From a virus, in IMG/VR virus record IMGVR_UViG_3300030390_000634, positions 1 through 42,062 of that record: a DNA stretch of 42,062 nucleotides. One strand, written 5' to 3'. The notes beneath the pieces are model-generated. The model worked only from the letters and a program-made list of their open reading frames with translations, ran no database searches and had not been told where the DNA came from. Both the position numbers and the translations under genes were made by a program. This document shows, one piece after another, positions 1 to 42,062 of the stretch (positions are counted from its first letter, which is position 1; each line of letters opens with the position of its first letter).

Positions 1-26
1 AGTACTTAAAATAACTCAACAGCAGT

Positions 27-1202
27 ATGACAACTTCCAGCAGAACCTCTAGGCAAATAGAGATAGTTCAAAAGTTTGCTGATAACAAAGGTAGAGGTAC
101 ATTACTAGCAGCTACAGGCTTTGGTAAGACTTACACAGCAATCATGGTTATACTACGATTGCTTAAGTCTAGACCAAAAGCTAAAGTGCTAGTAGTTGTG
201 CCAACTATCAACCTTAAGAATCAGTGGAACAAAGAGCTAACTAAACACAGAGTTGTAAAGAACTGCGAAGTAATAGTAATCAACACAGCGTACAAGAATA
301 AGTATGAATGTGATCTATTAATTTGTGATGAGTTACATGCTTACGGTGCTGAACAGTTTATTAAGGTGTTTGACACAGTTAAGTATGAATTTATATTTGG
401 TTTGACAGCTACAATAGAGCGTACAGATGGTATGCACGAAGTATTGCTAGAATATGCACCTGTTATTGATGAAGTTCCTATTGAGGAATGTCATACAAAT
501 GGATGGGTGAGCGATTACCTTGTGTATAATCTTGCAGTACCTATGCTAAAAGACGAGCAGCAGCTCTACAACAAAGCTAACGCACAGTTTAGATATGCAG
601 CAAGTCAAATAGGCTTTGGTGGAGCACAATCATTTAACAATGCTAAACAGTATTTGAGTGATCCAAGCGCACCACCTGAGATGAAAGCTATGGCTGCTAT
701 TTACTACAATGCTATGCGTAAGCGTGGTGATGTATGTAAAAACTCTAAAGCTAAAATACCTGTTATCAAAGAGATTCTTACCACATTTAATGACCGTAAA
801 GCATTATTATTTAGTGCTTCTACAAACTTTGCAGATGAGGTACAAGAAGAACTTGGTAGTATATGTCTTAGTTTTCATAGTAAGCGTACAAAGAAGCAGC
901 AAGCAGAGATACTTAGAAAGTTTAAAGATGGTAGAACAAAACAACGTGTGATAAGCTCAGTAAAGGCTTTGAATGCAGGTTTTGATGTACCAGATTGCTC
1001 TCTTGGTATTGTGGCTGCAGGTAATTCTAAAAAGCTAGACAACATACAGCGTACAGGTCGTATCATTAGATATGTACCAGGTAAAACAGCTGTAATTATT
1101 AATCTCTATGCGCCTGACACACAGGAAGTATCTTGGCTCAACAAGCGTCAAGAAGGACAAGATGTAAGATGGGTAAATAGTGTAGAAGAAATAACAGTTT
1201 AA
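27..1202 (+). CDS. Superfamily 2 DNA/RNA helicase (UvsW/DEAH-like)
   Basis: Probable ATP-dependent nucleic-acid translocase acting in phage replication, recombination or fork remodelling. Visible motifs in this 391-aa protein are Walker A ATGFGKT (residues 29-35), the DEAH-type box DELH (101-104), motif III GLTAT (125-129), motif V around ALNAGFDVPD, and the arginine-finger motif QRTGRIIR (341-348). Both RecA-like lobes are therefore complete. The ATG at 27 is the first start after an in-frame stop at 12-14, so the gene is not truncated by the window edge. It lies alone before a 271-bp non-coding gap, so it probably ends a transcription unit entering from the left. Small phage SF2 helicases of this type resemble T4 UvsW and the XPB/Ssl2-like group; which of these is nearest cannot be decided by eye. 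Confidence 0.9.
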   Translation: MTTSSRTSRQIEIVQKFADNKGRGTLLAATGFGKTYTAIMVILRLLKSRPKAKVLVVVPTINLKNQWNKELTKHRVVKNCEVIVINTAYKNKYECDLLICDELHAYGAEQFIKVFDTVKYEFIFGLTATIERTDGMHEVLLEYAPVIDEVPIEECHTNGWVSDYLVYNLAVPMLKDEQQLYNKANAQFRYAASQIGFGGAQSFNNAKQYLSDPSAPPEMKAMAAIYYNAMRKRGDVCKNSKAKIPVIKEILTTFNDRKALLFSASTNFADEVQEELGSICLSFHSKRTKKQQAEILRKFKDGRTKQRVISSVKALNAGFDVPDCSLGIVAAGNSKKLDNIQRTGRIIRYVPGKTAVIINLYAPDTQEVSWLNKRQEGQDVRWVNSVEEITV

Positions 1203-1271
1203 ACATAGCTAGTGGTAATGTCTCAACAATACCAATAAGACTACAGGCTGTGTAAATTAGGTAAGAGAATT

Positions 1272-1281
1272 GAGTGCACTC
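1272..1281. repeat. 10-bp perfect palindrome GAGTGCACTC
   Basis: A perfect 10-bp palindrome in the non-coding stretch between the SF2 helicase and the small exported-protein gene. It could be an operator half-site pair or just part of an RNA structure. Nothing else in the window repeats it as far as I could see. No function can be assigned. Confidence 0.3.
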
Positions 1282-1299
1282 TTTTAAGACCGTGATTCC

Positions 1300-1340
1300 A
1301 GGCGATACTGCCAAACCACATGGCGCCTATTTTATTATTA
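1300..1340 (+). terminator. Possible intrinsic terminator after the helicase gene
   Basis: AGGCG (1300-1304) pairs with CGCCT (1324-1328). Inside, CCA can pair with TGG across a short AACCACA-type loop, leaving a left-side bulge. A T-rich but interrupted tract (ATTTTATTATTAT) follows at once. The position 98 nt after the helicase stop and before the next gene set suits a terminator, but the T tract is imperfect and the stem bulged, so it may instead be part of a structured leader. Confidence 0.35.
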
Positions 1341-1350
1341 TGCTAAATCG

Positions 1351-1408
1351 TACCCCAACGGGTATAAAATGACTTGATAAGTGATTAATTATACCCTAAC
1401 GGGTGTAA
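1351..1408 (+). promoter_or_regulatory. Tandem small-hairpin repeat, candidate phage promoter or operator
   Basis: Two near-identical 17-nt elements, TACCCCAACGGGTATAA (1351-1367) and TACCCTAACGGGTGTAA (1392-1408), match at 15 of 17 positions with starts 41 nt apart. Each folds into a hairpin with a 4-nt loop: TACCC/GGGTA around CAAC in the first, ATACCC/GGGTGT (one G-T pair) around TAAC in the second. The mismatches fall in the loop and at a pair kept by wobble, so the fold is preserved. They lie in the only large gap of the early block, upstream of the small exported-protein operon. Candidate roles are a promoter for the virion RNA polymerase, a tandem operator, or RNA processing hairpins. 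The function is inferred; the repeat and fold are seen directly. Confidence 0.45.
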
Positions 1409-1418
1409 TACCGCATAC

Positions 1419-1449
1419 ATGAGCCGAATAGAAAAACTAATTGGCTCAT
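1419..1449 (+). promoter_or_regulatory. Leader hairpin before the small-gene operon
   Basis: ATGAGCC (1419-1425) pairs perfectly with GGCTCAT (1443-1449) over 7 bp with a 17-nt A-rich loop, ending 24 nt before the next start codon. An AT-rich tract follows. It could be an attenuator, a transcript-stabilising 5' hairpin or a weak terminator. With the two smaller hairpins upstream it makes the stretch 1203-1473 an unusually structured non-coding region; I see no tRNA and no convincing ORF in it. Confidence 0.35.
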
Positions 1450-1473
1450 ATATTATTAACTAAAAATTAAATT

Positions 1474-1746
1474 ATGAAAAACATTTTAATTCTAATTGCA
1501 AGTGTTTTTACATTTTTAACGTGTACTGCGCAAGAATACTATGCTATCACAGCAACAACAAATAACGATTGCTATCAGCAAAGCTTAAATTTAAAAGTTG
1601 AAGCAGATTGTTACAATGCTACATGCACTGTAAAAGCAGTGGAAATTGTTGTTGTAGGAGATAACATTAAAACACCTTTTTCGTATTGCTCTAATAAAAG
1701 ATATTCTTTGCAATATAAAGAAGATATATATTATTTTAAACTTTAA
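1474..1746 (+). CDS. Small exported Cys-containing protein of unknown function
   Basis: A 90-aa protein with a clear N-terminal signal peptide: a Lys after Met, a hydrophobic core over about residues 4-17, then the LTCTAQ region. The Cys in LTC could be a lipidation site, but Thr at -1 is a poor lipobox; cleavage after CTAQ is the other reading. The mature part is short and holds further cysteines (in DCYQ, DCYNATC and YCSNK) that could form disulfides in the periplasm. It is the first gene after the hairpin-rich non-coding region and is followed two nucleotides later by a membrane-protein start. Plausible roles are superinfection exclusion, envelope modification or lysis control, but nothing in the sequence decides. 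The start follows an A-rich leader without a Shine-Dalgarno sequence. Confidence 0.7.
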   Translation: MKNILILIASVFTFLTCTAQEYYAITATTNNDCYQQSLNLKVEADCYNATCTVKAVEIVVVGDNIKTPFSYCSNKRYSLQYKEDIYYFKL

Positions 1747-1748
1747 TT

Positions 1749-2024
1749 ATGATAACACAATTAGCATTAGGTATAGTATGCCTAGTAAGTCTGTACATAG
1801 TATGGATGATGATTAAAACAAAAAAAGTGAAAGATGTGCATATAAATGCAACAGCTTATAACCTAAAAAAACAAAAAAACAATGGCTCTAACGCAGGAAG
1901 AAAAAATAAACACAATAGTAGAAATACTGGAAAAGCACAACAAGGTGCACGAAAACATGGAAAGTCAGCTAAAACTAATAACAGACTTTCTAAACACAAC
2001 AGCGGAACAAGTAGTAAAGATTAA
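1749..2024 (+). CDS. Small single-pass membrane protein with basic low-complexity tail
   Basis: The first 22 residues form one transmembrane helix followed by a KTKKVKD basic patch, which by the positive-inside rule puts the C-terminus in the cytoplasm. From about residue 45 the 91-aa protein becomes Asn/Lys/Ser/Gly-rich. That stretch overlaps, in another frame, a 59-aa coiled-coil-like ORF (1882-2061) that looks more protein-like, so the tail may be an out-of-frame consequence of that gene. Tight spacing after the exported protein (stop at 1744-1746, ATG at 1749) supports the start. An A-rich run at 1865-1880 includes an in-frame A-AAA-AAC heptamer. A -1 slip there would end the protein after three more codons. 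Function unknown. Confidence 0.5.
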   Translation: MITQLALGIVCLVSLYIVWMMIKTKKVKDVHINATAYNLKKQKNNGSNAGRKNKHNSRNTGKAQQGARKHGKSAKTNNRLSKHNSGTSSKD

Positions 2025-2061
2025 AAAACAATTGCGTGATACTACAGAAAGTAACGCGTAA
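1882..2061 (+). CDS. Small coiled-coil-like protein
   Basis: A 59-aa ORF starting MALTQEEKIN and ending DTTESNA, rich in Glu, Lys, Leu and Ile with heptad-like spacing, so probably one long helix or a short coiled coil. It lies almost wholly over the tail of the preceding membrane-protein ORF in the +1 frame. The next gene's best ATG begins 4 nt after its stop. Its composition is far more protein-like than the overlapping frame, which is why I list it. Its ATG directly follows the A-rich run, which could act as a ribosome-attracting sequence as in Bacteroidetes leaders, or allow a frameshift fusion to the upstream membrane helix. Function unknown. Confidence 0.55.
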   Translation: MALTQEEKINTIVEILEKHNKVHENMESQLKLITDFLNTTAEQVVKIKKQLRDTTESNA

Positions 2062-2065
2062 ATCA

Positions 2066-2893
2066 ATGTTGATAAGACCATCAGGTCGTAGCACAGATTT
2101 TATATCCCCCTCATTTGGCTACGGTTGTTTATACAATTGCTCATATTGTTACATGAAACGACACAAACCTGATGGTCTATCAATATCTACAAACACAGGC
2201 GACATACTTACAGCAATAAATAACCACGCATACTTTACACCTGTAGAGAAACCTAATCAAACGCACGCAGACTATACTACCTACGACATTAGTTGTAACG
2301 AAGACTTTGCACTGCATGCTAAATACCATGATTGGGAAAGAATCTTTGAATTCTTTAAAACTCACCCTGTTGCAATGGGTGCATTTGCTACTAAGTATGT
2401 TAACCCTAATCTAATTAACTTTGATCCGCAAGGTAAAATACGTATTAGATTTAGTTTGATGCCACAGCACATGTCTGACATTCATGAGCCTAACACATCT
2501 AAAATCATTGATAGAATTAAAGCTATTAATGCATTTATAGATGCAGGATACAATGTCCATGTGAACTTTAGCCCAATTATTATAGAAGACAATTGGCTAG
2601 AGGATTATAGATACTTGTTTGATATGATGAACGATTACGTTGATTATAAAGATCAAGTACATGCAGAAGTAATATTTTTAACTCACAATGAAAAGAAACA
2701 TGAAGAAAACTTAAAGAAACACCCTGAAACAGAGTTAGATCTCTGGAACCCAGCTATACAAGAAGAGAAAGTCTCGCAGTATGGTGGAACCAATATAAGG
2801 TATGCTCGACACTTAAAGCCTCTATACATAGATGCATTTAAAGCAGTGCACGAAAAAACAATACCTTGGAACACAATCAGATACATATTTTAA
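2066..2893 (+). CDS. Radical SAM protein, spore photoproduct lyase-like
   Basis: Begins MLIRPSGRST and has a radical SAM cluster motif GCLYNCSYCYM with Cys 21, 25 and 28 (CxxxCxxC), which binds a 4Fe-4S cluster and S-adenosylmethionine. The YCYM ending and the later RIRFSLMPQ segment recall the spore photoproduct lyase (SplB) family, which repairs thymine dimers by radical chemistry. The 275-aa length suits a compact SPL-like protein. A GTG at 2036 would add ten residues but would overlap the previous small ORF; the ATG at 2066 fits between the genes. In a phage this could repair UV damage or modify a nucleic acid. Family placement beyond radical SAM is by motif memory only, and the substrate is unknown. 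Confidence 0.8.
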   Translation: MLIRPSGRSTDFISPSFGYGCLYNCSYCYMKRHKPDGLSISTNTGDILTAINNHAYFTPVEKPNQTHADYTTYDISCNEDFALHAKYHDWERIFEFFKTHPVAMGAFATKYVNPNLINFDPQGKIRIRFSLMPQHMSDIHEPNTSKIIDRIKAINAFIDAGYNVHVNFSPIIIEDNWLEDYRYLFDMMNDYVDYKDQVHAEVIFLTHNEKKHEENLKKHPETELDLWNPAIQEEKVSQYGGTNIRYARHLKPLYIDAFKAVHEKTIPWNTIRYIF

Positions 2894-2894
2894 T

Positions 2895-3113
2895 ATGCCT
2901 AGTAAAGATTATTTAGATTACAATCCTCTTATACCAAAAGTTAAGAGAAAAGTTAAAGTAAAAAAAGTTAAAGAAAACATAGTAACAAAAAATATATTTG
3001 AACTAGTGTTTGGCTTTGGCTATCCTAAAACATATAACACACCAAGTGTTATGCGAACTTATAAACACCCTAAACAAGACGGAAGTAATGGCAAAATTAG
3101 TAGATTTCGCTGA
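2895..3113 (+). CDS. Small basic protein of unknown function
   Basis: The 72-aa product begins MPSKDYLDYN one nucleotide after the stop of the radical SAM gene. It has a strongly basic stretch (KVKRKVKVKKVKE, about residues 16-28) followed by an aromatic/Gly segment with FGFGYPKTYN. The basic run suggests nucleic-acid binding. An in-frame extension upstream exists but would lie inside the radical SAM gene, so the ATG at 2895 is preferred. The 3' end overlaps the next gene by 26 nt. The spacing suggests co-translation with the radical SAM protein; whether the two work together is open. Confidence 0.6.
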   Translation: MPSKDYLDYNPLIPKVKRKVKVKKVKENIVTKNIFELVFGFGYPKTYNTPSVMRTYKHPKQDGSNGKISRFR

Positions 3114-3840
3114 TCTCAGCATGATAGCAGTACCTGAGCGTACTGAGACTTACATACCAGTGAGTCACCAAGAATTAGTAACAAGAGTAAAGAAAGCAGG
3201 AATGCTTCACTACGGCAGACAACCTATTAAAACAACGTTAGAAACAAACCAAAGAGGACAACAATTGTTTGGCTCTATGGTATTTCCAAGCGATACTAAA
3301 GGTTCTGACATCTCAGTAGGATTTCGTAACTCATACGATAAAACATTACCAATAGGCTTATGTGCAGGCTCACAAATTACAGTGTGCTCTAACTTAATGT
3401 TTGTAGGTGATATTGTAAAACTACGTAAACACACTCAGAATATTGAGGAAGACATGGATGCATTAATTGCAGAATTGTTTACACAAACTGATAAATTACA
3501 CGGTAAAGCACAAGAGGATGCTAGTTATATGCACGACATACAACTTAGTAATGAGCAAGTAGGTGATTACTTTGGTCAATTGTTCGTAAATCAGAACGTT
3601 TTGAATGGCGCACAACTTAAGACAGCTACTAAAGAGTGGTTCGAATCTCAAGTATTTAAGTCTAGAAACCTATGGTCTGCTTACAATGCGTGCACTGAAG
3701 CGCTTAAAACTTCACACCCATCAAATGCTTTGGAAAACTACACTAAATTACATACATTTACAGAGGATTATATCCTAAATGAGTATAAAGCACATTTTAA
3801 TAAACAAATGATTGAAATGGAAGGTTATACTGCCGTATAA
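3088..3840 (+). CDS. DUF932-family phage/plasmid-like protein
   Basis: A 250-aa protein beginning MAKLVDFADL. The central region, with MHDIQLSNEQ-type segments and the GLCAGSQITVCSNLMF stretch, matches what I recognise of DUF932, a family common on phages and plasmids with no settled function. The ATG at 3088 is chosen over the upstream in-frame ATG at 3010 because the residues before it look like an out-of-frame copy of the previous gene. The overlap with that gene is then 26 nt. No catalytic motif is obvious. Similar proteins often lie near phage replication genes, as here. Confidence 0.7.
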   Translation: MAKLVDFADLSMIAVPERTETYIPVSHQELVTRVKKAGMLHYGRQPIKTTLETNQRGQQLFGSMVFPSDTKGSDISVGFRNSYDKTLPIGLCAGSQITVCSNLMFVGDIVKLRKHTQNIEEDMDALIAELFTQTDKLHGKAQEDASYMHDIQLSNEQVGDYFGQLFVNQNVLNGAQLKTATKEWFESQVFKSRNLWSAYNACTEALKTSHPSNALENYTKLHTFTEDYILNEYKAHFNKQMIEMEGYTAV

Positions 3841-3850
3841 ATAATATAAT

Positions 3851-4078
3851 ATGAAAGACAGTCCCTACAAAGGAAAGAAGTTAGAATTTAATGAAATATG
3901 GCACTTGATGCAAGTGCTAAAATTTTATTATGACGACATTATGTTGTTGACAGCCAAAGACATAGCAGAGATTTTAAGGCTAGAGTTTGGTTGTGTACTA
4001 CAAGAAAATGACGTATCTTTAAACCTCCTTCTAGCACATCGTAGAGACAGTGATGGTAATTTAAAATGTTATGAGTAA
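3851..4078 (+). CDS. Small hypothetical protein, possible helix-turn-helix
   Basis: A 75-aa product, acidic/hydrophobic and predicted largely helical. The segment TAKDIAEILRLEF (about residues 35-47) could be the first part of a helix-turn-helix, but the second helix is not clear. It starts 10 nt after the DUF932 gene and ends by overlapping the next ATG by 8 nt (ATGAGTAA), so it is probably translationally coupled to it. Not recognised as a known family. Confidence 0.6.
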   Translation: MKDSPYKGKKLEFNEIWHLMQVLKFYYDDIMLLTAKDIAEILRLEFGCVLQENDVSLNLLLAHRRDSDGNLKCYE

Positions 4079-4226
4079 TTGTATACAATGTGAAGATGGA
4101 TTAAAATGCTTACCAGACGATTCTTTGGTAAGTTTAACTGAAGAGGAACTCGATAAATATTTAAATTGCGATGAAAGTATCTTTGAACTTAACCAAGTTG
4201 AAAGGCAATCACCTCACCCCCAGTGA
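4071..4226 (+). CDS. Small Cys-containing hypothetical protein
   Basis: A 51-aa ORF beginning MSNCIQCEDGLKC and ending SPHPQ. Cysteines at residues 4, 7, 13 and 33 could bind a metal, and the middle is acidic. The start overlaps the stop of the upstream gene, and the 3' end overlaps the start of the next gene by 56 nt. Support comes from protein-like composition and from filling what would otherwise be a 92-bp gap in a very compact operon. Function unknown. Confidence 0.5.
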   Translation: MSNCIQCEDGLKCLPDDSLVSLTEEELDKYLNCDESIFELNQVERQSPHPQ

Positions 4227-4710
4227 GTTTGTATACCTTTTCCTTAAAAGTGGAGGAGAAAAGCAAATTCAAAAGTACTTAGAAATTTTACCCGTTGACA
4301 GAGAAAAACTACAGACACGAGGCTTTATTAAAATAATGCCCGACGAGTCACTTACACTCCGTCAAAAAGCGTTGGATTTATTTACAGTACGGGGATGCGA
4401 AGATTGCTGGAATCAATTTGCAATTGCTTACCCTAGGAAGGATAGAGGTAGGCCTCTCCATAATGATATGAAGCGTAACAAGCTTAAATACATAACATTA
4501 ATAGAGAGAAAACCAGGCTTGCATGAAACTATAATCAATGCTATTGCAGCAGAACACGAGGATAGAAAGCAAGCAAGCTACACTAATGATTTTCGTCCGC
4601 CGTGGAAGATGATGAGCTCATACTTAAACCAAGAAGCTTGGACTATGTATGAAGGAGTTGAACCACCTAAACCTTCGGACGAACAAAACTATGGAGGAGA
4701 TTTAATATGA
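4171..4710 (+). CDS. Putative replication initiator or helicase-loader protein
   Basis: A 179-aa protein directly before the DnaB-like helicase, overlapping it by 4 nt (ATGA). The N-terminal half (LTPSEF... then GFIKIMPDESLTLRQKA) has the spacing of a winged helix, with a hairpin-like IKIMPD turn. The C-terminal segment with MSSYLNQEAWTMYE resembles the YLNQ-x-x-W end motif seen in many phage replisome-organiser and DnaD-like proteins. Together with its place this suggests it loads the helicase or recognises the origin. This is inference from motif shape and context; a general DNA-binding role is the alternative. Confidence 0.5.
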   Translation: MKVSLNLTKLKGNHLTPSEFVYLFLKSGGEKQIQKYLEILPVDREKLQTRGFIKIMPDESLTLRQKALDLFTVRGCEDCWNQFAIAYPRKDRGRPLHNDMKRNKLKYITLIERKPGLHETIINAIAAEHEDRKQASYTNDFRPPWKMMSSYLNQEAWTMYEGVEPPKPSDEQNYGGDLI

Positions 4711-5714
4711 ATGAAGAACAAAAGCCATTACCGTGGCGCCACATTTCAGAAGCATCTAGTGCAGCATTACGCTACATTGATGGTAGACGTAAAGGCACAA
4801 TTAAATCTCTTGCTACACCTTGGAAAAAGTTTAACAACATTTCTATGGGTGGTATAGAATGGCAGACTATCACAACTATTGCTGGTATGTCTGGTAGCGG
4901 TAAAACTGCAGTGCTAGGTCAACTTGAGACAGGATTGAAAGATCTTAACGAAAAGGATGACTTTGCAATACTCTCATTTAACTTTGAGATGCTTTCTTCT
5001 CGGCTAATTGGCCGTAAACTTAGTAATAAGATGAAACTTACTACACAGCAGCTATATAGCTCGTCAGAAAACTTTACGTTGAATGACAATTACTATATGA
5101 ATGCAGTACAAGAAGCTCGCAAGTTAAATAAGTATGATATAAACTATGTAGATATACCAGGTAGTGTTAAAGCTCTAGAGGCAACTATATTAAAGTTTTC
5201 TAAAGACAAAGACAAGCCTGTTATAGTTATGTTAGATCATACTTTGCTTGTAAAGAAGGTTGGAGGAGCGCAAGATAGAGATCTTCTCTATGATTTGATG
5301 GCTATGTTTAATGGATTAAAAAAAGTTATTAGAGTGTCATTTATTCTAATATCTCAAATGAACCGTAACATAGAAAATTCAGAGCGCATCCAAAACCCTG
5401 ATTTACATTACCCTAAGAAGCAAGACATCTTCGGTGCAGATGCATGTTATATGTATTCTGACATCGTAGTGGTAACACACCGTCCAGAGATGCTTGGTAT
5501 TAGGGCATATGGCCCAAAGAGATGGCCTACAACTAATGCTATATTTTGGCATTACTTGAAGGTCAGGGAGGGCGAGCCTTGCATTGCTTTAATGGAGAAT
5601 GATTTGGCGCATAATCAAATATTAGACGCTAAACCAGCAAGCTATTCAAGCAATGAAAATCAAGAAGTACGAGAAGAGGGTGTCAGTGATACTACTCAAC
5701 AAGCCCAAGGCTAG
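4707..5714 (+). CDS. DnaB-like replicative DNA helicase (superfamily 4)
   Basis: Unwinds DNA at the replication fork as a ring hexamer. Visible in 335 aa are Walker A GMSGSGKT (60-67), the FNFEM segment with its catalytic Glu (94), Walker B VIVMLDH (Asp 177), motif H3 SQMNR (216-220), and an AD..MYSDIVVVTHRPE stretch matching the DnaB motif 4 region. The protein is shorter than bacterial DnaB (about 450 aa) and seems to lack the usual N-terminal domain, so it is mainly the RecA-like motor, as in many phages. It is coupled to the upstream putative loader and overlapped by 62 nt by the next gene. A RecA/KaiC-like ATPase is the alternative, but the FNFEM and SQMNR motifs favour DnaB. Confidence 0.85.
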   Translation: MNEEQKPLPWRHISEASSAALRYIDGRRKGTIKSLATPWKKFNNISMGGIEWQTITTIAGMSGSGKTAVLGQLETGLKDLNEKDDFAILSFNFEMLSSRLIGRKLSNKMKLTTQQLYSSSENFTLNDNYYMNAVQEARKLNKYDINYVDIPGSVKALEATILKFSKDKDKPVIVMLDHTLLVKKVGGAQDRDLLYDLMAMFNGLKKVIRVSFILISQMNRNIENSERIQNPDLHYPKKQDIFGADACYMYSDIVVVTHRPEMLGIRAYGPKRWPTTNAIFWHYLKVREGEPCIALMENDLAHNQILDAKPASYSSNENQEVREEGVSDTTQQAQG

Positions 5715-5949
5715 AGACTGTGATTATGTTCTATATGGTTTTATCTTATTGGCTTACAATATTGATATAACAACTCTAAGCACTAGAGATTTTCTAAAAG
5801 GTTTACACAGCAAACAATACCCGTCTTTCGAGGGGGTAGGACGTTGTCGTCGTAAATTACAAGAAAAGCACAAAGAGCTTAGAGGTACCAAATGGAATGC
5901 AAGACACGCAGAACAAGAAAAAGTAAAAACCGAAATTAATCTATTTTAA
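5653..5949 (+). CDS. Small conserved-looking phage protein of unknown function
   Basis: A 98-aa product overlapping the helicase C-terminus by 62 nt. The C-terminal part, with VGRCRRKLQEKHKELRG and a basic/acidic HAEQEKVK tail, looks like a short family that recurs in Bacteroidetes and other phages near replication genes. The RRKLQEKHPELRG-type signature is what I recognise. It is probably a small helical nucleic-acid-binding or replisome-associated protein. The start could be later, but no other in-frame ATG exists; the ATG at 5653 is retained. Function unknown. Confidence 0.65.
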   Translation: MKIKKYEKRVSVILLNKPKARDCDYVLYGFILLAYNIDITTLSTRDFLKGLHSKQYPSFEGVGRCRRKLQEKHKELRGTKWNARHAEQEKVKTEINLF

Positions 5950-5950
5950 C

Positions 5951-6055
5951 ATGACTTATTATTGCAAAGATTGTGACGACGATTGGATTACAACCACAAA
6001 AGAAACCAATTGTACACAATGCCTAGGAACTAATATTGTAAAAACAGAAAACTAA
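5951..6055 (+). CDS. Mini zinc-ribbon protein, 34 residues
   Basis: A 34-residue ORF, MTYYCKDCDDDW to IVKTEN, with two zinc knuckles: CKDC (Cys 5 and 8) and CTQC (Cys 21 and 24), twelve residues apart. This is a minimal zinc-ribbon layout. It starts one nucleotide after the previous stop and ends in a TAATG overlap with the Sak4-like ATPase gene, so it exactly fills the gap and is almost surely translated. Tiny zinc ribbons often act as nucleic-acid or protein adaptors. Here it sits between the helicase and recombination modules, but no partner can be named. Confidence 0.7.
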   Translation: MTYYCKDCDDDWITTTKETNCTQCLGTNIVKTEN

Positions 6056-6735
6056 TGGCACAAGAACTATTAATAGTTGGCTCAAGTGGAACAGGGAAAT
6101 CCACTTCAATTGAAAATCTAAACCCTGAATCAACTTTCATTATAAATGTAGCCCGCAAGGCGTTACCATTTAGAGGATGGAAGGGGAAGTATCCTATATT
6201 CGACAAGGAGAATCCTGGTGGTAGATTCTGTTCTACAGATGTACCGCACGAGATTCTTGGTTGCTTGAATTACGTTAATGAAAAACGTCCTGAAATAAAG
6301 ACGATTATTATTGACGATTATCAATACACAATGGCTAACGAGTATATGCGTAGAGCTAATGAGACTGGCTTCAAAAAGTTTACTGAGATTGCTCAGAATG
6401 CTTGGTCAGTTATCAATGCAGTGAAAGCTATGCGAGAAGATCTATTGGTTGTGTTTATGATGCACTCAGAGGTTACATTCGATGCACATGGTAACAAAGT
6501 TACTAAAGCAAAGACTATCGGTAAAATGATGGACAATGTAGTTACCTTGGAGGGTATGTTTACTATTGTATTGTATACAGACGTCACAAAGGGTGAGAAT
6601 GGTATGGAGTATTCGTTTATAACACAAAACGATGGCGCCAACACTGGTAAAGCCCCTAAAGACATGTTTGGGTCTGTTAAAATTCCAAACGATTTAAAGT
6701 TAGTGGCTGACACTATCGAAGAGTATAATAATTAA
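6055..6735 (+). CDS. Sak4-like RecA-fold ATPase (single-strand annealing recombinase)
   Basis: A 226-aa P-loop ATPase with Walker A GSSGTGKST (9-17) and Walker B TIIIDDYQY (83-91). Size, the SGTGKST loop and the following INPE/INVARK-type segment fit the phage Sak4 family, RecA-core single-strand annealing proteins that work with a cognate SSB. The next gene, 17 nt downstream, encodes an SSB-like protein, and a RecE-like exonuclease and a RusA resolvase follow within 3 kb, so a recombination role is well supported by context. A general AAA ATPase is the alternative. The start is fixed by the TAATG overlap. Confidence 0.75.
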   Translation: MAQELLIVGSSGTGKSTSIENLNPESTFIINVARKALPFRGWKGKYPIFDKENPGGRFCSTDVPHEILGCLNYVNEKRPEIKTIIIDDYQYTMANEYMRRANETGFKKFTEIAQNAWSVINAVKAMREDLLVVFMMHSEVTFDAHGNKVTKAKTIGKMMDNVVTLEGMFTIVLYTDVTKGENGMEYSFITQNDGANTGKAPKDMFGSVKIPNDLKLVADTIEEYNN

Positions 6736-6752
6736 TTTTAAAAGAGAGAAAA

Positions 6753-7310
6753 ATGTACGGAAGTAACGTAGAAAGTAACAGTACTGGTGGAGTAATGCCA
6801 GCAGTAGGTATTCAAGAAAATTGTGAACTAGTGAGCGTATCACTAAATATGGATCAAGGCGGAAGACTTGACTTTGAGTTCAAACAGTCTAATGGTGCAA
6901 GCGTAAAGCATGCAGAATTTCCTGCAAACCCAGACTATGGTGATGTAGAAAAACAGGCAACTGATGTATCTCGTCGTGTAAAGCATATTGCTACTAAATT
7001 TATGAGCGAAGCAGATTTCGTTATAGAAAATGTAAGCACATTTGCAGAGTATGGTAACAAAGTGATTGCTTTGTTTGGACAAAAGTTTGCAGGAACTAAG
7101 TTTAGAATGCTATTTATCTATAAAGGTAAGTATGTATCTCTTCCTAAGTACCCTAACTTTATTGAGAACATGGCAATTCCTGCAGAGAAAACTACTATTT
7201 ATATTTCAGATTGGAATAAGAAGAAGCTAGTTAAGCCTGAACCAGATGCTGTAGCAGGATCAAATCCTACAACAGTTATGGCAACAGGTGGTGCAGAGAT
7301 GCCATTTTAA
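6753..7310 (+). CDS. Probable single-stranded DNA-binding protein
   Basis: A 185-aa mostly beta-rich protein with a Gly/Ala/Thr-rich linker and the C-terminal tip GGAEMPF. The acidic-then-Met-Pro-Phe ending resembles the DDDIPF interaction tip of bacterial SSB. It lies directly after the Sak4-like ATPase gene, the usual place for the cognate SSB. The leader has an AGAGAG stretch 5 nt before the ATG, one of the few Shine-Dalgarno-like sequences in the block, consistent with high expression. The OB-fold cannot be shown by eye, so the call rests on the tip and gene context. Confidence 0.65.
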   Translation: MYGSNVESNSTGGVMPAVGIQENCELVSVSLNMDQGGRLDFEFKQSNGASVKHAEFPANPDYGDVEKQATDVSRRVKHIATKFMSEADFVIENVSTFAEYGNKVIALFGQKFAGTKFRMLFIYKGKYVSLPKYPNFIENMAIPAEKTTIYISDWNKKKLVKPEPDAVAGSNPTTVMATGGAEMPF

Positions 7311-7320
7311 TTAGACCCTA

Positions 7321-8394
7321 ATGTATGGGACTAAAATAGTAGAACTATGTGAAGAAGAGATTCTAGACAGAATTAACTGTCTAGACATCTTTTCTTATTA
7401 CATAGGAGATGACTTCAAAATGGGTAGAGCTATGAGATCTCCGTTAAGGAAAGATCGTAGCCCTTCTTTTACTGTATTTAAACATAGTAGTGGTAAGTTT
7501 TTCTATAAAGATTTTAGTACTGGTGATTCTGGTGATTGCTTTACATTCTTAACAAGGATGTATAGCGCCACTAGGTTTACTACTTATAGAATGATTGACA
7601 ATGATTTCCAATTAGGAATATCTTCCACTACATTTGCTAAACCTACTAAACAAGAGTATGGTGTACACAATAAAAAGTTTGAGAACATTGAAGACTCATC
7701 TACTACTATACAAATAAAGTCCCGCCCTTGGAATTCCCAAGAAGATAAAACCTTTTGGTCTAAATATGGAATATGTTGTAAAATTCTTAATAAATATAAT
7801 GTACGAGCTGCCAACAATGTATGGGTTAATGATAATCTTATTGTTAGCAGTAATCGTTTTAATCCTATATATGCATATCATTTCCCTGATGGAAAAATGA
7901 AAATATATCAACCATATAGTAAATTTAAATGGTTAAGTAATACTAGCGTGTCTGATCTACAAGGGTTGAGCCAACTTCCACTACGGGGGGACACGTTAGT
8001 TATTACTAAATCACTAAAAGATGTTATGTGTTTGGATATATTCGGAATACCTTCAGTGGCACCATCGTCAGAAAGTTGTGTCATTCCTGCAGATGTTGTT
8101 AAAGACTTAACTGACAGATTTGCAAGAATATACATATTATATGACTTTGATAGAACTGGAATATCTTTTGCCAATAGACATAGAAAGTTGTATGGATTTA
8201 TACCGTTATTTTTTACTAACGGAAAATTCAATACCTTTGACTATAAGTCAAAAGACTTTTCAGACTTTATAGCTCTTAATGGAGTTAAAGGTGCAGCGGA
8301 ACTAATAGAATATGTATGCCAAGAGGAATATTCATACCAGGAAATGTCCCATCGAGCAAGAATGGAAGAAGATGGACGGGACGATACTTTATAG
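7321..8394 (+). CDS. DNA primase, Toprim type without a complete zinc finger
   Basis: The N-terminal segment RSPLRKDRSPSFTVF and the GDSGDCFTFL stretch match the CHC2-type primase fold, but the zinc-binding cysteines are missing (SPLR replaces the usual CPFH-type motif). The Toprim half includes VITKSLKDVMCL and DFDRTGISFANR (the D-x-D pair). The Toprim glutamate is replaced by Lys in TKSLKD, as in some phage primases. In all 357 aa, with no helicase domain; it would make RNA primers with the DnaB-like helicase encoded 2 kb upstream. The 3' end overlaps the RusA gene by 79 nt. TAG stop. Confidence 0.8.
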   Translation: MYGTKIVELCEEEILDRINCLDIFSYYIGDDFKMGRAMRSPLRKDRSPSFTVFKHSSGKFFYKDFSTGDSGDCFTFLTRMYSATRFTTYRMIDNDFQLGISSTTFAKPTKQEYGVHNKKFENIEDSSTTIQIKSRPWNSQEDKTFWSKYGICCKILNKYNVRAANNVWVNDNLIVSSNRFNPIYAYHFPDGKMKIYQPYSKFKWLSNTSVSDLQGLSQLPLRGDTLVITKSLKDVMCLDIFGIPSVAPSSESCVIPADVVKDLTDRFARIYILYDFDRTGISFANRHRKLYGFIPLFFTNGKFNTFDYKSKDFSDFIALNGVKGAAELIEYVCQEEYSYQEMSHRARMEEDGRDDTL

Positions 8395-8699
8395 TATCTA
8401 AACAAACTGCTACTTACTATAAGACTAGTAAGCAGTTTTGGATTAAACACAAGAAAGATTTTCTTAAACTTGTTAAACAAAAATCAACAGAAGGAAAACC
8501 ATATAGAGTTACATTTAAGTTTGTAAGAAAAAGTAAGCACAAGTTTGATTACATCAACCCTGCGCAAACTATACAAGATGAGATGACTAAATATGGGTGG
8601 ATAACTGATGACAATGCTGATGAGATAGTACCTATATTCTTAGAGTATGAGTATGATAAAGAAAATCCAGGAGTTTATATTAATGTTTTAAAATCTTAA
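8316..8699 (+). CDS. rusA: RusA-family Holliday junction resolvase
   Basis: The N-terminal IPGNVPSSKNGRRW is the RusA opening motif. The acidic cluster follows as KFDYINPAQ (Asp 78) and WITDDNADEI (Asp 98, Asp 99), matching the metal-binding aspartates of RusA (D70, D72, D91 in Escherichia coli). In all 127 aa, the usual size is about 120. The enzyme cuts four-way junctions during recombination or DNA packaging. The gene overlaps the primase 3' end by 79 nt; the start is fixed by the motif lying near residue 7. Neighbours (Sak4, SSB, RecE-like exonuclease) form a recombination set. Confidence 0.85.
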   Translation: MPRGIFIPGNVPSSKNGRRWTGRYFIVSKQTATYYKTSKQFWIKHKKDFLKLVKQKSTEGKPYRVTFKFVRKSKHKFDYINPAQTIQDEMTKYGWITDDNADEIVPIFLEYEYDKENPGVYINVLKS

Positions 8700-8701
8700 T
8701 T

Positions 8702-9013
8702 ATGTCAAAATTAAAAATTAAATATCCTGAATATTTTAAGCTTAATTGTTTCAATTATCTTAGACATTTTATGGACATTAGATTATTAACATCTGCTATG
8801 GATCATGGTAGAGATAATATTGTAAGATATTATCTTGAAAATGCTTTAGACGATCCTGAGCTGTATGTTAATCACATGAACGACGAAGGCGATAGAGTAG
8901 TAGCTAATGCTAAAATTAATGCTTACAAACAACGCCAAGAGTTGTACACCGATTATATGGAATTATTAACTAAAACAGAAGACGAAAATGTCAGATCAAA
9001 ATTACTTCGCTAA
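8702..9013 (+). CDS. Hypothetical helical protein between resolvase and exonuclease
   Basis: A 103-aa protein, mainly helical by composition, with a Lys-rich start and an acidic middle. It begins 2 nt after the resolvase gene and overlaps the exonuclease start by 26 nt, so it is likely co-translated with it. No motif recognised. By position it may assist the RecE-like exonuclease or be a small recombination accessory factor, but this is guesswork. Confidence 0.65.
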   Translation: MSKLKIKYPEYFKLNCFNYLRHFMDIRLLTSAMDHGRDNIVRYYLENALDDPELYVNHMNDEGDRVVANAKINAYKQRQELYTDYMELLTKTEDENVRSKLLR

Positions 9014-9965
9014 AGAAGATATTTCTAACAGCGATTTAGGAGAGTTAAAATTATCTCCACGAAGATTCTTAATGCGTAAGCAACAAGAAATGCAATCTAA
9101 AAGCGGTGCAATGCAGCTTGGAACTCTTATTCATATGTTTACTCTTGAGCCTGAGAAATTTATTATGGCTGATATTGAGCCTGTGTCAGGTAAAATGGGA
9201 GAGTATATTAAGGCATACTTTGAGCTAGAGAAATCTGGAATACCAGAAGATAAGATACCTGAAACAGCGTATGCTGCTGCACAGTACAAAGAAAGTCACA
9301 CTAAACCTGCTACAGTTCTTAAAAGTTTTAAGAATAAACCTGAAAACATAGCTTTTTATAATTTTCTAAAAGAAGCAGATGGCAAAATAGCTTTAAATCA
9401 AAAAGATAAGCAAATAATAGAAGGATGTTTAATGTCCCTTAAAGGGCATGTAGTATCAAATAAATTATTGTTTGTAGAAGATGAAAGCGTGGAAACTTTT
9501 AGTGAGAAAGAATTGTATTTTGAGCAAGAAGGTGTTAAATGTAAATCTAAAGCAGATAGACTTATTGTAGACCATAAAGCTAAAACTGTAAAACTAATAG
9601 ATCTTAAAACTACAAGCAGTCAAGTTTACGGTGAGTGCATTCCTTTAAATACTAAAACAGGTATATTGTTAAGAGATTGGCATGTTACAGGTTTTATGTA
9701 TTCTTGTTTACAATACTCTTACCATAGACAACTAGCTTTTTATGAGAATGCTGTTAAAGCTGAGTATCCTGGATACGAGGTAGAGTCTTTTATTGTAGCA
9801 GTAGACACTAAAGGGTCTTATGATTGTGCAGTATTTCAACTTCCTGCAGAATGGTTAGAATCAGGCCAAAAAGAAATTAAATCTTTATTATCTGAGTATA
9901 AACACTATAAACAAGCTAATAACTTTGGTGTAAAGCAAGGATTTGAGAGCACTGTTACATATTAG
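8988..9965 (+). CDS. RecE-like exonuclease, PD-(D/E)XK fold
   Basis: A 325-aa protein. Elements of the fold are GTLIHM (His 49), ELYF (Glu 175), CKSKADR (Asp 190) and LIDLKTTS (Asp 205, Lys 207), giving a complete D...D-x-K nuclease centre. This is the layout of the exodeoxyribonuclease VIII/RecE-like family common in phages. It would resect double-strand ends to 3' single strands for the Sak4-like annealing protein and SSB encoded upstream. Ends with TAG. The start overlaps the previous gene by 26 nt and is supported by the N-terminal SNSDLGELKLSPRRF segment typical of the family. Confidence 0.85.
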   Translation: MSDQNYFAKEDISNSDLGELKLSPRRFLMRKQQEMQSKSGAMQLGTLIHMFTLEPEKFIMADIEPVSGKMGEYIKAYFELEKSGIPEDKIPETAYAAAQYKESHTKPATVLKSFKNKPENIAFYNFLKEADGKIALNQKDKQIIEGCLMSLKGHVVSNKLLFVEDESVETFSEKELYFEQEGVKCKSKADRLIVDHKAKTVKLIDLKTTSSQVYGECIPLNTKTGILLRDWHVTGFMYSCLQYSYHRQLAFYENAVKAEYPGYEVESFIVAVDTKGSYDCAVFQLPAEWLESGQKEIKSLLSEYKHYKQANNFGVKQGFESTVTY

Positions 9966-9979
9966 ATTAAATTCGCGCT

Positions 9980-10549
9980 ATGAAGAGAGATTACGAAGGG
10001 AGGCTGATGCGAAATAAAACATTTACATACATATTGCCTATGCTGCAAGAGTATGTAAAAATTAAGAAAGAAAATTTAATTAACACTTACATTGGCAGTC
10101 AGGATAGACCTGACGATAACAATCACATATTTTTACTATTTAGATTTAGTGGAGAAAAAGAGTTTTTAGAATATGAAAACTACTTAACAACTACTAAACT
10201 TTATATAGATTCGTATGACCCTGATAAATACCATGTTATGTATGTATTTAAAGTGCCTAAAAAGCATCAAAATGTATACGATTTATTTAAAGAAGGCAAA
10301 TATTCTGAGTTTCCTCAAGCATATAAGATTTCTTTATTTGAATTTCATAACATAAAAACTCCTACACATAGAGTAGCACAAGTTTTATTTAAACACCCTG
10401 ATCTTAGAGAAGAGTGGGAAGAAAAACTTAATATACCTATACCAGAAGATTCAGAAGTATCCTCCGTCCCCGACATGGATTCTGAAATTTATTCAGATAA
10501 ATACAAATATGTAGACCCTATCAAGCCAGTGGAAAATCCATTTGACTAA
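9980..10549 (+). CDS. Hypothetical protein with acidic C-terminus
   Basis: A 189-aa protein, alternating aromatic/hydrophobic and charged. The segment HPDLREEWEEKLNIPIPEDSE (about residues 139-159) resembles the end of a protein family found beside replication genes in Bacteroidetes phages, but I cannot name it. The last 40 residues are acidic and Pro-rich, ending VENPFD, a possible unstructured interaction tail. It stops directly before the rIIA-like gene (no gap), so the two are likely coupled. Function unknown. Confidence 0.65.
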   Translation: MKRDYEGRLMRNKTFTYILPMLQEYVKIKKENLINTYIGSQDRPDDNNHIFLLFRFSGEKEFLEYENYLTTTKLYIDSYDPDKYHVMYVFKVPKKHQNVYDLFKEGKYSEFPQAYKISLFEFHNIKTPTHRVAQVLFKHPDLREEWEEKLNIPIPEDSEVSSVPDMDSEIYSDKYKYVDPIKPVENPFD

Positions 10550-12964
10550 ATGAAACTACAACAACACACAAACGTCAATGAAGTAATTGGCGTACAAAAA
10601 CAACACAAGTTTAAAATAACGGACGGATCTCAGGCTATCATTATGGATAGCCTGATTAATTTATACTCGGACCCTATTGGTTCGATTGTCCGTGAGATCA
10701 CTTCAAATTGTATAGATGCAAACCGCGAGCGGAACCTTAAGTTAGAGGGTAAGATTCCAATGGAAGCAGAAGATGATAAGTCTTTCTGGTCTAAGAAGCA
10801 AACGGTTTGCATTGAATACGTAGAGAAGAACACAATTCTAGGAATAGATGAGTGTATTATGTTCCATGATTATGGTTGCGGTCTTTCGCAAGATAGAGTT
10901 GCTAATGTATTTACTACATTCGGTGCTTCTACTAAGAGAGACAACAACTATGAGATTGGCGGCTTTGGCTTAGGTGCTAAATCACCTTTAGCTTATTCAG
11001 ATACTTTCTACGTGTCTAGTAGACACAATGGTACTGAAACATATTATATGATATATCGTAACAACGACAATGTCCCCCATATGGATCAAGTATACCAAGC
11101 AAGTACAGATCAACAAAACGGTAGCACCGTAATTGTTCCTATTAAAGATAGTTATGATAGAAGATCTTTTAAAGAGTCTATTGCAACTCAACTATGTTTC
11201 TTTGACAATCTTGTATTCAAGAATGTTGTAGAATCTATAGGGAAAGTAAATAACTATTATACTTCAGGTGATTCCTCTTACAAAGTTACTGAAGAAACTG
11301 ACGATTACATTATAACTAACGACGGTAGAGAACCTTTTCTACTTGTTGGTAAAGTAGTGTATCCACTTAACTGGAATATGTTAGATGATTTTAGTGAATC
11401 TGATTTTAGAGGTAGTGTTGGTATTAAATTTAATATCGGTGTTTTAGACTTAGTTCCTTCTCGTGAGGAGTTACGATATACATCTAAAACTATATCTCTT
11501 ATTCAAGATAAATTAAAATCTGTTTTAGGGCAATTTAAGCAACAAATTAACAAAAAGTACGAAAATATCACTGATTTTGGTGAATATTTAAGAGTTATTA
11601 GCGTTTTAGGGCAAGGACATAGTACTTGGAGAAGGATGACAAGTGATGACCCTAATGCAGTAAAATCAGATATTGCAGGAGTAGGTTATTATGATGTACC
11701 TTTTGTTCCATTTCCTAAACTAAGTTGCGATAAGAATACTAACGATACAGGGGCTTTTCATAAAGTGTTTGATGGCATTAGTTTTTATCATTGCAAGCTA
11801 GTTAGTAATAAAGGTGCTATAGGTGGAGAAACAATTTACAAAAGAGAGTGTAACTCTTGGTATGACTTGTTTTCAGCTTTAAGCGACAAAACTAATTTCT
11901 ATTATGTAGACAGTAACTTTAGTAAAAATAAAGATTACACTCTTATAAATAGTGTAGGAGAATTTGTAGCTTTTAAAGTTGATCCTGCTAAAATAGGAGA
12001 AAGGACTTTAGATACTAAACTTAATTTAAATGACCCTAGACCTTCTTATGAGAAAACTGCAACATTTAACACTGTAAGTAGACTGTTAGGTAAATCTTCA
12101 AGTATGATTAAATACTCAGATGTAGAAGAAACTGAACTAGACAGCGAACTTATGGGAGATGTAGTTGATAACAAGACTCGTCGTAAAGTAAACAAGCAAG
12201 TATTTGCTCGTAATGCTGAATTTAAAGCTGATGGTTATGAAACTAAAATTAAGTACACTAACCAAGAGTATAAAATTTCAGATTTGCAAGTAATGTTGCA
12301 CCCTGAAGAAGGAGATCCTAAACTTAAAGCTGTAGTTTATGCTGAAACAAAGGATCTTGATGAGCTTGAGAAAGTTGTCAAAGTTTTAGGTAGTAGTAGA
12401 GCTTTTTATAGTAACAACTACAATTATCTATACAGATTTGAGTCAGATTACAGAGTATTAAAAGTATCTAAAGATGTTGCAAAGCAATTTGCAAACCTTG
12501 ATGGATTTATAACAGCACATGAGTTTATGAAAGATTCTACACACTTGCAGAGATTTGCTACTGCGCAGTATATTGGTAAATATATAGAAAAAATTAGATT
12601 TTTAACTTATTTTGAACCTTATGACAAAGATTTAAATAGTAAATTTTATAGTCTAAATAACTTTTATAAACAGAATACCAACGGATGTTGGCGTTGTGAA
12701 GATGATATACAACCTGTTGTAGAAGAAATCATGAACCTAGATATTCCAGATACTGTTAGATATGACATGGAATTAGTAGATAAACTAGAAGAAGTGGTGG
12801 AGTATTCGCAAGGTTTAGAGCTTTTAAACTATGTAGACTTTAACTCAGATTCTAGGAAATCAATTGAAAATTTCTTATCTTTAAAAGGCAAAATGCCTGA
12901 CACTCAACAAATTAAATTAACATTAACAGCTAAAAATCAAAAAGATGAATTACTTAGTAGCTAA
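10550..12964 (+). CDS. rIIA-like protein with GHKL ATPase domain
   Basis: An 804-aa protein. The N-terminal GHKL (Hsp90/gyrase B/MutL-type) ATPase has the N-box REITSNCIDANRE (48-60), the G1 box DYGCGL (107-112) and the G2 box GGFGLGAKSP (137-146), with the Asn and Asp needed for Mg-ATP present. The rest is long and not recognised. T4 rIIA has the same GHKL N-terminus and a similar size (about 725 aa). The next gene is an rIIB-like protein overlapping by 20 nt, the T4 gene order, which secures the call. In T4 the pair protects against exclusion by the lambda Rex system; here it is probably anti-exclusion, membrane-associated, with targets unknown. Confidence 0.8.
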   Translation: MKLQQHTNVNEVIGVQKQHKFKITDGSQAIIMDSLINLYSDPIGSIVREITSNCIDANRERNLKLEGKIPMEAEDDKSFWSKKQTVCIEYVEKNTILGIDECIMFHDYGCGLSQDRVANVFTTFGASTKRDNNYEIGGFGLGAKSPLAYSDTFYVSSRHNGTETYYMIYRNNDNVPHMDQVYQASTDQQNGSTVIVPIKDSYDRRSFKESIATQLCFFDNLVFKNVVESIGKVNNYYTSGDSSYKVTEETDDYIITNDGREPFLLVGKVVYPLNWNMLDDFSESDFRGSVGIKFNIGVLDLVPSREELRYTSKTISLIQDKLKSVLGQFKQQINKKYENITDFGEYLRVISVLGQGHSTWRRMTSDDPNAVKSDIAGVGYYDVPFVPFPKLSCDKNTNDTGAFHKVFDGISFYHCKLVSNKGAIGGETIYKRECNSWYDLFSALSDKTNFYYVDSNFSKNKDYTLINSVGEFVAFKVDPAKIGERTLDTKLNLNDPRPSYEKTATFNTVSRLLGKSSSMIKYSDVEETELDSELMGDVVDNKTRRKVNKQVFARNAEFKADGYETKIKYTNQEYKISDLQVMLHPEEGDPKLKAVVYAETKDLDELEKVVKVLGSSRAFYSNNYNYLYRFESDYRVLKVSKDVAKQFANLDGFITAHEFMKDSTHLQRFATAQYIGKYIEKIRFLTYFEPYDKDLNSKFYSLNNFYKQNTNGCWRCEDDIQPVVEEIMNLDIPDTVRYDMELVDKLEEVVEYSQGLELLNYVDFNSDSRKSIENFLSLKGKMPDTQQIKLTLTAKNQKDELLSS

Positions 12965-13961
12965 AGTAACGCCAAACGACGTTACAGTAATTATTGATGG
13001 AAAGCACAAGAGAATCCGAAAGGATTCTCCTGATGCTGAACTAGTTATTGCTCTGGTAAAGCAATACAATTCTTGTAATATTCTAACTGAGAGAGTAGAT
13101 ATTATAACAAAGATAGAAGAACTTTGTGTACCAGCAAAGAAAATCCAATTTAAATCAGATGGAAGATTTGAGTTTGATGGGAATTCAGCTATGTATCTTA
13201 AAGGTACTAGCGACCCAATACCAGAATTTCTAGCTAAGAAATTGCTAGAATATATTGATAAAGGACTTGCAGTAGAGCCTTTAGTTAATTTCTGGAAACA
13301 CACGTTGCTTAACCCTGACAAAAGCGTTAGACAACAGTTGTTTGGCTTCTTAGAACACAATGGCCATCCAATAACTGATAAGGGTTATTTCTTAGCTTAC
13401 AAAGCAGTGAAAGTTGCTCGTAAGTATGATGCAGAAACAGGTGAAGAAATTGTAAGCGTTAGCTACGATGAAAACACAGGTGAGCGTATAGAAGAAACAC
13501 TTAATCAGTCTATGACTTTTAAACCATATCACTCAGGTGCACATGGTATGACTGTTAAAGTTGGTGAAGCTATCACAATGCCAAGAGAAGAATGTGACTC
13601 TGATCCTGATAGAACTTGCTCTGCAGGTTTACATGTAGGTTCTATGGATTATGTACATGACTTTGGTTATGGTGGAGGTGTAATACTAGAGGTGCTAGTA
13701 AGCCCTCGTAATGTTGTAGCAGTTCCTACTGACTATAACAATACTAAGATGAGATGCTGTGAGTATTATCCAATTGCTATTACAAATGGCGAGAATGCTA
13801 ATATTTACTTAGAATCTGATTACTCTGCATTTGATATGGCTACTATGGTAGACGATATTGCACAGTACGAAGAGTCTAAAGGCGTTTTAATTAAACAAAT
13901 AGAAGATGAGCTAGCAGAGCGTAGTGCTGTTGCTGATTCATTATTACTAGATCACATATAA
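12945..13961 (+). CDS. rIIB-like protein
   Basis: A 338-aa protein following the rIIA-like gene with a 20-nt overlap. Recognisable parts are a DVTVIIDGKHKRI segment near the N-terminus, LEHNGHPITDKGYFLAYKAVK in the middle and the CSAGLHVGSMDY/NVVAVPTDYNNTKMRC region. The last of these matches the conserved C-terminal part of T4 rIIB-like proteins found in many phages. T4 rIIB is about 310 aa. It is the last gene of the plus-strand block, 69 nt before a strong terminator. Its role is tied to rIIA; the biochemical function is not established in any phage. Confidence 0.8.
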   Translation: MNYLVAKVTPNDVTVIIDGKHKRIRKDSPDAELVIALVKQYNSCNILTERVDIITKIEELCVPAKKIQFKSDGRFEFDGNSAMYLKGTSDPIPEFLAKKLLEYIDKGLAVEPLVNFWKHTLLNPDKSVRQQLFGFLEHNGHPITDKGYFLAYKAVKVARKYDAETGEEIVSVSYDENTGERIEETLNQSMTFKPYHSGAHGMTVKVGEAITMPREECDSDPDRTCSAGLHVGSMDYVHDFGYGGGVILEVLVSPRNVVAVPTDYNNTKMRCCEYYPIAITNGENANIYLESDYSAFDMATMVDDIAQYEESKGVLIKQIEDELAERSAVADSLLLDHI

Positions 13962-13972
13962 TAAGCATTAAT

Positions 13973-14020
13973 CTTCACAAGTTTTTGTGTTGTTGTTAAC
14001 TTGTTGTTGTACTTGTGAGG
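13973..14020. repeat. 9-bp inverted repeat at the convergent junction
   Basis: CTTCACAAG (13973-13981) and CTTGTGAGG (14012-14020) pair over 9 bp with one G-T wobble, around a 30-nt loop containing repeated TTGTTGTT units. It lies between the rIIB-like stop and the strong terminator. It could be an extra transcript-end stabilising hairpin or a factor-binding site. No T tract follows it, so it is not a terminator by itself. Confidence 0.45.
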
Positions 14021-14029
14021 AATTAATAG

Positions 14030-14066
14030 AAGGGGGTTGGCTTTATAGCCTTCCCCCTTTTTTTTT
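14030..14066 (+). terminator. Intrinsic terminator ending the early operon
   Basis: AAGGGGG-TT-GGCT (14030-14042), loop TTAT, then AGCC-TT-CCCCCTT (14047-14059), with a symmetric TT/TT internal mismatch, followed by a run of nine T (14058-14066). GC pairs in an AT-rich genome make it stand out. It terminates plus-strand transcription 1 nt before the convergent minus-strand gene stop. On the minus strand the same hairpin is followed only by a weak, mixed T-rich stretch, so it may act in both directions but is stronger for plus. Confidence 0.85.
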
Positions 14067-14067
14067 A

Positions 14068-14535
14068 TTAAGTTACAGCTATAAATATTTCTGCTTTGCA
14101 TGATGCAGTATCAGATTGTAAAGATATTACATCTATGTTTGCAAGAGTAGGAGATACATTCACTCCTGAATCTCCATCTTCATGTGCGTCCATTAGTGTA
14201 GGACCTAAAATAAAAGTATTACTACCTTCGTCACTACCCTCAGCCTCTAATTTTACAAAATATTCTGAATCAGCCATTTGAATTTTAGCTGTAATAAAGT
14301 TAGTAGCATCTAAGTTTGTAATACGTAGATATTTTACTTCCCCATCTTCATAAATTCCTGCTCCAGGCATTGGCCCAAATTTAACAAAAGGTATTAAACC
14401 TGCTGTAGGTACACTTGAGATTCTATGAGATACCTCTGATACTGTTAATGTTTGAACGTTTGTTGTTCCTCTGTCTGTTCCACTACCGTCTCCAAGAAGT
14501 ACAGATTCAGTGTGTGTTATCGTCAATGTTGCCAT
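14068..14535 (-). CDS. Small beta-rich probable virion protein
   Basis: A 155-aa protein, almost wholly beta-strand-like and Thr/Ser/Gly/Val-rich, with no transmembrane segment. The part VKYLRITNLDATNFITAKI (about residues 67-85) is similar to what I recall in small virion proteins of marine phages, often decoration or head-fibre-type proteins. It is the last gene of the minus-strand operon and ends at the terminator. The start overlaps the small hydrophobic ORF by 29 nt. Assignment to the virion is inference from composition, context and recall; no domain is certain. Confidence 0.55.
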   Translation of the reverse strand: MATLTITHTESVLLGDGSGTDRGTTNVQTLTVSEVSHRISSVPTAGLIPFVKFGPMPGAGIYEDGEVKYLRITNLDATNFITAKIQMADSEYFVKLEAEGSDEGSNTFILGPTLMDAHEDGDSGVNVSPTLANIDVISLQSDTASCKAEIFIAVT

Positions 14536-14671
14536 AATCTATTATTATAAAAATTTGTATTAATCCTAAAAAAAATTGTACTTCATAGTAAGGTGCATGC
14601 TCTTCTGGTTGGAAGTGACGTACACCAAATACTATTCCTTTTGCCCATGTTAATCCGAATCCTAGTTTCAT
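14507..14671 (-). CDS. Small hydrophobic protein of 54 residues, possibly membrane-bound
   Basis: Starts MKLGFGLTWAKG and ends YGNIDDNTH. The segment VQFFLGLIQIFIIID (about residues 31-45) is hydrophobic enough for one membrane helix. Its ATG shares a base with the stop of the 1163-aa gene (TAATG), and its 3' end overlaps the next gene by 29 nt, so it neatly fills the gap in a very tight operon and is likely translated. Small hydrophobic proteins at the end of a late operon may be holin-like or membrane adaptors; no holin signature (dual start, charged tail) is evident. Confidence 0.65.
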   Translation of the reverse strand: MKLGFGLTWAKGIVFGVRHFQPEEHAPYYEVQFFLGLIQIFIIIDYGNIDDNTH

Positions 14672-17600
14672 TATGCTAAAGGTTTAAGTAACCATCCCAT
14701 AGTATCTTCTACATCTCTATTTAGTTGGTAGAATATAGGAATTACGTCGTTAATTTCTTTTGTAAGTTTTAATTGTCCTTTTCTTTTACCAGAAGCATAT
14801 CTTTCCATTTCTCCTCCTGCTATTACATTAATACCGTCTTCAAAGAATCTGTCCATTATTTCCATGCTATTTTGCACTAAACTTATAGATGCTGCAGGAG
14901 ATTTTAAAATACGTAATGCTTCTCGTGGATTTGCAAACCCCACTAATTCAGAGTAAAGTCTTCTAGTGTAAAAAGAAGCCATCATCATTGCAAATTTTTG
15001 TTTTTCATCAGGCTCATCTTGAGCTGCTCCGTACAGTAAAGAAGATGTAATTAATGCAAGAACTATGGTAGCTAACTCAGTAGTCATTTCTTTCATGTTA
15101 GACTTCTCTCTTAAAGAAAGTTGATGCCATCTATCAGAAACAAGTTCCATACTAAACTTTCTAGTATCTTTCTTAATTCCTGCTATAAATCTTATCATAG
15201 TTGTGTAAGTACCTTCGTCGAGATCTTGTATTTCTCTATTGTAATACACATCTTCTTCAGTTAAATACTCTTTAGGTACTAGTGAAGTTCCTACACCTCT
15301 GTATCTTCTTCTTATACCAGGTTCTAACCATTTTCTAAGCATCATAACAAGTTTACCTGTAGCTGCTCTTTGAGCCATTGCTTGGTTGTTCTTATCGTAG
15401 TTACCGTTTAATCTTCTATTAATATGGTTTAAATATCTTTTAACTACAAACTCTGTTTGCTGTAAATTCTTTTTATCTAACCAATAAGTTTGCCCGCTAC
15501 TAAGCTCTATACCTTGCGCTATCTTTTTAATAACAAGTCTTCTTCCTGACTTATCTTTTTCATAAGCCTCATCAAGAGACATTGCATCTTTTTTATCTTC
15601 TACAACGTTTCCTTCATTATCTATAAACTGGCCTTTAGCATTTTTAACTTTTATACCGTTTAGAAATGCATACATTAAAGTGTTTTGTATGTAATTCTCA
15701 GCCATACTTGTTAAAAAATGTAATGTGCTTTTGTCTGCTAGCTGACTAATTTTAGTTGTGCCTGCAAACTTTTTACTTACTGCACTCCAATCTTGCGTAG
15801 AGTCATATATTTCTCCAAGTAAATTTGTTCTAGAGCTTGGAGTTAATGCTCCAATATCTGCTATTAAATTTATTACATCTGAATCATACTTAGCCTCAGC
15901 TTTAGCAACATCTCTTAAGTTAAAATCTAATCCCCCTACACCTTTTATAAAGTTCATAGTTTTACCTTGGAATAAAGATGCTCCAGCAGAAAAGTAGTTA
16001 CCTATCAAAAATAAATCTCCTGTAAAGCCCATAATAGATTGTGCAATTTTATTTACTGTTGCACTACCTACAGACTTTATACCATAGATTCTATCTTCTA
16101 ATAAACTTTGTATAGCTTTATACGCATTAGATTCTGTACCACTAATAACTGCAGGTACATTTTTACTAAGGCCTAACTTTTTAGCCACTTTAGAAGTACC
16201 TCCAAATGTTTTTTGCACTGTTTTTCTAGTTGCCACTGCTTCTTTAAAAACTTCTAGCTCTGGAAGTACACTATACTTTTCTTTAAAGTTTAAAGATCCC
16301 CAATAATCCATTAAGTACATACTTACTAAATCATACGATTGATCTCCTTTCTCTGCAAGCTCTTTTCTTTTCTTAGGATCATTAAAATATCTAGGTATAG
16401 TCCTAGCTATTTTTTGGTTTTCATCTAGATTTACATAGCTTACACGTTGGATACTTTCTTTTATTTTGCTCCAACCTTCTGCTTCTGTTTCATCAGGATT
16501 TTCGTTATGTAGATCTACATCAGATGCTCTCACCCTAAATGTATCTCCTAACGTTTTAGATACTGTGTCTGCCACACCATTCTCAAAAGTACGCTCTAAC
16601 ACACTTTTTTCTATAGCAGGTAATCTTAATCCTCCAGGTCTACCTAAGTAATTCTTATCTCTCTTCTCTGCAAGGTCCACTAAAAACCAATACATATCGT
16701 ATCTAGCTTCTCCCTTGTTGTTTTTATCTTTAAAATACTCGTAAGCAGGATCAATCCATTTAGATTTTGGTTTATTAACTTGCCCGTTTATAGAGTTTGC
16801 ATTTACCCAAGTTTTTAAAGCTGCAGTAGCCGCTCTAGCTTGATCACTAGTTTCACCATATTCTTCTATGGCTATCATTTTCTTTTCGTAAAATTCTTTA
16901 CGAGTTTTCCAATACTCTGCTTTAATATTACCAATTAAAAACCCTGTAAGATTGCCTTTACTGTCTTTTGAAAGAAGGTCTGCATACAGCTTAGTCATGT
17001 CCTTAGTGTCTCTTCCTTCTTTGTAACGTTCAAACATATCATAAGCTTCTTTAGTCTTATTTATAGTTTCTCGCATTACAATGTAATCAGCTTTATCAAG
17101 CACTTCTACAGCTATTTGTATTATATCGTCTGTAATATCTCTAGGGTTACCAAAATAAGCATCCATCCAACTAATATCGTCAGACACAGAAAGCATGTTT
17201 CTTTTAATAAAATCTTTTTCTGCTTGCTGTAACTCTGCTTTATTTAACTCTACTAATTTATCTACGTGCGCTGCTTTTTCTTGCGCAAACTCTACACTTG
17301 TTTTTCCAGGATTATTCTTTTTCCAAGTAGAGTATTCTCCAAAACTTCTAGCATAATTATCTTTAGCTATTCTAGTCTGCTTACCTTCTACCTGCCCCCA
17401 TTTTTCACCAAGAACATCAATAAATCTTTCTGATAATTTTTGCTTAAGAGTTTGTATTCTATCCGCTATCTTAGAATAGTTAATTTTACTTTTGTCAAAT
17501 TTAGATTTTAACTTAGGGTTTTTGTTTATTATATAAACTACATCCTCAATAGCAGCAAAATATCTAAGTCGTTTTAAGTATTCGTAGTGTACGTTTACAT

Positions 17601-18162
17601 CTTTAGATCTTAGCTTTAAAGCTTTTTCTATACTATCTATATTTGCATTAACTTCTTTAACGTATTCTACTAAAGCCTCTTCTGTTTTATATGTCTGCAG
17701 TTTAGTTAGCAGTCCTTGCACTTTATTTTTAAAATCTGCTTTTTGTTTTTTCTGTCTCTGCATAGGAGACCCTTTTTGTGTTCTAGTTTTTGCATAATCC
17801 CCCACCTCTTTAGCCACTCTTTTTAACAAAGCTTCTGTTTGCTGTATTAAGTCTTCTCTTACGCTTGTAGGTGTAGTAGGTGTGTATTTATCTATAAGTT
17901 TCATGTATGTTGCAGGCAAATCTTTTTCTGCTTTCATACCTTTCTTCTTAAAATATTCCATCACTGATTCTGCAGTAGGGAGACCGTCTTTCATGTCTTT
18001 CCTATCTTTTGCAACTGCAGGATTTGTAAAGTCACCAAAATATCTTTTAAATGCAGGAGTGTATACATGCAAATAAGCTGCTTCACCTATACGATCTCCT
18101 TCTTCTTTGTCAAATTGTTTAGTAAACTCTCTTACTAAGTTATTTTTTAATTCACACGACAT
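14671..18162 (-). CDS. Large protein downstream of the RNA polymerase, likely virion cargo
   Basis: A 1163-aa protein, Lys/Glu-rich and mostly helical, with coiled-coil-like stretches in the first 330 residues. A hydrophobic segment, ELATIVLALITSSLLYGAAQ (about 1026-1045), could insert in a membrane. The C-terminus is amphipathic (FYTRRLYSELVGFANPREAL). The gene starts one nucleotide after the RNA polymerase stop and sits in the block where crAss-like phages encode large proteins packed in the virion and ejected into the cell. It is probably such a protein, perhaps helping genome or polymerase entry. No enzymatic motif is recognised, and a structural role in the capsid is the alternative. Confidence 0.55.
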   Translation of the reverse strand: MSCELKNNLVREFTKQFDKEEGDRIGEAAYLHVYTPAFKRYFGDFTNPAVAKDRKDMKDGLPTAESVMEYFKKKGMKAEKDLPATYMKLIDKYTPTTPTSVREDLIQQTEALLKRVAKEVGDYAKTRTQKGSPMQRQKKQKADFKNKVQGLLTKLQTYKTEEALVEYVKEVNANIDSIEKALKLRSKDVNVHYEYLKRLRYFAAIEDVVYIINKNPKLKSKFDKSKINYSKIADRIQTLKQKLSERFIDVLGEKWGQVEGKQTRIAKDNYARSFGEYSTWKKNNPGKTSVEFAQEKAAHVDKLVELNKAELQQAEKDFIKRNMLSVSDDISWMDAYFGNPRDITDDIIQIAVEVLDKADYIVMRETINKTKEAYDMFERYKEGRDTKDMTKLYADLLSKDSKGNLTGFLIGNIKAEYWKTRKEFYEKKMIAIEEYGETSDQARAATAALKTWVNANSINGQVNKPKSKWIDPAYEYFKDKNNKGEARYDMYWFLVDLAEKRDKNYLGRPGGLRLPAIEKSVLERTFENGVADTVSKTLGDTFRVRASDVDLHNENPDETEAEGWSKIKESIQRVSYVNLDENQKIARTIPRYFNDPKKRKELAEKGDQSYDLVSMYLMDYWGSLNFKEKYSVLPELEVFKEAVATRKTVQKTFGGTSKVAKKLGLSKNVPAVISGTESNAYKAIQSLLEDRIYGIKSVGSATVNKIAQSIMGFTGDLFLIGNYFSAGASLFQGKTMNFIKGVGGLDFNLRDVAKAEAKYDSDVINLIADIGALTPSSRTNLLGEIYDSTQDWSAVSKKFAGTTKISQLADKSTLHFLTSMAENYIQNTLMYAFLNGIKVKNAKGQFIDNEGNVVEDKKDAMSLDEAYEKDKSGRRLVIKKIAQGIELSSGQTYWLDKKNLQQTEFVVKRYLNHINRRLNGNYDKNNQAMAQRAATGKLVMMLRKWLEPGIRRRYRGVGTSLVPKEYLTEEDVYYNREIQDLDEGTYTTMIRFIAGIKKDTRKFSMELVSDRWHQLSLREKSNMKEMTTELATIVLALITSSLLYGAAQDEPDEKQKFAMMMASFYTRRLYSELVGFANPREALRILKSPAASISLVQNSMEIMDRFFEDGINVIAGGEMERYASGKRKGQLKLTKEINDVIPIFYQLNRDVEDTMGWLLKPLA

Positions 18163-18163
18163 A

Positions 18164-21100
18164 TTATATACATTCTGGTTTAGTAAATTCTTGAATTAAA
18201 TCATTGTTAGCTTCAAACTCGTAAGCTGCATTAACTATTTTCATAGTTTCTCTACTAGCAACTACTTGGTTTTGCTCAAGCATACTTTTAGGTTCTTCTT
18301 TATCAAATCTATATTCATTTATTCTAAATCCTCCGTCCATATCTAAACCTAAAGGAGATATAGGATAAAATATAGGATTTAAATACTGTTCTCCACCTTT
18401 ATTAACTACTTCGTATCCTCCATTTTTAAATAACAGTATTTCTCCTGTAGGATTAGCTGGGGTTATACCCATATTTAATGTAACAAATCTTGTAGTTATA
18501 TGTTTTTTAGCTTCCCTACCTAAAAGTCTAAATCCATCTCTATATCCTTTCTTTTTACTTAAAGGAGATACTGAATCACTTTTACGTAATCTAGGAGCAT
18601 ACTTAGTATTTTTATACTCATGTCTTATTACTTGATCTATACCTGCATGCAGTATATCTCCTGAAGTTAGCTTAAGTTCTTGCACAGATTCGTTAAAATT
18701 ATCTTCTATATTCCACATAATAGGTATAAGACTATGGAACGCTTTTAACCCTCCTCTAAATCCTGACGTAATATACGAATACTTTACTAATTTTTGATAA
18801 AAAGCTTTTTCTGATGCATTATCAGAGTTTAAACCGTCTTCCCATGCTTGAATTGCTAGTTTTTTACTATCTGTAGGTAAGAATTTAGCATTGCTCATAA
18901 ATATCATACTAGGCATTTTATTAATACCTTCAGCATTTCTATAAATTTTAGACCTAAGAATCCCTTTATCTTTACCTAGCAATATATTTTCTGGATATTT
19001 TTCAGACATAATCACAAAATCTTGCACTAAAGATCTATTAGTATTAGAGTCAAACAACAATTCTTCTGCGCTACCTAGTTCTGGAGTACCTACAAAGTGA
19101 TTGCTATACATATAAGAATATAGTCTGTCTTCCATACTTCTTCTTAATCTATAGTCTTGAGAATTTTTATTATTTGTAGCTTCTAGCATAGCTAACTCAT
19201 TATCTTCTAGTCTACCTGATAAAAACTTACTATTAAATAAATCTAAAAACAGTTCTGGTCCATTTTCAAAGTATTTACCAAGAACAGTTCCTTCAGCAAA
19301 CTTTTCGTTAAAGTTACCTATTTCTACATACTCATCACTAGTTGCTATCTCATCTCTAATTTGTACAGCCATTCTTGCTTCTATAGTATCTTGGCCTACG
19401 CCTTGTGTGTGTACTTTAGATGCTAAATTCTGTGCAAATATTTTATTTCCTTTATCATATATTAAATCAAAATATTCAATAACAGCTAGCTGGTAGCTCA
19501 TATCTTCACCAGTTATACCTTTTTCTAAGTTTTCTATTGTTAAAACTTTTTGTATATTACTTATGTCATCTGAGATCATAGAAGCAAAATTAATTGCTTC
19601 TTTAGAAGAATATTTTCCAGCTATACTTTCAATTTCTTTAGACTTGTAAAATTGCCTATCTAATATAGGGCTTTTGTTAATCATAGATTGTCTTACAAAC
19701 TCTGCTACTGCAGGTTGCTTTAAAAATCTATTAATCCATTTGGTAGGTACTTGAGCCCTAACTAACAATGTAGCTATGTTTAAAGTTTCTTTGTTTACAT
19801 TAAGTGCTGCTATATAAGGGTCTTTTTCAATATCTACAAATGCGTTCATATACCCTGATTGTATTTCAGATATTAGCAACCCATCTTTTCTAGTAGTTTC
19901 GTGTAAACTAGTGGCAATTGTACCGTCTGGAAGTTTTACAGTGGCTCCCATTCCAATATAAGATATATTTAATTTACCTATTTGAGACACTACATTATCT
20001 ATAATTGCGTTAGCGATAGCACCTACACCTACAGCTCCTAAAGAGAATCTTCTTTTAACTTCTTGTTGGAATTTAGGGCTAAATAATTTTAAAGCATCAA
20101 ACACATCTTCTTCTCCTGCTAACTTTGCAATAGTATCTGCATCTGTTTTTAAGTCTTCTGTATCTATAGATTTTATAATTCTAGGATACTCTTCTACAGA
20201 ATTAAACAATTCTTTATATAAAAGAATTCTTTTGTTTTCTAAAGATTGTTTGCTAACCCCATTTGGATCAATTAATTCTAGCTTACCTGTTTCTTTACTG
20301 TATTTTACATGCGGTAATAGCATAAATAATTTATCAATATCAAAGTCACTACCCGTTTTAGCGGTGATGTCTTCATAAACTACTACAGTATCCCCAATCT
20401 CAGGAGGCAGTATACCTACTATTTGTAAAGCATCAATAGACGCTAAAGATTGTGTTGGAATACGATACCCTATAACAGATAAAACATCTTTTCCTATAGC
20501 AGCTTTAAGCTCTTCATTACTCATAGTTTCCCAACCAGGTATGCTTTCTATAACCTTATAAGGTAATAGTATTTCTGCTAACTCTAGTTTACTATTTACT
20601 ACTCTTGGTCCTGACAAAGGAGTGGTACCATCTCGTAACCATCTAATCTTAGACTCAGCTTCTTTACTTAAATTTAAACTTGACTCAGGATTTTCTAAAA
20701 ACCCAAAAGAAGATATTTGTACTACTTGCTGTCCTTTAGCTTTGTAAGTTACTGTAGATTTAGTTAGAGTATTTGCAAGCTTATTCATTATCTTTCTTCT
20801 AGATTGGAATATAGCATCAAACTCTAAACCTTTTTCTAGACCTGCTATTAAAGCATCATCTCTAAACTGATCATCTTCAAACAGTCTAATTAATTCTTTT
20901 CTAAATACATCTTCATCTATAACGTATTCGCCAAGCTCCTCACTTATACCAAACTTATTAAAGAAATCTTGTCTACCTAAATCTGATATACTGTTTTCTA
21001 AATTTTGTACTTCTTGCAACCATTCTGTAGCTTTTCTTCCTCCAATATTAATTTTATCATTAATATCTCCAAGCATTAGCATTTTAGTTTGAGAACCAAA

Positions 21101-24100
21101 TGTCCCTTCTTTAACACCTTTAGCTTTAATTTCTTGTTGCTTTCCGTATAGAGAATGTGATTTTTCTACAGGCTCTAAAATAAGTTCATTAGCTTCTAGT
21201 ACATTACCAGAATCATCATCTATTTTAGTTCTTTCTCCTGCACCAATTTTTATTGCAGACTCTACCGAAACAGCCATTCCAATTTCTTGCCCATTGTTTT
21301 CTCTAGCCCATTCTTGCTCAAGTTTCACCATGTTATCATACAGATCTTTTAACTGAACAGTATTTACTAACCCTGGCCACATTATCACTTCTGCAGTTTT
21401 TTCTCTATAAGGTACATTTAAATTGTTTTTTACCTCTGTACCTCTAGATGTACTTTTTTGAGGCATAAGCATTACAACATCTTTGATGTTTAGCTCACCA
21501 GTCATTAATCTATCAAAAGCTGCTTCTACTTTAGCATTCCACTCTCCTAACCCTTTCATACGTTGTTTACGTAATGTAGGTGTTATCCAAGTAGTACCAT
21601 CGGCTAAATCTATACCTTTTTTATATCCTTCTATATTACCAAGGTATTCAGAGGGTTTAAAAACATCATAAGCCGTTGCTTGCAAATAAAGAGGGTTTAC
21701 TTCGTAAAGATTACTGTTTTTGTTTTTGTATACACGTAGAGGGGCAACTCCTGTACTATATAAATTAGATCTTTTTGGGAAATCTTCTATACTTTTATAA
21801 AATGCTACATTACCTACAAACATTTTTGTAGATTCTACATTAGCAATTATACCGTTGTACACGTAATCAGCTATTGCTCTTGAAACTTTTAACTGGTCAG
21901 GAACATCCTTATACATATCGCTATCTTTTAACATCTTAGCGTCTAAGTGCTTGTTTGTATAAATTTCTAATCCTGTATTCTTTTCAGTTATTTTACCTAT
22001 TATTCCATATTCTTCAGCAGTTCCTAATTGCTCTAGCACTCTTTTTTCAAAACTATCTTTAATTAGTTTTTCTATTCTAGGGTCATTTAAATCCATCTTA
22101 GATAAAGGTAAAGGCTTACCTTCATTAGTGTACATTTTTATACCGTTTTGAGATAGCCATTCAGACCCAAAAGTAAGTTCAGGAAAAAGATAATGCTTAA
22201 ATGCATTACCTGCAGGAGCACCGTTAGAATCACGTTCGTTATCGTTTTTATCGTAGTGGTAAAATAGATTTTGTCTATTTTTAGGCAGTTTGTTTTCTCC
22301 AAACACTTGGTTATACGCAACCTCCATAGTAGACAACTCATCTTTTATGTAGTTTTTAAACGTATTTAAAACTTCTTTAGAAGTGTAATCAAAAGTTATT
22401 TTCCCATTTTCTGAAAACAAGTTTAAGCCTGACTTATATTGAGGAGTACCAACAATATTGTAAAGAGTACGAGCGTTACCAGGAGTCATTAAAAACAAAT
22501 GCCCTTTCATGCTCCTATTAATTCTATCAGCTAATTGATCAGGTTCACTTAAATTAAAATATTTAATACCTTGATAACTGTTTTCATCTTTCATCTGCAT
22601 AAACACTACTTTGTCAAACAGATCTCTATTTTTCTTATTTTCTAATAAGTAATTAACCCATTTAGAATTCTTTGTAAATGTTTGCCCTTGTAATTGTTGC
22701 AAATAGCTTAAATCTCCTTGTTTAAACTGAGATATAACTTGAGATAAATAACTAATATCAGAGAATGGCCAATAAGTATCTCCTTTAGGCCCTAAAACAC
22801 TATTTTCATGGAATCCTAGTTCAAATTTAGCTTGAGACTTTGCTAAAACTAATAATCCTTTTTCGTCTTTGTATAAATTTACAACTTCACCTAACTCATC
22901 TTCTATAGGGCGTTGTCCCCTTTCTGCGCTTTCTTTTTTACCGTATCTATTTACTAAGCTAGAAAGACCTTGTTTACCAAATATGAACTCTAGATGCCCA
23001 AAGGTATCTAAAACTCTGTCAGCCATTGTTTCTCCTTCTTCTACATCTATTATATGGTATTGTAAAGCGTCAGTAGATATATCAATACCCACTGATTCTA
23101 AAATTTTAGCTAATTGCCCTATATATTGTGTAGGATATGCATTTGGATTCCCTTTAGCTGCTTTTCTGTATTCTCTTAATAAATTATTAAAAGATTTAGA
23201 TGCTGCAGTAGCAATAGTGTCTTTAAGCAGGTGTTTACCTGTTTTACTGTAACTAGTAAGTTTTGCCTTAAATCCTTCTTGCCACTTTTCTCTAACCACT
23301 TCTTCTTTAGCCTGCACATCAGCTTTACCAATTTTAAAAAGTCTATTACCTTCTTCTCCAGAGTATATAGTTTGAGAGTATGGTTGAGCTTCTAAAGAAA
23401 AGGCTTGCATAAACCTTGTTTTTCTTTGTTCAGATGTAGGGGATTTATTAGTTCCTACCTCTAGCTTCTGTATTAACTCTTTTATAAAAGGATGAAATTT
23501 TACTAAAGTTCGTAACTTGGCTATGTATGCTTCGTACACGTCTTCAGTGTTCTTATCAGATACTATACCTGTAAGTTCTTGTGTAAGTAGATTGTATACT
23601 TGTGTAAAAGGTACATATTTAGGTGCTCCTAGAGTTTTATCAGCAATTGACTTGCCTTCTCTAGTAACCTCTCTTAATCCCTTTAAAAGTAATTTAGTAC
23701 TTAACGCTGCATTCTCTTTAGGAGAAAACAATTCTTTACCTTTTAGATTTAATGTTTGTGTTTTATCTTGCTCTTCTTGCTCTATTTCTTTACTGTATAT
23801 TCCGTCAGCTTTTAATCTAGTTTTAAGATTTTCTAGTAACTTAGAATCTTTACTAATAGGTCTTCCTGGAATAGAGTTATTTAATAAGTCTTCTAAAATT
23901 ATTTTTACAATAGAATATCTATGGTAATCTTGCTTTTCAAAAACTTTCTCAAGCTGCATCCACATATTCTTTAAGAGCTTTTCTTCTACACCGCTTATAT
24001 CTTCTACGCCATCTATGTTTGTAATTAACATTCCGTAGGTAAAATCAGCTATATCATCTACCTGTGAAGGAGTTAACCCTGAGATTCTATTTAAACCAAA

Positions 24101-24403
24101 AGGATATTTATCTAACCCTCTCTTTTTGTCTACACTTTTAGCCCACCAAGTTTCTCCTTCATTATTTTGATAAAACTCTCCTTTAATAAGAGATGGTTCT
24201 CCTACGTTGTTAACGTATCTAGAATCTTTAAACCATGATTTAAACTCTGGTAACTCTGTTACAGCGTAAAGACTTTTAGCTGTTTCAACTTTATTATTAC
24301 TTAAATTTAATAATTGAGGAAATAACGTAGATTCACTACCTTCGTTTGTTAAAACTCTCTCAATTGTTTTTCCGTCTCCTTTGTATACTATATTACAAGC
24401 CAT
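18164..24403 (-). CDS. Virion-packaged RNA polymerase, single polypeptide, crAss-like
   Basis: A 2079-aa DNA-dependent RNA polymerase. The metal-binding DFDID motif (residues 1353-1357; DNA 20333-20347), in context TGSDFDIDKLFML, follows YRIPTQ (1313-1318) by 39 residues. In cellular beta-prime the same order is RxPT then NADFDGD. This is the signature of the double-psi beta-barrel polymerases; crAss-like phages have a giant one-chain form (phi14:2 gp66, about 2180 aa). A GSQTK segment at 1103-1107 may belong to the beta-like barrel, but this is not certain. The enzyme is carried in the virion and transcribes early genes after ejection. The gene lies between two other large cargo-type genes with 1-nt gaps. 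No stop codons interrupt it, so the code is standard. Confidence 0.9.
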   Translation of the reverse strand: MACNIVYKGDGKTIERVLTNEGSESTLFPQLLNLSNNKVETAKSLYAVTELPEFKSWFKDSRYVNNVGEPSLIKGEFYQNNEGETWWAKSVDKKRGLDKYPFGLNRISGLTPSQVDDIADFTYGMLITNIDGVEDISGVEEKLLKNMWMQLEKVFEKQDYHRYSIVKIILEDLLNNSIPGRPISKDSKLLENLKTRLKADGIYSKEIEQEEQDKTQTLNLKGKELFSPKENAALSTKLLLKGLREVTREGKSIADKTLGAPKYVPFTQVYNLLTQELTGIVSDKNTEDVYEAYIAKLRTLVKFHPFIKELIQKLEVGTNKSPTSEQRKTRFMQAFSLEAQPYSQTIYSGEEGNRLFKIGKADVQAKEEVVREKWQEGFKAKLTSYSKTGKHLLKDTIATAASKSFNNLLREYRKAAKGNPNAYPTQYIGQLAKILESVGIDISTDALQYHIIDVEEGETMADRVLDTFGHLEFIFGKQGLSSLVNRYGKKESAERGQRPIEDELGEVVNLYKDEKGLLVLAKSQAKFELGFHENSVLGPKGDTYWPFSDISYLSQVISQFKQGDLSYLQQLQGQTFTKNSKWVNYLLENKKNRDLFDKVVFMQMKDENSYQGIKYFNLSEPDQLADRINRSMKGHLFLMTPGNARTLYNIVGTPQYKSGLNLFSENGKITFDYTSKEVLNTFKNYIKDELSTMEVAYNQVFGENKLPKNRQNLFYHYDKNDNERDSNGAPAGNAFKHYLFPELTFGSEWLSQNGIKMYTNEGKPLPLSKMDLNDPRIEKLIKDSFEKRVLEQLGTAEEYGIIGKITEKNTGLEIYTNKHLDAKMLKDSDMYKDVPDQLKVSRAIADYVYNGIIANVESTKMFVGNVAFYKSIEDFPKRSNLYSTGVAPLRVYKNKNSNLYEVNPLYLQATAYDVFKPSEYLGNIEGYKKGIDLADGTTWITPTLRKQRMKGLGEWNAKVEAAFDRLMTGELNIKDVVMLMPQKSTSRGTEVKNNLNVPYREKTAEVIMWPGLVNTVQLKDLYDNMVKLEQEWARENNGQEIGMAVSVESAIKIGAGERTKIDDDSGNVLEANELILEPVEKSHSLYGKQQEIKAKGVKEGTFGSQTKMLMLGDINDKINIGGRKATEWLQEVQNLENSISDLGRQDFFNKFGISEELGEYVIDEDVFRKELIRLFEDDQFRDDALIAGLEKGLEFDAIFQSRRKIMNKLANTLTKSTVTYKAKGQQVVQISSFGFLENPESSLNLSKEAESKIRWLRDGTTPLSGPRVVNSKLELAEILLPYKVIESIPGWETMSNEELKAAIGKDVLSVIGYRIPTQSLASIDALQIVGILPPEIGDTVVVYEDITAKTGSDFDIDKLFMLLPHVKYSKETGKLELIDPNGVSKQSLENKRILLYKELFNSVEEYPRIIKSIDTEDLKTDADTIAKLAGEEDVFDALKLFSPKFQQEVKRRFSLGAVGVGAIANAIIDNVVSQIGKLNISYIGMGATVKLPDGTIATSLHETTRKDGLLISEIQSGYMNAFVDIEKDPYIAALNVNKETLNIATLLVRAQVPTKWINRFLKQPAVAEFVRQSMINKSPILDRQFYKSKEIESIAGKYSSKEAINFASMISDDISNIQKVLTIENLEKGITGEDMSYQLAVIEYFDLIYDKGNKIFAQNLASKVHTQGVGQDTIEARMAVQIRDEIATSDEYVEIGNFNEKFAEGTVLGKYFENGPELFLDLFNSKFLSGRLEDNELAMLEATNNKNSQDYRLRRSMEDRLYSYMYSNHFVGTPELGSAEELLFDSNTNRSLVQDFVIMSEKYPENILLGKDKGILRSKIYRNAEGINKMPSMIFMSNAKFLPTDSKKLAIQAWEDGLNSDNASEKAFYQKLVKYSYITSGFRGGLKAFHSLIPIMWNIEDNFNESVQELKLTSGDILHAGIDQVIRHEYKNTKYAPRLRKSDSVSPLSKKKGYRDGFRLLGREAKKHITTRFVTLNMGITPANPTGEILLFKNGGYEVVNKGGEQYLNPIFYPISPLGLDMDGGFRINEYRFDKEEPKSMLEQNQVVASRETMKIVNAAYEFEANNDLIQEFTKPECI

Positions 24404-24404
24404 A

Positions 24405-27400
24405 TTATTCGCAATCTAAGTTTTGTTTAGTAATATCTAGGTTGTTATCTAGATCCATACCTTTTGTTATATCTAACATCCAGTTAGTATCTTCTCCCCA
24501 GTCTACAGTATTATCTGAAGGTGCTGTACCATCTTCCTGCTCCAAATTTAGTTCAAGTTTTCCTTGTTCACTAGTTTCAATTAACAATTTTTCTAATTCT
24601 TTGCCTGTAATAGGAGTTGCTTTATTTTTTAAAATATTTGTTACGTGTGAAGATACAGGTACTATTGCGCCTAACCCAGCATCTATTAGTTCTTTATCTT
24701 GACTTATATCTCTAACTTCCCCTGCTTCAAATGCAGCAAGAGCCTCCATAGCTTCTGCTTGCATATCAGCAGGTAAATCAGCCATTGTATAACTCTGTAA
24801 TCCTTCTGAAGATGATGGAGAAGTAGGCTTATTTGGCTTAGTAGATTCTTTTTTAGCTACGGGTGCTTCAGGTTTTACCATTGGTGAAGGAGCTGCAAGA
24901 GGTGCTCTTTCTTCTTTTTTAGCGCCAATAGGTGCAAATCTAATAGTAGGCTGCACAAAAGGAGATCGAGTGCTATTATTAGTGAATGCATTAGTAAATA
25001 CAAGGTTATGTTTAGCTAAGAAAGTGTTGTAAGCATTTTGTGTTTTACTATTCATATACTTAGCGTTAACGTGCGTACGTTTATTAGCCATTAAGTATTC
25101 AATCACTTCTTCTTTACTATCATTCCATTCAGCTGCATTATAAACTTTATCTCCTAGTTTCAGTTTACCTGAACTATAATGGAATGTAGGGGCTTTACTG
25201 TTTACTGTCTTTTTACCTTTGTATATTAATAAATCTAATACTTGGTTGTACGTAGGGTTTTCGGACTCTAGCACAGAATCTAATACTCCTGCTAAATCTC
25301 TGTATATTTCTGAGTTCTTAGGATCTTTTAACCTACTAAACTCTGATATTTCAGAATTAAAATTAGGTAACTTTTGCCTAAGCATACCATTTACAAGCTG
25401 CCATATAAGAGTTGATAATTCTTTATTTAGTTCGCTTGTAAACACTCTTAATGGAAACATTTCTCCATTATTCATAGGTATTTTTATGTACACTGCACCA
25501 TCATTATTAGATACAACTTTACCGTTTTCGTCTAGCTTAGGTTTTACAGATAAAAATTTAAAATCTTTATCTACTTCTCCAAACTCATTAACGTAGTTAC
25601 CATTACGTGCAAATACAAACGTAGGTGTTACAGGATTACCTTTTCTACCTACATTTAAGAATGTTAAAAGATTATTTCTATCGTTTCTATTTACATTATT
25701 TAAATGGCCACCAGTCATCTCTGTTACAAATGATTTAGATTCTATACCATTTAAATAATTACTATATACAGTGCTTCGTAATTCTGACAACAATTGTTTA
25801 GCTCCTTCTTGCTCGTCTAGTGCAATGTGCTCATTAATATAATCAGATATGTGTACATAAGTTTGAAATTGACTTACACCTGTGCTAGAATTTGCATTAG
25901 GCACCTGTATTAGCGCTTTTATAGGTAGCTTACCTAACTCTTGAGGAGATAATGGTTTTTTATTTTTTACTTTACTTGCAATTGCTTGCATAGACTCTAC
26001 TTTTGTAAGGTTAGGGTCTTTTAAGTCAATTTTAAATATTATATCTGCACCTTTTAATGTACCATTCTCTTTTAATTTACCAAGCTCTGTAGTAGCGTCC
26101 CCTTCAAGTAAATTAGTTAATCTTTTATTAAATGCACTGTCTTCTCCTGCTTGGAAAGGATGGTTTAAAGATTTCCATGCTAAAGATAATATAGTTTCTA
26201 AAGGTTGTATTACATCTATAATGTCAGAGTTTTTTCTGTTAGCATCTTCATTAGAAATGTCTACATTATCATTGTCAGGAACTTCCATATCTAGATCGCT
26301 AGCATTTACAATGCTTTGCCTAGTTTCAGCAGAGTTATCATCTACTGTAGTTTCGGTTGCTGTTACAATTGTAGCAACATCACTACTAGATTCGTTAGTT
26401 GTGTTTTCATAGAAAGGACTTTCTTCTGGAGTAGACTCCTCGTTTGAGCTTATTTCTGCTCCTTTTTCTATTTCTTCAGGCTTTGGTTTTGTTGTCGCCT
26501 GTTCGTTTGTTTTGTTTGGAGCTGTTTGGTCAGTTCCAATGCTTTCTGCACTAGCAGGCTCGCCTGTTGATTCCGCGGCGTCTTGTTTAACTTCCTCTTC
26601 AGTTCTAGAGGCAGCATCGACATCAGTTCTTTTTCCGAAAATTTCTTCATTGTATTCTTCTTTAAATTTGTCAATTTTTTCTCTAATATAATTGTCAACA
26701 TGAGCATCTCTAGCTTTAATTACTTGAGCTATTTTAGATGGGCTTCTAAGTTTATTTAGACTTTCATTGTATACTATACTTACAGGTATACCTGCATTAC
26801 GTTCTGAGGCAGTGGTGTATTTACCATCTACTTCCATTGGTTGACCTATCGTCTGTTCGATATAATATTTCTTTCTTTCAAACTCAAATATCTGATCACC
26901 TTTAGTAAAATCAAACAGTTCTATTTCTGCTTGCTTTCTAATTACGGCCATCATAGATATTAGTCTAGAAACTTCTTGTACAATAAATGGATTTACAAAT
27001 ACAACTTTATTTCCTTCAGAGTCAAATAATGTAACTCTTCTTGGTACAAATCCAGGCTCGTCTTGTCTAAATAAGAATGGATCTATAGCAGACAGTTCGT
27101 TAATAAACAGATTATTATAATACTTACCACCTATTTCAAATGTTCTACCATCAGTTACTAAACTAATAAATGTTTGGTCTTCTAATGCTTGGACATTTAA
27201 ATCTTGTAGCATCATGTTATCTGTATTTTGTGCCAGCACGTATGTTTTACCAGACTGGGACTCAAATACAGTTTCTCCTGTTTGAGGATCTTTAAATAAG
27301 ATACCTTCTTCTCCTTGGAATATCGACCTTACTGAGGCGTTAGGATAAGAAAGTAATAATTTTATAGGAGTTTCTGTTGTTGTTTTAACGTCTACTTTAG

Positions 27401-29939
27401 GATCTGCTAATCCTTCTAATGCTCTTTTTTGCTCTTCTAATAAGCTAACCATCTCTTGTTTAGCAGGAAGGCCTATAGACTTAAGCATTCTATCAAACAA
27501 AGTATTTCTACTTTGCTTAAGAGATTTTTGTACATCTTCTTTGTCTTCTTCTGTAATTGTCATAGCTTCTGTAACTTCCTCAGTTAATGTAGGAGTTTCT
27601 TGTGCTATAGCATTTTCTTTATCTTCTATTAGTGCTTCATCTTCTTCAGCTAAAACTTTCTTTTTAACTTGTTCTGCTTCAGTTTCTGAATTAGTTTTAA
27701 CTTTTTCTTCGTTATTTAATACTTTTTTTATTTTATTTATAATAGTAGGCTCTAATTCTCCGTCTATAATTTTATTTATTTCTCCAATGTACGCTTGTCT
27801 TAAAGCTTCTACTTTTCCTATGTCTTCAAACGCATCTGGTAGTGAGTTTAAACTTATAGGGTCTACGTTAACATCGTTATTAGCGTTTTCCATCATCTCA
27901 GCTAAAGCTGTTTTTAGTTCAACGCTATCAACTTTTAATCCTTTTAGTGTTTCGTAATTAACATTACCATTAGTTAACTTAGAAATTTCTCTAGCTAATT
28001 TTTCTCTTCTAGAGTCAAGATTGTCTGCCATATACCCATAGCGCTTTAGTAACACTCCGTATGCAAACTTTTGTTTCTCATCTAGATTAACTGCAGACAT
28101 AATAAATTTATCTATCTTAGGTTTTTGGTCTTCGATAAATTCAATTTTATTTCTTATATCTTTTACTTGTTCAGCAACATCTTTTACCTCTATATCTTTA
28201 GGGATACCCATAGCTTCTTTAAACTCTTCATTAGAAAGTTCTGCTATAGAATCTACAAAAGATTTAAAGTCATCTATTCTTTCAGCTTCTATGTACGCCT
28301 CTATAAGAGAGTATAAAGCCCCTGCTTCTTCATTTTTATAACTGAATACATCATTATCTTTAAGAGCAGTGTCCATTCTGTCTTGAGATTTTTGTATTTG
28401 AGCGTGTGCTTGTAGTAATTTTTGTAATGTTCCGTTTGGATCTAGATTATTTAATTTAGCAGTTAAATCTTTAGTTCTTTCGTAAGTTTTTATCCAATCT
28501 TTTCTAGATGTAGAACCATCTTCTTTAAGTGCAGACCCTGCTTCACCTAGTTTACCAAGTAATGCTCCTAAAAATATAGCTTGTTGTCCTTCTTTAGTTT
28601 GAGGGGATTTTATGTACCCATCAGCTAGAGTAGACATTATACCCATACCACCTTCAATATAATCTGCAGTAGTACTCCAAGGGTTTGCAGAGTATACATC
28701 TTTAAAATAATCTTCTACTGCTACATTTATAGAAGCTTGAGACCATTCTTCAAACGCCTCTACTGACGGTCGTTTAAGCCAAGCCACCGATTGACTTGCT
28801 TTTTGAAATTGTTTAGGCAACTCTTTAAAATTAAACTTTAAAGCACCTTTTTTAGCAGTATCTTTGCTGATTAGACCTGTTAGATACTTTTTAGAGGTAG
28901 GATTCCACCCTCTAGAGAACGCTTTACCAAATTGTAATACATTACTACCTCCTACAATTAGAGCATTTAATCCATAAGCAATGTTAGCACCAGTATCAGA
29001 CAAGTTATCTATCTCTTCGTCTGTCATGTCTGCATACCTAGGATCTCCTGTAGCTCTAAGCTGTTGCATTATTTCTGTAGCTCTACGTTTAGATTCTCTA
29101 GCTTCAATACCTGCTTCTCCTAAAGCAGAAAATAAACCTGCTCCATATGTATTTGCATTCAATGCATTGGTATTAATACTACCAATAATGTCTCTAGTTT
29201 TATTTACTTGTGCAGCGCTAGATCCTAGTTTAGTTTTTCTAAAATTATTTACTACATTTCTCCAAGCTCTTACTTTTCCCATACCTAAACTACGGTATGT
29301 TGATCCTACAATATTTGATGCTCCTGCAACATATCCACTAGCAATAGCACCTGCTAAGAATCCCATACCTTGTAACCCTTGGTCAGACCAAAAATTAGAA
29401 GTACCTAAAGATTGAGCAAAGCCCATATCTCTCTCTGCTTGTGTATAATAATTAGGGTATTCTTTACGCATATACTCATTAAACTCATCAAAAGACTGAG
29501 TAATTGCGTTATCATATACTCTAGAGAATTCTCCTGTTATAGCTCCTGCTGCAACACCGTAAGTCATGTCAACAAAAGGTTCTAAAAAAGTAGTTGCTGC
29601 AGTACCAACCATCTTAACTAAACCATTGTTCCATTTAATTCCTGTACCTTGTAATCTCCCTGCAGTACCTTCTAAATCAATTCCTGGTCTAATATTAACA
29701 CCAACTTCTCTATACAACTCTCTTTGTCTACTTTCTTCTGCATCAAATTCAGATAAATCTGCAGTCATAGACACAGGAGTAAATCCTAAAACTTCTACAC
29801 CTGATTCTCCTTCAGGTGCAAGATTAAATTTAGGAGTTTTTATAGGAGCAGAACTTAAATTATTATTTAAAGGAGTTTGATTTATCTCTACTCCTGACTG
29901 TCCTTCGGGGGCTAATGTTATACCTTTTAATTTAGTCAT
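24405..29939 (-). CDS. Giant putative virion cargo (ejected) protein, 1844 residues
   Basis: The gene before the RNA polymerase in the operon; start shares a base with the upstream stop (TAATG). The N-terminus has a duplicated peptide, LAPEGQSGVEI (9-19) and LAPEGESGVEV (40-50). Then come Gly/Ala-rich hydrophobic segments near residues 95-125 and 185-212 that could enter a membrane, and long helical parts. A very acidic, Thr/Ser-rich disordered linker (about 1115-1250) follows; the C-terminus is acidic with repeated LDITK. No catalytic motif is seen. Place, size and layout match the cargo proteins that crAss-like phages carry in the capsid and tail and deliver with the polymerase. It may form a channel or chaperone the polymerase; this is inference. 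Confidence 0.6.
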   Translation of the reverse strand: MTKLKGITLAPEGQSGVEINQTPLNNNLSSAPIKTPKFNLAPEGESGVEVLGFTPVSMTADLSEFDAEESRQRELYREVGVNIRPGIDLEGTAGRLQGTGIKWNNGLVKMVGTAATTFLEPFVDMTYGVAAGAITGEFSRVYDNAITQSFDEFNEYMRKEYPNYYTQAERDMGFAQSLGTSNFWSDQGLQGMGFLAGAIASGYVAGASNIVGSTYRSLGMGKVRAWRNVVNNFRKTKLGSSAAQVNKTRDIIGSINTNALNANTYGAGLFSALGEAGIEARESKRRATEIMQQLRATGDPRYADMTDEEIDNLSDTGANIAYGLNALIVGGSNVLQFGKAFSRGWNPTSKKYLTGLISKDTAKKGALKFNFKELPKQFQKASQSVAWLKRPSVEAFEEWSQASINVAVEDYFKDVYSANPWSTTADYIEGGMGIMSTLADGYIKSPQTKEGQQAIFLGALLGKLGEAGSALKEDGSTSRKDWIKTYERTKDLTAKLNNLDPNGTLQKLLQAHAQIQKSQDRMDTALKDNDVFSYKNEEAGALYSLIEAYIEAERIDDFKSFVDSIAELSNEEFKEAMGIPKDIEVKDVAEQVKDIRNKIEFIEDQKPKIDKFIMSAVNLDEKQKFAYGVLLKRYGYMADNLDSRREKLAREISKLTNGNVNYETLKGLKVDSVELKTALAEMMENANNDVNVDPISLNSLPDAFEDIGKVEALRQAYIGEINKIIDGELEPTIINKIKKVLNNEEKVKTNSETEAEQVKKKVLAEEDEALIEDKENAIAQETPTLTEEVTEAMTITEEDKEDVQKSLKQSRNTLFDRMLKSIGLPAKQEMVSLLEEQKRALEGLADPKVDVKTTTETPIKLLLSYPNASVRSIFQGEEGILFKDPQTGETVFESQSGKTYVLAQNTDNMMLQDLNVQALEDQTFISLVTDGRTFEIGGKYYNNLFINELSAIDPFLFRQDEPGFVPRRVTLFDSEGNKVVFVNPFIVQEVSRLISMMAVIRKQAEIELFDFTKGDQIFEFERKKYYIEQTIGQPMEVDGKYTTASERNAGIPVSIVYNESLNKLRSPSKIAQVIKARDAHVDNYIREKIDKFKEEYNEEIFGKRTDVDAASRTEEEVKQDAAESTGEPASAESIGTDQTAPNKTNEQATTKPKPEEIEKGAEISSNEESTPEESPFYENTTNESSSDVATIVTATETTVDDNSAETRQSIVNASDLDMEVPDNDNVDISNEDANRKNSDIIDVIQPLETILSLAWKSLNHPFQAGEDSAFNKRLTNLLEGDATTELGKLKENGTLKGADIIFKIDLKDPNLTKVESMQAIASKVKNKKPLSPQELGKLPIKALIQVPNANSSTGVSQFQTYVHISDYINEHIALDEQEGAKQLLSELRSTVYSNYLNGIESKSFVTEMTGGHLNNVNRNDRNNLLTFLNVGRKGNPVTPTFVFARNGNYVNEFGEVDKDFKFLSVKPKLDENGKVVSNNDGAVYIKIPMNNGEMFPLRVFTSELNKELSTLIWQLVNGMLRQKLPNFNSEISEFSRLKDPKNSEIYRDLAGVLDSVLESENPTYNQVLDLLIYKGKKTVNSKAPTFHYSSGKLKLGDKVYNAAEWNDSKEEVIEYLMANKRTHVNAKYMNSKTQNAYNTFLAKHNLVFTNAFTNNSTRSPFVQPTIRFAPIGAKKEERAPLAAPSPMVKPEAPVAKKESTKPNKPTSPSSSEGLQSYTMADLPADMQAEAMEALAAFEAGEVRDISQDKELIDAGLGAIVPVSSHVTNILKNKATPITGKELEKLLIETSEQGKLELNLEQEDGTAPSDNTVDWGEDTNWMLDITKGMDLDNNLDITKQNLDCE
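29790..29915 (-). repeat. Duplicated 11-residue peptide motif in the cargo protein N-terminus
   Basis: Two copies of LAPEG[QE]SGVE[IV] encoded at 29883-29915 and 29790-29822, 31 residues apart, nine of eleven residues identical. They sit in an otherwise low-conservation, Pro/Asn-rich N-terminal region. Possible meanings are a packaging signal, a docking peptide or a protease site. Confidence 0.7.
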
Positions 29940-32338
29940 TATTGTCCTGTATAAGAATTTATTATATTCATCCCTGTAGCTCCAGATGCATTTATAGGCT
30001 CACTTGATTGTGTAAAGTATTTTAAAGTTATGTCTTGTAAACTTGCTCCTACTATAGGCTGTCTAGATTGAGTGGCAGGATCATTATATCCAATTAATTG
30101 TGATTCAAAATTATTTGCCGTGGTAGGAAGACTTCTAAGTTCATACATAGAAATACCATTAGCTTTATCCACTCTTCTTAGAACCATGTTAAACCCATCC
30201 ACTCTTTTTTCTATGTAAGGATTTCCATCAGCATCTTTATTATTACCTGTCATAGGTAATGTTTCTAATTGAGTTCTTTGTAATGGGGCTAATACTCTAG
30301 AGTTAGCTATAATTTTTACACCTTCATTATAATATTGTTGTCCTGTAGGAGTGTCTAATTGTTCAAAACCTTTTTTAAGCATGTTAACTCCTAAAGTTTC
30401 ATACCTAACTATTTCGTCCGAACTATTAGTTCCTTTAACAAACTTAGAACTTTTGAGTTTACCTTTTTTCTTTTCAGCATTAACTCCTGACTCAGTAGGC
30501 TCAAATATATTAAGTTGGTATGCAGGAGAACCATCTATCATAGTTAACGTAGGTAAAACCTCTATCAATTCTCTTTCTATACCATCTTCAAGTTCTTCTG
30601 CTAAAGCGTCTTCGTCACTATAAAAATCTGTAACTGCTAAAGTTCTAGCATGAACCATGTCTTCTAAACCTTCGCTCATTCTTGAAACATAGTCATTAGA
30701 ATCTCCACCTTTTACAGTTCTTAAACTTGTTTCATAAGTACTTACTACGTCAGCTCTTCTAGCTCTATTAGCTATCCATTGAGCCCCTACTAAATAAGGC
30801 ATAACGGATTCACCATCTTCAAATTCTTCTTTTAATAATTCATAATTAGCACTATTAATACTAAATAATTGTTCTATATCTCCTGCACCTCCTGATAGTA
30901 AAGGAGATATACTTTCTATTCCAGGGATAGCAGCAAGAAGTTTAGCTTTCTTAGTAAATTCTTCTTGTGTTATACTTTTATTTGTTTTTGGGTTTGTAGT
31001 TTTATTTTTTGCAGCATTTTTATACTGACTTTTCATCTTGTTATCAAACCCATCATCATCCCAAAATACAGATTTTCCTGCGTAAGATTTTATTTGCCTT
31101 TCACTAGACTCTACAGCTCTTTTTAGTAAAGCATTACGTTCTGTTTTTAATTCGCTTAATCTTAATGTATTAGTGTTTGTTTCTGCATCAACTGCATTAG
31201 GGTTAGCGTCTATTAAATCTTGCGTTTCTCGTATTTTATCATCAAGATCTATAACTTCGGCCCCTAACTCTGCAGATGTACTTCCTTCAATAGTTTGCAT
31301 TGGAGTTTCTCCAATAAAATTACCAAACATATCTTTTGCAGAAGTAAACTCAGGACCTTCTATCTCTTCCTCTTCTGGTAAAGAATATGTTCCTTCGTCG
31401 TAATTATCTACTCTACTTTCGTTAGCGTATTGACTAGCTAGTCCAGTTAATTGGGATACGTTTCCGTTTTCGTCTAATTCTTCACTGTAAATAAAGTCTT
31501 GTACATCTTGGGGAGTAATTTCTTGTCCAGGATTTTGAGCTTCAAGTAATTGTCTTATGTATGCAGAATCTACTCCACTTCTTTGGATAGCATTATTTAA
31601 TAAGATTGCTATTTCTCTAGGGTCTTTTCTTTCTGTAGTAATTTCTTGAGTATCAGTTACTGCATTTTGAGATGATGCGTATTCTTTTGTACCATCTTCT
31701 TTAAGAGTATAATAACCTGCATCATCATATTCTGTATATTTTATTCCTGTATTTTTATTTATTACTATAGGAACTTGGCGAGTAGTTTTAGTTTTAGGCA
31801 CTTCTTTAGCTATCTTACGCATCCTTTTATCAAAATCTATTTGATTCATGTCTACATAAGAAGCTCCTTGAAATACACCTTTATCTGCACCCATGTAATT
31901 AGCTTGAGACTGTCTTATTTTATATTGTTTAACTTGTGGGTCTAAATTAGAGTTCATTACATCTTCATAGTACTTATCGTATTGAGCTTTAGATTGTAAA
32001 GCATTTCTATAAGTAGGATTTTTAGTTGTTGTTCTAAGTTTAGAACTTAAAAACCCTGTTAATTTCCCTAAATCTCCACCAACAGATTCCATTTGCTCTT
32101 GTAATTCAGAATCAAAACTTTCTTCTTGAGAGTTTAGTATAGCTTTATCTTGAGATAAAACTTGAGCATCATAAAGATTGTCTATACTATCAATAGATTC
32201 TTGGCTTTTATCATAAGCAGCTTGACGCATTAAATTACCTGTCAACATTTCTTTGTAAGGCAGCCCAACATATTGTTGTTCTATGTCTTGCATTTTACCA
32301 AGAGCACCTCTTAAACCTTTTCCGTATTTTATAGCCAT
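29939..32338 (-). CDS. Putative virion cargo protein, 799 residues
   Basis: A soluble-looking, highly charged, mostly helical protein. The first 190 residues are Gln/Lys/Asp-rich with coiled-coil-like runs (YDKSQESIDSIDNLYDAQV), followed by a beta-rich part with TRQVPIVINKNTGIKYTEYD near residue 190. Two long helical regions follow. No transmembrane segment and no catalytic motif are seen. It is encoded between the transglycosylase-like protein and the giant cargo protein, with a 7-nt gap before and a TAATG overlap after. In crAss-like phages proteins here are packed in the virion (cargo) and ejected; a structural internal protein is the alternative. Confidence 0.55.
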   Translation of the reverse strand: MAIKYGKGLRGALGKMQDIEQQYVGLPYKEMLTGNLMRQAAYDKSQESIDSIDNLYDAQVLSQDKAILNSQEESFDSELQEQMESVGGDLGKLTGFLSSKLRTTTKNPTYRNALQSKAQYDKYYEDVMNSNLDPQVKQYKIRQSQANYMGADKGVFQGASYVDMNQIDFDKRMRKIAKEVPKTKTTRQVPIVINKNTGIKYTEYDDAGYYTLKEDGTKEYASSQNAVTDTQEITTERKDPREIAILLNNAIQRSGVDSAYIRQLLEAQNPGQEITPQDVQDFIYSEELDENGNVSQLTGLASQYANESRVDNYDEGTYSLPEEEEIEGPEFTSAKDMFGNFIGETPMQTIEGSTSAELGAEVIDLDDKIRETQDLIDANPNAVDAETNTNTLRLSELKTERNALLKRAVESSERQIKSYAGKSVFWDDDGFDNKMKSQYKNAAKNKTTNPKTNKSITQEEFTKKAKLLAAIPGIESISPLLSGGAGDIEQLFSINSANYELLKEEFEDGESVMPYLVGAQWIANRARRADVVSTYETSLRTVKGGDSNDYVSRMSEGLEDMVHARTLAVTDFYSDEDALAEELEDGIERELIEVLPTLTMIDGSPAYQLNIFEPTESGVNAEKKKGKLKSSKFVKGTNSSDEIVRYETLGVNMLKKGFEQLDTPTGQQYYNEGVKIIANSRVLAPLQRTQLETLPMTGNNKDADGNPYIEKRVDGFNMVLRRVDKANGISMYELRSLPTTANNFESQLIGYNDPATQSRQPIVGASLQDITLKYFTQSSEPINASGATGMNIINSYTGQ

Positions 32339-32345
32339 AATTCTA

Positions 32346-35300
32346 TCAGTCTTTATTTCCTATAAATTTTCCAAACATATCGTACATTTGTGTACCTACG
32401 TTTTGAGCTTTTAAATTATCCATATACAGATTAGTACCTGAATTAACTAATTGTCCTATTCCTTTAGATAATGAATTTGCAGGATCGTTTTGCATAGCAA
32501 ATTGATCTTCCATTAGTGTTCTTTGTTGGTTTCTGCTCATAACGCCCTGATTAAATCTATCAGTTGCTCTTCTAGATTGCTCTATTTGAGGAGACAATTG
32601 ATTCATAAACTGTCCTGCTTGAACTTGAGCTCCACTGTTCATAGCTTGATAGCCACCTCTAAGCTGTGCACCTGTTGCTCCAGATCCTTGTAGACCTGCT
32701 CTACCTAAAGCTAAACCTCTTCCTTGCATTTGAGAATAGTTATTTATAATAGGATTAAAATTCCTATAATCTTGATTTTGCTCTCTCTCTAATTCCATTG
32801 TAGGCGCAGTACCAAACAATCCTTTTCCTACATTCATAAGTCCAGGTATTGCGTTAGCTGCATACAATTGCCAAGGCAATTTTGCACTATCTCCTTGCCC
32901 TTCAGCTCCAGGGTTACCTATAGCTGCTAATGGATCTGTAGTACTAACAGGGCTTCCATCTGCATTAGCAGTTATACCCATTCTATTTTGTATTGTTTGC
33001 ATCCACGCAGGGTTTATAAATCCTGATCCGTCATTACTAGCAGTTACCTGGTTGTTGTTTACAGGTGGAGTTACAGGTGGGGCTGCAGCTATAGAGTTTT
33101 GCTGTGGGTTATTCCAATTAGGAGTTTCTTGTACAGGTTGAGTAGGGTTATCCCAGTTAGGTGCATTAGGATTAGGATTTTCCATTGGCCCCATAGACTG
33201 TTGTCCTTGTTGAGGTTGTTGAGGTTGGTCTACTCCAAATTCAGACATATATGCAGGAGGTTCGGCCCCAGGTTGTGTAGCTAAAGTTGGCCCAAATCCT
33301 AAAGACTGATTAAGCTCTTGCATAGTTAAAGGAGGTGCAAAATTTTCTTTAAGTTGTAAATTTTGAGGAGTAGGTATTCCTCCAGGCAATCTTTGCGGAC
33401 TTACTGTAGGAGAAGTTTGATACTCTCTTCCACTTCGTGTACGTAAACTTTGATTTGAATTTGGCGTGTCAACAGGCATAGGCGTAAGACCTATAGAAGA
33501 TTGAGGCCTAAATTGTCCCATCGTAGGCTCTTGGCTAGGAACATCTAAAGGTTGTGGTTTTATAGGGTCTAAAGAAATTGGACTGTCTTGTCTAGCTCCT
33601 CCAAACATATCTAATCCATCTGGTGAGTTTACATCATATCTAGAAAGCCCTCTACTTTGTAAATTTGCATCGTAATCTTTACCAAATTTTTGTGCATAAT
33701 CTCCTGCTAACATATTGTTAGCATTGTCTCCTGAATATATAGGGTTTGCTTGTTCATCATATCCTATAGGAGCTCCTGGATTTTCTGCGTAATTACCGAA
33801 TGCAGCTTTAGGGTTATAAGGAACTCCTGCTGCCATTTGTGTAGTAACTGACCCTGCGTAATCTTTAGCCCCTTGATTTCCTCTAAAATGAGCTATAGAC
33901 ATATACTCTGATTTACCTATTCCTGCTCTTTGAAGATCCTTTTTTTCAACATCACTTAAACTATCGTAATAATTATTAGCACCTGTTTCATATCCTCCTA
34001 CTAAATCATCCATGTAACCTTCTTGAATTTCGTCAGCAGTCATTCCGTCAACACCTAGTCTTCCTACAGTACCGTAAGCTAACTCTGCTTCGTTTTCTAC
34101 ACCGTATTTTTCTAAAAGAGATTTTTTGTGTGCAGGATAGCTTATTTGATAAGGGCCGTAAGCAGGAGCGCCTTGTGCGTTTTGCATACTGTAGTCCATA
34201 TCTCTACCTCCCTCTGGTCCAAGTATACCTGCTTTAAAAGCTTCTAAATCTATATTTTTATCTCTGTTAAATCCTTGGTTAGCAGCATAGCTATTAATAG
34301 GTACATCAATTTCTCTTTCTTTATTTTGAGAAGTTATAAACTGTGCAAAAGGGTTACCTCCCGCATCAGTGTTGGCTTTCATATAAGCTCCTGTTTCTTC
34401 AGGTTGAAAAATATTATTTTGTGAAAAAAGTTCCCCAAATTGTACTCCCCCATTTTGAGCAGATCGTACAGGATTATCTATACCGTTATCAGCTTTAAAT
34501 TGCTCTTGAGCATCAAACAAATTAGAAAATTCCTGCATAGCTAAAGGTTTCATTAAGTCTGCAGTCTTTCTATCATAAATTTCTCCACCCATTTGCATTT
34601 CTGCAATGTCTTCTAGACTTTTACTTCTAGACTTAGCTGCATCAGCAAAGGTATTAAATTTACCAAACTCTTTTGGTACTTTTAAATCTTTACTATCACT
34701 AAACACATAAGAAGAGTCTCCACCAAACTGCATAATACCTATACCACCTGCTGAATGTTTAGGGCCAGACAATAAATGCATGCCTCCACCTTTATATGAT
34801 TTCATAGTACCACCGTTGTAAGCTCTGTTTACTTTAACATCACCTACAATAACTTCTCCACCTTCAGCTTCGTAATCTACTTCAGGCATAAATTTTCCAC
34901 CATCTTCTGCAAACGCATTCATTGCTTTGCCTGCAGCCCCCATAGGATTAAATAACATAGAACCAATTCCTCCAAACATTTGTCCTGCTTGAGAACTTTG
35001 ATCGTTAGGGTCTACTCCAATAGCGTTTTGCAACATTCCTCCTACTATAGGCACATTACCTGCAACACCAGAAAGAGCTCCTTTTAAAAACCCTCCAACT
35101 CCGTATTTAGGTAACATACCACCGTAAGTTGCTTGCGAGTTTTTAAAAGCTTTATTTGTAGGAGCTCCTTTACTACCAGGCTCACGCATTGTTTCGTTAC
35201 TACCTGCTTTTATTCTTTCTCTTTTGGCATGTATATTATCCCATAACCCTCGTTTACCACCTTTTTTATATTGTTTCATATTTCCACCATATTTTAATTC

Positions 35301-36299
35301 CCTTTCTATACCTTCTGTGTGAGCAGGAGGTACATTTTTATATTTTATTGCTGTAGGAAGCTGATCATATTTTATATTATTTATATCTGCATTATACAAG
35401 CTATCCATTACTTCTCCAATACCTCCTCTAATAAACTCTCCTGAAGGAGAAGTAAATTCAACTATAGGTTGAGCCATAGCATCTTTAAAATCATCTTTCC
35501 AATTTTCTACTAATTCTTTTTTACCAGTGTTTGGATCGTACTCATAAAAACTTACATCAGTGTATTTATTTCCATCGTACTTAGAATCATCTATATTACC
35601 TGTATTAACTACTGCTTTAATTCTTTTAGATTGAGGCTTTGGTTTATTTACTTTAAAAGGTAAGTTTTTAGGAGGTTCAGGAATTTGACTTTCTTTTATT
35701 TTTAAAGATTGTGCGTTAGGGATACTACTTATATTTTTAGAATCTAAAATAGGTTTATTACTATAAGGTATCTGTAAATTTTTGCCTTGCCCTTGGATGT
35801 TAAACTCATTAGCTAAATCAGGATACATAGATTGAAATGTAGGACCTGAACCTGAAGGGTGTACGCTAAAATAAGAGTTGCCTTCAGGATCATACTGCAT
35901 TAATTTATCTTTAGTTCTTTCTGCTATTAATTCATATTTAGTAGGAGAATTGTGAGGGCCTCCGTGTTTATAATTAGGTCTAGGATATTTAGGCAACTTC
36001 CAACTACCTTCTGCAAACTTACTTGCCTCTTCTTGTGTATCGAAAGGAATACCTTCTCCAGCATCCATAGCTTGCCTAAAGGACTGAGGGTGATAAACGT
36101 TACTAGCGTAAGGAGCTCTGTTATTTGTTATAGAAGGCACAACATAGAATTTTCCATCTGCTTCATACGTTGTACCTAAATGTGTAGAGTGAGAATTTGA
36201 AGGTTGGCTAAAGTCGTACATGTAGTTTTCACCTACTGTAGGACGCATAGATCTAAATTTTCTAGCTTTATCTTTATTATTATATTTTTTCTTAGCCAT
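32346..36299 (-). CDS. Large virion protein with possible lytic-transglycosylase-like domain
   Basis: A 1317-aa protein. The first 400 residues are basic and Gly-rich with repeated GG elements (KYGG, KKGG, YGG). Around 475-560 is a Gly-rich domain (EGGEVIVGD ... GGIGIMQFGG ... YVFSDS) that recurs in large Bacteroidetes-phage proteins. Residues about 690-850 look like a lysozyme/transglycosylase fold: GPEGG (candidate catalytic Glu 696) then AYGPYQI (713-719), the usual E...AxGxxQI spacing. A Pro/Asn/Gln-rich linker follows (about 950-1090), then a helical C-terminal part typical of internal virion proteins. It would open peptidoglycan during entry. Domain assignment is by motif, not by alignment. 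TGA stop. Confidence 0.55.
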   Translation of the reverse strand: MAKKKYNNKDKARKFRSMRPTVGENYMYDFSQPSNSHSTHLGTTYEADGKFYVVPSITNNRAPYASNVYHPQSFRQAMDAGEGIPFDTQEEASKFAEGSWKLPKYPRPNYKHGGPHNSPTKYELIAERTKDKLMQYDPEGNSYFSVHPSGSGPTFQSMYPDLANEFNIQGQGKNLQIPYSNKPILDSKNISSIPNAQSLKIKESQIPEPPKNLPFKVNKPKPQSKRIKAVVNTGNIDDSKYDGNKYTDVSFYEYDPNTGKKELVENWKDDFKDAMAQPIVEFTSPSGEFIRGGIGEVMDSLYNADINNIKYDQLPTAIKYKNVPPAHTEGIERELKYGGNMKQYKKGGKRGLWDNIHAKRERIKAGSNETMREPGSKGAPTNKAFKNSQATYGGMLPKYGVGGFLKGALSGVAGNVPIVGGMLQNAIGVDPNDQSSQAGQMFGGIGSMLFNPMGAAGKAMNAFAEDGGKFMPEVDYEAEGGEVIVGDVKVNRAYNGGTMKSYKGGGMHLLSGPKHSAGGIGIMQFGGDSSYVFSDSKDLKVPKEFGKFNTFADAAKSRSKSLEDIAEMQMGGEIYDRKTADLMKPLAMQEFSNLFDAQEQFKADNGIDNPVRSAQNGGVQFGELFSQNNIFQPEETGAYMKANTDAGGNPFAQFITSQNKEREIDVPINSYAANQGFNRDKNIDLEAFKAGILGPEGGRDMDYSMQNAQGAPAYGPYQISYPAHKKSLLEKYGVENEAELAYGTVGRLGVDGMTADEIQEGYMDDLVGGYETGANNYYDSLSDVEKKDLQRAGIGKSEYMSIAHFRGNQGAKDYAGSVTTQMAAGVPYNPKAAFGNYAENPGAPIGYDEQANPIYSGDNANNMLAGDYAQKFGKDYDANLQSRGLSRYDVNSPDGLDMFGGARQDSPISLDPIKPQPLDVPSQEPTMGQFRPQSSIGLTPMPVDTPNSNQSLRTRSGREYQTSPTVSPQRLPGGIPTPQNLQLKENFAPPLTMQELNQSLGFGPTLATQPGAEPPAYMSEFGVDQPQQPQQGQQSMGPMENPNPNAPNWDNPTQPVQETPNWNNPQQNSIAAAPPVTPPVNNNQVTASNDGSGFINPAWMQTIQNRMGITANADGSPVSTTDPLAAIGNPGAEGQGDSAKLPWQLYAANAIPGLMNVGKGLFGTAPTMELEREQNQDYRNFNPIINNYSQMQGRGLALGRAGLQGSGATGAQLRGGYQAMNSGAQVQAGQFMNQLSPQIEQSRRATDRFNQGVMSRNQQRTLMEDQFAMQNDPANSLSKGIGQLVNSGTNLYMDNLKAQNVGTQMYDMFGKFIGNKD

Positions 36300-36323
36300 A
36301 ATCGCGCAATATACTATTTTTTA

Positions 36324-39300
36324 TTATCTTTTAGAAATTCTAAATAAGGTTTTTACATAATGTAATGAAATCTTATCTGTTCTATTTGTAACTTTTAATA
36401 CTACTTTCATAAAAGTATCTCTAACTCTTTCTCCAAAACTATTACGAGGCACAGGCACTCTACTTATATTCTCTCGTACATCAAAATCATCCACTGTTTC
36501 TATAATACCGTCAATATTAACTGCAGTTAATTCTTGTGTTATTATTTCTGCAGGAGAAGATACTCTAAAAGTGGCTGTATCAAAATTACTTTCCAACCCT
36601 AAAAGAAGCCCATCATTATTAGTTACATACCATTCTAAGTGATCAAATGCTTTTGGGTATAAAGGATTTTTGTTTACAATAAACTCAATCTTTGTGTCTT
36701 TAGTAGAATTGTACCAAGTAGCTATACTTCCCGAGTTGTGCTCGTATATGTTATTAGTTATACTATCTAAAGATAATAACGTAGTTGGATGACTTACGTA
36801 CATACTTGTAGCGTAAGAGTATACAGAAGTAAATTTATTTATCTGATCGCTAAACACTATAGTAGTGCCGTCTAACATAGAAAACAAAACTTCACTGTTG
36901 TAGTAATCATAACCTAATACTGCTGTAACATCTTTATTTAAAACATTAAACCAAGACTTTACTCCGTGAGTATCTGATATGCTTTCAAGACCATTAGCTC
37001 TAAACCCATAAGCTTTTTTATTATTGTTATCATACCAATAGATCCCTTTAGGAGTTGCTACTGCAGATAAAACATTTTGGCATCCTAAGCTATCTGATAC
37101 ATAAGCAAAATCTTGTATAACAGAACCAGTACCTAAGACTATAGAAGTTCCTGTTTGATCTAAAACTGTTGATACAGGGTTTATAGATAGTTTACCAAAA
37201 CCTCTATCTTGTAAAAAATACATTATGTCATTATTTACAATTAGTTTATTTAAATCTCCTGAACCTCCATCTAAATCTTTGTAGTTCTCTAATTTAAATT
37301 TTCTCCAACCATCTATAATACTATTGTTTATTTTTGCATTAGAGTATATAATTCTAGAATCATATTTTAAAACTTCATTAAACTGTAAAGGTTTAGGTAT
37401 AAATATTTCTGTTGTATTTTGTGCGTAATAACAAGTAGCTAAATCAAAAGTGTTTAACAAAGTTTGAGATTCTGTTTCCCAATCTTGTTTGTTAGCAAAA
37501 TGCCAGCCACCTCTTAAGGTAGTGTTGACAGTTGTTTCTACAGGAAATGCAAAATTAACAGATTTTCTATCACTTCCACTACCTGTGCCTGAATCTAGGT
37601 CTGTATCATGTCTCCTAAGTTTTTCAATATCATACATAACAACGTATGTATCTCCACCCCAAACATCTAATGCGCCATTAGAATCTAAATTACTATCTGA
37701 ATTTATATTTACAATTTCACTTGCAGGAATGTAGGTATTATTTTTTCTATCTTCATAACTATTACCCCCATACTGTGCTCCATTAAGTTCTTGTTTAATT
37801 AATGCTAATAATTTAAATTTACCAGTTCTAGCTACATCGGAATTGTAAACTTGAATACTTTGGCTTAGCTCATTTATTCCTCCTTGTTCATAATAATTTG
37901 CTATAGCAATTCCTGATCCTTTTACTAATAAAGTTTCTTCTCCAATACTATTAATATTACCAAATTCACCAATAGCATTTCCTGCTTGAAGACCTCCATT
38001 AGCATTCATTTTCCCTACAGAAATATTACTAACACCTCTATAAACTTGTGAGTCATTAACTGATTCTCCAGGAACTATTATTCCTTCTTCTCCTCTTCCT
38101 AATTTTGTAGAATAGTCTATAGGAAATGTGGTAAATAGAGAACTTGTTGTACGCGCTAATGTGTGAGAAGTAAATATTGTTGCATCTCCAACGCCTGCTC
38201 CTCCAACATCTGTAGTAAAATCAGATTCTCTTCTACCTGTTAATCCTCCAGCTATTTTTAAATAATTACATCCTCCAGAGCTTTCTGGGTAATTTTGTAA
38301 AAACGGAAAATCAGGAGAATCTATAGTAAACAAATCAGGAGCTCCTCTATATCCTAAATCAACTGCATTATCATTATCGTCAAAAAGACTTTTAGTAAAA
38401 TAATCAGTTACATTGTTTTCTCCTGAAGATGCAAATTGTCTATGTAAAAAATTTATTATTCCAGAACCTAACACAGTTTTATCTGATTCCGTTCTTTCTA
38501 CTCGTACAATTCTATACCCACTTATTTTATCTTGTATTTCTTCAGGTATGTTTACCAGAAATTTAATTCCTAAAGCATATAATTTATTATTTGCTGCTTC
38601 ATTAAAATTTTCGTTTTCAAAATCATAACTACTTAGACCTTCATTATTTGGATCATATCCTCCAGGAGAACTATATGTGTAAGCTTCCTCAGTATCAAGC
38701 ATTCCACTAGGAGAGTCACTAAAATTATAGTTAGTTCCACTACCAGTGTTTGAAGTTTGAGATAAAGTAAAATTATACAAACCTCCATTGTAGCTTCCTT
38801 CATGATCGTAATCTTGGTAATCTGGAAATCTTATATCTGCAACCCAATTTACAAACCCTGGGTTACCTTTTAAATCATACAATACAATTCCAAATCTATA
38901 TATCTCATCTCTTTGATAACCTACAAACTCAGAAGCATTTAAAGGAGATTTGTAATCACCTTTTTCTGTATCTTCTAAATCACATCCTGCTCCTCTAAAA
39001 GAAGATTTTACAAAAGGAGGGGATGTAGGAATATCGTAAGAATCATTACCTTGTAATTTCTTTTTTATAAACTTATAAGAAACATTAGGCCCTACGCCAC
39101 CTAAAGTAATTCCATTAGGCCAATACTTATATCTATCTTGTGTTTCTTCTTGCTCTTCTCCATGTAAATTATAAGGGTTTAAAGCATCTAAATCTTCTTC
39201 AAGTATTTCTTGATCAGATGCATCTCCCGTTGTATAAGTTTCTGTATCTACATAAGAAGTGTTTACTGAGTATATAGGATAACGAATATTGTCTTTTCTT

Positions 39301-40421
39301 CTGTAACTATAAGCTCTTGCATTAAACTCTAAGTTAAACGAACTGTAAGTAAGGTTACCTAGAAATAATCTATTGTCTTTTGTTTCTATTGTCTTTGCTG
39401 TAGAAGGCTCGTCAGTTATTTCTGTAACCTCTTCTATTAATATAGTTTCTCCTATAGCATTTACATGTTTAATAGAAGTTTTACCTGAAGTAAGTTTTAC
39501 TTTTTTAACTATATATGCAGCAGTAACACCTTCACTACTTTGTTTATACACAGCAGCAAGTTCTATAAAGTCGTAATCTAAATCTATATTTTCTATTTCA
39601 ATAGTTACAGCTTTGTCTGTAGTTTCTCCAGGCGTAGTGTTACTGTACTCTGACTGAGACTCAGGGTCTTCATTGTATTGCCAGTATTCACTACCATTTA
39701 ATATATTAATTAAACCACTTAAAGGTGAGAATCTAGTTACAGCTCCTTCATTAGAAGAAAGTCTGTATGCGTATTGATATGCTCCTGCAGGAAGTTCTCC
39801 AGAAGAGTTTATACTAACAACTTTAGGTGATAAAAAATCAACATAAGTAGATAGCTCTAAATCTTGTGCAGTAAGATCAAAGTTTTCTGCAGCAATGTTT
39901 ATAGTTTTTGCAGCATTTAAATTATCTGTCCAATAAACTCTTTGTATATCTACATTTTCATATCTACCTACAGCTTGTATAGGGTAATCTTCATTAAAAT
40001 TTAAATCTTCTTCTTCGTAAACTAAAGTTTTTTCGTAAGTATTTAAATCTATCTTATAAATAACACTAGTTTCAAAATCTGTAACTACTCCATTTACAGT
40101 AGTTTTAACTTTTGCCACCCCAAAAACTACTAAGGTATTTCTTATAACGGTGTTACCTATTATGTGTACATCTCCAAGAGCGCCTGTAGGTTGCATATAA
40201 CCATTACCATCTACTTCATATCCTACACCTGCAAAATAATATCTTAATGTTAATTTTAAACTATTACCATCTACGCTTACTACTATTGCATTTTCTCCTA
40301 CACTACCGTCAGATATAATTCTAATATTTTCTGCGTGTGTGTACGCACCGTCTTGAGGCATTGTAGGCCCCAAGTCTTTTTGCATACCGTTCTGAAAAGT
40401 ATTTATCTGTATATCCTTCAT
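36324..40421 (-). CDS. Tail muzzle / P22 gp10-like stabilisation protein
   Basis: A 1365-aa, strongly beta-rich protein that opens with NTFQNGMQKDLGPTMPQDGAY, the type of N-terminus seen in P22 gp10-like tail hub and crAss-like muzzle proteins (a G-hydrophobic-x-x-D start, then a polar loop and a strand with NIRI). The remaining sequence is Ser/Thr/Asn/Tyr-rich beta structure, consistent with propeller or barrel repeats of the muzzle at the tail tip. It follows the ring/connector-like gene with a TAATG overlap and is followed by the virion cargo genes after 24 nt, as in phi-crAss001, where a muzzle of about this size lies at that place. High confidence as a tail protein, moderate for the exact homologue. 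Confidence 0.7.
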   Translation of the reverse strand: MKDIQINTFQNGMQKDLGPTMPQDGAYTHAENIRIISDGSVGENAIVVSVDGNSLKLTLRYYFAGVGYEVDGNGYMQPTGALGDVHIIGNTVIRNTLVVFGVAKVKTTVNGVVTDFETSVIYKIDLNTYEKTLVYEEEDLNFNEDYPIQAVGRYENVDIQRVYWTDNLNAAKTINIAAENFDLTAQDLELSTYVDFLSPKVVSINSSGELPAGAYQYAYRLSSNEGAVTRFSPLSGLINILNGSEYWQYNEDPESQSEYSNTTPGETTDKAVTIEIENIDLDYDFIELAAVYKQSSEGVTAAYIVKKVKLTSGKTSIKHVNAIGETILIEEVTEITDEPSTAKTIETKDNRLFLGNLTYSSFNLEFNARAYSYRRKDNIRYPIYSVNTSYVDTETYTTGDASDQEILEEDLDALNPYNLHGEEQEETQDRYKYWPNGITLGGVGPNVSYKFIKKKLQGNDSYDIPTSPPFVKSSFRGAGCDLEDTEKGDYKSPLNASEFVGYQRDEIYRFGIVLYDLKGNPGFVNWVADIRFPDYQDYDHEGSYNGGLYNFTLSQTSNTGSGTNYNFSDSPSGMLDTEEAYTYSSPGGYDPNNEGLSSYDFENENFNEAANNKLYALGIKFLVNIPEEIQDKISGYRIVRVERTESDKTVLGSGIINFLHRQFASSGENNVTDYFTKSLFDDNDNAVDLGYRGAPDLFTIDSPDFPFLQNYPESSGGCNYLKIAGGLTGRRESDFTTDVGGAGVGDATIFTSHTLARTTSSLFTTFPIDYSTKLGRGEEGIIVPGESVNDSQVYRGVSNISVGKMNANGGLQAGNAIGEFGNINSIGEETLLVKGSGIAIANYYEQGGINELSQSIQVYNSDVARTGKFKLLALIKQELNGAQYGGNSYEDRKNNTYIPASEIVNINSDSNLDSNGALDVWGGDTYVVMYDIEKLRRHDTDLDSGTGSGSDRKSVNFAFPVETTVNTTLRGGWHFANKQDWETESQTLLNTFDLATCYYAQNTTEIFIPKPLQFNEVLKYDSRIIYSNAKINNSIIDGWRKFKLENYKDLDGGSGDLNKLIVNNDIMYFLQDRGFGKLSINPVSTVLDQTGTSIVLGTGSVIQDFAYVSDSLGCQNVLSAVATPKGIYWYDNNNKKAYGFRANGLESISDTHGVKSWFNVLNKDVTAVLGYDYYNSEVLFSMLDGTTIVFSDQINKFTSVYSYATSMYVSHPTTLLSLDSITNNIYEHNSGSIATWYNSTKDTKIEFIVNKNPLYPKAFDHLEWYVTNNDGLLLGLESNFDTATFRVSSPAEIITQELTAVNIDGIIETVDDFDVRENISRVPVPRNSFGERVRDTFMKVVLKVTNRTDKISLHYVKTLFRISKR

Positions 40422-41341
40422 TATCTATTAAAGTTTTTTCTAATTTCAGGAGAACCTAATGTTCTAAAAAATGTTTCGTGGTGATTTACGTTAGGAAGTA
40501 ATCGCATCACTTGATTTTTAATGCTTTCCATTTGATCTAGGTTAGGCATTTTAGCTTTATTACCTGCTTGTCCTACATACCAAGCCCACTCTTGTTCTGA
40601 GTGTTGGAATATATCAGCTCGTAGCTCACCTTTTCTCCAAGCTATGTAATCTATCTTCATTGTAAGATATTTCTTTACAGCTAATTGATAACTTGTATTG
40701 TCTGGTATTAAAGGTAATCCTTCTTCGTCTGTAGGTATAGCTAAATACGCCATACATACTTTACCTTCTTTAGCAGACAAAGTTATATGATCGTTATTTA
40801 AATCAAATGTAATATTATTACTTTGATTATACTCTGATCCATTTGCTAATGTAAAGTTTTGAGTGCTATCTGATTGTAAGTTTAAGTTTTCCATATCAGT
40901 TAGATCTCTAGCTTCGTAAGAATACGATTGAGTTTCTTCGTTGTATGTAAGAACATCTGTACCCCAGTTACGAGTTATAGTTTGATCGTTACTGTAGTAT
41001 AAAGAAGATGAAGAGTCTTCTCCAACTCCACAGCAATCTCCACCTAGTAAATGGTGAAATGTATTACCAGAGTATTCAGCAGCCATACCGTTAACAGCAA
41101 CTTGTTCTAATTGATAAAAGTCACAAGGCAAATGAGCTCTGTAATCTTTTATATCTAAGTCTGGATTATCTTTATGGCCTGTTACTTTTCGTATGTATTG
41201 TCTTGGATGTCCTATTAAATTAAGAGCTTCTTCTGTCCATTGCATACAATCAGTCCAAGGAAGTTCAAACTGATAGCCGTTATCAGCATACACTTGCTCC
41301 ATTATTGATTTTAGTGATATATATTTCCCGTTTAGTGCCAT
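40421..41341 (-). CDS. Head-tail ring/connector-like protein
   Basis: A 306-aa protein. The N-terminal part (SIMEQVYADNGYQFELPWTD ... QWTEEALNLIGHP) is amphipathic helices with the EAL..IG spacing of P22 gp4-like and crAss-like ring proteins. LPCDFYQLEQVAVNG follows, then Asn/Ser-rich loops, and a C-terminal helical part (YLTMKIDYIAWRKGEL). It lies directly before the muzzle-like gene. In crAss-like phages the ring proteins joining portal and tail are encoded next to the muzzle. Which ring (R1-R4 in phi-crAss001) it corresponds to cannot be told by eye. The 24-nt gap before it follows the fibre gene. Confidence 0.6.
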   Translation of the reverse strand: MALNGKYISLKSIMEQVYADNGYQFELPWTDCMQWTEEALNLIGHPRQYIRKVTGHKDNPDLDIKDYRAHLPCDFYQLEQVAVNGMAAEYSGNTFHHLLGGDCCGVGEDSSSSLYYSNDQTITRNWGTDVLTYNEETQSYSYEARDLTDMENLNLQSDSTQNFTLANGSEYNQSNNITFDLNNDHITLSAKEGKVCMAYLAIPTDEEGLPLIPDNTSYQLAVKKYLTMKIDYIAWRKGELRADIFQHSEQEWAWYVGQAGNKAKMPNLDQMESIKNQVMRLLPNVNHHETFFRTLGSPEIRKNFNR

Positions 41342-41365
41342 ACTATTATTTTTACTATTATATTA

Positions 41366-42062
41366 TTATCTGTCTGCTATAATTATTACTGCTCCGTATA
41401 TTACTTGTCCTGTTGATGTAGTCATAATTTTTATAGCTACGTAATTAGTTTCTGCAGAGTTGTACGGTGTTTTTAAATTTATAACAGATCCTGGAAACCC
41501 AGTACCTATTTCAGATGATACTCCTGAAGATAAATCTACTCCATTTAAGTAGGTTGTTACTTTACTACTAGCATACACAGCATACCCTGTTACTTTTTTA
41601 CCTTCTGGTATAGTTACTGCTGCATATATTTCTTGAGAAGAGTGTGCTACTCTAACCCCTAACTTACCTCTAACATCATCTTCAATAGTTGTACGTTCGT
41701 AGTTGACATCATCGTTACCCATAAACTGTGTAGGTAGTATCTTGATTAGGTTTCCATACACACCACCTGCTACTCCATCAGCACCTCTTGCTCCTGCGCT
41801 ACCTGCAGGCCCCCTAGCACCTGTACTACCATTACTACCATTAGAACCATCTGCGCCTGCATCACCAGTGTCTCCTTTAGGACCTTGAGAGCCAACTACA
41901 TCAGCAACAACGTGCCTTCTTAGTTCGTCTACATCTTCTTGTACTAAACCTATTTGATATATTATTCCTGCAAACGCAGGCTCTTCATCAGGATTAGTTG
42001 CAATTTTAGTAAGGTGACCAGCATCAAACTCATCTTTAAGCTTTGCTTTATCATCACCACCT
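41366..42062 (-). CDS. Collagen-like tail/fibre protein, 5' end outside the window
   Basis: The reading frame is open from its stop at 41366 to the window edge (231 codons visible). An N-terminal-side part rich in charged residues (DDKAKLKDEF, VQEDVDELRRHV) looks coiled-coil-like. Then fifteen Gly-X-Y triplets (about 41759-41893) form a collagen-like stalk, and a C-terminal beta-rich head follows, ending VIIIADR. This is the usual layout of trimeric phage fibre or head-fibre proteins. A GTG at 41761 could be taken for a start and would give a 131-aa protein, but it lies inside the triplet repeat and should be rejected. Its place upstream of the tail genes suits a receptor-binding or decoration fibre. 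Confidence 0.8.
   Translation of the reverse strand, partial: GGDDKAKLKDEFDAGHLTKIATNPDEEPAFAGIIYQIGLVQEDVDELRRHVVADVVGSQGPKGDTGDAGADGSNGSNGSTGARGPAGSAGARGADGVAGGVYGNLIKILPTQFMGNDDVNYERTTIEDDVRGKLGVRVAHSSQEIYAAVTIPEGKKVTGYAVYASSKVTTYLNGVDLSSGVSSEIGTGFPGSVINLKTPYNSAETNYVAIKIMTTSTGQVIYGAVIIIADR
41759..41893 (-). repeat. Collagen-like Gly-X-Y triplet repeat
   Basis: Fifteen consecutive Gly-X-Y triplets (GSQ GPK GDT GDA GAD, then ten more), with Pro, Lys, Asp, Ala and Asn in the X and Y positions. Such repeats form trimeric stalks in phage fibres. The DNA is unlike its surroundings in being Gly-codon-rich; repeat-number changes by slippage are likely between relatives. Confidence 0.9.

Follow-up and report, generated by a model that had tools for sequence, protein, structure and literature searches.

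A predicted giant single-chain RNA polymerase of the phi14:2 type in a crAss-like phage genome

The locus and its gene neighborhood

In the 42,062-nt window, by which I mean the whole stretch of phage DNA that was analysed, the minus strand of positions 18164-24403 carries an open reading frame (ORF) that starts with ATG, has no internal stops and encodes 2079 amino acids (Table 1). The plus-strand translation of the same interval shows stops throughout, and the plus-strand ORFs found there are therefore taken as chance. The RNA polymerase (RNAP) ORF lies 1 base from minus-strand ORFs on both sides (24405-29939 and 14671-18162), and these gaps are consistent with a single transcription unit. 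No tRNA or Rfam elements were found within the window, nor any long repeats pointing to a special element.

Table 1. Features of the polymerase locus, with positions in the window
Feature	Position	Strand	Evidence or remark
RIIA homologue, 804 aa, end of early block	10550-12964	+	phrog_612, E 8.9e-67
RIIB homologue, 338 aa, end of early block	12945-13961	+	phrog_609, E 1.4e-44
RNAP-associated virion protein (predicted), 1163 aa, homologue of phi14:2 g065	14671-18162	-	BLASTP E 1e-93, 26% over 1153 columns
Single-chain two-barrel RNA polymerase (predicted), 2079 aa	18164-24403	-	Orthologue of phi14:2 gp66
Catalytic half, residues 820-1760, both barrels by match to 6VR4	19124-21946	-	AlphaFold2 model, Foldseek
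DFDIDK metal-binding motif (predicted), residues 1353-1358	20330-20347	-	D1353, D1355, D1357 and K1358 invariant
RIPT motif, residues 1314-1317	20453-20464	-	R and P invariant across 63 relatives
N-terminal part, residues 1-860, fold as in 6VR4	21824-24403	-	AlphaFold2 model, Foldseek
Homologue of phi14:2 g067 virion protein, 1844 aa, upstream of RNAP	24405-29939	-	E 8e-10; phrog_32390
Putative cargo/structural protein, 799 aa, phi14:2 g068 position	29939-32338	-	Position; weak BLASTP match, E 0.001
Crassvirus muzzle protein, homologue of phi14:2 g071	36324-40421	-	PF25731, E 6.8e-173
Homologue of phi14:2 g072 (annotated tail tubular protein)	40421-41341	-	tblastn E 3.3e-14
Collagen-like repeat protein at window edge, resembles tail fibre families	41366-42061	-	Side observation

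The gene order of phage phi14:2, g072-g071-...-g068-g067-g066-g065 followed by oppositely oriented genes, is reproduced in the window, where a convergent plus-strand block beyond the g065 homologue encodes helicases, a primase, a Sak4-like annealing protein, an exonuclease, RusA and the RIIA/RIIB homologues. The alignment of the g065 homologue with its phi14:2 counterpart begins at residue 340 of the latter, and about 280 N-terminal residues are lacking from the homologue. A related 91-kb contig (L003) carries homologues of the phi14:2 TerL, portal, major head, IHF-like, tail tubular and muzzle proteins. Because of the muzzle protein, the order and homology of g065 to g072, and TerL, portal and major head protein in this 91-kb relative, the window comes, on these grounds, from a crAss-like phage belonging to the Crassvirales. 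An earlier note on this DNA had reached the same assignment from motif spacing in the polymerase; the assignment stands, but on the strength of homology, as the spacing is roughly shared by other two-barrel RNAPs and would not by itself have identified a crAss-like phage. Separately, ARAGORN reported a selenocysteine-type tRNA with anticodon tca in the 91-kb relative (L129:15369-15464, minus strand), which may be opal-suppressor-like or a false call.

Homology to phi14:2 gp66 and predicted fold

One copy each of RIPT (residues 1314-1317) and DFDID (residues 1353-1357) is present in the 2079-residue protein, with 39 residues from the arginine to the first aspartate, and this pair, already picked out in the earlier note, which leaves the strand of the gene unstated, holds up both in the intact ORF and against chance (among 20,000 shuffles of the protein, DFDxD appeared in 322 and RxP[T/N] placed 30-45 residues upstream of DFDxD in 0). 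When Pfam and PHROGs were searched with the polymerase no family model recognised it, and a polymerase without a family match might be suspected of being an unrelated giant protein whose motif pair resembles the polymerase elements by chance; yet the shuffles, together with the full-length homology and the fold match to PDB entry 6VR4 described below, refute this suspicion, and I regard its probability as negligible.

A phmmer search against all PDB chains returned a sole match, even at E values up to 10, and this was 6VR4, the phi14:2 DNA-dependent RNA polymerase (E 1.3e-79), with residues 23-1375 and 1385-1697 of the window protein aligned to residues 29-1399 and 1487-1792, respectively. A profile of 63 members matched the same entry at E 6.3e-290. 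Global alignment with gp66 (6VR4; NC_021806 g066) gave 27.8% identity over 1878 aligned residues and was collinear over the full length, with similar termini (MAC at the start, TKPECI/TKQECK at the end), and the two also share the DFDIDK motif, the 39-residue spacing, the predicted fold and the gene neighborhood. A tblastn search found 110 phage records; among the matches listed, most were crAss-like or uncultured gut phages and the best E-value, 3e-67, belonged to phi14:2. The window polymerase is thus, as judged by sequence comparison, a full-length homologue of gp66, the virion RNA polymerase of Cellulophaga phage phi14:2. There are differences, however: gp66 carries RIPN in place of RIPT, and an insertion of about 85 residues after its DFDID motif (around 1400-1487) is absent from the window protein. 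The length of gp66 is 2180 residues, in agreement with the figure given in the earlier note, which makes the window enzyme about 100 residues shorter and, at 27.8% identity, the "related but different enzyme" that had been proposed.

Structure prediction points the same way. An AlphaFold2 model of residues 820-1760, based on an alignment of 63 catalytic halves taken from IMG/VR and GTDB loci, reached pLDDT 89.1 and pTM 0.87, and a Foldseek search of the PDB with it placed 6VR4 first (E 1.5e-43, TM 0.83 by query length, 1037 columns). Residues 1-860, modelled separately (pLDDT 80.8), had 6VR4 as their sole Foldseek match (E 3.4e-30, TM 0.66). The predicted fold is that of gp66, with two double-psi barrels in one chain, the barrels being assigned through the 6VR4 match; the three aspartates are expected to cluster at a single metal site because of the TM of 0.83 to 6VR4. 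The comparison with gp66 suggested in the earlier note came out in favor of its reading, 6VR4 being the top match by both sequence search and structure prediction, and the proposed identity as a giant single-chain RNAP finds its support in that homology and that model. In the mechanism I favor, the DFDID aspartates of barrel A would bind the catalytic Mg2+ and the site would be completed by invariant lysines of barrel B, likely K1002 and K1052 in view of their position and invariance.

The second-best PDB match to the catalytic-half model was QDE-1 (E 4.4e-4), which like other eukaryotic RNAi RNA polymerases is a single chain with two barrels, but which differs in being a cellular RNA-silencing enzyme at 10% identity and TM 0.25. 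That 6VR4 ranks first and QDE-1 second fits published accounts which place the phi14:2 RNAP close to RNAi polymerases (PMC7886860, PMC10770324). Below QDE-1, the same search gave cellular and viral multisubunit RNAPs at insignificant E, with cellular beta-prime-type similarity weak at E 0.07 or worse. The bacterial beta-prime subunit does share RxPT followed by DFDxD, and in E. coli K-12 RpoC, read from the genome, RAPT at 425 and DFDGD at 460 lie 35 residues apart, so that the "almost beta-prime" spacing of the earlier note holds to within 4 residues; but the spacing is 35 and not 39, the cellular motif reads NADFDGD where the window has GSDFDID, and the cellular barrels sit on two chains. 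The window polymerase has neither the Pfam sequence match (no Pfam family matched it at E 0.05) nor the two-chain architecture by which a cellular beta-prime subunit is recognised.

Conservation and diversity among relatives

Scanning viral sequences with the full protein or just its N-terminus yielded only 2 full-length relatives, the rest being weak or spurious loci, and an alignment of the motif region was needed. Across 63 diverse members the invariant residues are R878, D935, K983, K1002, K1052, Q1105, G1224, R1314, P1316, L1332, G1351, D1353, D1355, D1357, K1358 and D1524. Among 109 motif pairs from relatives, 106 have an arginine-to-aspartate spacing of 39, and as the loci were retrieved by patterns for one motif or the other, the search favored no particular spacing. 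Of the three that deviate, one (L105) has 38 and the remaining two are unrelated pairs. The RNAPs of Steigviridae and Suoliviridae crAss-like phages (Kehishuvirus, cr111_1, cr1_1) belong to the same family and share this spacing with RIPT/RVPT and DFDVD/DLDVD motifs, although identity is about 22-25% over part of the protein, and cr1_1 and many others differ from the window in having the RNAP as the C-terminal half of a larger protein, about 4,000-4,900 residues long.

Against its 68%-identical relative in L003, the window RNAP gives dN 0.24 and dS 1.33 (near saturation), and purifying selection on the polymerase is, by this estimate, strong. These data bear on whether the protein could be a structural cargo protein that has kept the polymerase fold and lost the activity, an idea that gains something from the large sequence divergence from gp66 and from polymerase activity being a prediction, but that sits poorly with catalytic residues that are all intact and invariant in 63 relatives and with strong purifying selection, and which I consider extremely unlikely. 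In a tree of 86 RNAPs, made by a quick method with SH-aLRT support only, the polymerase of the window and those of L002, L003, L019 and L025 form a separate sub-clade (support 100) nested in a 41-member clade that holds phi14:2 (support 100).

In five other loci the RNAP frames are split into short pieces around DFDID (345-742 aa in L009, L010 and L106; two pieces each in L052 and L059), a pattern that recoded stops, introns or frameshifts, as known from some crAss-like groups, could produce. Matches from the genome scan also occurred in metagenome-assembled genomes (MAGs) labelled Bacillota, Neisseriaceae, Rickettsiales and others, and these labels were rejected as host evidence, as binning of phage contigs is unreliable.

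In many relatives a longer protein, of about 3,400-5,800 residues, has the RNAP as its C-terminal part, and several of these fused ORFs show homology to the gp67-like neighbor in their N-terminal part (L003 gp67 against L067, L101, L058, L070 and others, E 1e-40 to 1e-23), a comparison resting on L003 and phi14:2 gp67 as queries. The two genes are thus separate in some crAss-like phages, as in the window, and one ORF in others (L005, L020, L022, L035, L067 and L101 are listed for this variation). Scored on the RNAP tree, 40 fused and 38 split tips require at least 12 state changes, a count that may exceed the true number of events because frameshifts from assembly, as well as recoded stops, can look like splits. 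Protein boundaries in the RNAP block have been described as variable (Yutin et al., 2021; PMC7886860), and the RNAP and its upstream neighbor appear to have been fused or split repeatedly. A possible interpretation, which I offer tentatively and would not yet call probable, is that the gp66-like and gp67-like proteins together make up, each as one half, a single virion machine for transcription and injection in which the covalent link is dispensable, fission and fusion having occurred many times, with the window showing the split form.

Discussion

I conclude with high confidence that this crAss-like phage encodes a giant single-chain RNAP of the phi14:2 type, probably carried in the virion and starting transcription after entry. 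What supports this reading is the homology to 6VR4 and the collinearity, the AlphaFold2/Foldseek fold, the invariant catalytic residues, the synteny and crassvirus hallmarks, the tree and the dN/dS; what counts against it is that identity to gp66 is only 28% and that the gp66 insertion of about 85 residues is missing. The enzyme of phi14:2 is said, in work by Drobysheva from 2021, to adopt a cleft-blocking, self-inhibited state. According to its annotation, gp66 was detected in phi14:2 virions by mass spectrometry, and passages in PMC7886860 and PMC10136315 describe it as having been shown to be the early-gene RNAP, packaged and translocated with the DNA. For phi-crAss001, virions were found to contain the three cargo proteins associated with the RNAP, and their extrusion is believed to take place in a partly unfolded state (PMC10172136).

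A two-barrel RNAP could instead be made after infection and never packaged, like the non-virion gp64 of P23-45, a phage that has both kinds of enzyme (PMC10770324), and motifs and fold alone cannot discriminate between them. The gene, however, belongs to the minus-strand block of structural and cargo genes, where g065- and g067-like genes flank it, and the same placement is seen in phi14:2 and other crAss-like phages with products found in virions, making non-virion synthesis very unlikely here. For the virion enzyme of the phi14:2 type, orthology and synteny with phi14:2 make the following chain the best explanation: the polymerase would, as in phi14:2, be self-inhibited before packaging, enter the virion together with cargo proteins resembling g065, g067 and g068, be ejected with the DNA into a host that is probably a member of the Bacteroidota, and there transcribe the early plus-strand replication genes.

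That Crassvirales encode this enzyme is reportedly already known from Drobysheva's 2021 work. Such an RNAP block is present in all crAss-like phages except the Epsilon group (Yutin et al., 2021; PMC7886860). The window polymerase extends a described enzyme family by one new, divergent member and does not represent a new kind, and it leaves the picture of crAss-like transcription unchanged, since enzyme class, packaging and structure are already published. What it adds is a divergent sub-clade to the best-characterised crAss-like RNAP lineage, together with a residue-level invariance map drawn from more than 80 relatives that can be used for mutagenesis of R1314, P1316, the three aspartates, K1358, K1002, K1052, Q1105 and D1524.
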